A DNA stretch of 64,000 nucleotides from Vitis vinifera (Eukaryota > Streptophyta > Magnoliopsida > Vitales > Vitaceae), in NCBI RefSeq assembly GCF_030704535.1, contig NC_081810.1, forward strand, positions 3,143,501 through 3,207,500. Direction: 5' to 3'. Position numbers and translations under genes: made by a program. The notes beneath the pieces were generated by a model. It searched no databases, was not told where the DNA came from, and saw only the letters and a list, made by a program, of their open reading frames with translations. Positions 1 through 64,000 of this stretch are shown here, piece after piece (within the stretch, counting starts at the first letter, position 1; every line of letters begins with the position of its first letter).

Positions 1-117
1 ACGTCGAGAGAAGATTTTGTAAGTAGTAATAATTACAAGAGCAGACTTGAGCAGTGGCGAACAATGATTTCAGAAGTGGGAGTGCATATATGGCATATTA
101 TTAGGATTTGTAAGTGA
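1..117 (+). CDS. Possible C-terminal end of a gene entering from the left
   Basis: Frame 1 is open from the first base for 38 codons and ends in TGA at 115-117. The peptide has ordinary coding composition (for example SRLEQWRTMISEVGVHIWHI) and is followed directly by T-rich, 3'-UTR-like DNA. No family is recognised and the start lies outside the window. An open frame of this length at a window edge can occur by chance, so the call is tentative. A transcript or a homologue sharing this C-terminus would settle it. Confidence 0.3.
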   Translation, partial: TSREDFVSSNNYKSRLEQWRTMISEVGVHIWHIIRICK

Positions 118-1640
118 AATTTTTTTCTATTTTTGTTGTTTGACCTTTCTGAGTGGTGGTGGATGTCTATGTCTGCCCACTCCTCAGTTCTGAATTTGGG
201 TTTGTAATTGTCCCTCATCACCCAATTATGGCTTCCACATTCACAATACCCAACATGCTTATTAAGCTTTCAACTCGGGTATTCTTACTTGTTTCAACTT
301 TTTTGCTTAAGGCAATTTCCTTTTGGATTTCGGATTATTTATTATTTTATCATTATTTTAAAAAAATTATTGAATAAAAAATATTACAATAATTTTTTTG
401 ATATTAAAAATAACATATTAAATTTTTTTATTGTTTAATACTTAATATTGTTTAGTTATAGTTAAGTTAAAAAAAAAAAAAAAAACTCCACCTTATAGAA
501 AATTAGAACACATTTAAATTACTGTTTTTTTATTATTGTTGTGAAAATTGTTGAGCTAAGTTTGTTCAATCTATCACTATGTATTAAGCTATTTTATATT
601 TTGGTATTCTCTACGCTTAAATATATAATATATATGTGTATATATAGTATTAAGTTTTTTTTATCACGTGAGAAATGTGATTGAAAAAATGAAATAAAAT
701 TAGGTTTTTTTTTAATATTGTTTTAGAGCTCAAGGGCGAAATTAATGTTCATTTATAGACCTTTTTGTGAAATCTTATGCGATATGTTTTATCTCTATTT
801 CTTTTTTATCAATGTTCGTGATAAATTTTCACATCAAATATCAAGATATTTATATAAATTTTCAAGTTGAAAAAAATTTAATTATTATATTCTCATTTTA
901 TTGAAGTAGAAAAAAAAATTTCGTGGGTTTTTATATTTTGAGGGTTTTTTCATGTTATATTTTGTGTCCAATTTTTGGTTAAATGTTATTGTCATTCTTG
1001 ATTATTTTTTAGATTGTTATAATTATTGAGTAGAATATAATATCAATTCACATTTGGTAGATGTGTGTTGGTATTCTATATTAGATGATAAATAACTTAT
1101 AACATGTAGTGTAATAATAATTAGGGCAAATTGAATCTTATTTGGTCTAATATGATTAACTTTTCGGATTGACATATTTATAATTTAATGAACTTATTTT
1201 CTTAAAATATAATTTTAAATGAATAAAATATTAGTTAAATATATTATTATTATAATCAAGTTAATTCATGTTAAACACATCCATTCAAGTTAGTTTTTTT
1301 TTCTTATTTATTAAAGTTTTAAAATTATTTTTTAGTATAAAAAACTTTATTAATATAAAAATTAAATCATATTTTTATTAATATTTTGATTTCTCTCTAT
1401 TTATTGTATTTTCATTTCTATTTGTGGCCCGCCAAAATAGAGATAAGGAAAAAACTAAAAAGGGGTGGTGAAAGAATATTATGATATGAGGCGGTGTAGA
1501 GTAGACCATCCCGAGGTAATTGAGTTGTGTGGATACGAAAGAAGGGGCGTGTGAGAGAACAGAGACATAAATATTCCGATTTTGCGCAAGGGGCCCCACT
1601 TGTAATAGATGCCTTCTTCATATCATATCATATGATGAGG
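118..1640. other. AT-rich intergenic DNA, no gene seen
   Basis: Long A and T runs and short frames only. A mixed-sequence stretch begins near 1410 and leads into the candidate promoter that follows. No RNA gene or recognisable transposon coding sequence was seen. Confidence 0.6.
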
Positions 1641-1644
1641 GGAA

Positions 1645-1710
1645 GGTCAAGTGTATGAACGGTCAATGTGATGGGGTCAAGCATTTGTGAAATTTTCAAT
1701 CCTCTATAAA
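1645..1710 (+). promoter_or_regulatory. Three W-box cores upstream of a TATA box
   Basis: GGTCAA (the complement of the WRKY-binding W-box TTGACC) occurs at 1645-1650, 1661-1666 and 1675-1680. A TATAAA box follows at 1705-1710, and then C/A-rich, leader-like DNA. The arrangement resembles a plant core promoter, but no clear coding sequence follows within 1 kb. It could start a non-coding transcript or a distant first exon of the homeobox gene at 5215. The motifs are seen; the function is inferred. Confidence 0.35.
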
Positions 1711-1778
1711 GTATAAACTACACCACCAATCACACCCTCTTATTCTCAACACATCCACAACCAAACACACCCTCACCG

Positions 1779-1804
1779 TCATCATCATCATCATCATCAT
1801 CATA
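1779..1804. repeat. ATC microsatellite
   Basis: Uninterrupted run of about eight ATC units just downstream of the candidate TATA box, likely to vary in length between individuals. Confidence 0.85.
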
Positions 1805-1929
1805 TTACTTACCATTTTACTACATCACCATGCTACATGCACCCACTTCCTTTTCACCTTGGGTTCTTTTTTACCCATGGCAACATTGATTTACATGTGA
1901 AAAAGTAACCATTTTCTTTGAGAGAGAGA

Positions 1930-2470
1930 GGACTTTAGCTAAATATGGCCATTAGAATCAATTGGATGGGAGGAAGAGGACTTTTGGTAAATGTGACCAT
2001 TGGAATCCATCTCCAACTAGAAACACCACCCACCCCCTCATCAGCTACCAAAGTTGGTCCGTTGAATAAAATCTTTTGTGAAGAATCCATGGGTGATCGG
2101 GTCATTTCAACCGTATTTTTCTTCTCATGAGTCATAATTAACACAACCTGACCGATCACTGTTTTTCACTTGTAACAGATGTGTCACGCAGCCAAGAAAA
2201 GGGTGCCATTATTAATTTATGAACGTAAGATAGCTTCATTTTCTCTGCGACCAAACAGTGTGAAATGACAGTTTTCGTTATTTATTTTATTTTGAAGAAA
2301 AAAGAGGCGGTGAGCCGTGAGTGGCACAGAGGTTATTACCTGGAAAATCAAGTGCGGAAATAAAAGCGAAAAGACCACCGTAAATGACCTAACGAAGAAA
2401 AGAAAAATAAAGTACTTAGAAGCAGAGCGGTAGAGGGGGAGGGGAGCGAGTTGATAGAGTTCCTAGGGCT
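1930..2470. other. Mixed-sequence intergenic DNA, no gene seen
   Basis: Short overlapping frames on both strands show no recognisable domain. Base composition is less AT-rich than the flanks, consistent with regulatory or transcribed non-coding DNA upstream of the homeobox gene. Confidence 0.4.
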
Positions 2471-2476
2471 TCTGTA

Positions 2477-2554
2477 TTGAGGTGATGTGATGACGTCATC
2501 ACACCATGTTCAAGGCCCTGTGTTGAAGTGATGTGATGACGTCATCACACCATG
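2477..2554. promoter_or_regulatory. Duplicated 18-bp palindrome with bZIP core TGACGTCA
   Basis: The perfect palindrome TGTGATGACGTCATCACA occurs at 2486-2503 and again at 2532-2549, each in a near-identical block ending ACACCATG, with a 46-bp period. Its centre, TGACGTCA, is the classic C-box/CRE-type target of plant bZIP factors. It lies about 2.7 kb upstream of the homeobox start codon. A further ACGT-rich palindrome, GACGTCGACGTC, is at 2688-2699, and CGTCGACG recurs near 3634. The sequence is plain; which gene it controls is inferred. Confidence 0.55.
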
Positions 2555-2899
2555 GCCGTCGTCAGGGCTGGATTGTTCCTTTTGCTGTCTTTTATTTTTT
2601 CAAATTTTAAATTTCTTTTTTCTTAATTGTTTATTGCCTTTTGAGAGGGGCTCTTCAGGCTGTCATATTGTTAAGGTCACCATCCGTGACGTCGACGTCC
2701 CTCAGGGCTCCTGTAATGCCCTTTTGCTTTGCCATTTATTACACAGATTGCCATAGGTATCCCTGGATTAGGGAGTTATTGCATATCTGGATCATTAAAT
2801 ACATGGATCTCCTTGCACTTAGCCGAGGGAACCGACAAAATTTGTCAGATTTCGACTGTTTTTTATCATCTCGTTTTTTGTTAAGGAAAAAGCTATTTA

Positions 2900-3260
2900 C
2901 TACTTACTAAAAAAATACAAATTGGAATAAAACATTATGTAAATTTAAAGAATAAAAATATAAAAATAATAATAAAAATATTTCTAATAAAATATTTTAA
3001 AGAATAAAAAATATTTTATTTTTAATTTCAATATTAATAAAATATTAAGAATAAAAATAAAAAAGAAAAATCTAAGAGAAGAAAGAATGAAAGAAAATAA
3101 AAAATAGATTTAAATTTAATAAATTATTTTTATATATTTATTTAAATTTATTTATTATTAAATAATTTTAAAATATATAAATTTTAAATTAATTTTAATT
3201 ATATTTGTTTTTTTTATATTTTTTTATAATAAAATCAAATATAAAAAAAATATTTTTTTT
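2900..3260. other. Very AT-rich stretch
   Basis: Almost only A and T, with no frame, motif or inverted repeat of note. It separates the palindrome cluster from the homeobox gene leader. Confidence 0.7.
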
Positions 3261-3675
3261 TTCCTTTTTTTAGATAACCAAGCTTAAGCTAGACGAAGTG
3301 ACTACTCTCTTTAAATATATGATTGGATTGTTATTAAAGAGAAGCAAATTTTGCAACGGTCCTCATATTGAGATCAGATGATGATTAGTCATGTATCAAC
3401 ATGCGACATGGGAGAATATTTTTATAAGCAAAAAAAAAAAAGAAAAAAGGAAAAAAAAGAGTGGGAAGCTGGCAAATGCCACCTCATCCATAAACCCATG
3501 GATGGTAGTATCGAAATTAATGATAATAATTAAGGCCCTTTGTTTAACGGAGGAATGTGGTGGCTTTTTATTGGAAAGAAAAGCGAGCGATTTTTCATTC
3601 ACGAGCTTGACATTTTTGGACGTTAAATCTAACGTCGACGTCAAGTTAGAGTCTTAAAAAAGCTAAGCTCGGTTA

Positions 3676-3693
3676 GCCGTTAAAGCTAACGGC
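3676..3693. repeat. Short perfect inverted repeat
   Basis: GCCGTTA and TAACGGC arms of 7 bp around a 4-bp loop, next to the ACGT-rich palindrome at 3633-3642. Possible factor site or hairpin in the proximal promoter of the homeobox gene. Confidence 0.4.
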
Positions 3694-4324
3694 AATTATC
3701 TTCCATTCGCAATTATTGGTCTCGTCCTTTGCTCGTTTTTCTGCTCTCAAGCTTTCGTCGGATTATCGCCGGAACTCCACCGGAATCTTACTGGGAGAGC
3801 TACTGCCACGAGCTGTAATAGGTTGTTTTCAAGATTAGGATCTGATCCATGTCAGTACTCAGAGGTAATGAACTACGCGAACTTGGTCACAGAAACTACA
3901 AAATTTTCTCGCTCTTTTTTCTTGAAGTGATATGCAGGAAATGATTTTTCATGGAATATTTGTTTTTCGTTTGGTTTGTTTGTTGGTTTTTGCTCTGAAT
4001 TATGAAACTTTTGAATTAAACTCTTGTTCTTTATGGCTTTATTCAAAACTTTCTGTAAAAAAATCATAGCTCTAGAGCAGGTATGTGGATATGGGTTTTA
4101 TCTGTTGTTGGGATTTTTTCACCTGGATCTGTTTTGAAGTTTTAAGATTCTATATGATGAATTGAGGGGCGGAGGTTTGATGCTGTTTATAATTGAAATT
4201 AGGGTTTCAGTGGGTGAAGTGAAGTAAGTTATTGTAGATGTTTTTCTATGCCGGGTCGTAGTTGATTGGCTTGTTGCCTTTTATTTACGTTTAGTTTTGA
4301 TGTGGAGGTTTCCTTTTCGGTTTA

Positions 4325-4436
4325 TGGTGAATGCTGGGTTTGGTCGATATTGGAGGTTACCAACAGTGGAAAATTTCAGATGGTGAATACTGAGTTTGGT
4401 CGATATTGGAGCTTGCCAACCGCGGAAATTTTCAGA
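4325..4436. repeat. Imperfect 56-bp tandem duplication
   Basis: A block beginning TGGTGAAT and containing TTTGGTCGATATTGGAG is repeated with a 56-bp period and a few substitutions, in the probable leader intron of the homeobox gene. Confidence 0.7.
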
Positions 4437-4476
4437 TGGAGTGTCTGAAAATGATGTTACTTGGTTGGTAGCGTTC

Positions 4477-4665
4477 TAGACTTTGGAAATAACATCACCA
4501 GTGAACTGAAGGAAGAGAAGAAAGTGAACTCTCTCTACAGTGTGTGTCTCTGCGTGGGTTGTGGTGAAGGTAGACTTTGGAAATAACATCACCAGTGAAC
4601 TGAAGGAAGAGAAGAAAGTGAACTCTCTCTACAGTGTGTGTCTCTGCGTGGGTTGTGGTGAAGGT
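4477..4665. repeat. Perfect 94-bp tandem duplication
   Basis: The block starting TAGACTTTGGAAATAACATC at 4477 is repeated without visible change from 4571. Perfect identity points to a recent duplication. It contains CTCTCTCTACAG, which could act as a duplicated splice acceptor. Confidence 0.85.
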
Positions 4666-4847
4666 GGTGAATCTGGTGATGTTACTTTGAGAAGATTTTT
4701 CGTCCACGTTGTGTTGTCTTCGTTTTGTCTATCAAGGTCCATGTGACCTCCCACAACTATCACTCTCTGGTGAATTTTTCCCACATGGATTCCTGTTCAT
4801 TTCATTCATTTCTTATCATGTTTTTCTGCTATCCTACGTTACTATTT

Positions 4848-4848
<1 letters not shown>

Positions 4849-4879
<31 letters not shown>
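4849..4879. repeat. CT microsatellite
   Basis: About 15 CT units followed by a C/T-rich tract, typical of plant 5' leaders where GA/CT repeats can bind GAGA-binding (BBR/BPC) proteins. Confidence 0.85.
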
Positions 4880-4881
<2 letters not shown>

Positions 4882-5214
4882 CTTTTCTTTCCCTTTCTCT
4901 CCCTCTATTTCTATCTCTCTTGTGCGTTTGTGGATGTGCGTCTGAACGATTATATTTAATGTTTCGTTATGTTTCTGTCTATAGACGGGTACTTATTCGT
5001 CTGTGATTATCTCATTCATTGCAAGCTTCATATTTGGCTTTTAAGTTTTTAACTTCGACTGAACAGCAGGAAATGCATAGGATGATATATCTAGTTGATG
5101 GGTTGTGATAGAGTTCTCTCCTCAAACCATGTGCTGGGTGAGTTTTAGTGGTGGCAGGTTGCAGTAAGGCCTTCAGTTGTGAACCCAAGAAACGCTAGCT
5201 AAGATCTTTTTTGG

Positions 5215-8200
5215 ATGGAGATGAGGAACTTTAGACCTGAATCGCATGTAGCACAGCAAAGCCGGCGTGATAAGCTTAGAGTTCAACATCAAAGTTCAAC
5301 CCCAGCTCACCATTTGGAGGAGTTCCCTAACAGTTTGGAACAATTATCGGTCCATCCAGAACTAAACCCAGATCTTATTCAAGTTCGGAATGTTAGGAAC
5401 GGCAATGTGCTTTATGATCCTATTGTGCTCTCCTCGGAAATGCTCAATTTTTCATCGAATTCTCATGTGTTTTTGGGTAGCAAGGATGCAATGGTGGGGC
5501 AAGATTCGAATGCAGTCTCTCAGGATGCTTCATTCCCCAATTTGTCTCACCCAATTTCATCTAAAGCAGCTGGTGACCCACAAAACTGTGACAATTGGAA
5601 AGGCCTTGGTACACAGCAAAGCTGTGATTGGATTGTGAATTATGCTAATGGAACGGTGGCTAGTGAAAGCAATCAAAACCCTATGTATGTCGGGGAAGTC
5701 TTGTCAGCCAGCTCTATGAAGGTAAACAACATTTCTGCATCTTCACTCGATTTGAAGCCTAATTACAGTGGATATCAGGATGTGCAGTCATCGATAACCA
5801 ATCCATCCAGTGAAATTTCTAGTCAAGATAGCCAGAAGCATTATGGTGAAATCCATTTCAATTCTCCTCAACTCTACCGAAACACGCTCCAAGAGGTTGT
5901 TACTTCAGCTGCAGTTGGAACCCAGGGGCTAGAAATGGCATCCTTTGCGCATCAGAACATTAGGGACACTGGCCGTGATTCATGGGAAGATGGTGGGAAT
6001 GAACTTGTTCTTCTTCCAAACTTTGGAAATCAGTCTAGTGCTCTCCGTCTTGATTCTTCTGTTGCTTGGATGACTAGGCCAGTAGAGGGTTGCCATCAGT
6101 GGAGTGGTGGTGATTTGGGTGTTCTTGCAAACAAGAGTCTTGGAGACTTGAGTACCATTGCAAGTGATTCTAACGCACAAGGTCTGTCACTTTCCCTTTC
6201 ATCACATCCTTCATCCAAAATACAGGTAGCTCAGTTTGGGGAGAGATATGAGTCGAAGGATCTACGTTCTGGAACTGCAGCTTTCAGTTGCCCACAAGAT
6301 TTGAAAGTTATGAGCTCTGGTTATTTATGTTCGGATTCAAAGCCACCTGTTAGTGGTAAAGGGTATGGAAATTCCCTTCACGACATAGTGGGGACTTCTA
6401 CTTACACTCATAGGAGTGCTGGCCCTCTTGGGCCATTCACTGGGTATGCAACAATTTTAAAGAGTTCAAAATTTTTGAAGCCAGCACAACAGGTCCTGGA
6501 TGAATTTTGTAAAGCAGCAAGTCCCAAACTGGTGAAAACATGTGAGGTAACTCGGAGGACATCTGGAGATGTTAGTGTTTCAGTTCCTGATGCGGTTAAC
6601 ACATCTGACACTGAGGTTGGAGCTGCCAAGGGTGGCAATTCAGCTGTCTCGTCCTCCACATTTTATGATTCAAATGAAATTAGTGAAGGGGGAGTTAAGA
6701 GCAGCTCCTGTGAATCGTATAGGCCTGACTACCAACAAAAGAAGGCAAAGCTCTTGTTTATGCAGGAGGAGGTATGTTTTGTCCATTTCTCATGCCTTGT
6801 GCTTCCATAATTTAGGTAAAGTGCTTGAGTACACAATGAACTTATATCAATGTGTTATAACAAGTAATAAGACATGGAAATTATTTGTTGTGTTCGTTGA
6901 AATTAGATTTCAAAAACCTACCACTTGTGTGTTATAGCACATTTACACTTTTTTTTTCTTAAATAGAGGGAAACCAGCCTCTCAGTGACCAGCTTAAACA
7001 ACTAATCAGTGGAAATTTTTTAGAACTTTAGCAATGGTTGTTTTGGATGGTGGATCAAACCAATATATGCTTATCTTCAGTTTAGAGGTGGTTCAAGCTA
7101 TGTGAGGATTCTGTTTATTTTTGCCTATTCCACTACAAAAACTTGTAGCCTCGTGTTTCTGCAAGGATTGGTAAAAATGCTTCTTTGCTGGATGATCATT
7201 GTTTGTGTGGGGCCCCATTAGCAAGGACCATCCAAACAGTCAATACATGTTCAGAAAATATTCCAACACTGTTGAAATTGATTGTAGGAGGAGGTATTTC
7301 AATGCAAGTCCCAAAACATGTAGGGTCAATTCAAAACAAAATTCAAGGAAATTAAATGATTCACGTTTTATGCAATTTAATGCAATGACATTGGAAAGGG
7401 GTTGAAATAGTAGAGAAGATATTAGTGGCATATTATTGAAGTGAAGCAATCATCTAAAGATTTGGTGCAGTGATGAAAGTGAATTGGGTGGCAATGCCAT
7501 TTGATAAAGGGATAAGGCTAGGCAGAAATATTTCCAAGAGATCAAGTTCAGAATTGTTTAATTATTTCTTGTGGCTTAGAGCAATGTAACAAAGATGCGC
7601 AGAGCATCCAAAAATGTGGTAGGGCCTTCAATAATGATGTCCCCAAGATTTACATAGTGAAATTTTTTAGAATGTTGGGGAGTTCAGCACCTTTCTAATA
7701 AAATGACATGCTGATGGATTTTGAGGTAGTGTAATGGCAAGATAAGGAACCACATATATGGTTAGAAACAAGTAATATTTATGAGATATTAGTGTAGATT
7801 GATCTAGCTGTTAGGGGCAAGATGATATAAAATAGCTTGAGATTGTTAATACATATGCAATGAAGATCACTAACGCCAAAATTATTAGGCAACTAATAAA
7901 ATAGCTTGAGATTGTCAATTTATTTGGGACAAGATGATGAAAAAATAGGTTAAGATGGTTAATGCATAAGTGACTAAGATGAGGAACTCTGAAATGACAT
8001 TCTTTAGATGATCCTCTTAGGGCAAGGGGACGGCCCCAAAATGAACATGAATCAAGGTAGTGAGAAAAGACATGTTGGTTTATGGTCTAACCAATAGTAT
8101 GGCTTTATTAGATAGAATAGAATTTCAAAATAGGAGTTGCATAGCCAAATCCTAAGTAGATGGGAAAACACCTATGTTGAAGTGAGTTTAGTTCCTGGGT

Positions 8201-11200
8201 TGCATGAGTTTGTGAGCAGATGTCAGCTGTAAATTAGCACCTTGAAGTCACATTCGTCCTATTTCCATGTCTTCTTCTAGTTTGCCAACCTAGAGTGTGT
8301 TTGGCAATGTTTCTACTCGAAGTGTTGTTAGTGGAAGGAAGTGTTTTCTACAAGAATCACTTATTAAGTGTTTCTCCAAAAACTAATATAAGTGATTTTT
8401 CAACACTATAAGTTATTTTTTAGATTTTTAGAAGTATTTATAAGTGATTTTTTAGATTTTTAGAAGTATTTCCTAAATTTTTTCAAATAGCAATTTTTTT
8501 TTTTCAAAAACACTTTTAGACTGAAAGCATTTTCTATAATCACTGCCGAACGGACTCTTAGTATCAGTACATGCCATTTAATTGATCTTATACCAGTGCG
8601 ATTTACAAGTGCTATGGATTAAATATGTATCCGAACATATGTAGGGAAGACTGCATTCATGATCAGCATGTTACAAGTATGTGTTCCTTGCCATAGTACA
8701 CTTGATTTATTTGGGTCCTCAAGTATTTACATTCATAATCTAAATGTCTAAAATGCCCCTTTGGCCTAATGTAACTCTCATTTCTAGGCTCTAGACATTT
8801 CTTGATCAGCATTTTGGAATTCTTAGATTGATTATATTAATATTAGGCTTGATGTCAAGAATTTGGCATAAAATATGAATTTCAAGCCCATGTCATTTGA
8901 TCTTGGGTTCTTGGAAAATGCATGATACTGAGATTCCTTGGTGTGTTAATTATGAAATTGTTTCTTTAGGTTGCGTTTTCCAATTAGATGTACTGATCAT
9001 GGATGAGGCGTGAAACTAGGCACTGCAATAGAAAATGTAACAAGTGAACTCAAATAGCTGTGATTTCAATGTCTGCAGTTTGATTGCTTTTCCTGTGACA
9101 TAGCCCTGGGCCCTTTTTAACTCTTGCATTCATTCTTTATTGTTTCTTTATTTTTTTGGAGTCAAATCTCATGTTGGACTTGTTTGTCAGGTCTCATGTA
9201 GGTACCACCACCACACAAGGTTGTAAATAGCTCACTTGTCTTGTCAGTACCAAAGGGGGAATTGAATCATATCAGAATTAAATCAAAACCAAGCAAATGC
9301 AACTGACTTAATTGCCATGGAGTTCGCCTCTGGCATGGCCTCTAGTGCAAATTTTCTTCATGGCTACTTAAGCATGGAAACAAATTTGCAACACAATTTT
9401 CAACTTGATAACTCCATAGGTTGTATGTACTAAAATATCTAGAGCTCCATAGGTTTAACCTTTTCCTTTTACAAAAGAAAAATATGACGCAAATCATTAT
9501 TGGTTGCAATGTGGTATTTAGGACTATGGTCTAGCTGGTTTCTAAATTTTTCACGTCTTGTCATAGATTAGACTTGTGATGGGGGGGTTTTAAATTTGGC
9601 TCTTATTCAATTAGATCATTTCAGAAACATATCCTTTCTATCTGAAACTGAATTTGCAATATGTCTGCCATATGTGAAAATGAACTTGTCTATTGTACTT
9701 AGTGATGCGCCTGGATATATTCCAACCAATTTGAGAATTTGAATTCCCTAAGTAATCTAGACACTTTCTTTCTAGTCTGGATTTTTTTTTTCTGCACTTT
9801 GTTGCACTGGAACTGATTTTACTCTCCAAGAAACGAGTCATCTGTTTAATATTTCATCATGGGTTGAAGGGGAGCTTCTTATTCCATTCTAGCGTCTTAG
9901 TGTTGTTAATGATAATGTAGGTCTTGATCGTAACAAAGTTCAAGAAAATTACATGGTTGATCTGTAAGCTAGGTTTGAACAAATTAATGATGCATGTGAT
10001 AAATACCTTACTAGTTAGATTATATTCACAGCAGCGGACGGATCCTTTCATGATCTCATTTTTCTTTGATCTTGGAAATGTTCCTACTCCAAGATGATTC
10101 TAAAATTCTAGTTTGTTAACAATAGAAAGCAGAAGCCTTCTAGTGCCTTGTTTATTTCCATACACTTTTTTTTTTTTCACTCAGTTGACTAGCTTTATTT
10201 GATCAAAGAAAAAGAGGAATAGAACCTTGCAATCCTAGATGATTATTGGAGCTTTAAGCTTTGTGCTTTAGTTTGCTTTCCAGTTGGCTTTGGAATTCAA
10301 TGGACGTTTTAAACGTTCCCAGGTATCATAAGTTTCTAGGTTGAAGATTTAAAGGTCTGATTATGTCTTGAATTCTTTTTATGAGATTTTTACTTTTTTT
10401 AATTCTTTCTATGTTCACTACTGGTAGATTAGATTTCCAGGTATTGAATTTCCAGGTTATGTTGACTTTCCAAGGTAACTGTTGATTCAATGTTATATCT
10501 CAAAGGGCACATTCCAAATGACCATTTTTCTATGTGGTAATCCTGATGAGATTTTGATGCCACAAAAACTTCTGGTTTAGAATATACTGAAGTAATTATA
10601 ACCTCTATTTTGTTTCATCTTTGGTAAGAGAGAACATACTGATTTTTGAAGAGACTTCATGCTTTTTCCAGGTCTTAATCATCATTAGTTGATTTGAAAG
10701 GCAAATAAATAACTGGCTATGGAGTTGGAGCTAAATTCCATGTAGCAATAAAACATAACTGTAGATGCCCCACTTTCTCGTCATTCAGATCTTGTTGCTG
10801 GAATCAGAGATTATATGTGCAATGTTGTGCCCCTTGCCCAATCAATTATTAATGGAAAAATGTCAAGTAGATTATCCCAGTCTCTATAGCACCACCATGG
10901 CAATTAGATATTCTCAAATAACAGTGCACCCTTCTTTTTTAATCACTTTAGCAAAGCAAAGTCCCAAGCCCAATAAATTGTCTTCTTGCAATATGTGAAG
11001 GCCCCATTACAGGTTTAAAAGAAGAGCCTCTGTGGTTGTAGAGTTGCCAACAACACTTCAAAAATTCTCAACCTTCCAGCTTGTTACTATTGATTTTTGG
11101 CATAAGTTGGGACCGGTCAATGATTATAGAGTAGTGTAGTTCAACAAGTATCACTCATCTATAATTGTTTTTTTTTTATTATTTTGCATTATTGTCGTAA

Positions 11201-12913
11201 CAATGGGATGCAACTGGCGCGTTTGCTATGATTGGTTGATCTTGAATCCATTGTTGAGAAATATCTGCTTCCAGGATTTTATCTTTAATGCATTAGTAAT
11301 TTGTCATTCATGGTGTTTGGTCATGAATTTTGTTATTGGAAAATCACATTTTGGTGACACTGCTTCATTGTGCTATTGAAAGGTTTGCAGAAGGTACAAG
11401 CAATATCATCAACAGATGCAAATGGTGGTTTCATCCTTTGAAACTGTAGCAGGCCTCAGTGCTGCGACCCCCTACATTGCCCTGGCTCTGAAAACAGTCT
11501 CGAGGCACTTTCGGTTCCTGAAGAATGCCATATCAGACCAGCTTAGGCACATAAGGAAAGCCTTGGGGGAGGATTTGTCATCCCCCAGCACTGGTGCCTG
11601 CACTAGTGCAGGGGATGCAAGTTCACCAAGGTTAAAGTTCATGAACCAAAGCTTTCCGAAACACAAACCTGGTGGGGCTAACCTGGGTTTCCTTGAACCC
11701 CAACAACACGTCTGGAGGCCCCAACGAGGCCTACCAGAAAGGGCGGTGGCTATTCTTAGAGCTTGGCTGTTTGAGCATTTCCTTCACCCGTTAGTCTCTC
11801 TCTCTCTCTCTATTCTTCTCTCCCATTTGATTTTTGTACATTGTTTTGTTACATCAACTTTTTGGTTTTTGTTAGGTATCCAACGGACACAGATAAACAT
11901 ATGCTAGCCACTCAAACCGGTCTCTCTCGAAATCAGGTAGGTCCAACACCTCGGTTATCATTTTATTAATATATTTAACTTTCTAACCTTGAGTTTGGTG
12001 ACTGAAATAGCACTTATGTGACGTTTTCAAATGGGCTGGCATGTGGGTCAGAATCCATAATAACACATCTGCCTTCATTTTATGATTATTGATTGATGCA
12101 ATTCTACCTAACACCTGTCTAATCTAGCTGGCAAGACAGTCTTCTCATTTTGCCTCACAGAAAATACCCTTTGCCCTGTCATTAATATCAGAAATGGCAT
12201 GCTAAATTGGGGGAATGTGAGTTTGAAGTATTGTGCCATTATCGCTATATGAAATTAATCTGGTGAAGGTCGCCCAGCTGTCATGCCATGGCATGAGATT
12301 ATCAGTCTATGGTTCCTGCTTGACAATGTTTTGCAATGAAATGCATGCCCGCATAATGTTTTTTTGTTAGGTGATGATATTCAGTTGATTAATGCAGGTA
12401 TCAAACTGGTTCATAAATGCCCGAGTTCGGGTATGGAAGCCCATGGTTGAAGAAGTACACATGCTTGAAACCAAAGGTTTAGCAGAAAGGGATCAAAATT
12501 CAGGCAAAAAAGATTGGAAGTCCATTGGTGAAGGTGTCAGCCAACGGGATGGCAATCAACCTTCAAACAAGCCTAGTGTCAATGCAATGTCTGATGAGCA
12601 ATTGGAATGCAGGGGGATGTGTCCCTCAGCAGGCACCGGAGATGAATTGGGTGCTGAGCAGTGGAATCAAGAGAAGCGATCAAGAGTGGAGTGCCAAATT
12701 CCTGGAAGCATGGACGGGTCATTGATGGGTTTTGTTCCGTACCAGCGGAGCGGTGTCGAGATTGGGGGACTTGGAGCAGTGTCACTTACATTGGGTCTCA
12801 GGCATAGTGTGGAAACTGCACAGCAACAGCAACATCAACAACAATTACAACAGCAGGAGGATCAACTTAGACGGCAATTTGGAGGTCAGATGATTCATGA
12901 TTTTGTGGGTTGA
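5215..12913 (+). CDS. BEL1-like homeodomain transcription factor
   Basis: Nuclear TALE homeodomain protein of about 846 aa that in this family pairs with KNOX partners to control meristem, inflorescence and organ-boundary programmes. Coding exons join in frame: 5215-6771, 11383-11789, 11876-11936 (the 61-bp exon that splits the homeodomain) and 12398-12913, all with GT-AG introns; intron 1 is 4.6 kb. Features in order: N-terminal [20 protein letters not shown] at 323-331; SKY region at 401-436 ([16 protein letters not shown]); BELL domain at about 510-583; homeodomain at about 630-694 with the TALE insertion HPYPTDTD and recognition helix [13 protein letters not shown] at 676-688; a glutamine-rich stretch; the ZIBEL-type VSLTLGLRH at 803-811; terminal HDFVG. 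The N-terminal motif, SKY sequence and HDFVG end resemble Arabidopsis PENNYWISE (BLH9), so a BLH8/BLH9-type gene is likely, but the N-terminal half is much longer. The family is certain; the subclade is inferred. Confidence 0.93.
6772..11382 (+). other. Large first coding intron of the homeobox gene
   Basis: Bounded by GAG|GTATGT and GAAAG|GTTTGC, phase 0. It contains no supported gene; frames inside are short and unlike known proteins. One miniature inverted-repeat element sits at 8293-8557. Large first coding introns with regulatory content are common in TALE homeobox genes, but no specific element was recognised here. Confidence 0.7.
8293..8557. mobile_element. MITE-like element in the homeobox intron
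   Basis: The left end GAGTGTGTTTGGCA and the reverse complement of the right end (GAGTCCGTTCGGCA) form imperfect terminal inverted repeats around an AT-rich core with internal repeats of TTTTTAGATTTTTAGAAG. Size and ends resemble hAT- or Harbinger-type MITEs. No coding capacity. Confidence 0.55.
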
Positions 12914-14344
12914 TTTATATAGCTGTTTTTGATGGAATTAGAATAGAATAAGAGGGAGAATGGATTTGCTCGATCAGCTCCCATTCCACCACTTTGTATC
13001 ATGCATTGGCAGGGAAAATTTTGTTGACCATGATCTTATCAACATAAGGAGGCATTCATTTCAATACTTACTATTAATTCATGAAAGGTCCTCGATCCAT
13101 CCCTTGAACTGTCAAATGTCATGTTCATCACATCCTTAATGTCATGGGGTCATACCGAATAGTGAATGGGGCCTGTGGACCATTCCCCATGCACTAGTAG
13201 GTGGGGTCTGTTGGAGCTTCTGACCCTTACGAGGAAAAAGAAGAGTATGAATGTGTGATGATGGTGATGTTAGGCCCAGTGGGGTTGAATGTGGGGAATA
13301 GGTCAGATGTCTTGCCCCTATCAGTGTGGTAACTCCTTTTGTGTGATTTTGCAAAAAAGAACATAGAATTTGGGAAAAAATGGGAACAGCTGCAGGCAGA
13401 ACTGAAGCTATGTTAGTTAAAGCATAGGCAAATGAACCCTTGCTTGGGTTCGGGTTCTGGTGGTGGTGGGGCTTAGTTGTAAGGTTGAATAAGGTAGATC
13501 GGCCATGGGTCCATGTACATGCCACGGAGTTGGAATTCAGACATGGCTTACATCTTTCTTTAAGTGTAGGATAGCAAAATAACATTGTCACTGGTATATT
13601 TCTTGTTGGGTGCTTTAATGAAATTGTGGGTTTCTGGCGTATTAAACGGCCAGAAGACTTCTTGTGATTCCAGACATTCTGTTTCTGTGTTTTCATTTTC
13701 CTCCACCTAAGAAATCTACCCACAACCTTAGGTTTCTAGTTGATGTAGCCCATACCCCACCTTTGAGGTCGGGGTCAAAGGGAAAGAAAAATGATTACGT
13801 TGGCTTGATTGCTTTATGCTTCAAACAAATCCAAGTAAGATAAAATACGGAGACCTAAGGCCAATTTGGTCTGGGTTAGATCAATTGGAAGAAAACAAGT
13901 TTGGGCTTTAAGCCCCAATGAGTTTTTGAAAGTTTGGAGGTTTGGGTTGGAACCCAAAATGCATTTGAAGTTGGATCATAGCTCAACGATGGTGATTAAA
14001 ATTTGAATCTACCAATATATAAAGAATGCAATAGAGAATCAACTTGGATCACAAGTACTGATAGTGACAAAATCTACATGACATATATGCTTTATCTGCG
14101 TATCTGAGTGGTCTGGAGTGCATGAAGAAATGCATGTCCTTGGACCTTGGACCTTTGACCATATGCTACATGCAGGGTGAGCTCTTGAATAAAAGAGCAA
14201 CACTTATGATAATTCTCCATAATTCTGATGCGTAGATAACAACATCATATGTGTAATAACCTCCGATTACTTAAATTAATCCATCCCAAAAATTAAAATC
14301 CTTAATTAAGTACATCATATTTTGAACTTTCAACTGCAGTGCCT
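12914..14344. other. Convergent intergenic region, 3' UTRs
   Basis: Lies between the stop of the homeobox gene and the stop of the DUF1639 gene on the other strand. The first several hundred bases are probably homeobox 3' UTR. A 193-codon frame on the minus strand (13142-13723) is judged spurious. No RNA gene was seen. Confidence 0.5.
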
Positions 14345-15691
14345 TCAACTGGGAAACTTTGAACCTGCAAATACCAAAATAGCATTCAAAATATTAAAAC
14401 CAACAAGGCCAGAACTAAATAAAATGAAATAAAAACTGGAGGATTAAGTTTATGTTAGGGAAGTTTTTACAAAACCAATTTCAAAATATGGATTTAGAGA
14501 ACAACTTTTGAAAATTGTTTTCTAAAGTTTTATAGAACAAGAACTAGAAATGTTTTTAACCTATTTTTTTCCTCTCTCTATATATAACATGTTATGTGAA
14601 AACAACTTGTATTTTTGTTTTTTGATCATTTTTCCTTTTAACCCGAGAACAAAAAATTGTTTTTAAAAAATAATTAACAAGGAGAGCCTAAGACCTTGTT
14701 TGGTAGTAGTTTTCTAAAATAATCTTTAAAAACTATTCACAAACAAATGCTTATTTAAAAACCTAAAAATGTTTTTAATCCATTTTTTATGTTTTTAAAA
14801 TGATTTTTATATGTAATGATTTAAAAGCGGTTTTATATTTTTTGATTGTCAAAAGTTTTACAAAAAAAACTATTTTCAAACCCTAGAATTTTCCTTAAAA
14901 AACTCAAACAGCAACTCAAAATCCGACGTAAAACATAGTTAGAACTCTACTTTCCATTTCTCAATGCAATATCCAAAATTCAAATATATAACTTTAAAAT
15001 AAATAAAAAATCAAAAGAAACAAGTCGTGCCTTTGCCTTTGCCTTTGCAGTTATACGAACTGGGATTAACCTCATGCAACCACAATCCAGGAGTTAGATT
15101 CTACAAAAAAACCAAGACAAAAGGAATTAGCTGCAATTCAAAACCCTAGAAAACATCATATCATCAACTAACAATATAACAAGATTGCCTTACATCTAAA
15201 ACCTTCTGCACATTCTTTGGTCTCTTGTTTGGCTTTCGAGGGGGTTTGGAACCAGTCATCTTAAGGAAGTCCTCTTCAATCTCCTCCCGAGAAAGTGTGA
15301 TCGAGAACTTCTTCGGTTTCTCATTTTTCTTTGCATTTTCTGGAATGTTACTCTTAGGATTTGATATTCCTGATCGTCCCCCCACCGCATTGGTTCTTGA
15401 CCTCAGATTCCATGTCCTCTGCCCTAATTCTTCTCCATCTTGTCCTTCTCTTCCCATTCCTTTTTCCGACGCCGCCGTCAATTTCTTTTCACCATGACGG
15501 ATCGTTAGCTTCAACTTGGTCGACACCTCGCCCTTACCGTAACACATTCCATTTTCGAGAGTATTAGTTCCCAAATTATTCCTATTCTTCGACTGAGAGT
15601 CACCATGACTAGCATCCTTAGGGCTGTTCCTCTCCAATTTCTGGCACGACAACGACAAGGTTGGCAGCGGTTTAGAGTTGGCTGAAGCCAT
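14345..15691 (-). CDS. DUF1639 family protein, copy 1
   Basis: Plant-specific DUF1639 protein of unknown biochemical role. The main exon (15194-15691, 166 codons) carries RTWNLRSR at 92-99, FSITLSREEIEEDF at 129-142 and the basic MTGSKPPRKPNKRPK at 145-159, ending ..VQKVLD. A GT donor joins it to 15043-15100, which encodes NLTPGLWLHEVNPSSYNCK, the usual PGLWL block. A last exon at 14345-14364 (ending SKFPS, stop) is inferred from the second copy near 21.2 kb. In this copy the donor of exon 2 reads GC, within a GGCAAA repeat, where copy 2 has GT. If that intron is retained, translation stops at 15011. An in-frame ATG at 15739 would add 16 residues; the inner ATG is preferred because copy 2 has a stop between the two. 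About 191 aa. Confidence 0.8.
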
Positions 15692-16435
15692 GACTTGGTT
15701 GTGGTTCTCACTGGATTTGGCTCCGGGAGCAAGCACCATCGCCAGAGAAACAGAAGCTAAAAGCCCTAGAAATTGAAAAGTTCTTTCAAAAAGAGAATAG
15801 AAATTGAAGTTCCATGAGAAACAAACAAATTTGATTTTAGAAGGATGAAGTGTGGAGATACATATACATAGATATGTACATGTTGCTCATTTTTCTTATT
15901 TATGTCAAGTTTCTAAAAAAACTATTAAGGTCTAATATTAAGGCTCATCAGTTACCAGATAGAAAAAAAATATATATCAAACATTAATTTCGAAGAAAAA
16001 GAAACAAATAATAATGATTGAAGGGAGTTTTTTGGAATGCACAACAATGGATTCCTTGCCTCTACATGCTTTTCTTATTTTGATATATCTAAAAAATTCT
16101 AGCTCTCCGCTTAATTCATCTCAAAAGAACCCCAAAAGTCCAAAACCAACGAATTCTCGTAAAATCCCAATGCAAGAAAGAGAAATCAAGAAACAGTAGC
16201 AATTTAAATCAAGCCAAGAAACAAGCGGAGAAAATTCAGAAATCTTCCCTGAAATCGGAAGAATAAGATTTACGAAGAGAAGTAGAAAGATGAACGGAAT
16301 TCAATGATCGGGAAAAGCAATAAAGAGGGAAAAAAGAAAAAAAAAAAAAAAGGTAATGTTATAAGAAAATCTTCGCTCTTATTTTCTAGACAACCAAACA
16401 GAGAATAAAAATGAAGAAAAGATAAGAGAACTTAC

Positions 16436-16620
16436 CATAGGTTCGAACTTGGAGTCGACGACAAGGGGTGGAAGTCGTCGACGCCCTCGGCGCCGGTGGA
16501 GAATGAAGGTGAGGAAACGAGGGTTGCACGGGAAGATACTAGATCGGTATTGATAATCACCAAGTAGTTTACATCTGAGTGTATTCCTAAGAAGGGCAGT
16601 TCTATTCGGATTCAACTTCT
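16436..16620 (-). other. 5' non-coding exon of DUF1639 copy 1
   Basis: GC-richer block with a good donor on the minus strand (CCTATG|GTAAGT) and a matching diverged block upstream of copy 2 near 24.5 kb. Conservation between the copies and the donor suggest a transcribed leader exon, spliced to an acceptor shortly upstream of 15739. A 78-codon frame across it resembles no protein and shifts relative to copy 2, so it is treated as non-coding. Confidence 0.5.
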
Positions 16621-17222
16621 CCCTCCAAAATAGATTTAATTATTTTTTGTTTTTATATTTTTCTTATTTTTTTAAAAATTAAGTCTTACATTAAAGATCA
16701 CACTTTTAAATTGCGTCAAATGTCTTAATTTTATTTATATATAAAAAAAAACTTTTAATATTTTAGAATCATAGTCATGTATACAATTCTTAATTTAGAA
16801 GAAAGTGCAACTTAATAGAAGAAACAATATCATATGTTAACTAGGATATAGGATCCTACAAAAAAACCGTTAAAAGATTCACTTTTTACGTGAGAAATAC
16901 TCTTTTTACGTGAGAAAGACTCGTATGAATAATTTGGATTTTACGTTTGGACAGTTCAAATTCTTTTTATGTGGAAAAGACCCATATTAATAATTCTGAT
17001 TTTATCCTATGGATAATTCCTCAATATTACAAGAAAACATTTTCTTTGTGCGACATTAAAAAAAACAAAAGAAAAAAAACCATGTTTTTTGGAGAGAGAT
17101 ACTATTTCACCAATCGAATCAAAGTAAAAAGTATCTAATATATTCTTACCTAACGATTTTCCACAAAGTGATGACGCATAACAAATATAAACAAAAATTG
17201 TTATATATCATTATCTAATAAT

Positions 17223-17245
17223 AGTAATAATAATAATAATAATAA
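17223..17245. repeat. AAT microsatellite
   Basis: Run of AAT/TAA units in AT-rich DNA. Confidence 0.8.
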
Positions 17246-17259
17246 GTCAAATTATCAAG

Positions 17260-17540
17260 TTACTAAGAGACAAAAATGTGATCTAGGTGTAAGTAATATA
17301 ACTAAGCACACAAAATGTGATCAAGAAATTAAGGTATACAAAATATTATTTAATTATGAATGATGTGATCAAATTTCAAAAAATATAATTAAGTTACAAA
17401 ATATGTGATTAAGGTACAAAAAAAAATGTGATAAGGCATTAATTTGTAAAAAAATATAACCTAGGTATAAATAATATGAGCTAGATTAATAAGGTACAAA
17501 AAAGGTGATATTGGTACAAATAGTTTTAACAAAATATGAA
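17260..17540. repeat. Degenerate tandem repeat based on AAGGTACAAAAATGTGAT
   Basis: Around ten loosely spaced variants of AAGGTACAAAA and ATGTGATC/TAAG follow one another. A second zone with the same vocabulary lies at 18690-18960, with a trace at about 37920-37960. It looks like an old minisatellite or the internal array of a decayed element. Confidence 0.5.
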
Positions 17541-20200
17541 ATTTTTTATTAAGGTATATTAATATATGAATAAATAAAAAATAAAAAAAAAAACAAAACA
17601 AAACAAACAAAGGTATGTGTGACACCCCAAACACAAAGGCTAAATGCACCATGGTCATTTTACATATCAAATTGAAACAAACTAAAATGAAAAAAAATAA
17701 TAATATTGAATTTAGTCTTACATAAACAATCTTAAAAAAAAAAATTCAAATTTAAAGTAGTTTCTAAAAGAGCTACCCTTCCTATCCCCATATGTCACTT
17801 GTACCTCATAGTAGATAATTTGAAGAGGGTGAGTTTGACAATTCAAAAAGAAAAAATGCTTCAATAAGAAGGATTAGATAAAATACACAATTAAATCTTG
17901 AGAGATATTATGTTGTTTTTTTTTTTAATTACAAAAATCAATTAGTCGGTAAATTTAATTCAATAATTTAGTTGACTTTTTAAAAAAATTTAACACTTTC
18001 AATTTAAAGATAAAACAACATAATACATTTTGTATAATAATTCATATTCAAAAAAATTTTACAAACAAATATTTTACTTTGATCTGCTCATGGTAACACT
18101 ATACTCAAATAGTGGAACTTACACGTTAGCCTCAAATTATTCCTCTTATCGGTGAATGAAATGGTTTTCCATCAATAATATACCAAAAGCTAATAACACG
18201 TTACGATTGTACCACATCACTACCTTCACTATTTATGATATTATCAATCAAATAAAATTATATGATATTTTCAATTTATTTTATAAACCAAGGAACAAAA
18301 CCGAATATATGTAAGAAAAATAACACTTAATCCACTTTATGGAATGTAATTGATACTTTAATAAACAAATGAAAACAAAAAAGAGGTATAAAATAACTCA
18401 CAACACCATTATCCCTTATCTCAAAGGAGTCATTGAAAGTCTTGAAAGAATTAATCCATACTTTTAATTTATAAAATGAAGCAAATAATAAAACATTATT
18501 ATTTCTAACTCTTCTTCCAATCAAAATTCTCAAGGGACTTTTTTTCTTCCATTCTCTATTTTGGCTTTTCAATTTTTGATAACATGGATAAACCGTAACA
18601 AGATACAATATAAAAATAGGGGACAAAAATTATCTCACTTATTTTTTGTTAAAAAAATATATAAATATCCAAAATTCAAGGTAAACATGTGACTAAAATA
18701 TTAAAGGACGAAAAGTATAATTTAAGTACAAAGAATATGATTAGGATATAAAAATATGACCAAATACTAAGAATAAGATTAAGGTACTAAGGTGCCAAAA
18801 AAGTGACCTAAGGACGAAGAACGTTATCAAGGGAAAAAAATTATAATTGAGATATGAAAAATAAGATTAAGATATAGAATAAATTTGAAATTTTAATTTA
18901 AATACCAAGTGTGTTAAGGGTAAAAAAATTAACAAAAATATAAAAATATAAAGAATATGTATCAATTAAATAAAAAAAAATATTTATTACCATTTAATGT
19001 AATAATTTTATTGACCGTATTCACATTTATATAAATTAAAAAAAAAAGAATGTTACTTCAAGACAATGACACCTTCAATTTGGTTATATTTCTTCATTAC
19101 TTACTAAGTTACAAAAGGTTGGTTTGGGAAAGTTTTTGAAAATTATTTTTAAAAAAACATCTTTTAAGAATCACTTTCAAAAACAATTCTACAATTTTAT
19201 TTTTTTTTACTTTATTTTGAAAGGTTTTTAACTTATTTTTAATATTTTAAATATTTTTTTTAAAAAAATTCATATATATTATTTTATTTATTCTTTATAT
19301 TTGTCTTTTTTTTTTTTATTTAAAAAAAGTCATTATAAAACAAGTGAAAATGATTAAAAATAATTAAAATATATTGTAAAAAAAAAAAAAAAAAATTTGT
19401 TTTTATATACAAATAAATGATTGTTTGTGATTTAAACATGTTTTTTGTTTTTTTTAAATAAAAAAATATTTTCCAAAACAATTACCAAAGAATCAAAACT
19501 CTTCAACCTTTTATTCTCATTCTTATCAAAATAATTCATAACAAAATAATATATTTAATTAATATTCATCTTAATTGGTTATTTTATTTATTAAATTATA
19601 TGAAAAAATAATAATTGATCCATTAAAAAAGTTGTAAAATTTTTATATTTATTAAATATATGTTATTTAATCTATTTTAAATTTAAAAATTTTTATTTCT
19701 TGACATACTCATTAGAACAAATTACTATATAATCCTGTGGTATCAATTTCAATTATTTACTTATTTATTTATTTATTTTGTGTCTTAAGCGCTCAATCAT
19801 GAAAAATTCCTCAATTATTAAAAAAAAAATCAATTGCAATTAATATAAGTGTTAAATGCAATAATTATTATTCTGTTGCAATTATTTATACATTTATTCA
19901 CATAATGTCCTAAATTAAAGGGGTTAGAAAGAAAAACACAAATATTATATTGATATAATTATTATAACCAATATGTAAGACATCTATATTTTCTTCCAAA
20001 AAAAAGGGTTTTGACTTACTAATACAAAAATATATAGAAAAAGAACCCCCATTTCATTATAAAATTAAGATATTGAATTTTTTAAGAAAAAAAAAAGTTA
20101 AGATTAAGCTTTCACAAAATTAAGATAATATATCCATGAAAAAAAGGAAAGAAAGTAAAGATAAAGTAAGTTTCAGCCTTGCGTTTGAAATCCGAAGGTT

Positions 20201-21214
20201 AGCATAATCCCAACTAATAACTTACCCAACCAACGAAAACATTGAAAACATCAAATTTGAAATTTTACTCAGAAGTCTTTCCACGGCTGAACTGTCTTCC
20301 TCCCTCTTGTTCGACTTCAGTACTCCCTCAACAATCCATCAAGTGCTCTTCCAACGGGTCTCAATTTTATTCTCCCATAAAGAACAACAAAATGAAAGAA
20401 ATTTTTATGAGAAAAAAAGGTATAAAGAATTTTTTGGTTGGAGGAATTTCTTTATTACTATTTTTGGGAGTCACCTTCTGTTAACTTTGAGATTTTGACC
20501 TTTCAAATAATCTTCCCCTAGTCTCTTTCAAGTAATTTACCCCTTTTCTAAGCGAAAAGAAGAAAAGTTGAGCAGAGATACGAAGGTCATCCCTTTTGAG
20601 GCCGAGCTCTCTTGATCACATATTTGGTTGTCAATAATGAAGCCCATGAACGGGCCAGCCATGGGATATGGAATGGGTTGGGGAGAAGTATGGAATATGA
20701 CCTCAACCAACAACTTTTCCAAAGCATCTAAACCTATATATACACAGTTGACAGTATTTACTAATACTGACCCAGAATATTTGAAAAACCATGAAGAGAG
20801 AGATCTTTAATTCTTTATGGTTGGATATTGCAATGGTTAGAGGAGCCAAACCCCAGCTAGAGAGTTTGATCAGCCTGGAGCTGGAGTAAAGGAAGCAGCA
20901 TGTTGCTGCTGCTTCATCTGGGTATCTGATTGCCTATAATTTCAACAAAATGGTTTACATTTTGGGCTGGGCCTCATGTTGCAAGCCAAGGTTGTAATGA
21001 CTGGGGTCTGGAGCATATGAAGAGCATCAAAGTGCATTTCCTCGATCACCCTGTTAATAACATCCCCCCAACTCCTAAAGTGAATAACATTTAATTGCTT
21101 AACACAAAGTAAATTCTAACCAGATTTCCACAATTGACTCCCATAGAATTTGAAATTCTTGATAAGTTCATGATACTTTGAGCTTTCCAAACATAGCCAT
21201 AAACCACAGTACCT
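20201..21214. other. Intergenic DNA, no assigned gene
   Basis: Mixed composition. Opposite-strand frames around 20537-20810 encode proline- and methionine-containing peptides without a known family. Near 20896 a small hairpin-forming GCAGCATGTTGCTGC occurs. Nothing here is supported as a gene. Confidence 0.4.
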
Positions 21215-22224
21215 TCAGTTATGAGACTTTGAACCTGCAAATAACAAAACAGTATTTGCATCATGTTTCAATATATTAGAACAGAAAACTCTTAAGCAAC
21301 CACAGCAAATAGATAGCAAGAGTAGAAAGAAAAAGAAAAAGAAAAGGAAATTTGAAAGGCTAAACTTTTGCTTTAACTCTATCAAACAATATTTTGGTTG
21401 TTTCGGAAGCCTTAACATAGACCATGGACTCAAAACTCTACTTTTCCTTTCTCATTATGGAGTCATCCAAACAGACTACTTTCCAAAATTGATAATAAAA
21501 AATAGAAATAAGAAACAGGTTATACCTTTGCACTCATATGAACTGGGATTAACCTCATGCAACCATAAGCCTGGAGCCAGATTCTGCAAACCACCAAAAC
21601 AGAAGGCTTTAGCTGCAATTCAAGACCCTGCAAATCTAAATAATAAGAGACGCATCATATCATAAGGACAGGTAATGATGTTACAAGATTGCCTTACATC
21701 TATTACATTCTGCACATTCTTGGGTCTCCTCTTTGGCTTTCGAGGGGGTTTGGAACCGGTCATTGCAAGGAAATCTGCTTCAATCTCCTCCCATGTAAGC
21801 GTGATCAAGAACTTCTTCGGCTTCTCCTGCTTTTTTGTAGTTTCTAAAATGTTACAAATAGGATTTGATATTCCTGATTGCCCTCTAATTGCATTGAAAT
21901 GCTTCCTCACTGCTGTTCTTGGCCTGAGATTCCATGTCCTCTGTCCTAATTCTTTTTGATCTTGTCCTTCTCCTCCCATTCCTTGTTCAGATGTCACTGT
22001 CAATTTCTTTCACCACGGTGGATGACTATCTTCAATTTTGTGGGTTTCTCATCCAAAACCTCGCCCCAAGTGTAAGACATTCCTTTTTCAACATTATCAG
22101 TTCCCAAATTATTCTGATTCTTTGACTCAGAGTCACTGCAATTAGTATCCCTGGGGTTGTTCCTCTCCAGTTTCAAGCACGACAAGGACAAGGTTGGCAG
22201 TGGTTGAGACTTGACTGAAGCCAT
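21215..22224 (-). pseudogene. DUF1639 family copy 2, frameshifted
   Basis: Diverged duplicate of the gene at 14345-15691, in the same orientation. The ATG at 22222-22224 opens a frame parallel to copy 1 up to RGERN, then hits a stop. Where copy 1 has TTTCTTTTCACC (plus strand), this copy has one T fewer at about 22007-22011. The frame resumes as 21698-22003 with RTWNLRPR, FLITLTWEEIEADF and MTGSKPPRKPKRRPK, then 21526-21583 (LAPGLWLHEVNPSSYECK, here with a proper GT donor) and 21215-21234 (SKSHN, stop). A stop also lies just upstream of the start, between the two candidate ATGs seen in copy 1. The single-base loss makes it a likely pseudogene, though a sequencing or assembly error is possible. 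Splice sites and the C-terminal block remain intact, so inactivation would be recent. Confidence 0.75.
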
Positions 22225-22379
22225 GATGCTAATATTCTATGGTGATTTGGCTTCAGGAGGAAGCACCATCACCCAAGAATTGAAGCTAAAAATCCTAGAA
22301 ATTGAAAAGAGTTTTTAGAGAGAATCAAAATTGAAGTTGGTGAGATGGAACCAAATTTGATTTTAAAGTGATGATATCA

Positions 22380-23815
22380 ATTTAATTAAAAGTAACCATA
22401 AAATGGAAGTCGCTGATTTTTGCTTTCATAAGGAAAAATGTTAATTAATTTTATAATATATGGAATAATAAAAGAAGAAAAAGTGTTCTCTTAAAATTCA
22501 AAATTAAAACAATGCCTTTGGTTTATTGGATTAACCGAAATGGAAAAAGAAATGATGGTAGAATTTACTTGAGGAGCAAATGTGTGAAAATGCATCAAAT
22601 AAGTTCAGAAAGTTTTTAAAGTCAGTGCACCAAATGCAGCAGCAAAAGGTTTCAAGCTGGGTGCCTTAATACATCTCATTGTTGGCACAAATAGTGCTGC
22701 AAAATTGTATGCCAGAATGCAGTCAACAATGGGACAGAAACTCTGCCCAGAAAATGCAGCTATCCTGCCTAGAAAAATTGGAATTTTGAAGCTTTCAGAG
22801 AGATTTTATCACACTTGAAAGTTGGGACAACAGTTATTATGGCCAAAATTGATGCAATTCTATTCTTACTTATGCAACCACATTTTCAGATCCATGCCCT
22901 CAACCAAGGTTGTCATGGCCTCACCAACAGAATATGGACAATGCTTCAAAAGGTATGGGCTCTAAGCACAAAAGTTATCATTCATGGCTTATCTTTCAGT
23001 AATTACTGGCAACATAAGGCCTTTGAGCTAATCATTTTGACCCAAAATGGTCTTATCAATTTTCTAAAAGATAGTACAAAACCTCATGCTTCCAAAATTC
23101 AATACCCATAAAACAAAAGCAAACGACCAATCAGTATGAAGAACAAAACTGAAAAAGAAGAAGAAAAAAGAATATGTCAATCCAAAAGCCCCACACTCTC
23201 CTGCACACACCAATCCTCATCCTCGTGAGCTCAAAATCAATTTCCTCATCACCCCCACCAGCTCAAAATCAAGTACCAGGACTCCTATGAGCCTCAAAAG
23301 CCTCCAATGACGCCCAATCCACTTCTCCAGGACTGGGCTTAGGCTCAGCCTCTTCATCAACCATCAAAATTGCAGTCAACAAGAAGAAAGAGAAGAGAGA
23401 GGACAGAGGGTCAGTCCAAGGAGCAGGGTAGGAATGAGAGTACCCACTTCTTGCTTGGCTAGGCTTTGTATAACACTCAGCAAGTATCTAGCAGAACCCG
23501 AACAAATTTTCCTACGCCTCACATTTTTTACCTTCCAATTTCCTGAATGCTTGTAGTATCAAACAAAATTTTAAAATTCTTGTCTTTGAAATCAAATGGA
23601 AGCACAATGTCGATGTCAAGTACAATTATTTCTACATTCAACCATAATAATGCCTTGGCTTAAAAATCTTGGATAATGGATGAGTATAGTTTGGGTGATA
23701 TGAGGATGTGGTATAGGTAATGTGTTCAGGGTTTTGGAATGACTCTTAAAATGGTAAGCATAAGTGAAACTCTAACACTGATTACTGATTGCAAATACAA
23801 GAAGACTAACATCAA
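22380..23815. other. Insertion in the leader intron of DUF1639 copy 2
   Basis: Both flanks match the leader intron of copy 1, but this 1.4 kb has no counterpart there. It includes a minus-strand stretch (about 23283-23400) reading VDEEAEPKPSPGEVDWASLE before a stop, which looks exon-like but fits no family I recognise. No terminal repeats could be defined, so its nature is open. Confidence 0.45.
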
Positions 23816-24479
23816 TCCTCACCACTTGCCAGGCAGAAAAAGGATCAGACATTAATTTCAAAGCAGAAGAGACAAAAAATAGAGGTTAGAGGGAGTTTTA
23901 ATTGTAATACAATATCAAAATAGAATTCAGGCATGAACGATCAAGTTCTACTTCTGCCTTATATCGATAATTTATGCCAAACCACAGAATGAAGACATAA
24001 GAACTTTCCAGAATCCACCAACGTCTAGAGCCTTAGAAAGATAGGAACACCATCACAATGTGAAGCATGTTACCTCTACACGTGTCTTCTTTTTCCTTCT
24101 AAATTTGGTATATCTAAAAGTTCTAGCTCTCCACTCTCTTCTTAGCTGCTACTTTCCCAGCAACCAAACAGAACCCAAAAACCCCAAAACACAAGCAAAA
24201 AGAAAGAACGCATGAAACAGTAGCAAGAACATCACCAACAATGACAATAAAAAAGAAAATCAAATCACACAAAGAAACAAAGCGAGAAAATTCAGAAATT
24301 TTCATGAAAATGAAAGAACAAAATTTACGAAAAAGAAGCGAAGGAGAAGAACGACGAACTCTAATTCAGTGATGGAAGAAAACAATGAATGAGGAAAATA
24401 ATAATAATATTATAAGAAACTCTATACTGTTATTTTCTAAGCAACCGAACAGAGGACAAAAAGAATAATAGTCTTGCCT

Positions 24480-24618
24480 CGAGTTCAAACTTGGCGTCGA
24501 GGAAGAGGGTGACCGTCGTGGGCGCCAGTGGGCAGCGAAGAAGAGGAAATGAAGGAATCACATCGTCTATTCGCATTTCGCAATGACAATCGTATTCCGT
24601 CTCAACTTCACCATCCAA
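24480..24618 (-). other. 5' exon counterpart of DUF1639 copy 2
   Basis: Diverged match to the leader exon of copy 1 (16436-16620), sharing GTTC(A/G)AACTTGG(A/C)GTCGA on the plus strand. The donor on the minus strand reads GAG|GCAAGA, a GC rather than GT donor, whereas copy 1 has GTAAGT. Confidence 0.45.
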
Positions 24619-24619
24619 A

Positions 24620-25832
24620 TAGACTTCATTATTTATTTATTTTTTCCTCTGCTCCTTTTTTTTTTTTTAAATTTTTTTTAATTTTTAAAATTATATATAT
24701 ATATATATACCATTGCATTTAGATAATGTTTTTAACAAGGTTTATAAAAAAGGAAACATTATTTGAAATTTTAGTAATATAGTATTCATAATCAATAAGT
24801 TAAGAAATTTAAAAATAAATTCATCATGGAGAAAATTAATTTTAGAAAAAACAATCAAAATTTTAAATAAAATGAAATAAAAAAGGGAAAAATAATAGCC
24901 TTAAAGATATCGGGTCACTTGAAAAAGAGTGATAGAAGAAAATATGTAGAAAAGAGAATATGTATTTTTTCAAATTTGTTCCCTTAAACAGTTTATTAAT
25001 TTATATATACATACACTCATTTTGGTCATGGTACTAGGAAATAGAATCATGTCTTATATCTTGGTAAAACGTAAAGATATTCATACTACAAATCTTATTA
25101 AAATTGTTTGTCTTTTATCATAACCTTGTTATTTAGGCTCTATTTAGCAAGAAAAAAACTGAAAAACACATTTGATAATCAGAAACTTTTTTTTTTTTTT
25201 GAATATGGTGTTTTTAGAGAATTTATTTTAGTTGTTTTCAATTGTTTTTCGAGAGCTTTTTTAAAGAATAATTATACAAAAATATATAATGATTAAAAAT
25301 AAAGCTATGGACATAAAAACTATTTTTAAAACATATTTAAATTTATTAAAAACAATTTAAAAACAATTTTAGGTTCCTAAACATACTTTTGTTTTATAAA
25401 ACATCAAAGAACGGTTTTCAAAAATTGTTCTTAAAACTATTTTTTCAAATATGTTTTAAAAAACAGTTACAAACAAGACCTTAGTTTTTGATGCAACAAG
25501 TAAGGTAAAACAATTCTTAATTGTTGGTCCTAAAATTAAAGCAAGTAGTAGCATGGGTTGCAATAAATGCTCGGTGTCATTATGTTAATAAAAAATGGTA
25601 TCATTATAATTTAGGGATTTGAGAACGGAAGAAAAGACGAGGAGACTCAATCTATATCTATATCTATATCTATATCTATATATATAAAGAAAAATTCTTA
25701 TTTAAGCTTATTTTTATACTATATAGAAGAAATAGATTGGAAAGTTTTGTGAATATTTGAAATAGCATTTTTTGGGAAAATGTTTAATCTATAAGTGAGT
25801 GTTTGAAAATTGACTTATAGATATTTAACCAC
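24620..25832. other. AT-rich intergenic DNA
   Basis: No gene. It includes a diverged inverted-repeat element at about 25130-25490, of the same general type as 35234-35556, and a TATATC microsatellite at 25651-25686. Confidence 0.55.
25651..25686. repeat. TCTATA hexanucleotide microsatellite
   Basis: About five tandem TCTATA units grading into a TA run. Confidence 0.85.
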
Positions 25833-25835
25833 TTA

Positions 25836-26083
25836 GGTGGTGTTTGTTTTTTGGTTGAATAGAAAAAATCAAAATATTTGGTTTTTTCTATTCAGTTAAA
25901 AGTAACCTATTAATATCATCTAACATGACTAAAGTGGACTTGTTATCAATATGTTCAGTTTAGTTATGTTGAATGATGTCAATAAGTTACTTTTAGTTGA
26001 ATAGAAAAAGTCAAATATTTTAGTTTTTTCTATTCAGCAAAATATTTTAGTTTTTTCTATTAAGCCAAAAAATAAACACCACC
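25836..26083. mobile_element. Tourist-like MITE with TTA target duplication
   Basis: The ends GGTGGTGTTTGTTTTTTGG and, in reverse complement, GGTGGTGTTTATTTTTTGG are near-perfect terminal inverted repeats of about 30 bp. TTA flanks both sides (25833-25835 and 26084-26086). A 3-bp TWA duplication and GG..CC ends are typical of PIF/Harbinger (Tourist) elements. About 250 bp, non-coding. Confidence 0.85.
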
Positions 26084-26086
26084 TTA

Positions 26087-27674
26087 GTTAAAGACTTAAA
26101 GTATCATTTAATATACGTTATAATTTCTTTTGGGCAAACGAGTAACAAAGCTCTAAAAGAGATTGCATTTGTGATTATATAAATGAGTTTAATAATTTAT
26201 ATATAGTTTTGTATATGCCATATTCAGAATTTGAAGGCTCGTAATGTTTTAGGCTGTGAATTGAAAAAAAAAAGTGTAAGTCATGATCTCCATTTTTATT
26301 TTTTTTTTAAAGGAAACCATGTTGATATTGTGTAGAAATGAATCATTGAGCCATATAGGCATGGATTTTCTTTTTTCTTTTTTTTTTTTTAAAAAAATAG
26401 TTTTTATTTCTTTTTTATTCGAAAGTTTCCCTGGATATCCATTGAATATGAAAGTCATCCAAATTTTCGGTGACCCTCTTTGTCTTTTGCAAATACATTC
26501 CCATTCTGTCTTCTTATGCTTCATATTGATCCAATACTTAGAGAAACACTACTTATGAGTTTGCGTAGGCCTGAATCTTTATTGCTCCTAGGGTTGGAGC
26601 AGCCTTCATTCCATAAATCAAAGATTCATATTTGAGCACGTTGTTTGATGCTTAGAATCTGTGGTGGTACGTATTTGTTTTGTTTTTTGTTTTTTGTTTT
26701 TTTTTTGTTTTTGTAAATTAATTTTAAATAAAATTTAAAAGTAAATATTGCTTAAGATTACTAAATATTAAGTTGTTTATTTTTTTAAATATTTTATTTT
26801 TATTAAGTATTAAGAAATAAATAAAAATCAATAAATTACTTTTAATATTTATAAAAAGTCAAATATTTTTATTTTTTTATTTAGTAAAAAATTGAAGAAA
26901 GAATTAAAAAGTTAACAATAAATAAATAAATAAACTATTTAAATTTTGAAAGGTATGAGATGGATTCCAATCCTGGCCTAAAACATGGCTAAGGTTTGGG
27001 TTGCTTTAGGCATCTTATATGAAATTTTGAAGGTATGAGAGTTAAAAAATCAAGAAATTAAATAAACAAAAGGTTCAAGACTTCAAGTTGCTTCAGACAT
27101 TTTTCCCTTGTGACTTTATATTAGATAAGTGCCACACCATAGAAGTTTTACCTTCTCTATGCCCATTTCCCCTTCAAGACGCTAAAAACTAGTTTGAGCT
27201 AAACTTCCTGTTTACCAAGTTTGTGACCCATATTTATAATTGATGCCCCACTACAATAGTTCTCAACCCCTCGGTTAATCGTATGGCACAAGATTGATCG
27301 AATCTTGTAAGGGCTCTACATCTTTGTTATTACTTCACCAATTATCATCCGCTCATGATCTTTTCAAGTAGCGGTGACGTATCATGACAACAATGAAGGT
27401 ATTGGTCCTTATCCCAACTTGCCTTAACTAAGCTTTGATAAATTGAACAAGAGCCTAAGCTCACTTTTTCCTTAAACCAAAAAATCACACACTTGTGATA
27501 CTTAGACAAAAGGATAAAACTAGAAATTAAACATTAAAATTGAAAACCTAAAAAAAATAAAATGAAAGATTACAACTACACTTGAAGATGATTCTACTAC
27601 TTTTATGTTGTTATACTCTATGCTTCTCACATTCTTTACTTCCTTCATGGTTAGTTAATTATAAAATGTGAAGT
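26087..27674. other. Intergenic DNA, no gene seen
   Basis: A/T runs with short frames, then mixed sequence without a recognised coding domain. No element ends could be defined. Confidence 0.5.
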
Positions 27675-28515
27675 TGTTAGGATAGAGCCCTTAAAAGTTA
27701 GATGTAACGTATCAAATGAGATTTTAGTTTTCATTATTCAATTCATATGTGTATTTTTTTGAGCATTCAAACTTGTATCACTTGCAATGTACATGATTTG
27801 AGTGTATTAAGCGTTGCACAAAAAATTCAGGTCATGGGTTTCTTGCAAGTTGACGAGTTTACAATCATTTCACGAACTTAGACAATTGATATAAGGTTGT
27901 TGTGTACTACCTCTTAATTGGAATGATGACTTCTCTTGGTCATTGGGATGAGTTTCCTACAATGAGTGTACTAGCTTGTATGGTTACACATTAGATGGTG
28001 AATCATGACATTGGTTATAAGGTAGTCATAAATTCATCAAACTACTATGTTGCTTTGACTCTTATCCTTGAAAGAATATTGAGCTAGTGTTGGAGTTTTT
28101 AGTGACTTTAATCTATGAGTGAGACCTTAAAGTGATCATACATTTCTTATAAATTAGGTCACTACTAATTAAGAAAAGTGATAATAGGTATTCTTAATAG
28201 AAACATCATGATATCTTATGGATGTACCATGATATATCATAGGATTGAGAGATAGTGTCTCATTGGTGATCCTAAGGACTTGTAATTATAATAAAATATA
28301 TGGCGCAACAATAATTCCTTAAGTGAGATTTGACATATGTCTTTTATGGATTGGAGTATATTAGTTGATCATAAAAGAAGAGGACTTGAGACTCAAGGAT
28401 AGTAGAGTTAATCTTGACAGATTAATACTTTTTACCTTGTTAGATTATGAACATTAGTTCATAGGGAGTTTGCATGTAATGGATAGTAGGTCACAAACCT
28501 GAGAAACCTAGTTCA
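27675..28515 (+). mobile_element. LTR-like repeat, forward fragment
   Basis: Begins TGTTAGGATAGAGCCCTTAA and matches, with divergence, the stretch starting at about 62007. It is inverted relative to the adjoining copy at 28516-29398, giving a hairpin-capable arrangement with arms of roughly 0.7-0.8 kb. The TG start, and the TATA-like CCTATAAATAC in the longer copy at 63.2 kb, suggest a long terminal repeat. No retroelement coding region was found. Confidence 0.5.
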
Positions 28516-29398
28516 TGGGCAACCTTGCATAATAACCAAAACACCCTTATGCACAAGAAAACCTAGAGTCAATCCAAATCTCATAAACCATATCATCACG
28601 ATATATGAGCTAAAAGCGAGGACCACTGAGACCCATAAAAGTATTAGCTCCCTCTAAATCCAATTTTGAAGTTGATTCAACATTCTATTAAATGATATAC
28701 TTTAGCTCATAAAGAGCATATGTCAAATTCCACTTAAGGAATTATTATGGTGTCACAGATTTCATGATCACATGTCTTTTAGATCATCTAAGAAAACACA
28801 CTATTTCAATCTTATGAGACATCATGATGCCTTTATTGAGAATACTTGTTGTCATGATTAAATCTCCATCAATAGTGACTCAATCAATATGAATATATGA
28901 CCACTTTAAGATCTCACCTATAGATTAAAACCTCATATTGATTTTGGCATAAACTTAATATCTTCTTAAGGTTGAGAGTCTATACAATATAGTAGCATGG
29001 TGAATCATGACAATTGATAGTCTTACATCATAACAAATGATTTTAGCATTCCTCATACATCATGAATCACCGGTTGCATCACATATACTAAAGCACTCAC
29101 CATGGAAAACCCATCCCGACGACCAAGACAAACCATTTCTTCAATTAGAAGGTGGTGTACTACAATTCCTACTAGATTGCACAAATCAATGAACCGATTA
29201 TGGGCAACTTATCTACTTACAGGAAACTCATGACTTGTATCATTTGTTCAACTCCTAATGTACCCAAGTTATGTACAATGTAAAAGATATAAGTTGAATA
29301 CTCAAATCAATGTCAATACACCAAGGGGATAACAAAAGGACAATCAAATCTAACTTTACTACATTATGTCTTGCTTTTAAGGGCTCAATCCCTATAAC
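28516..29398 (-). mobile_element. LTR-like repeat, inverted fragment
   Basis: Reverse-complement relative of the preceding repeat, ending in GGGCTCAATCCCTATAAC, which mirrors the forward start. It reaches further into the repeat than its neighbour, matching DNA near 62900-63060. Confidence 0.5.
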
Positions 29399-29599
29399 CA
29401 CTTAAACATTTATTTGTATGAATTCAATCATACTATAAGAAGAGGTTTGGTATTCAAAGCAAGTTTGTTTTGTTAACACATGAGTTGGTCCCCTCTTTTT
29501 AGCTTATTTGTTCCATTCTAAGCTTTGATCCACTTAGGTTATCTTTCTCTTGTTATCAATTGATACCAATATTTTGTTATCAATTATATACTATGGATA

Positions 29600-31256
29600 G
29601 GACTAGCTGATGGAACCATATGAGGGTTAAACCTTAGAGGTTGGCTAGGAAGACCTAGAAAAGCAAGCCTTTGTTATTGTCTATTGTTGGGAAAACATTC
29701 CTTGGATCTAAATTAAAAGGAGTATGCAACTAATATCCTAGGTGCAACTAAAGATGTCAAATTTTCAAAATATTACTCTAGGATGTTTTTAGAAAAGATA
29801 CCTATGCATTTGGATGTTCCCAAATCCATTTTCTAAGTTGTAAACTTTTGAATACAAAAGATGTTCTCGAAGACCTCATGGTTTTCCACATGATGACTCT
29901 TTCTTGGATCTTGGCAATGAAGAAGCATGGGATTCTCTCCAAAAAGAGTGGTGGCTAGGGTTTCTTTTTAACACTAAGTGGAAAACAATAATATATCTAA
30001 CCCTAAACTTTAAGAGGGTTTATATTGACTCATAACCAGGTTTAATTGATTAGGGCCTATTTTATGGGCTTAGGTTACTTAATCTAGTGCAACGAGTCAT
30101 ATTTAATTGATTAGCTTGAGGATTAATTAATTAAAGAGCCTAAAATGAAAACTGATAAGCCATTTAATTATAAGTCATTGTGCAACCTTGTGCTTATGTA
30201 AAAACACCCTTATGCATACTTATAATTAAATACTAAAAATTCCGCAAAATTTTTTTTACCAAAGACTATGAGCTCAAGAGGGGACCACTTGGATCTATAG
30301 AAAAGCACTGACTCTCTTAGAATCTAATTATCAAATTGACTCAATGTTCTATTAAAATGAGTCAACTACACTCCAATATAAACATTCTATCAAAATAGAA
30401 AACTTGGGACTGTGATCTACTATATGTTCATTGCATGTAAGTTCCCTATGAATTAATGTTCATATAATCTAACAAGGTAGTAGATATTAACATTTCAGAT
30501 TACCTTTCAATCCTTGAGTCTCTTATCGTTCTATATCATGATTAATTAACATACTTTAGCCCACAAATGACATGTGTCAAATTCCATTAAAGGAATTACT
30601 ACGACCATAAATTACATATTCATGAAATTCTTAAGATCACCCAAGGAAGACATATTGTCTCAAACTTATGATATGTCATGGTGCCTTTATTGAGAATATT
30701 TGTTGTCACCTACCTAAACCATTAGTCACCTAATTTGTAAGGAATATATGATTGTTTTAGGATCTCACCCATAGTCAAAGTAATTAATGACCTTAGTACT
30801 AACACAATATTTTCTCAAGGTCAAGAACCCATGCAATATAGGAGCTTGAAGAAGTCATGACAATTTGACAACCATTAGTTATGACTATTCGTAGAATCCT
30901 ATTTATTGTGTAAAAATACATATTAATACACTTATCATAGAAAACTCATCTTAATGATTAAGATGAGTCATCCAATTCAAAGGTAGTGTATTATGACATT
31001 TGATGGATTGCCTAAGTCTATGAGTCAATCATAAACTTACTCATCAACTTGTAACGAGTCCATACTTGAATATTTTATGTAATTCTTAATATACCCAAGT
31101 GATGTACAATATAAATGATGAGACGAGAATGCTTAAATATGTTATAATGCAAAAGTAGAATAATAATGAAAAAGTAGATTAATAGTAAAGTAAAATTCAT
31201 ATTATATGTAATGAAGTCAAAATATCATATCATGTCATTCTACCCTAACATATATC
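29600..31256 (-). mobile_element. LTR-like repeat, long inverted copy
   Basis: The right end ATTCTACCCTAACA mirrors the forward start TGTTAGGATAGAG. Inside are diverged counterparts of the stretches shared by the copies at 28 kb and 62 kb, for example AATTCCATTAAAGGAATTACTA. The left boundary is approximate. No coding content. Confidence 0.45.
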
Positions 31257-32196
31257 TACTAGTGTCACCAATTGTTGATACTGTTAAGAAGGATGTTGAT
31301 ACTGTTAAGCAGGATTGTTGGCCCCCTCATGTAAGGTGAATTTCGACGTGACATAATGGGTTGGTAATTCTTCTTGCAAGACATGCAAGACAGTGGGTGA
31401 TTTGTGGAGTCCATCCAAGGCCTTAGAGTTCCCGTGGGCTAAATTGGTCTAAAGCTTCATGCGCTAAATCGATCTCAACTGCCAATTCCTCGTACTTGTG
31501 TTCTAGTCTTCTTTTGTCCCTAGCCTGCTCACCAGAATCATTGCAATGAGAGGGCTGTAATTGTGATAATTGATTTTGCACAGCTTTCTGTTCTACTCTC
31601 TTTTCTTTCAGTCCCGATTTTTCTTGGGATGGAGCTTCTTCTTGATTCATGGCTTCGTATTCTAAATAAGTGGGAAAGTTTTGGCTTTCCGATAGAAGGC
31701 GCCAACGAAGATGCTAAAATTTCTTTATCAAACAAGGAAGACGGTTGATCTTTTTAGCTGTTTTCCCTGATCTGTTTTCCCCGTTTCTTAACCTAACTTT
31801 CTAGTATTGGTTCTTCCCCAAGCTCTTTGAGTCGTTGGCATATTGTGTGTAGGTACCCCTGAAGTGGAGGTAGTTCGGTTTTTTGCTCCTTGAGTCACGA
31901 CAACATTATTTTAGGCCTCATGAATGTCTAAAATTATATCAAACAATAGAGTACGTAGCTCGTTCACAAAGACATGCATAAGAATGTAATGGAACCATGA
32001 TCATACAATAAAACCCAATATTTCATTTCATAATTACTGTCAAGCTCTTAGTAATCCTAGGAGGACCCATAATTAATACATTACAGCAACACTTCCAAAG
32101 CCCAAAACACAAACCATTATCATATTCTCTCTACTCGCATATGATCACAATCACCCCAACTATAATGACTAAGACATACTAGCTAGTAAAGACATA
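31257..32196. other. GC-richer block of unknown origin, then intergenic
   Basis: From about 31260 to 31900 the composition changes to balanced bases. A minus-strand frame (31423-31650) reads as a charged, helical 75-residue peptide containing KYEELAVEIDLAHEALDQF. An overlapping plus-strand frame exists. No family is recognised. It may be a captured exon or an organelle-derived insertion; neither can be shown here. The last 250 bases before the small gene are probably its 3' UTR. Confidence 0.4.
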
Positions 32197-32427
32197 CTAG
32201 TTTTTCTTGCCACCATCGCCATCGCCCCCGCCCCCTTTGGAGCCACTGCCACCATAGTTATTGAAGTCCTGCCTAGGGATGGTATGGTGGTTGTTCACAC
32301 CTTTGTCTTCTTCATAGCTCGTCTCAACAAGTTGCCTCTCTTGCATTCCCACCATAAAAGTTTTCATGTTTGCGGCCATGCAAGAGCTCACCATCATCAA
32401 AGCTAGAGCAAGTGCCAGGAACCTCAT
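32197..32427 (-). CDS. Small secreted peptide-like protein
   Basis: A 76-residue protein with a clear N-terminal signal peptide (about residues 1-19, MRFLALALALMMVSSCMAA), a short variable region, a distinctive NNHHTIPRQDFNNYGG box at about residues 45-60, and a Gly/Lys/Asp-rich tail. The layout (signal, variable spacer, short conserved-looking box near the end) is that of plant peptide-hormone precursors, but the box does not match the CLE, RGF/GLV, CEP, PSY or IDA consensus, so no family is assigned. Gene structure supports expression: a TATA box at 32652-32659, a short leader exon with donor CCTATG|GTAAGT (exon edge 32595) and acceptor GACAG|TACTG (exon edge 32460), then the ATG 33 bases inside exon 2. 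The leader exon ends in ATG, which after splicing would give a tiny upstream frame (ATG TAC TGA). Confidence 0.72.
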   Translation of the reverse strand: MRFLALALALMMVSSCMAANMKTFMVGMQERQLVETSYEEDKGVNNHHTIPRQDFNNYGGSGSKGGGGDGDGGKKN

Positions 32428-32651
32428 TCTTGAGCCTTTTTTTTATGCTCTTGATCAGTACTGTCATTCAGAGACCAAACAAAGAAACTCAAGGTGAGAA
32501 AGAGAAGTATAATATATGTCTTGTCTTAAGACAAAATTCTTTTAAACACCAAAATATCCGTACTTTTTGGAACTCAGAGAAAAAGTTCACTTACCATAGG
32601 AGAGGGTAAACAGCTGTGACTTGATGGGGAAGCAAGGAGAAGTTCGTAGGG

Positions 32652-32659
32652 TTTATATA
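32652..32659 (-). promoter_or_regulatory. TATA box of the small secreted peptide gene
   Basis: TATATAAA on the minus strand, about 57 bases upstream of the leader exon's splice donor, next to a GA-rich tract. Position and sequence fit a plant TATA box. Confidence 0.6.
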
Positions 32660-32660
32660 G

Positions 32661-33538
32661 AGAGAGAGACATGCTAAGGCTATTGTGATTGATGGTTTCT
32701 AATAAAAATGTTGGTGATGGAGTCTCCACCAAATGGGGCAAGGTTAAGTGGGATACCCATATAATTCCATTAAAATGGTTTTTTAAAACATCTAAAATGA
32801 TGGGGTTGAGAGAATTTGCTTTGGCTCCACACTGGCACTATAAAGAGGGAAAATCCCACCTTACAAGTGGAATTAGCTAAGACAAGTCAATGGGGCACGG
32901 TGGAGTGGCTATTCCATTTTGCCTTGTGATGTCAAAGAACAGTTAGAAACATCCTCTCTGTGAAGATTTCCCAGAACTGTGTCTTCTGTGAAGTGGGGCA
33001 ATCTCAGATGAGACATTTGGAAATCCTTTCGGTTTCAATGATTACTGGGATGCTGAATCACATGAATTCTTCCTAGCATCTAGCCTCAAAGCTATATCTA
33101 CGCTTATCCTGTCCCCTATAGGTTTCATTATTTTCAATGTGCCCATCAAATTGTGAGGCCTGCAACTTGGTAATCAACTTGCCAACCCTTTTCGATTTGA
33201 TGAAAGGGAGGGAGATTCCAAGAAAGCTCCTTTTCTACAGAAATATGGAAAATTGGTTCCTTATCCCAATATTGCTGTCACCCATAAGGAAATGGCAAGT
33301 GAAGATATAGGGATAGTATCAGCAAGAGTATCCATGGAGATATGTTTGTCTGGTTGGCAGTGCCAATTGCTTTTGTTTACAAGACGGGTACTTGCAATTT
33401 TATGTCCCTATTGTAAATGTCAGAGGCGATGATGCTACATGTTTATCCGAACAATAGTGTTGAATTTATGATTATGAATAAAGAGAAGAATGATCGAGCC
33501 ATGAGTTTTGAAAAAAATATTATCATGTTATTTATTAA
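32661..33538. other. Intergenic DNA upstream of the peptide gene
   Basis: Mixed composition, probably promoter sequence for the minus-strand peptide gene. Short frames only; no domain recognised. Confidence 0.45.
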
Positions 33539-33864
33539 GGTTATGTTTGGTTCCCGGAAAATACTAAGGAAAGAAAAAAAATGTAAAGGAAAATGATTTT
33601 TTCATGTTTGATTGTCTTATAAAAAATATAAAAGAAAATCAAATATAATTAAAACTAATTAAAAACTTATGTATTTTAAAATTATTTAATCTTTATATTA
33701 ATGAGTTAAAATAAATAAAATGAGTTTGAAGTAAAAAATAAAAATAACTTATCAACTTTTAATCCATTTTTTATTTTCCTTCACTTTTTATTTTCTTCTA
33801 TTTTTCCTTTGTATTTTCTTTCCCTTGCATTTTCCCTCAAATTTTCTGAGAACCAAACATAGCC
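33539..33864. mobile_element. Tourist-like MITE, intact copy
   Basis: Ends GGTTATGTTTGGTTC and, reversed, GGCTATGTTTGGTTC, with TAA flanking both sides (33536-33538 and 33865-33867). AT-rich core with an AAATGAGTTTGAAGTA block. Relatives lie at 50504-50801 and around the CACTA insertion (left part before 38898, right part 43503-43717). Confidence 0.8.
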
Positions 33865-33867
33865 TAA

Positions 33868-35233
33868 ATTTATCAAAATTATTATTACAAAAGAGTAATA
33901 TTATATTGTCTCATATTAGATAAATGAATTTTTTTTTAAGATTATTATGTAAATATGAACTTCTCTTTATTTTGTAAACATTGTTTTAAAGTCATAAGAA
34001 TTATTTAGGTTCAAAATGAGTAATATTTATTTTATTAGGAGTGGGTCATCACAAATCACAATAAAACCTTAGAGACCCGACAATATTTATAAGATATGGA
34101 CAAAATCAAAATATCAAATCACTTTTACATTTCTATTAAAAATACCAACAATAAGCTGTATTCCTTAATTCACAATATTATTCATTTTAGTACTAAATAA
34201 TATTAAATGACAAGTCCCGGAAAGGGTCAAAATTTACCTATTTGGGTATTCTAATTTCACTTGATTGAAAAATATACGGTTCAAAGTAACCCAATATTTG
34301 AGGTGGTGTAGATTCAGGCAGATGCCGTTCCATTTGAGATTAAGTCAGGTTTTGCATTTTCAGAATATAATGATGACAGTAAACCTGTAGCTTATTGTGT
34401 ACTTGATCCATGTCTATCCCCGACATCTCAAGTGTGCCAAGGATTTTTACCAGCTAAAAGCTAAGAATTTCCAATGGGCTCAAACCAAGTGTCAAGGGGA
34501 AGGGGTGATGTGGGAGGCTGATTAATCATTTCAAAACATGATTTTCATTAGTTTTCTTTCTAATCCTTTTTGTTTAACAGCTTTTGCTTGATTGTACAAT
34601 GTAAATATCTAGGGTCCTCTTTGTTTTCAATTACCAAAAAGGGCATAAATTCTAAACAACCAAAAGAATTAATTGGCTAAAAAAGATAAAATAATCTGTA
34701 TATTTATAAATTTAATTTTTCTTATATTTGATTTTTAAAATACCTATTTTTGACATAAATAAAATTTTTTATTTTAAGTATTTACATGTAATTTTGAAAA
34801 ATGGTTATTTTCATAAGAAAAAAATAAAAATATTTTTGTCAAAATGAAACCAACATATTATAAATGGTTAAATTTCCAAATATGAGTTTGTAATAATCCT
34901 TTTAATCAAATAACCCCATCCAAAGTTTTTGATCACCCATTGCATACATGTATTGGTGGAAGTAGATGAAATCTTGTTTTTCATTTACATAGGAAACATA
35001 TATTTCTAATGTTAAGTTGTGTTGCGTTCACTCGTGAAGTTCTAAAAATCTAGGCTCTAAAATAATATTAAGTTTTCAATTAATTTCAAAATTAAAAGTA
35101 CCAACAATATATATCAAATCAACTTAGACCAAGGTTGGGCTATAATATCTAGTAATTATTAAACAATATCAAATTAGGAGTTTACATAAAAATATTAATT
35201 AGACCTCTAAAAATTAAAAATAAAAGAGGAAAT
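33868..35233. other. AT-rich intergenic DNA
   Basis: No gene or structured repeat was recognised. Confidence 0.55.
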
Positions 35234-35556
35234 TTTATTTGGTAATTGTTTTTCAGAACAGTTTTTTGTTCTCCTGTATAAAAAATACAAAAAATATGTT
35301 TACCAATCAAAAATTGTTTTTAGATAACATTTTTTAGGTATTTTATATTATTTTCATTTATTTTCTAAGGATCATTTAAAAAAATAATTATACAAATATT
35401 TAAAATAATTAAAAATAAAACATTAGATATAAATTTTATTTTTAAAATATATTAAAAACGGATTAAAAATATTTTAGGCTTCTAAATAGATTTTTATTCT
35501 GCAAAAATCATAGAACAGTTTTAAAAAATTAATTTTTAAAACAATTACCAAATAAA
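35234..35556. mobile_element. MITE with perfect 19-bp terminal inverted repeats
   Basis: TTTATTTGGTAATTGTTTT at 35234 is repeated in exact reverse complement ending at 35556. The two halves are also broadly complementary inside (ACAGTTTTTTGTTCT against AGAACAGTTTTAAA), so the whole could fold. Diverged relatives appear near 14690-14890, 19110-19495, 25130-25490 and 46240-46570. Confidence 0.75.
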
Positions 35557-36119
35557 CACTAGTTTCTTGATCTACTTTCCAACTATGAATACATATGGAG
35601 ACTTCATTATATAGCTACAATTAAATTTTGCAATCTACATACCTGCATGACATAATAATGGACTCCCAACAAAATCTCTTTTTCCCTAAATTACATCACC
35701 AAAATATAAGAACATTTGAGAAATCAGCTTTGCGAGTCCCCCCGGTACTGCTCTCACATATGAATGGACTCATCATAACATCAGATTTGGTTCACCATTA
35801 TAGAATATTTTATTTAAGTTGGAAAATTATAAGGAAAAAATTATTGAAAAAATTCAACATTGAGGACTTTTAGTGGTCGGCGATCATTATATCGAGCCTT
35901 CCTTTTTGAAGGAATTACTCTAAGCTTGAATCCATATGGTGTGCCCTCAGTCAATTAGCTCGAAATGGAATTTTTTTTAAATTCTGAACCAATGATCAAA
36001 TTTTAAAGATTATGACATAATGTTAATTTTTTTATTTTAATTTTTTATAAATGAGAGGTATTTTTTGTTCAAGATTTTATTCTACATTAATTACTTCACT
36101 TTTGATTATAGATAGTAAT

Positions 36120-36525
36120 GAAATGAGTTTTTTCAGGTACCATCCCATCTTATCTTTAATAGAACGAGTTTGAAATGTAAATAAATAGGCTAGAGATAGG
36201 GTTTTAGATTTTTTAAAAAAATTAGGATCGGGGTGGGTTTGAATATTGCCTTGTTCCGCTGAGCCTTGATTATATACAAAATTAATTTAATTTAATTTTT
36301 ATTTTTCTATTTTTAATTTATAATAATAATAATAATTCATAGATTACAAAAATTATAATAATTTAATTATTTTTAAAATATATTTATTTTAATGTAATTT
36401 AAAATTTAAAAAAAAAATTCTTCTAAAAAACCGTTAAAAGAAGGGAGATGAAAATTATTTTGAATAAATGAGACAAGATTAAGATGAAAGTGACACATCC
36501 CGTCCATGCCATTCCTATTTTTAAT
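36120..36525. mobile_element. Element with GC-rich ends, older copy
   Basis: Diverged relative of 37305-37812: it shares GGGGTGGGTTTGAATATTGCC, the core TTAATTTAATTTAATTTTTAT, and the right-hand GAAAATTATTTTGAATAAA followed by CATCCCG. Boundaries are approximate. Confidence 0.55.
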
Positions 36526-37304
36526 CCTCAAAGCACCTAATTTTGGTTAATAAATAACCATCACCTTATGCAAGCATGGACATCCCATCATAATGCCCAA
36601 GGCAAAATTCCAAATTCTCAATCCAGTTTTTTCTTCAATAACACATAAAATATGAATGCTTTAATTTTTTTTAATTCATTTCTTTTTTTGAAAAAAAAAA
36701 ATTCTTTTAATGACTTCTTAAAAAATAAAAAATTATCACATATATTTTCTAAAAGAATCAAACATACATGTAGAAGGTTGGCTGAAAGTAAATTCAAAAG
36801 GATTGTATTATTATTATTATGTCTTCTAATAAAATGACAAATTATTGAAAATGGAAAAGGCATGTAAAGAAATATAATATTGTGAATCGAGTGTAGGAGG
36901 AAAATGGGAGGACTAATTATGGAAGTCAACTAGTGGCCCTTCCAATACTGATTAGTCATCAAATGATAATTGAAAATACGTGTTTAACTTGTTCGTGTCC
37001 ACTATTTTAAAAATCATATTTGGAAACGCTTTTCAAATATGGGATGCTACTGTCTCCAAATTTGACATCCTTCATTCCTTCTGCCCTATCATGTCTAGAA
37101 ATTCCATTATTTCTTTGAGCTCAGTGATGGTCGGTGCACAACAATGGTTTCAATCTTACCATTGAAATTCCTCTTTAACCCTAGATTGCTTTGTACTAAA
37201 GTAAATCGAGAAGAAATCTCCAAAAGCTCCCACAATGGAATCTGGAATGACTAGAATCTCCTTTCAAAAACCATTGTATTAAAAGGGAAAATGTTAAGCG
37301 CATA
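36526..37304. other. Intergenic DNA, no gene seen
   Basis: AT-rich, with short frames only. Confidence 0.5.
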
Positions 37305-37812
37305 GGAATGACAATAGGGCTGGTTTTTTCAAGTATTCGCCTCGCCCGACCCCTAATGGGACGGGGTTCAATTTTAATAAACGGGTTTGAGAATTTTTTT
37401 TTCAACCCGGGGCGGGTTTGGAGCGGGTTCGGGTATTGCCCCGTCCCGCCTCGATTATATATAAAATTAATTTAATTTAATTTTTATTTTATTATTTTTA
37501 ATATATAAATAATAATAAAATATTTTTAATAAAATAAGTTATAAAAAATATAATAATTTAATTATTTATAAAATATATTTATTTTAATGTTATTAAAAAA
37601 TTTTAAAGTAACTTTTTAAAAAAAATTAAAATTCAAAAAAAAGTTAAACGAGGCGAGGTGGGGTAGGTACGAGAATTTATCATACCCACCCCGTCCCGCC
37701 CCGCCCTGTTTTATTTTTTAAATGGGATGAGGATGAAAATTATTTTGAATAAACGGGACGGGATTGGGATGGGGGCGATCCATCCCGAACCCGCTCCGTT
37801 GCCATCCCTAGA
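37305..37812. mobile_element. Element with GC-rich inverted ends and an AT core
   Basis: The left end TAGGAATGACAATAGGGCTGG and the reversed right end TAGGGATGGCAACGGAGCGGG are imperfect inverted repeats. The outer 100-130 bp on each side are rich in CCCGCC/GGGCGG, unlike everything around them, and flank a nearly pure A/T core of about 200 bp. Non-coding. It resembles non-autonomous DNA elements common in dicots; the superfamily is not established. Confidence 0.65.
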
Positions 37813-38829
37813 CATGCATCTATCAAATTTTAAATTTAAACTATTTGAATATGTGGTAAAATTTACACTATTGAATATGAATGAAATCAAAGCACAAATG
37901 AATAAAATCGAATTTTGAAAGTACGAACAAATGTAATTAAGATACAAAATACATGAGATATCAAAATATTATGTGACATTACCTAATTGGTAGTGTCTTT
38001 TTGTATGATGCCATAAAGTTACCTTTGTATGACCTTATTAAAAGATATGACAAATGTTCATCTAAAATTTGCAAACATGAAAAGTGGAGATGCATGACCT
38101 AGTTTCCCCGAGATGGACCTCTAGGTCTAACCATGTCTCAAAGTTATTGAGCTTACCCGATGAGCTTATTCAAGGTGGATGAGAGCCTCATCAATTTGCC
38201 GAACAAGATCTCCAAGGTTAATTTGTTCAATTGAGAACACATATTGTGTCATGCCTTAAGATTCACTCCAAGGGAATAAAAGGTCATTTCACACCTCAAA
38301 TTTGAAGATTCAAAGTGAAAATAACTCAAAACAATCATTTTGTAGTGAAATATATAGAGTAGTAAAATATATTATAATCCTTAAAATTTAGCTTTAGTAA
38401 AAAAAAAAAAAAAAATTAACGCATTTATCCGAACAACTTCAAACTTAAATAATTCAAATGGTAATTAAATTCTAACATCTAAGCAATGTCCAAAAATAAA
38501 AGTTTAACTCAAAAATCCTAATAAGGACAAATTCTCAATCTAATTAATCACTTTTCACTCGAACTAAGATGGCTGAAAAATATTAATGAAAATGAATGAA
38601 CTCAAAGCTTAATAAAAAATATTAATATAGTTTCATTGATAAAATATTTTCAATTATGATTACAAATAAAATATATAATATAGACTTTTTTCAGAAGGAT
38701 TTTTTAGTTCAAATATGTTGAAACATCCAAAACTTTTTTTTTAAAAAAAAAATCATATTTATGCCAATATAATTAATTTCACATCAAATCCAAATAAAAT
38801 ACATTCAAAATATTTTTACTCTAATTTGG
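37813..38829. other. AT-rich intergenic DNA
   Basis: No gene. A trace of the AAGATACAAAA-type repeat occurs at about 37920-37960. Confidence 0.5.
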
Positions 38830-38898
38830 TTTCATATTTGGTTTTCTAATATTCGGTTTCAACATGAAAAATACAAAAGAAAATTAAATATAATTAAA
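38830..38898. mobile_element. Left part of a MITE split by the CACTA insertion
   Basis: Ends AAATATAATTAAA at the CACTA border. Joined across the element to 43503 onward, it recreates the arrangement in the intact MITE at 33539-33864 (there AAATATAATTAAAACTAATT). The outer left end is diverged and uncertain. Confidence 0.5.
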
Positions 38899-39871
38899 CA
38901 CTACAAGGAAAAATATATATGGTGACATTTATAACGAGTCACCATAAACATAGGGTGTCACTACAACATAGCGTCACCTTCTCCACTGACACCATAAAGG
39001 GTACCAATTGGTGACGTATTTGGAAGTGACACCAAAGTAGATAAATGGTGACCCATTTGGAAGTGACACCATATATTTCTAGTGATGATAGGGTGTCGCA
39101 TTAAATGTATCATCTTTGAGTTATGATGTCACATTAAATGCATCACCTTTGAGTTATGGTGTCACATCATTGTAAATATTGTGGAATATATGATATCTTT
39201 TAGTTGTAGATTTTTGTAATGCTTATCAATTAATAAGATTGATTCACCTGTTTATATTTTATCCATAAATATAACAATCATATTACATTTAACTCTTTTT
39301 TCTGTAATGTTTCTGGAATAACTCATAATACATTGATCATCTAATAATATTTGTACATCAAATGTTCACAAAAAGATAGTACATCCAACATATCAAACCC
39401 ATCAAAACTAAAAAAGAAGAGTGAATACATACCAAAACATGATGAAATGTTAAAGATACCAAGATTCGTGTATACATCCATTTCATAAGCATAAAATCGG
39501 CTAACTATAAAATGACATAAAAGTCGCATCTAAAAATCTAAAATTCTCAGTACCAATTAAAGTAACATTTATGTCCTACAACATATGACATAAGAGTTGC
39601 ATTTAAAAACCCAAAATCTTGTTGTCTTCTTTCTTTTTATTCTCCATTCCACCATCCCAAGAGTGTATACCTGCATTTCATAGTTTAATGAGTTTTATAG
39701 ATTTTTATTTAAGAAAATAAACATGGATCGATGTTATCATAAATGAACAAATTTAAGAACTATTTTTTTTTCTTTTTTTCAAATAGAAACATTATTCAAA
39801 GAATAAGCAATACTATACAATACCTATGGAAAAATTCATGTAGTAGCTAAGGGACTCACCATGCATGGTGA

Positions 39872-40760
39872 TCATGATGCATCAACATGATTCATGATTA
39901 GTTGTAGCACAAAAGTAGCCCATTCTCCTATAATTTCATCAAATTCTACTTGAAAATATGTTTTTTTTTATCACCAAACTGAATCAAATAAGAAAATAAC
40001 ACTAAAATGCATAACATTTGGAAGCCTAAAACTATGTACAATTCATTAAATAAGTAATACCTTTGAAGCAATAATTGTAGGATAACAAATTATCTCTTTA
40101 ATAAATCTCATAACAAAGTAGTCACATTCGAACCCTCCTTCTTGTCTTAGACACTAATCGATCAATTATAAAATAACATTAGTACTCATATATATATAAA
40201 TGGTGCAAATGCATAAGCTAATGTGTAAAAAAAAAAATTTGGATGTCACATGCACTAGTTGCCAAGATGGCTCCCTCTTGGATGATTTCTTTGCAGATAT
40301 TTGAAGAGCCCTATGTAAATAAGTTCAATGGGTACATTTTTAAAATAGGTAAATGTTATATGTTTTAATACATATAAATAAAAATAAAAAATGTGTTTGA
40401 GGTGAATGTATTTTTTTTTTAAATAATATTATGAAAAATAATAGGAAGAACTTACATGTTTATGATATCGTTTAAGTCATCACATGGTTTGTGATACATA
40501 GGGTCAAGATAGTGGACTATCATTTTCCTTGGCTCAATCACTACCAAGACCCAATGAAAGCTAAAACATTAAAAACAAAAGTAGCATCTAATTAGAAATA
40601 TAAATCAATCATAAAACCTCATATTAAAGTATAATATTCGTCACTTACTCGGGGTTAGGGAATGAAAACATATTTAGCATCTTGGCACTCTATTAAGCGT
40701 TTTGCCAACAATTATGCTCTTTTCTCTGTTTGAGGAGTACTAAAGCCTGCTCGTGATATT
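39872..40760 (-). pseudogene. Ulp1-type (C48) protease remnant of the CACTA element
   Basis: C48 cysteine proteases of the Ulp1 type are a frequent second gene in plant CACTA elements. Exon-like blocks on the minus strand: about 40640-40720 (KRLIECQDAKYVFIP, then a stop where this family often reads YNP); 40456-40560 (FHWVLVVIEPRKMIVHYLD, containing the conserved His-Trp and later Leu-Asp); 40236-40310 (KREPSWQLVHVTSK); and 39872-39955 (EFDEIIGEWATFV, stop). Donor GTAAGT at 40455 and acceptor ATAG at 40311 join the middle blocks in frame. The glutamine/cysteine block expected after SWQLVH is not seen. The stop in the first block and the missing catalytic cysteine indicate a dead copy. The family call rests on motif pattern only. 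Confidence 0.6.
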
Positions 40761-42754
40761 GTAAAAGGATTAACAACTATAAATTGGTTGGATATTTGGC
40801 AATTGCCATTGCCATTTCTATAAAGTTGTATATTTGAAAAATAAATTGTGACATAGCACATGATCTAAACTTGGTGGGGCATCACATGGATAATAAATTC
40901 AATTGTAGTTGCTTCCCTATTGAACCAAATGATGAATTCAAGACCCTGTTTCAAAGGTGAGTGCATCATATTCAAGGTGGCTTAACTAAATTGGTCAAAC
41001 AAATAATTTAAAATTATTAGTGATAACGGTAAAAAAAAGTTGCAATTAAATGCAGGTGACTATGAAGAACAGAAATCATCTGCTTGGATTTATATTCAAA
41101 TTAGATTAATCACCGAATCTATATTAATACCTATTTAAATTAAGGATATCATGTCTCGATCATCTCACCAATGCAACATATTCATACTTTTAGTTGTGAT
41201 GGCATTATTTTATTTCAGTATTTACAGCTCATCAATTTTTTAATTAATTATGAACATATACAACTTCTCATCACATCACAAATAAAAGAAGCTTTTTGTT
41301 AAAAATAAATAAATAAATAAATAAATTTATGGAGAGTAGCAGAGTGCCCTTGAGAGTTAAGGGGGCATACGGATTTTGGTGATGTGATGTTTCTCTTGGC
41401 TGTAGAGAGAATATAATATGCAGTGGCTAATTTCTAGGAAACCGGTGTTGTATGAAAACCTATCTCATGTATTTTCCATCAAACCATAATCAAGTGACTA
41501 CGTGTGACGAGGCAGCTCAGCAATCACGCCCCAAACTCCAATGAATCAGACACCATAAAAATCACAACTCACACCTTGCCCAACCACCTTCCTAGATCCT
41601 GCATGCTACTCTCTTGGATAATTCATCTTACCTTTGGTCAGTCTATCACTCTTCATTCTTCTGCAATTACACACTTCTCGTTGTTTTCTTTAATTTAATT
41701 ATCCTTACTATACTATTATTATTTTCTGCTTTCTTAGATGTGAGTATTGAATATATCTTCAATACTTTCTAAGTACTTCTAACTTCCATATTTTTCACCA
41801 AGTAGAGCAAAACCCATTTGATTTAAACCACTGAAACACCTATGACTTTAGCTAATTTCTGACATGGGTTTGGGTTTAATCTTCAAATCCATCCAAGCTC
41901 TTTCTAATCATGTGTGTGTAATGGGTAGCAGTATACTTGATAAAATGCTTTCAACTGTTTCAAAAAAATTTCTTTTATCATCAAATAGAATAAAAGACAT
42001 TAGGTTAAGATTATTGATCATGTGTGTTTTGATAAATCAAAGAGTATATATGTCTTAATCTTTGTTACTATCTTCCATCAGACAATATATATCAATTTTT
42101 TTTATAGTCTTGAGAAGCTTTTTTATGTCTGATACAATACTTCAAATTGCTTTCAAAAACAAAATCCCATTTGTTTAGAGGACTTCTTTAATCAAATAGG
42201 TACTAGAAATGTTATTTAAACCCACCAGATGTACTTCCCATTAAAATAAAAAAAAAATAAAAAAACTAAAAACATGAGGTTAAGCATATGCTAGTGGTCA
42301 TATGCAAGTAAATATGTAAGTCTCTCTTCTTCTTCTTCAGTATTTGTAGGGTTTTTTTCTTGAGTCATGTGAGTCTGCAATGAAATGCTTTATGAATTAA
42401 ATACATAAAGGGTTTTAATTAGTCAAGAAGAAACTCCTTTTTCCTTTATTTGTTTATTTTTTTAATCTTTCTAGTGGGTGGGGGCTTCTTGAGAAGTATA
42501 TGGATTGTGGAGAAAGTAATGTGAGTGGAGCAAAGGATTACGATTGTAGGTGGGTAGGGAATCTCATGCAAAATAGAGGACCACAGAGAGAGAGAGAGAG
42601 ATAAACACACACTCTCTCTCCATCTCTATATCTCTATATCTCTCTATCTTTTCATCTCTCCATCTCTTCATCTCTAGTTCGTTAACAAAGAATATAAATA
42701 CGGTCAAAGCAGGTAAAAAAAAAAAGGACAATGGGTTTGGTCAGGGGCAAAAGA

Positions 42755-43055
42755 GAAGAACCTTAAGCATGACGAGGTCGACCGCGTCCTCGCCATTGCC
42801 GGCCGATTTACACACCGCCTCTATCATCCCCTTCCCATCAATCACGCCACGGATCAGCCCTAGCGAATACAACTTGAACAACCACTCCAACGGCGGCTCC
42901 ATGACCTTCGCAGAGGCCGAATCAAGAGCCAGCAAAAGAGGCTGCAAAACGAATTCCACATCGAAAATCGATAATCCGAACACTGGCGAGTTCGAATTTG
43001 GATCCGACAGATCTGAGAGGGTTTCGATCTTGTCGAGCACAAATTTATATTCTCA
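42755..43055 (-). pseudogene. Captured fragment of a BIG-type ARF-GEF gene
   Basis: The minus strand reads VLDKIETLSDLSDPNSNS, then VLQPLLLALDSASAKVMEPP, FKLYSLGLIRG and VDLVMLKVLL. This matches the start of the N-terminal dimerisation (DCB) region of plant BIG1-BIG4 type brefeldin-A-inhibited guanine-nucleotide exchange factors, which activate ARF GTPases in vesicle traffic. Only about 100 of roughly 1,700 residues are present. The Sec7 catalytic domain is absent, and the frame ends in unrelated sequence on both sides. Base composition is clearly GC-richer than the element around it. It lies inside the CACTA element, so transposon capture of exon 1 of a host gene is the best explanation. Confidence 0.8.
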
Positions 43056-43085
43056 ACCAAACAACACCCACTCTCTAGTAATGCA

Positions 43086-43245
43086 TGTCTGGACTACTTC
43101 CGGTGGATCTACGAGGATCTCCGTCCATGGGTGGAGACCGGAATCACCAAAGAGATGATGGAAGCAGCGAAGAACCCACTATTCTTCAGGCTAGTGATAT
43201 TGGACGGAAAGGTTTACATGGAGAAATACAAGAGGACAGTTACAA
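43086..43245 (+). pseudogene. Captured fragment of a GT90 (rumi-like) O-glucosyltransferase gene
   Basis: The plus strand reads CLDYFRWIYEDLRPW, then TGITKEMMEAAK and FRLVILDGKVYMEKYKR. This is the conserved start of the glycosyltransferase family 90 (CAP10/DUF821, rumi-like) domain of plant proteins. Only about 53 residues survive; the rest of the domain, the upstream membrane anchor and any start codon are absent. It begins 30 bases from the BIG fragment and runs in the opposite direction, so no natural gene explains the pair. Located just inside the 3' subterminal repeats of the CACTA element. Confidence 0.78.
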
Positions 43246-43502
43246 TGGGCTTTTTATATATTATTCCTCATTATTAATTCTAAAAGTGGGCTCGTTAAGT
43301 TATAATACTTAAAAATTTTTATTTTATACGATGTCACTTCCCAAAAAATGACACTATAAATATAAAACTAACATCATCTAACTACCTCAATTGAAGATTT
43401 TTTATATGATGTGTCACCTTTATTAATTATAAACCATATAGTGTCATTATTTTAAAAGTGACACCATAAATAGTGACACCATAAATTATTTTTGTAGTAG
43501 TG

Positions 43503-43717
43503 AAAATTAGTTAAAAATTTATACATTTTAAAATTATTTAATTTTTATATAAAAGAGAAAAAATAAGTGAAATGAATTTGAAGTAGAACATAAAATAATT
43601 TATTGATTTTAAGTCTATATTTCATTTTCCTTCACCGATTCTTTCCTTTTACTTTTATTTTTTATTTTTTTCCTTCGCATTTTCTCTCACAAATTAATAA
43701 GAAATCGAACATAGCCA
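43503..43717. mobile_element. Right part of the MITE split by the CACTA insertion
   Basis: Continues from the target duplication with TTAGTTAAAAATTTATACAT, carries the family block AAATGAATTTGAAGTAGAA and ends GAACATAGCC, the mirror of GGCTATGTTTGG in the intact copies. Confidence 0.7.
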
Positions 43718-43719
43718 AA

Positions 43720-44455
43720 ATGTCATACTGATAGCTAGCTATTCTTATCCATTTATTTATGCATAAATTAATCTGCTTTCTATAAATGCCATTTAACATA
43801 CACCCAAAATAGAAAAAGTACTTATTAGATGACAATAATACATCTTATTAAGATGCCTGCAAGAAATTTAGGCAAAAAGAAAATGGAACTTTTTTTATGT
43901 GATGTCAAAGAGCCTGGTCAAATTTGGACTACATCAGAGTTAAGACTTTTCAATACAAATATTATTTTGTGTCTGAATTTGGTCTAAGAAAATGATAACA
44001 TATTAGAAAAGAAAATAATAACACATTCAATTAAAATAAAATTTGTATCGAATCAAAGGTTACCAGTTCTCAAATAGCTAGTGGAAATATTTAATTTCCT
44101 TGGGTGGTATGAGGTGAACCAAGATGACATCCTTTCTCCTTTGACTTGTTGTCTGTTCAACCCACAATTCGTCATTATGAACGTGAATCAAATGGACTCG
44201 GCAAGCCACCTTGCCCTAGTACAATGTAGGAACATCAGGTCACCATTAGGGTCTGCTTCTTTATCACATGGTTGAACGGTCCTTTCAGTTCATTTGACTC
44301 AACATTTTCAGATTTTTTTTCACTAGCTGATGTCGATGTTCAGGGAAGAAAGTTTTGAAAGTCGTATTCAAATCAAATGGCCTTCCACATGTTCATACTA
44401 CCAATTTTTGAAGCCCAATGAGTTATGTAAGCAAGGAACCTCTCAACCTATTTAT
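43720..44455 (+). repeat. Carbonic anhydrase upstream-region duplicate A
   Basis: Nearly the same as 45300-46030 over most of its length. Its distal part (about 44080-44455) is a diverged match to the promoter of the intact alpha-carbonic anhydrase gene (47870-48280), sharing CAATTCGTCATTATGAACGTGAATCA-like and CACATGGTTGA-like segments. It ends before the signal-peptide exon. A 37-bp trace includes AAGCCCAATGAG, the counterpart of the gene's leader. Confidence 0.65.
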
Positions 44456-45050
44456 TAAATATGAAAATATAAAAAAAACTTCATAAAAATGTAATCAGAA
44501 GTATATTGATATTTTAAAGTTGTTTTATTAAATAATTTGATATATGTATAATATGATTTATCATATTTAATAATACTATCGCATGCATCGATAAAAATAT
44601 GAATTTTATAAGTGTACATTTATTATTAAATTACATCTAATATTATAATATTTGATTTTAATATGTCTAATTTTAAAATATATATTAATATTAAAATTAT
44701 GATCCATTTAATTCAATTGTATTAAACAATATAAAATAAATTATGATATATGTATAATTTTTTAATATTTAATTAATTATTAATGATATTAAAAACATTA
44801 TGAAGAAAATTATGTAATTTTTATATTTTTGGTAATCAATTAAAAGGAAATTTTGCATTTAATCATAAAATAATTATAATTAATTTGCTCTTTAAAATAT
44901 TATTTTAATATTTTCTTTATATAATCAGTTTAAGTATATATATGTTTAATACATAATATATAACAAGGGTGAGTTTGCTTGGATGGTTAGTGGCTTGAAC
45001 CCCAAACCAAATCCCCTCAGCAACAATTTTATATCGCGACATTTTCCTCC
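44456..45050. other. AT-rich spacer between duplicates
   Basis: A/T-rich, no gene. Near 44960-45040 a short mixed stretch precedes the next duplicate. Confidence 0.5.
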
Positions 45051-45215
45051 TTAGGAAGTATGAGGTGAACATGTATGTTCAACCCACAATTCGTCATTAT
45101 GGATGTGAATCAAATGGACTCGGCAAGCCACCCTGCCTCGATACAATGTAGGAACATCAGGTCACCATCAGGGTCTGCTTCTTTATCACATGGTTGAATA
45201 GTCCTTTTCAGTTCA
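45051..45215 (+). repeat. Carbonic anhydrase upstream-region duplicate B (partial)
   Basis: A 165-bp partial third copy of the same promoter segment, joined directly at about 45215 to MITE-derived DNA that begins duplicate C. Confidence 0.65.
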
Positions 45216-46085
45216 CCGATTCTTTCCTTTCACTTTTCTTTTCTATTTTTTTTTTCCTTCACATTTTCTCTCACAAATTAATAAGAAACCAAACATAGCC
45301 AAAATGTTATAATGATAGCTAGCTATTCTTATTCATTTATTTACTAATAAATAAATCTACTTTCTATAAATGCCATTTAACATACATCAAAAATAGAAAA
45401 GTACTTATTAGATGACAATAATACATCTTATGGAGATGCCCGTAGGAAATTTAGGCAAAAAGAAAATGGAATTTTTTTTATGTGATGTCAAAGAGCCTAG
45501 TCAAATTTGGACTACATCAAAGTTAAGACTTTTCAATATAAATATTATTTTGTGTCTGAATTTGGTTTAAGAAAATGATAACATATTAGAAAAGAAAATA
45601 ATAACACATTCAATTAAAATAAAATCTGTATCGAATCAAAGGTTACCAGTTCTCAAATAGCTAGTGGAAATATTCAATTCCCTTGGATGGTAAGAGGTGA
45701 ACCAAGATGACATCCTTTCTCCTTTGACTTGTTGTCTGTTCAACCCACAATTCATCATTATGGACGTGAATCAAATGGACTCGGCAAGCCACCCTGCCCT
45801 AGTACAATGTAGGAACATCAGGTCACCATCAGGGTCTGCTTCTTTATCACATGGTAATTGAACAGTCCTTTTCAGTTCATTTGACTTACCATTTTCATAT
45901 TTTTCCTTACTAGCCGATGTCGATGTTGAGGGAAGAAAGTTTTGAAAGTCATATTCAAATCAAATGGCCTTCCACATGTTCATACTACCAATTTTTGAAG
46001 CCCAATGAGCTATGTAAGCAAGGAAGCTCTCAACCTATTTACCCAAAATGTCAAGGAAGTGACAAAAGTGAGAAGCTAATATGGG
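45216..46085 (+). pseudogene. Carbonic anhydrase duplicate C: upstream region plus decayed start
   Basis: The longest copy. It starts in the right half of the MITE also found at 43634-43717, so duplication A to C happened after the MITE landed. It runs into GTGAGAAGCTAATATGG at about 46067, the counterpart of the first codons of the intact gene (ATGGAGAAGCTAATGACC). The start ATG is GTG here and no signal peptide is encoded. Exons 2 to 6 are absent; the next recognisable piece is the last-exon relic at 46812. Confidence 0.6.
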
Positions 46086-46239
46086 GTTTGACAATTGCTT
46101 GTAAATACGATTTTCTATTTTTTAAAATAATGAAATCAGAAAACATATTTCACAATAAAAAAAAAAACATAAAATAATTTTCCATTCTTAAAAACATATT
46201 TCATGTATTCATGCTTTCAAAAAGCATTTTTTTTTAATC

Positions 46240-46570
46240 ATATTTAGTAATTGTTTTTTGAAAACAGGTTTTTACATTTTCAAAATACAAAAATAGAAAA
46301 ATAAACTTGATAACTAGAAAACAAAAAAATTGTTTTTCGTTAATATGATGTTTTTTATTAATAGGGTATTATTTTATAAAACATCATTTAATTATTTTTT
46401 GAAAATTGTTTTAGAAAATAATTATACATATATGAAAATTTTATTTTTAAAATACATATAAAAAATATAAAAGATAAATTAAAAATATTTCATATTCTCA
46501 AATAGATTTTTGACTTATAGAAAATTTGTTTAAAAAAATTATTGTTAAAAAATTATTATTCAGAACCATT
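46240..46570. mobile_element. Diverged inverted-repeat MITE
   Basis: TTTAGTAATTGTTTTTTGAAAACAGG and later AAAATTATTGTTAAAAAATT-type sequence resemble the 35234-35556 element in a degraded state. It lies between the two carbonic anhydrase relics. Confidence 0.35.
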
Positions 46571-46811
46571 TTAAAAAATACTTTTCAAATAGAATTTTTA
46601 ATTATTTTCACGTATTTTCTTATAAATATTTTTACAAATAATTATATAAATATAGAAAATGATTAAAAATAAAATAAATATATAATTTATTTTTAAAATA
46701 TATTTAAAAATGTAAAAAATAACTTAGAATATTTTAAGTTTCCCACTAAGCTTTTCCTCTAGAAAAATACATCAATTATGCTAAGATATAAACTTTGAAG
46801 CCTTGTCGGGC

Positions 46812-46898
46812 TCAAAATCAGATACAAATGCAAGACCAATACAACAATAGATAAGCGCTCAGGGCATATTTCTAGACCCAAAATTGAAGATGAATAAC
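46812..46898 (+). pseudogene. Last-exon relic of alpha-carbonic anhydrase
   Basis: Matches the final exon of the intact gene (50039-50125) almost base for base in places (AATGCAAGACCAATACAAC against AATGCAAGGCCAATACAAC), but contains an in-frame stop (ACAATAG) and a frameshift before the end. With duplicate C it represents a neighbouring carbonic anhydrase gene reduced to its two ends. Confidence 0.8.
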
Positions 46899-46899
46899 T

Positions 46900-47750
46900 T
46901 TTTTTTCACATATTAAAAAAAATTAAATAATTTTTCAACTACCATGTTTGAAAAACGCTATTTTTTTTTCACAAATTCAACCATGTATTATATTGTTACG
47001 ACTACCATTTTTTAAAAATAATATATATATTTTTTTTCACAAATTCAATCCTGTATCATATGATGTTACAATTTAGAAGACTCAAACCAATCCAGTTTTC
47101 CACAAGCATATGCCAAGGATTTATTGTATTGATGTATGTGACAAAATATGTATACAATTAATCTTCCATATAGAGTTTCCAAAGGTGGAAACGTGTTAAG
47201 ACCTTATTCTAAAAATAATTAAATTTAGTATTCGACCTTCCATAATGTTCATAAAAGACTCCAAACAAAGAAAAGCTTTAACACATCTGTTAATTTCTCA
47301 TCTTGTAAGTTCCTGAAACATTTCAGACATCAGCACTTAGGTGGGTCTGAGACCCCACGACTGTCTATATAAATTGAGTAAGAATGCACATTAGGTTTGC
47401 TTTATTTAATTATTTTTCACATTAAGAAATCAGAGATCAGATACTGTACGCAACCACGAAATTGAAAATTCTTCTCATTTTGTCGGCGCTGACCTTTTAT
47501 TTTTTAGCTTAATTTAAATAGCATATATAATAATGATGACGTGGATATAATAAATAATTTCTTTGATATCTTAATAAGGCAACATGTGAATAGAGTATAA
47601 AAAATAAATATGATAGGCCTATCAAATTTGAATGACGCGAGAGCGATAATTTTCCAACAAAATTATTGTTCTTTATGTATGTTTCCAAGGAAAAAAAATG
47701 ATAAATTTGTTTCTTCATCGACAAGCTTCGAAAAATAGTCTGATCGACGA
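46900..47750. other. Intergenic DNA, part of the duplicated carbonic anhydrase unit
   Basis: The segment 47160-47470 is a diverged match to 51770-52130, downstream of the intact gene; both carry GGTGGA(A/G)ACGT(G/A)TTGAGAC-like and CATCAGCACTTA sequences. No gene seen. Confidence 0.5.
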
Positions 47751-48288
47751 TCAAATAAATGTGTCCGCCCAATTCCTGTCAGAAGGTCAAAATGCTCTAT
47801 TTTCCTCCAAATTTTTCGAGTGATAAAGAGATAAATGATTGCCTAAAAGAAGAAAGTGTCTGGGTCTGTGATATCAGGTGGCCCCGGATGCCAGAATCAT
47901 CCCTTTTTTTCTTTAATTTAATTCCTTATTCAATTCAACTCAACATCCGTCATCAGAGACGTGAATCACATGGATTGAGCAAGCCTCTGTGCCCCAGTCC
48001 TTTGAAGGTACGTCAAAGTACCATATGGTCTTCTTCCTTGTGTTATTTGATCAGATTTTGATATCATATGGTTGACTGTTCCTTCCATTTGCGTTGCCAT
48101 TTTCAAACTTTCTTAGCTAGAAATATCCTGCATAGAAAATTAGTCATTTTCAAGTAAGACAGTCATTTTCAAAATTCAAAAAGCCTCCCACGCTTTCATA
48201 CAAGAACCCGGCCAGATGAGCTATATATATATATATCATAAGCAGGGAGTCCTCTGAATCATCTATCAAAAATCTTAAGGGGTGGCAA

Positions 48289-50125
48289 ATGGAGAAGCTA
48301 ATGACCCACATCTTGCTTTGCAGTTTCTTCATTGTTCTTGTTCTGCATGCTTGCCCAGCAATATCGCAAGAAGTTGGTAAGCCACTTTTGAACTCCATGC
48401 ATGGAGGCTACTGCATAATCATGAGATTCAGTAATATTAAAATGATGTTTATATGTATGGCTCTTTTAGTTTTCTTATTTGTTAATCCTTTTGTTGCTTC
48501 TTGTTGGTGCAGAGGATGAGAAGGAGTTTGATTATGAAAAAGGGAGCGATAAGGGACCGGACAAATGGGGAGAGATTCATGAAGAATGGAGTACGTGTAA
48601 ACATGGAAACATGCAGTCCCCTATTGATTTATTGCATGAGAGGGTTCAAGTAGTATCCCATTTAGGGAGACTTCAGAGGAGTTACAAGCCCTCTCAAGCC
48701 ACTCTTAAGAATAGGGGCCATGATATGAAGGTAAGGAGACAGCCTTTCTCTTTATCTTTAACTTTGATATGCCTTTTTTAGGATAAAAAAAAAAAGGAAA
48801 AGAAAAGAAAAGAAATATAAACTAACCCATCTTATATGTAGTATGAACAAACTGTGATTCCACTTTCACAAAATTAGAAGAAAAGCAATCAAAGCTTATT
48901 ATAATTCCTTCATCTAATCATGTCTAATTAAATATTCAAGTCATGACATCTTTAATTAATCCATCGAAACAATCTTATCATACCTAACATGGCCCTACCC
49001 TTATAGAAATGAAATGATTTTAATTTGAAATCATAATGTTTAGAGTTGTTTGAAAGTTGTGTTAGGTGAAGACTACATAAAAGTACTATTCCTTCTTTGA
49101 ATTCCTCATAAATAGCGACCTTCTTCATTATAATGGAAGTTAGGGATCATGTAAATTTTTGTCCAACTTTTCTTGCTCTTTGTTTTATTTGTGGATGCAG
49201 TTGAGTTGGGAGGGCGATGCAGGATCCATTCAGATAAATGGAACTAAGTATGAACTCAAACAATGCCACTGGCACTCTCCTTCCGAACACACTGTCAATG
49301 GCAAGAGGTGCTTCATCTCCTCCACTCACTTTTTTCCCTTACATACAACACCAGGGACAACTGATATGGAACGGTTGGCTTTTCTTCTTCATTTTGACTA
49401 CCTACAGGTTTGATTTGGAGTTACACATGCTTCATGAAACCCCGAGTGGAAAGACATCTGTGGTTGGAATTATGTACAAGATTGGACGAGCTGATTCCTT
49501 TTTGTCCACGGTAATTAATTACAGGAATATAATTCTCTCCCATCTCTCTTTCTAATGTCTCTCTTTCTCTAACTATAGCTCACATACCTGTTGTTTTTTT
49601 CCTCTTAGCTAACGGATCATTTAGAAGCGCTCTCTGATAGCAGTGACCAAGAGAGAGACGTGGGTGTAGTTGACCCAAGGCATATTAAAATAGGCAGCAG
49701 AAAGTATTACAGATACATGGGCTCTCTAACAACTCCTCCTTGCACTGAAGATGTCATCTGGACGATTGTTAATAAGGTTTGCCACCTCTATTAATTCATC
49801 CCATGATGAAGAAGGAAATCAAAATTTTTTTTTTTCGATATTTTTATCTAAAATCTGATTGAATTGATCCCCAGGTGAGAACTGTTACAAGAGAACAAGT
49901 GAACCTTCTTCGTGTAGCTGTCCATGATGTGAGTTGCTCGAGCCACAAACCAAAAACTTTCATTTGTCTTACTCTGAAATATTTAAGTAATTTTCACATT
50001 GAAAACCCAAAACTTACGGTGAGACATACAATTTTCAGGACTCGGGTTCAAATGCAAGGCCAATACAACCAATAAACAGGCGCTCGGTGCATTTTTATAG
50101 ACCAAGAGTTGAAGATAAGAATTGA
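48289..50125 (+). CDS. Alpha-type carbonic anhydrase, secreted
   Basis: Zinc enzyme that interconverts CO2 and bicarbonate. Plant alpha forms enter the secretory pathway (apoplast, nectar or plastid). Seven exons join in frame: 48289-48376, 48513-48730, 49201-49307, 49408-49510, 49609-49776, 49875-49928, 50039-50125, giving 274 aa. Residues 1-26 are a signal peptide. [20 protein letters not shown] (48-67) is the family's N-terminal signature. The zinc ligands are visible as CHWH (His125, His127) and ELHMLHE (His144). The NRGH motif (96-99) carries the likely proton-shuttle histidine. LTTPPCTE (212-219) is the substrate-pocket loop, with Cys58 and Cys217 placed for the usual disulfide. Length fits plant alpha-CAs (about 260-290 aa). 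All active-site residues are present, unlike the relics just upstream. Close to the ACA7/nectarin-3-like group by general resemblance; the exact orthologue is not assigned. Confidence 0.93.
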
Positions 50126-50503
50126 AATCCAGGATAGTACTACTACTCAAGGAATTACTTGTCATCTCTCCTACTGTCGTTATTGGAGATCATATCTCAT
50201 ACAAATGGAGCTAGAATTGGCAAGAAATGACTTTCCATATTAGAGATGGCTGTTCTCTATTATCTTCCATTTATTTTTTGGTCTCATGTCCAGATTATTG
50301 TCCACCTTGCATTTACTTTTCCTTTTTAGTTCAGAGGTTCTCTGATACATTGAAGTGTGTTTGTACGTCCATATATTAATCCTATTCTTTTTTTGATTTA
50401 TAAATATAGAAAAGTTTCATATATATAGCCAATATGCTTGCAGGATATTAATATTCATGTTATAGTTTTATTCCCGTACGATTGAAGAAATGAAGAAACA
50501 TAA
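50126..50503 (+). other. Probable 3' UTR and downstream DNA of carbonic anhydrase
   Basis: Mixed composition directly after the stop codon; no separate gene seen. Confidence 0.45.
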
Positions 50504-50801
50504 TTATGTTTGGTTCTCGAAAAGGAAAAATAAAAATTATTAAGAAAAGTAATTTTCTCATATTTAGTTGTCTTATAGAAAATAATAAAGAAAAGAATAT
50601 ATAAATAAGATTAATTAAAAATTTATATATTTTCAAATTATTTAACCTTTATATTGAAAAGTGAAAATAAGTAAAATGAGTTTGAAGTAGCATGTAAAAA
50701 TAATTTATTAATTTTAAATTCATTGCTATTTTCCCTCATTTTTTCTTTCTATTTTCTTTCTCTCGCATTTTCCTTTACATTTTCTAGAAACCAAACATAA
50801 A
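50504..50801. mobile_element. Tourist-like MITE, second full copy
   Basis: Starts TTATGTTTGGTTCTCGAAAA and ends TTTCTAGAAACCAAACATAA, with the family block AAATGAGTTTGAAGTAGCA inside. Same family as 33539-33864. The flanking duplication is no longer clear. Confidence 0.7.
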
Positions 50802-52451
50802 AGGATAACAATATGGATTTCCAATTTCTCTTAGGCAGAGTAATATTGCACTCCATGAAACCAACTCAAGTGTCATTGTCATGGCAAACACTCCCAATCA
50901 ATTTAAGATGGATCTCCAAGTTTATTAATCATAAGTGTTGTGTAGAAGGACACTGATACTATTTTATTGTACCAATGGAAACTTCAATTAATATTATAAG
51001 TTAGTGCAATAATATAAAAAAAAATTTATAAAATCAATTACACATAAAGGAATAGAGATGTGAGAGAAACTTCACAAAAATTCTATCAGATGTGAGAGGA
51101 GAGAGATGTTTTAAATATTTGAGACTTAGGTATGATTAAAGAGAGATCTAAGTTTTTGTTTGTGCCTCAAAATCCAAATTAATTTTTAAAATGTTTAAAA
51201 AAATGCTCCTACTAAATATCAAATATGGAGATCATTCTATTAAAGCTTAAATTTGTAGGGTTTGAACAAACATAGACAAAGAATTGTAACCTATAACCCT
51301 ATACATGCAAGTATAGAGTGATTCTATACGCATAAGTGGAGAGCGATTCCATGCGCACAAGTGGAGAACAACTCCATACGCACAAATGGAGAACAAACAT
51401 AAACAAAAAATTGTAACAGACTATCCTATGTATGCAAGTGAAGTGCAAATATAGACAAAGAACTATAAATTGGAAGATAATATATATAGATATCCAAAGA
51501 ACGGCAAATCGGGAGATGAGATATACATATCCAAAGAACTACAAATTGGGAGAGATATACACATTCAAAGAAAATTATGAAAGGGTGCCCATACCCATAA
51601 CCTCCCACCGAACCAAGGTTTGATATCACTTTGAATCATCAATTTTTCTAAAAGCTTAAACTTACAGAATTTTGGCTCAATAATTTTTCTAAAAACTCAA
51701 AATTATAGTATTTGAATTTAATATACATATTATGATCTTTAAACATTGAAGTCATTAAAATATAAATAAATGTCAAATTTTGGGTTCCTTCCATGGAGTT
51801 TCCGAGGGTGGAGACGTATTGAGACTTTATTCTAAACATGAATTGTATATGTAATGCTAACTTGAACAAGAAAATTAAGCGTAATACGTACTAGTTTCCT
51901 CTTTAGATCAATTATGAAATCATTAAAAAAAAAAACTATTAGAACACAGTGACATCAGCACTTATTTAGGCGGTTCTGACTCCTGTACACCAATCGACTC
52001 ACAAGATGTCGTGTACACGTTAGGAATTTAGGTTTTCTTTCCACATTTATACAAGATTTTACATAAGTTGGAAAACTGTATGTATGAAGAAAATATATTG
52101 AAACAGTTTGAATGTTGAAGAGTTGGCGGTGGGTGGACACTGGTCAATACGATCATCCTTTTAGAAAAAATATTCTTAAAATAAAATAAATAAAAAACAA
52201 ATTATTTTTTACTTGTAACCATCTGGGCATAGTTTATTAACGTGTAGAAATGATTTTTGAAAATTTGAAAATTCTACGCTGACAAATTTGAAAATTCTTT
52301 ATACTCATTAGTTATTGAATGATTACATCTTTTGTTAGCCCACTATTTTGAAAAGCTTTTACACTAAGCAAATGCCTGCTACAAAGCTTTATGCAACTTT
52401 TTTTTATTTGATTAAGAATTATAATTTAACATATCATACCTAACATTAACA

Positions 52452-52509
<58 letters not shown>

Positions 52510-53078
52510 TTAATTCATTCTTATATTTAACTGATTAAGAAATTTTTATGTGAGATCCGTGCCCTAGCTCTTTATTAAAATGCAACTTGGACAGGTGAAG
52601 TTGGTGAGCTAGGTCAATCATTAATCCGATTTAAGTTGAATTAAGTTTTTCTTTCAAACTTAATTTAAATGGGCTGGATTTGAGTGAAGGGTTTGGGCAA
52701 GTTAGTCTAACCAACTTAATTGATGTACAGAAAATAAGATCAAAGGAAACATTTTGGACCGCTCAATCGAAACGAATTTGAGCAATATAATTCAATCAAT
52801 CAATCATAGTTTAGTTTAACCAATCTAATTAACTTGAATATAATCTATTCAATTCAAGCCTAGCTCAAAATTAGAAAAATCAAATCAAATAAAACTAGAT
52901 TAGACACCTCAAGTTAGAGGTTGAATCGGATAAATTTCAAACCAGCCCAGCCCATGAAGTTGCAGCCCTATTTGTTGTCATATGGATTGGCATTCCCTCC
53001 CTAGTGAATAAAGAAATTATTGTACATTGAGAGAAATTGAATTTGAGAATGGCTCCTAACTGATTATTTCTTATATGG
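50802..53078. other. Intergenic DNA with TA microsatellite
   Basis: No gene. 51300-51560 has short local repeats (CATA(C/T)GCACAAGTGGAGA and CAAAGAACTA(C/T)AAATTGGGAGA). 51770-52130 matches 47160-47470. A TA run fills 52454-52504. The last part is the probable 3' UTR of the LysM receptor gene. Confidence 0.55.
52454..52504. repeat. TA microsatellite
   Basis: About 25 uninterrupted TA units, highly likely to be length-variable. Confidence 0.9.
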
Positions 53079-54896
53079 TCATACCATTCTGGCAAGGACT
53101 TTCATGATATCATCCATTGATGGCCTATGCAGAGGATCATCTTCCACACAAGCCTTGGCTAAAACAGCCAAACATAGAGCCTCTGCAAGAGGATAGTCCT
53201 CCTCAAGCCAAGGGTCCATGAAACTCCTTAATAGCTCGAAGCAATCGCCTTCAGAAGCCGCCCCACCCAAATATCCAATTGAATCTTTCAACACTTTCCC
53301 ATCCGTGTCCACCCTGGTCGAGATGAGCTCCAGCAGAACAACTCCAAATGCAAAAATGTCAACCTTGGCTGAAACTGCTGACTGATGGAGAAGGTTCCAC
53401 CCTCCAAGACCAAGTGTAGTACCATTTCCTTTTGAGAGTTCAACTGCAGGGATGCTTCCAAAATTTGCAAGTTTTGCTCTCCAGTTTGCTGTTACAAATA
53501 TACTTCTGCTGTTTATGCTCAAGTGGACATGCGAAGGAACTGTATAATAATGTAAATAGTGAAGCCCGGTTGCAATATCAAAAGCAATTTGGGTCCTTTG
53601 ATGCCACCCAAGAGGACTAGACGAATTAGATAAGCATTCTCTTAAGCAGCCATTGCTGGGAAATTCGAACACATGGTATGACAAAGAGCAGTCACTTTCA
53701 GTACCATGACAAATGCCTTGTAAATCTATTATGTTGATGTGATGGATTTTTGAATGTATATGGATAATATGGAGATGGTCTTCAAATCTCATCTGCTTGA
53801 TCATCACTTCAACATTATCCATCAACCCCTTATAAACACAATCATCTATCTTTGTATCTTCACTAAACTCCCTTGTTGCTTCCCTGAGCTCCTCTATGCT
53901 GTAATTGTGCAAAGAATATTTTATTCCAGCAAGAAGATCCGGAGATAAACATGAATTTGTGGAGTTTTGAGGGGATACTGGAGAGCTTCTAGCAGTAAAG
54001 GACTGAAGCTTCTCACCCTTACCTTTGTTCAAGGCCATAAAGTAGAATCCACAGAATGCAAGCAGCACTGCTACAAGCAGCAGACAGAGGAGTACAGCTG
54101 ATCCTATGATATACAAATTCTTCGACTTTGTGTTCCTCCTTGAGTTTTCTACTGATATTGTGGGAAGAAAACCTGGGGTTGGAGGTTGAGAATCTGTAAC
54201 ATTGGGATTAATAATTTGTACTGTTCTTAAGGGAACTAAAAGAGAGGTGTTTGGATAAACAGTGGGGCGAGGTACTAAATGGTTGGCTACCCATATAGTA
54301 TCAGGAGGAATGCCAAATTTTTTACCCAATTTCAATGTTCCATCACCTTCTCTAAGAGGATATGTCACAAGGTACTTCACCCCATCGCTACTAGTAAAAT
54401 TATCAGGACAAGCACATTTCAGTGGCACATGGAGTTTAGAATCAACCTTGGGGTCATTTACTTGAGAAGGATTTGCCTCACCAAGTGTATGTGGTTTCAG
54501 TAAGCCTTCAAAAACCCCACAAGCAATATCTGAGAATGTTGTGGTCCTAGGCACAGTGTAACTGAAATTTGCCTCAAAAAACTGGCCTGAACAAGAACAG
54601 TTGATGGGAATAAGAACTCCTTTACCTGGCATGAGTACCTCTGAAGGAGAGGGAAGATTATTCAAGTGAAGTAGGTCATCAGGGTTCATGTGGAACAGTT
54701 CAGAGATGCTTAAGATAGTTTGAAAATATTCGCTAGCTCTGTAGACCACGAAAGTTTGGCATGAATTCTGGAAGGAATTGCAGGTGTATCTCGAACCAGG
54801 ATAACTGGTGTCCCGAGAACATGGAGTTGAGTCATAAAATTGTTGAGCAAAAATTGCATTGATGCATGCCCCAAGGAGAAACCATAGATAAAACAT
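53079..54896 (-). CDS. LysM receptor-like protein with a degenerate kinase domain
   Basis: Single-exon, 605-aa plasma-membrane receptor of the LYR/LYK4-LYK5 type, a group that binds chitin or lipochitin oligosaccharides and signals with an active LYK partner. Signal peptide at 1-17; extracellular part with LysM repeats bounded by the paired cysteines CSC (100-102) and CAC (161-163) and several N-glycosylation sequons; transmembrane helix at about 261-287; kinase-like domain at about 345-603. The kinase is probably inactive. No glycine-rich loop is visible. A lysine remains at 367 (VMIK), but the HRD catalytic loop reads VHLSIN near 457-462 with no aspartate, and the DFG motif is NFG (478-480). 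Loss of these residues is normal in the LYR subfamily. Lack of introns and length also fit LYK4/LYK5/LYR3-like genes. Exact orthology is not assigned. Confidence 0.92.
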   Translation of the reverse strand: MFYLWFLLGACINAIFAQQFYDSTPCSRDTSYPGSRYTCNSFQNSCQTFVVYRASEYFQTILSISELFHMNPDDLLHLNNLPSPSEVLMPGKGVLIPINCSCSGQFFEANFSYTVPRTTTFSDIACGVFEGLLKPHTLGEANPSQVNDPKVDSKLHVPLKCACPDNFTSSDGVKYLVTYPLREGDGTLKLGKKFGIPPDTIWVANHLVPRPTVYPNTSLLVPLRTVQIINPNVTDSQPPTPGFLPTISVENSRRNTKSKNLYIIGSAVLLCLLLVAVLLAFCGFYFMALNKGKGEKLQSFTARSSPVSPQNSTNSCLSPDLLAGIKYSLHNYSIEELREATREFSEDTKIDDCVYKGLMDNVEVMIKQMRFEDHLHIIHIHSKIHHINIIDLQGICHGTESDCSLSYHVFEFPSNGCLRECLSNSSSPLGWHQRTQIAFDIATGLHYLHYYTVPSHVHLSINSRSIFVTANWRAKLANFGSIPAVELSKGNGTTLGLGGWNLLHQSAVSAKVDIFAFGVVLLELISTRVDTDGKVLKDSIGYLGGAASEGDCFELLRSFMDPWLEEDYPLAEALCLAVLAKACVEDDPLHRPSMDDIMKVLARMV

Positions 54897-55170
54897 GGTT
54901 TCTGATATATCTGTGCCTTCTTTTCAATGGTATAAAAAAGCACGGAAGCTCACCGTCTATTGCTGAATATGAACTGCTAAGGAAGGAATAATGTAATGTC
55001 AGAACTAGTACAAGAATGTGGTCACCAATAGTGGAAGAATTAGGTGGTTGCCTGGCGGGTGATGTCAGGTACAACCACCACTATTTAGATATTACAAGAC
55101 ATTTGTCAAGCCAAAACAAACCAACTTACTTTAAAGAAGAAACCTTCAACAAAACCATGGTTCGCCGGCC

Positions 55171-55180
55171 TATATATATA
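55171..55180 (-). promoter_or_regulatory. Candidate TATA box of the LysM receptor gene
   Basis: TATATATATA next to GGCCGGCG, about 275 bases upstream of the start codon. A 5' leader of about 240 bases would result. AT-rich DNA makes chance matches common. Confidence 0.4.
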
Positions 55181-55779
55181 CAAGTAGCCAATTGAGTATG
55201 GAAAATAACAGCAACACTTTTGAATCCTTCTACTTATTATTTTTATAAAGTAGAATATCAGTCAATGATCCTTGACCCACATTATGCCTGACCAGATGCT
55301 TTGACTGTATCACGTCGTAAATCACTCCATTGATCTGGTCCAATTATTCAACCTTTGTATATATCTCCATTGATTTGTGTATATAAATGTATGTTTACCT
55401 GTTAATAAAAATATGCAGACAAATTTCCATCCTCTTCAATGCTCTATTGCTTCTTTTCATTTCAATTTCAACAATTTTACGGTCAAGAACCTCGAACAAT
55501 ATTCTAGCTCTCTCTTTTCCTTCACATACACAAAACACCATTCACTATAATTTCAATTTACCTTTTTTCAGTACTATGTGAAATGGGAGATTAATTGCTT
55601 ATATATTAATCATTTATGTTATAGGGATTAGGTTTTTCTTCTTTCATTTTTTTTTATGACATTAGATTGGGGTTTTATATATATATAATGTATGTGTGTA
55701 TGTATGTATATATGTATACCTATTGTAAATCCTAACATTAGCTATCAATTAGTCAACATTTCATCAAGTCATTTTATTG
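55181..55779. other. Intergenic DNA, no gene seen
   Basis: Probably distal promoter of the LysM receptor gene, followed by T-rich DNA and TATG-type short repeats near 55680-55710. Confidence 0.45.
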
Positions 55780-56390
55780 CATGGACTCTCAACCTTGAGT
55801 TCTTCAATAACCTTAACCTATGGATGAAACCTTAAAGTGATCATATATTTCTTATGAATTTGATCGTTGTTAATTAAGATAAGTGACAATAAGTAATCTC
55901 AAGATTATACACCATTATATTTCATGAGATTGAGATAATGTAAATTCTTAGGTGATTCTAAGGACGTGTGATCATAAGATCTGTGATATCACAATAATTC
56001 CTTAAGTGGAATTTGACGTATGTTCTTTGTGCGCTAAACTACGTTAATTGATCACATAATAAGAGAATTTAAAATTCAAGGATTGCACAGGTAATCTTAA
56101 GAGATTAATAGTTTTTAGTCTATTAAATTATAGACACTAACTCAAGAAAAGCTTATTGTAGCTGATAGAATGTTTCAAATTGGAAAATTTGATTAGACTA
56201 TATTGAATTAATTCTCATCTCGATGTAATGACATATGATATTAGAATATAGTTGACTCTCTTTAGTAAAATGTTGAGTCAACTTCAAAGGAAGCCAACAT
56301 TTTCCTATGGGTCATAATGGTCCCCGCTGAGCTCATATTCTTTATTGATACAAAGGTTTCAAGGAGTTATGGAGAATTAATCATTTATGT
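55780..56390 (+). mobile_element. LTR-like repeat, interrupted copy (left part)
   Basis: Same family as 27675-28515 and 62007-63600, for example CAATAATTCCTTAAGTG(A/G)(A/G)ATTTGAC. The 5' end is missing. The copy appears to resume near 58080 after a 1.7-kb insertion. Confidence 0.45.
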
Positions 56391-58080
56391 GGAAGTGAAA
56401 TAATGTCACTCTTAAGCTTGGGGGTGGGTCACCCAAATGATGGTAGTCAAATGTCATAAAAGGTTTTGTTAGAAAAATTAGGCTAATCCAACCTATGGTA
56501 ATCATCCTAGAGGAAAGTGAATAGGGTAATGGTCTCTTTTTGTAAATTTAAATTATGTGAATGCAATAGATAATTATATGCTAATATATAATAAAACAAT
56601 ATAAAGACAATTGCATATGAATTAAGAGAATGGGGAAGAGGAAATGCAAACACAAGATTTTTATAGTGGTTCGGCGCAACCCGACCTACGTCTACTCTCC
56701 TCTAACTTCAATCCCAAGCTTGAGGTTCTACTATTTCAAGACTTCCAAACCAAGTCTTCAAGCAATACAATTGGATTATGGTTTGAATCCACTCTTTTGG
56801 ACTTTTGGCTCCAAACACCATTTACAATCCTCAAGAGATACCCCACTCTTGAACAACTTCTCAAGTGATACCCCACACTTGAGAATCCCTAAGTGATACT
56901 TCACACTTAGATTCTTCCTCTCAAAGATATACAAATAATTTTACAAAATTCTAGTACAAAACTTTAGGCTCAAATGATACAAGAAAATTAGGATTGAATG
57001 GTGCACTAATAATATGCAAGTTTTAGAATAATGGTGCACTCAAAACACTCTCTCAAGGTTCAAATATATTCAAGAAATATTTAGGAAGGTTAAGCTCATG
57101 AAACAATGAAGATTGAAGACTTTTTATAGAGGAAAAAAAGTCAAACTAGCAGTTGGGGGTTCGACCGATCGAGTTGGGGTTCAATCGGTCGACTTAGGGG
57201 TCGATCGATTGACTAATCGTTAGCATTTAATGTTTGGAAGGTGACCATTGGACCTCGATCGCCCCTTAACTGAACCTCGACCGGTTAAAGTGGTGGTCGA
57301 CCGGTTAAGGTTTAACCTTGACTAGTTGAATAACCGTTTTGGAAGAAAGAAAAGATTTTTTTGCACCCCTCGACCGGTTGAGTTGGGAGTCGATCGGTTC
57401 CTCATCTGGTTCAACCGGTTGAGTCGTTTTTATCTTAACAACCAACTTTTTCAACTCAAAAACCTTTTAAACAAGTTTGGAAAATATTTTACACAAGGTT
57501 TTAGTTGAAAACATGAAATCATCCTGTTTTAAAATATTTAAAACAAAATAACTCTTGGATGATTTTAGTGCATAAGTAAAGAATGTAATACATGAAAATT
57601 TTAATGCATCAACAACCTTTCAAAGAGATCTTATGAAACTTGAGTCTTGAAAAACACTTCTCTTTGAAATCTTCTTCTTCTTAATAATTTCTTTTTTGTT
57701 TGATTTGTCTTTGTGATTGTCATTTTGGAAATCGTTTTGCCTAATCACAATTGAAATATAATCATTAATTCTAAACCTTATTTTGTTATTATCAAAACCG
57801 AGATTAACCAAACCTTGGTTTCATAGGTTTGATCTACCCTCATTAGACACTAATTGGTTTTTAGATGAGATGATTAAAGTTTGATTCAAAAATTGATATG
57901 AAAGTCAAGGTCATGGGTTTGAGCCACCAAAGTGCCATGTTGAGGAAAAGATTATTAGGGCGCAATAATACTACTATTCAGCTTGAGGATGATTCACCCA
58001 AATGATGGTGGTCAAATGTTATAAAAGACTTAGCTTACCCTTACTAGACAACAATTGATTTTTAGATGAGATAGTCAGAG
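56390..58080. mobile_element. Insertion nested in the LTR-like repeat
   Basis: Interrupts the repeat that flanks it. Contains TTTTTATAGTGGTTCGGC followed by CCTACGTCTACTC near 56658-56697, a sequence style typical of dispersed plant repeats, and a cluster of CGACCGGTT motifs (57155-57430). A 34-bp segment, CACCCAAATGATGGTRGTCA onward, is present near both ends (56429 and 57989) as a direct repeat and may mark its borders. No coding domain recognised. Confidence 0.45.
57155..57430. repeat. Cluster of CGACCGGTT / CGATCGGT motifs
   Basis: About nine variants of the near-palindromic TCGACCGGTTGA (also TCGATCGGTT, TCGATCGATT) in 280 bp, in otherwise AT-rich DNA. Both orientations occur. Confidence 0.7.
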
Positions 58081-58640
58081 TTCAATATAAGAATTTATGT
58101 GCATAAAGGTGTTTTAATTAAAAACGCAAGATTGCACAATATTTTATGATTAACTAATTTTAGTTTCTAGATTGGGTTAATTAATTCACTGAAGTTCGTC
58201 ATGGTTAATTAATTAATTATGAATCAATGAACTAGATTAACTAACTAAAGCCCAAGTTGGATGAAAATCACTTAAGCGTACAGGAGAGTCTCCATAAACT
58301 TTATAGGTTTTAAGGTTAGACTCCAATTTTTAGACCAATAATATTGTAGATACCTAGTCTCCTTCTCATTTTAAGGTGTGTAACCACGCTACACAAGTAT
58401 CATGGATCTAATAAGAAGCTAACAAATGGAACGTTGTTAGGTTTCAAAATCCCTTTTATGAAAGGATTTGGGTTTGGGAATAATCAAACTCCAATTATGA
58501 ATCCTAACAAACCTTATGGGGCCCAAGTTTTGATTTTCATTGCTTTTGTTTTACTTAAGATCTTAGATGTATGCACCCTAAAGCCAAAATGATATCAAAT
58601 CCCAACAACTAGTATCAAAGTAGATTTGATGTTCATAGCA
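58080..58640 (+). mobile_element. LTR-like repeat, interrupted copy (right part)
   Basis: Diverged match to 63050-63500: GTGCATAAAGGTGTTTTAATTA near the start, ATTAATTAATTAATTATG-type sequence and a CTTTATAGG box comparable to CCTATAAATAC in the longer copy. Confidence 0.4.
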
Positions 58641-59289
58641 TGTTAGATTCAATATTAGGATGTACTAACTTTGTTTTGCAAGGTTAGGAATTCATCCCAT
58701 TGTCCCCAGGATGAATGAATGGTATATATATATATATTTCTTTTGAATGAATGCATGAATTGTTATTCATATCTAGATTGGTTTGTAAAATTCATAAGGA
58801 GTATTAGTTTTGAATTTTTAAATAGAAAATTTTTTCCCTTTTATTTGATGGATTTTAAACTCTATTTTGAAGGATATAGAATTTTTCTTATGTAAAAATG
58901 TATACTTTTAATCCATCTATGGTGACCCAAGAAAAGAGAACATTCATGGAGAATTTAGAAAATGTGAGTTTTTAGGTGGAAATCTAGGAGAATTAATGGC
59001 GGCACGTAGAGCTGCAAGCACAAGTCAAGGGTTGGAGACTAGTGCTCAAGCGCTATTTACAATAACAATATGGCATCTTAGGGTATATTTAGGGTTTTTA
59101 TTTTCTAACCCTAATGTTTTGTTGTAGGGGTAATTTTGGTGATTTTGGAATATTCTGGATTCCAATTTTTGTTACCAAAATCCATGACAAGATCCCTCAT
59201 GAGAAATTATTGTGATTCCAAAATTTTGGATTAGTGTAGATTAAATAAATACATTTTTATAATAATAAAATTTAAATCAAGAGAGGAAA

Positions 59290-60560
59290 GTTTCCCTTTG
59301 AAAATTTATCCTCAAGAATTTAAAATATTTCTCATAAATTTATTTTATGATAATCTTTGAAGAATAAAAGTTTTTCTTATTGAATAAAATGACCTCTAGA
59401 TTTTTATTTTTCAAATATACAAGAAATTTCCTTATTACACCGATGTTTTAATTAGAATAATAAATAATTTTTAGAGATTTTCAATATGGATAAGGATGTT
59501 ACTAAAAACAATGTTTTTGGTAATTTTTGGAATCCTTATAGAAATAAATTTTCATGAAATTACTTTTCTAATTGATATATTTTTTAAAATTGGAAAGTAC
59601 ATGAAATAAGAAAAGTTTTATTTTATGGAAAGATTTTTTTTAATAAGTTAAGAACAATTTTTTCCTTTTATAAAATTATTCTTAAATATTTTGTTCTAAA
59701 AATATTTTCAAAATATATTTGAAATCTTTAAGAATCAAAGTTTTCATTTTTGAAAAAAATGCTCTTATTTTCTACATCTTAAATTCGGTACTTTGCTTAT
59801 GGTACAAGATTCCAATTTAAAAAGAATAAATATTATTTTGATAAGTTTTATGATAAATAATTTATTATTAAGGAAGTTATCATAAAAGATATTGCTAAAA
59901 GTTAAGTTTTGGTAATTTTAATAGAATAAATTATTATAAAAAATTAAATTTAGAATATTTATTAAATTGACAAAGTGTAAAAATAAGGAAAATAAGTTTT
60001 AAGGAAAGGGAATTTTGAATTGCAATAGTTAAAGTTTCCTTTTGTAAAATTATTTTAAAGGATTTTATAATATTTTTCTTTAACTTATTTTATAAGAATT
60101 CTTGAAGGTTTAAATAATTTCTTATGGCAAAAAGTACTCTTAAATTTTCAAAATTTTCATAAATAGGAAGTTTTCTTATTGCATTAGAATTTCGCATTTG
60201 AAGGATAAATATTTTAAAATTTTTCATAAGGGATAATTTATCATTAAAGGACATTAAAAAAAAAGTTTAAGGAAACTTAGTAATTTGATGAAAATATGTT
60301 TTTTTGAAAATATTTTTAAGATAAGATATTCATTAAAATAGAATTGCATAAGAGAATTTTATGAACATAGATTTTAAATTTTGAGAGTAATTTTATTATC
60401 AAAATTAATTTTTTTATAAAATAATCTCAAAGAAATTTTAAAATTTTCAAGATCACATTCTCCTATTACATTAAGCTTCCAATTAAGAAATACAAGTTTT
60501 TGAAATTTTTCATAAAAGATAATTTATTCATCAAGGTAATTAATTACTAAGGCTTTAGAA
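59290..60560. repeat. Old tandem array with ~370-bp units
   Basis: Four diverged units share an anchor: CTTATTACACCGATGTTTTA (about 59432), CTTATGGTACAAGATTCCAA (59798), CTTATTGCATTAGAATTTCG (60175) and CCTATTACATTAAGCTTCCA (60463), each followed by AAT(A)AATA and a GGTAATTT/AGTTAAG-like block. Spacing is about 366, 377 and 288 bp. AT-rich, no coding sequence. Confidence 0.5.
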
Positions 60561-62006
60561 CATTTAATTAAATAAAAAGGTTAAGTGAAAAAGGGTTGCA
60601 AACTCATAACCTCTAAGATTAAATCCATCTTGATTTAGGCTATCACCATCCCAACCATGGGGTTATCCAATGAATCAAAGGTTATGGACTTTCATCATTA
60701 TCTAAAGGCTTATCTTGATTTTGGGTTATCATCACCTTTATGGTGGATTGAACCAAGTACCAAGGAATGTGGATTTTCTTAAGGATAAGACTAGATATAT
60801 TAATAATTGAAGCAACCATCCCAATAGTAAACTTAGTAACATTGATGTTAAAGATCTTGACTATACACTTAATTTAGGATATAAAAGTAGTCATGTATAT
60901 TGATCTTGCCTTAGGAATGTTCTAAATTTAAGGCAAAAATATCAATCTACAAGGGTATTTACCTAGAATAAGATCATGACCTATCCAACATAGACTTAAT
61001 ACTTATGATACTAGGATACTTAGCAAATGATGTACAGTACTAAAAACTCTACATTTGTTAAACTATTATTTGTCTTAAATGCTTAATGTTTAATGCATGA
61101 TTTTATTGTATGTGTTGTATATATTATTTCAAATAATATTACCACTCTCACTCTCGTAATTAATTAATGGACCAAACCCAAGTATATGAATTGGAAAGTA
61201 ATTTGGATATCGTAGCTAGTAGCAAAGAAACTCAAATAGGTAACACTTAACACTAGTTATTCCATTTGAACAATCCTAATAAATAAATAAAAAACAGGAG
61301 TATATTACACGTGATATAAGACAAATTAAAAGACCAAGTGTCTCATACTTGGGTATTTGGATTGTATGCTGTAATAGTAACACATGTCTATTACCACGGT
61401 CTATGATATTCTCTTTGGTCTACAAAGAATATTTGGTTATAAAAGTAGGTTAGCTAGACAAATTACCTTTAGGACTATTATGAATACAAGGTTTAAGTGA
61501 TCTTAGATGCCTTACTGGTTCCTTCAGGATAGTTAAGGGGATTCTCAAAGATCATAAGAGTATGTTCATATGGAAGTTAAGAGTTCATCAAGTTCTTATA
61601 TTAAAAGGAAAACAATACTAAATAAGTAAAGTTTAAGAAAATGAATGGAAGAACAAGTTTTGGGGCAATGATTCTTTTGTGACCCATGGGATATTGGAAA
61701 ATGAATGTCTATATTTCCTAAAGAAAAAAAAAGTATAGATCATATTTTCATTGTTAAAATATATGTGGTTGTGGATAGATTCCATGCACATTATTCGTAT
61801 TATTTACAGAGTTTTCAACAAGAGAGAAATTTACATAATAGGGATGTACTTGTGCAAGCTAGAAAGAGATATCACCTCTTTTATGTATCACTCCATTGCC
61901 ACTTTTGCCAACTAATTCATATGAGGTTGTAGTGTACTACCTCCTAATTGGAGGGATGTCTTGTGGTCACCAATCTTTGTTATCTTTAATACAAAGCCTA
62001 AATTAC
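60561..62006. other. Intergenic DNA, no gene seen
   Basis: Mixed AT-rich sequence with short frames, the longest 75 codons (61705-61932), without a recognisable domain. It may be the interior of a decayed retroelement next to the LTR-like repeat that follows, but no protease, reverse transcriptase or integrase motif was seen. Confidence 0.4.
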
Positions 62007-63600
62007 GTAGTAACTATTAGAATAGAGCCCTTAAAAATATGACATAATGTAACAAATTTGAAATTTAGTATTCATTTATTTATATTCTAATTTTCCTTTT
62101 ATCTATCGGTGTTTCATGCATTATATTCTTATGAACATTCTAGTTTTCATCTCTTGCATTATACATGACTTGTCTGCATTAGGAGTTGCACAAAAAATCT
62201 AAGTCATAGATTCTTTGCAAATTAATGATTTGTTCACAACTAGTTCATGGATTTAGACAATATTTTTGAAATCATAATGAATTATCTTTTGATTAAATGG
62301 ATGACTGGTCTTAACCATCAGGATAGGGTTCCCATTGTGAGTGCACTAATATGTGCAATCATATATTACACAAAACCTATAGTGAGTCATAACGTATGAC
62401 TATTGAGTTGTCATGACTTCTCTAAGTTGTTATACTATGTTTTCTTTCAACCTTGAGAAAATATTGACTTTGTGCTAAAGTTAATAGTGACTTTGACTTA
62501 CATGTAAGATTTTAAAGTGATCATATATCCTCTATAGATTGAGTCATTGTTGATGGAAGTCAATAATAATAAATATTTTTAACAGATGTATCATGATATC
62601 TTATGGACTTTAAGGCTATGTCCCCTTGGGTGATTTTAAAGAAGTGTGTTTAGGTAAATTGTGATCATAATAGTTCTTTAAGTAAAGTTTGACATAAGCT
62701 CTTAGTGAGTTAGGACATGTCAATTGATCACATAAATAAAAGGATTTGTAACTCAAGGATGATAGAGATTTTGATAAGCTGAAAGCTTTCATCTAGTTAA
62801 ATTATGAATATTAGTTCATGAAGAGACTATATACAATGGCTAGTAAGTTATAAAACTTAGCACTTAGAGTCTTATTGTAATATAAATAGAATATTAAAGT
62901 GCAGTTAACTATCTGTAATGAGATGTTAAATCAACTTCAAAATTATATTATGAGAGGGTCAGTTTTGTTTTATGGGTTCTAATGGTCCCTATTTGAGTTC
63001 ATATACTTTGATGACATAGTTTATGAAGGTTGATTGGTTGTTAGTTCATTTATGTGCATAAGGTTGTTTTACTAATTGCAAAAGGTTGGATGAGATTTAG
63101 TAAACAATATCTATGAATTAATTGATTAATTGGAGCATTGTTAGATTAATTAATCAATTAGGATCATTTTAAGTAACCCACGCCACAAGGTGGACTCAAG
63201 ACACTTAAGCCTAGTTGAAACCCTATAAATACTCCTTATGAGGTTAAGGTTTAAATTTTCTTTTATCATTCTCTCTACATTCACCAGAGAGAACCTTAAC
63301 CTCCACCCTCCAAATTTCGACCACTTAAGTGTCAAACTTCTAGGAAGAGTCATCAAGCAAAACATCAAAAGATTATGAAAACTTCATCATTATTTATCAT
63401 AAGGAAACAATTTGGGAGCATCTAAATTTGAGGTAAGCACTTTAAACTTATTTTACAAGATCCTAAAAAGTTTTATGTGCCATGTTTCAATTATGCATTG
63501 GATCTAGTCACCTTAGGAATAGAAACCTACACCTAATTTGATCTTGGGATATGGAACAGAGTAATCCAAAATTCTCATCAATAGCTCTGGCAAAAAAAAA
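62007..63600 (+). mobile_element. LTR-like repeat, longest forward copy
   Basis: Starts TATTAGAATAGAGCCCTTAA and runs parallel to 27675-28515, then to the reverse complement of 28516-28690 and of the 29.6-31.2 kb copy. CCCTATAAATACTCC at about 63221 followed by a TC-rich start (CTTTTATCATTCTCTC) looks like a retroelement promoter within an LTR. The right end is not defined. Confidence 0.5.
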
Positions 63601-64000
63601 ACCAAAGATAGAATTATTGTGACTTTTGTACTACTTCGAATGCCTATAAATGCCAAACTAGGTCAAATTATTTTACTTGTTATTTGATCCTTTAAATTAA
63701 GAATGTATAGAATTTATTTGAATGGATTTTGATTTAAATAGATTAATTTATTGAAATTGTAAAATAATTATTGATTTTTAATTCAAATAATCAAGATTGA
63801 AGGTTTCTACAATCCAACTTCGGTTATAGATCCTTAGGCAAAATAAGGGCATATAATTTAATTAATCTTAGGATAATTATAATGCATGGTCTAATGAGAT
63901 CAACCTAAGGTCCATACCTCGGAGTTGATCTATATCCAATTTTTTAGTATTTTATTCCATTTTGAATTACCTAATTGATGAATAGAGATGAAATATGAGT
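63601..64000. other. AT-rich DNA to window end
   Basis: No gene or clear repeat. Could be downstream interior of the LTR-like element, since GCCTATAAATGCC near 63640 and a polypurine-poor tract follow, but nothing decisive is visible. Confidence 0.4.

Follow-up and report, generated by a model that had tools for sequence, protein, structure and literature searches.

The element at positions 38899-43502 of the window—the whole 64,000-nucleotide stretch of Vitis vinifera DNA analysed here—is a non-autonomous CACTA (En/Spm-type) transposon that was probably built in two steps and whose passenger sequences show no coding constraint that could be detected. A preliminary description had found pieces of two captured genes in it, a BIG-type ARF-GEF and a GT90 glycosyltransferase. 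Both are present, but foreign pieces number at least five, and the five donors (C1, C8, C13, C3 and C15) all lie on contigs other than the element's own, C6. The parts are these:

38896..38898 (left) and 43503-43505 (right), no strand: target-site duplication, AAA
38899..43502, plus strand: non-autonomous CACTA element, 4,604 bp; CACTAC...GTAGTG, terminal match 20/26, AAA duplication
38899..40786, plus strand: left end and family backbone; 93.6% identical to a 15.6-kb copy on C12 and 93.0% to copy L022; subterminal repeats at ~38920-39160
40784..40978, plus strand: foreign piece 1; C1:27606065-27606259 (minus), 96.4% over 195 bp
40977..41121, plus strand: foreign piece 2; C8:15249627-15249769, 93.1% over 145 bp
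41122..41370, plus strand: 249 bp without a matched source in the genome search
41371..42758, plus strand: foreign piece 3; C13:5529143-5530535, 90.6% with gaps
42752..43047, minus strand: foreign piece 4, BIG-type ARF-GEF exon 1 fragment; 91.6% over 296 bp to C3:2917036-2917331
43049..43235, plus strand: foreign piece 5, GT90 glycosyltransferase exon fragment; 93.0% over 187 bp to C15:22952653-22952839
43242..43502, plus strand: right end with subterminal repeats; 88-95% identity to the right ends in 14 of 17 related loci

Of 27 CACTAC/GTAGTG pairs spaced 0.5-25 kb apart in the window, the one that starts at 38899 and ends at 43502 has the best terminal match. Three of the 27 are flanked by matching 3-bp duplications, and the termini of the other two match at only 11/26 and 12/26 positions. 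Near both of its termini the subterminal motifs GGTG(A/T)C / G(A/T)CACC occur in clusters. The CACTA ends and AAA duplication first noticed by inspection are thereby borne out, and the CACTA/G terminal inverted repeats, 3-bp duplication and subterminal repeats are those of the CACTA (En/Spm) superfamily. The element is of the Pack-CACTA kind, too: non-autonomous, with CACTA ends, and filled with host gene sequence for which donors can be identified on C3, C15, C13, C1 and C8. A tblastn comparison with five transposase-region pieces of a relative found no match in it, and it would rely on its relatives for transposase. Comparison with the rest of the 64-kb window revealed no second copy. Genome-wide, its left 330 bp have 324 candidate places, and the 40 that were scored (the window included) are all at least 95% identical; left ends were also listed close to relatives on C9, C15 and C3. 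The left flank, 38499-38826, lies in a high-copy repeat with 910 candidate places, 40 of them scored. Positions 43236-43241, between the GT90 piece and the right end, are assigned to neither. An Rfam scan of the window at the gathering threshold gave no hits; eight sub-threshold, permissive matches lie in the element, six of them over a TC-rich tract (~42560-42690), and these we took as chance.

That the minus-strand piece derives from a BIG gene and the plus-strand piece from a GT90 gene, as originally proposed, is confirmed by DNA identity to the C3 and C15 exons and by domain scores. The GT90 piece scores 67.4 bits for PF05686 (cut-off 24; the C15 parent exon, 204.5), and the BIG piece scores 19.6 bits for the DCB domain (PF16213), which is below the 25.6 cut-off; its C3 parent exon scores 93.4 bits for DCB and 36.5 for Sec7-like_HUS. 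Searches of PDB sequences returned no match for the BIG piece and three weak ones for the GT90 piece, an RNA polymerase (E 0.32) and two rumi/POGLUT1 entries (E 0.82 and 0.99). Capture by a CACTA element is supported for both genes, since their closest relatives in the genome reside on separate contigs and no CACTA ends were matched in the 10-kb stretches around each. Nor do these parents sit head to head elsewhere in the same genome, an arrangement that would have spoken against capture. The earlier account of the capture was incomplete, however, for it foresaw neither the five pieces nor the other copies of the BIG-GT90 fusion, and the 30-bp gap that it placed between BIG and GT90 does not exist: the two pieces abut, and in sister copies they are joined through a shared ACA.

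The fusion, it turns out, is not the private property of this element but is common to nine other copies. All 10 chimeric copies found (that in the window and the nine others) have the identical BIG-GT90 junction, and because they do, the fusion would appear to be old and to have been amplified afterward. Right ends occur in six of the nine other chimeras, where they are shared and lie ~0.5 kb past the junction, and in all five BIG-only and both GT90-only copies; in the remaining three chimeras (L010, L013 and L014) no right end was found in the stretch fetched. Where both ends could be read, the 3-bp duplications match in four copies of four (AAA, TCC, TCT and AAT), the last belonging to the 15.6-kb chimera on C12. 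Plant intergenic DNA commonly holds gene fragments, and one could suppose that the BIG and GT90 pieces arose by ordinary segmental duplication, or as processed pseudogenes, and that a CACTA element inserted into them later. We give this next to no credence: one junction repeated in 10 copies, and right ends shared by six of the other nine, speak against it. An mRNA origin is further opposed by L009 and L010, in which the BIG capture runs on beyond the GTAAGT donor-like site that ends exon 1, and the sequence was therefore copied from DNA, not mRNA.

In the first of the two steps, then, an ancestral CACTA element would have copied genomic DNA of BIG and GT90, joined them near its right end at the 3-bp shared sequence, and multiplied the fusion by transposition. 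The shared junction is directly observed, and from it we infer this history. In the GT90-only copies the GT90 piece is longer (392 bp) and ends within ~1 bp of the apparent exon end, so either gene may have been captured first, and GT90 may have been taken up in an event of its own. A relative, L015/L030, whose left end was not reached, carries BIG and GT90 together with Transposase_21, Transpos_assoc and DUF4216 spread over several open frames, and through it a tnp2-type transposase is found among the related copies. The 15.6-kb C12 copy matches only one of five transposase-region pieces, that with DUF4216, so it is itself defective; it also holds 4.6 kb absent from its relative, and as a yardstick for what the window element has lost it is a rough one. 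The window copy differs from the parents by 8.1% and from any other copy by 11-18%, and only two of eight inner branches in a tree of the copies are well supported. An open frame in L029 that resembled a kinesin was unsupported on a Pfam check.

In the second step, the interior would have been replaced on the line of descent that led to the window copy. Measured against the C12 copy, ~12.5 kb would have given way to ~2 kb drawn from C1, C8, a source without a match, and C13. The ~450 bp that separate GT90 from the right end in the six sister chimeras with right ends would have gone as well; they are absent from the window copy. The pieces themselves are plain to read, and the mechanism is what we infer from them. 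For pieces 1 and 2, the C1 and C8 sites are the only matches reported outside the window. For piece 3 (1.39 kb, 5.5% substitutions over 1,361 aligned bases), C13 is the sole long match outside it, the three others being 32-62 bp. The exact patchwork of C1, C8 and C13 pieces was found once in the genome. No other genomic match to 41122-41370 was reported by the search, which passes over simple repeats and words of very high frequency. At the C13 donor a MIR160 hairpin (Rfam RF00247, 72.9 bits in L028) lies upstream, with 183 bp between its end and the copied stretch; the hairpin was not copied, and no Rfam match to it occurs in the window. At a distance of ~290 bp from the C8 donor is an open frame which, judged by eye, resembles a receptor-kinase C-terminus.

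How the pieces were joined is suggested by their edges. Piece 1 shares 3 bp with the backbone at its junction, piece 2 has a 2-bp shared junction, piece 3 and BIG share 7 bp (AGAGAAG), and BIG and GT90 share 3 bp. In a test of these four joins, the overlaps of 3, 2, 7 and 3 bp add up to 15, where the null expectation averages 2.9 (P about 8e-5); with the 7-bp join removed, P weakens to 0.011. Short overlaps of this sort favour template switching during repair, and joins at 2-7 bp of shared sequence are what interrupted gap repair with template switching would leave. Proposed routes of host-DNA acquisition differ: local hopping for Pack-CACTA (PMC8903248), repair with template switching for others (PMC8277862). 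Under local hopping, proposed for Arabidopsis Pack-CACTA (PMC8903248, PMC13317346), CACTA copies flank host DNA, lose their inner ends, and move as one. Neighbouring copies of the kind needed do exist, for the chimeras L013 and L014, separated by 100 kb on C18, are much alike, but local hopping predicts a single contiguous stretch per event, between two insertions. Five pieces of 145-1,388 bp from five contigs, with overlaps of 2-7 bp at the four tested joins, look otherwise, and the donor stretches fetched gave no match to element ends. We consider local hopping improbable here. Template switching has a wrinkle of its own: in metazoan Pack-TIRs, gap filling draws mostly on nearby DNA (PMC8277862). 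The distant donors run counter to that pattern, and the element may have moved since.

Might the family as a whole be a serial assembler, in which repair is interrupted time after time and switches template at short overlaps, drawing in DNA from unlinked chromosomes? We offer this tentatively, as a thing rather short of an even chance. The window copy would then be a two-stage record, an old, amplified BIG-GT90 fusion and a later C1/C8/C13 patch, and CACTA elements would capture genes in large part by template switching, rather than by local hopping alone.

The captured pieces look like passengers in decay, without detectable coding constraint. Pooled across copies, the distinct changes number 80 synonymous, 162 nonsynonymous and six stop; nonsynonymous and stop changes together come to 168, against 162.1 expected. 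In the window copy, changes from the parents fall at 14 of 86 CpG sites, 12 of 58 CHG sites and 13 of 340 others, a concentration at CpG and CHG sites of the kind expected of methylated DNA. It is on these two grounds that we read the pieces as decaying, and both tell against a functional role, in which a transcribed element would give rise to a chimeric protein, or to small or antisense RNA directed at BIG, GT90 or the MIR160 region. There is something to be said for such a role: the gene pieces are head to head and 92-93% identical to their parents, 1.39 kb comes from beside the MIR160 hairpin, and antisense from transduplicated fragments has been suggested for the PPR fragment of Cactavine-5 (PMC2528002). 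The hairpin itself lies outside the element, though, and we regard function as very improbable.

Gene capture by CACTA elements is a well-documented, ordinary kind of event, and it is already known in grapevine. The Cactavine families (PMC2528002) are likewise CACTA elements, and complete ones measure 10-25 kb; Cactavine-3 makes 3-bp duplications, as here, and transduplicated host sequence is described too, ULP in five families and a PPR gene piece in two Cactavine-5 copies. The main text of that report contains neither 'guanine nucleotide' nor 'glycosyl', and no piece from a MIR160 flank, such as the element here carries, was noticed in it. Soybean Tgm-Express1 (PMC1947982) is, similarly, a CACTA element (5.7 kb), with pieces from five unrelated host genes that include exon and intron sequence, but it sits in an F3H intron, and splicing brings its pieces into transcripts, whereas the window copy lies outside any recognised gene. 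Pack-CACTA (Pack-TYPE) elements (PMC8903248) are also non-autonomous and combine coding fragments of at least two loci; for them tandem insertion and re-mobilisation are proposed, where here short overlaps at the joins favour template switching, and, unlike them, BIG and GT90 occur in a large relative with transposase domains as well (L015/L030). The filler DNA of maize Ds2 and Ds-l4 (PMC3260210) was, as here, copied from genes elsewhere; for two Ds captures the donor is named, one gene apiece, and Ds is of another superfamily. Metazoan Pack-TIRs (PMC8277862), of other superfamilies and hosts, carry filler from genes elsewhere with a median of 2 bp shared at breakpoints, read as template switching, and prefer nearby donors, unlike the window element. 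This element makes a useful worked case: its five donor pieces can be located within a single assembly, four of its joins are legible, and its older part recurs in nine sister copies. It carries a warning for annotation, besides: transposons in this genome harbor BIG and GT90 exon fragments and MIR160-adjacent sequence.

The CACTA element in the window starts with CACTAC at 38899 and ends with GTAGTG at 43502, is flanked by AAA on either side, and has clusters of GGTG(A/T)C-type motifs inside both ends. The window contains 27 sequence pairs that could serve as CACTAC/GTAGTG ends, and of these the element has the best terminal match, 20/26. The ends and the AAA target duplication proposed in the preliminary description are borne out. 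Two other pairs, with terminal matches of 11/26 and 12/26, also have a 3-bp duplication. A further pair, at 28160-37995, matches at 18/26 without a 3-bp duplication, and may be an older CACTA element or chance. The stretch 38499-38826, which stops 72 bp left of the element, belongs to an abundant repeat with 910 candidate places in the genome (of the 40 that were scored, those outside the window are at 73–78%).

Searches of the genome (495.6 Mb on 21 contigs; the window is C6:3143501-3207500) revealed an interior that is a patchwork. The backbone shared with another copy, L022, stops at 40786, and the pieces are these:

Pieces of the element interior, with their closest matches in the genome
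40784-40978, 96.4% to contig C1
40977-41121, 93.1% to C8
41122-41370, no other match in a genome search that passes over simple repeats and very common words
41371-42758, 90.6% with gaps (5.5% substitutions) to C13
42752-43047, minus strand, BIG piece, 91.6% identity over 296 bp to C3:2917036-2917331
43049-43235, plus strand, GT90 piece, 93.0% identity over 187 bp to C15:22952653-22952839

The BIG parent match lies in an open frame of 360 residues, where the DCB domain of BIG-type ARF-GEFs scores together with the beginning of their HUS domain, and the GT90 parent match in one that scores 204.5 bits for GT90. No CACTA ends were matched in the 10-kb stretches around either parent. The two pieces first described, BIG and GT90, therefore stand, but the count of two was incomplete; with the C1, C8 and C13 pieces beside them in 40784-42758, all five donors lie on contigs other than C6. 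Nor does a 30-bp gap separate BIG from GT90, as had been thought. They are fused: the BIG parent has ...GATTTACA at the point where the GT90 parent sequence TGCTCAACC starts, and ACA is common to both.

This fusion belongs to a family. A search with 42720-43260 gave 30 matches in the genome, which we sorted as follows:

Matches to the BIG–GT90 region
Window copy: 1
Other chimeric copies: 10, in 9 copies (one split in two by an insertion)
Parents: 2
BIG-only copies: 5
GT90-only copies: 2
Short, more diverged BIG matches: 4, one (L027) within a CACTA element whose two ends are present
Additional GT90 matches around the C15 parent: 5
39-bp match, which led to C13: 1

The BIG–GT90 junction is identical in all ten chimeras, the window copy included, and L010 keeps the join almost unaltered. 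The suggested check for other copies with the same CACTA ends did find such copies. For the left 330 bp, the genome offers 324 candidate places (the 40 scored, window included, are all at least 95% identical), and the right end lies downstream in 6/9 other chimeras, 5/5 BIG-only and 2/2 GT90-only copies; the stretches retrieved for L010, L013 and L014 showed no right end. Matching 3-bp duplications flank all four copies in which both ends were read: AAA for the window element, TCC for L022 (6,764 bp), TCT for L027 (5,547 bp) and AAT for a copy at C12:384097-399707 (15,611 bp), which includes L009 and bears both BIG and GT90. Three chimeras (L016, L013 and L014, at C18:30659032, 30744290 and 30844370) lie within 190 kb, and the near-identical BIG–GT90 stretches of L013 and L014 perhaps reflect recent local duplication or local transposition.

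Two chimeras, L009 and L010, hold about 1.2 kb of the BIG gene, in three and two blocks respectively, extending beyond the close of exon 1, marked by a donor-like GTAAGT, into presumed intron; on this reading of the sequence, the source of the capture is DNA. The GT90-only copies L025 and L026 carry 392 bp of GT90, stopping, possibly by chance, within about 1 base of the apparent exon end, and no further GT90 exon was matched in them at 60 bp or more.

The C1, C8 and C13 pieces probably arrived later, in the lineage of the window copy, since no other copy of them was found: outside the window, the C1 and C8 loci are the only matches to their respective pieces, and the C13 piece has a single long match, at the C13 locus, beside three others that span 32–62 bp. 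The C13 donor contains a MIR160 hairpin (72.9 bits; gathering threshold 48) with the same orientation as the copied stretch and ending 183 bp upstream of it. The piece may thus include part of the MIR160 primary transcript; the hairpin itself was not copied, an Rfam scan of the window giving no hits. Measured from the left end, the 15.6-kb C12 copy matches the backbone as far as 1.9 kb and BIG from 14.4 kb onward, whereas BIG begins at 3.85 kb in the window copy. By this comparison, some 12.5 kb of interior seems to have made way for roughly 2 kb of filler, with the reservation that the yardstick itself has 4.6 kb (C12a 3915-8554) that is absent from its chimeric relative at C12:9281323.

The joins suggest how the pieces came together. 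At the four with both sources known, the sources share 3, 2, 7 and 3 bp, 15 in all, against a mean of 2.9 when these sources are joined at random within 150 bp (P 8e-5; 0.011 if the 7-bp join is omitted). Interrupted gap repair, with template switching between unlinked sources, would join pieces at 2–7 bp of shared sequence, and given these overlaps it fits better than the local hopping proposed as the capture route for Pack-CACTA elements (PMC8903248, PMC13317346). Microhomology at breakpoints is described for metazoan Pack-TIRs (PMC8277862), and in maize Ds the filler DNA is described as containing pieces of genes (PMC3260210). Gap filling in the metazoan elements is described as drawing mostly on nearby DNA (PMC8277862), however, and the location of 5/5 donors off C6 counts to that extent against template switching. 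The element may since have moved away from where the capture took place.

The relative at C12:9281323 (L015/L030), a chimera read without its left end, carries pieces of Transposase_21, Transpos_assoc and DUF4216. By tblastn, five pieces from its transposase region gave no match in the window element; in the 15.6-kb C12 copy a single one, DUF4216, did match, so this copy is defective as well. Four open frames in the extra 4.6 kb of that copy matched no Pfam family.

The captured pieces appear to be decaying, free of coding constraint. Across 17 aligned copies or pieces, distinct changes from the parents number 80 synonymous, 162 nonsynonymous and 6 stop, or 168 nonsynonymous plus stop versus 162.1 expected; single copies gave no clear signal of coding constraint, the lowest being L021 (64/1000 simulations as low). 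Changed sites in the window copy are 14/86 CpG, 12/58 CHG and 13/340 other, as would be expected if the DNA were methylated. Its distance is 8.1% to the parents and 11–18% to the other copies, and the copy tree resolves little, with 2/8 inner branches well supported.

That CACTA elements carry host gene pieces is already established: Tgm-Express1 has pieces of five genes (PMC1947982), and grapevine CACTAs have ULP and PPR pieces (PMC2528002). A survey of listed papers on grapevine CACTA transduplication, and on CACTA and miR160 capture, turned up nothing on the present pieces. The element's value is as a well-resolved example of two-stage assembly.

Genes also occupy the window. BEL1-like homeobox gene pieces lie at 5203-12913 (plus strand), with a POX domain that clears its cut-off and a Homeobox_KN match that, at 20.8 bits, falls short of the required 24. 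Two DUF1639 open frames, at 15164-15886 and 21620-22009 (minus), about 6 kb apart and alike in sequence, are perhaps a tandem duplicate. A LysM receptor kinase open frame of the LYK4/5 type, at 53079-54923 (minus), lies some 9.6 kb beyond the right end of the element.
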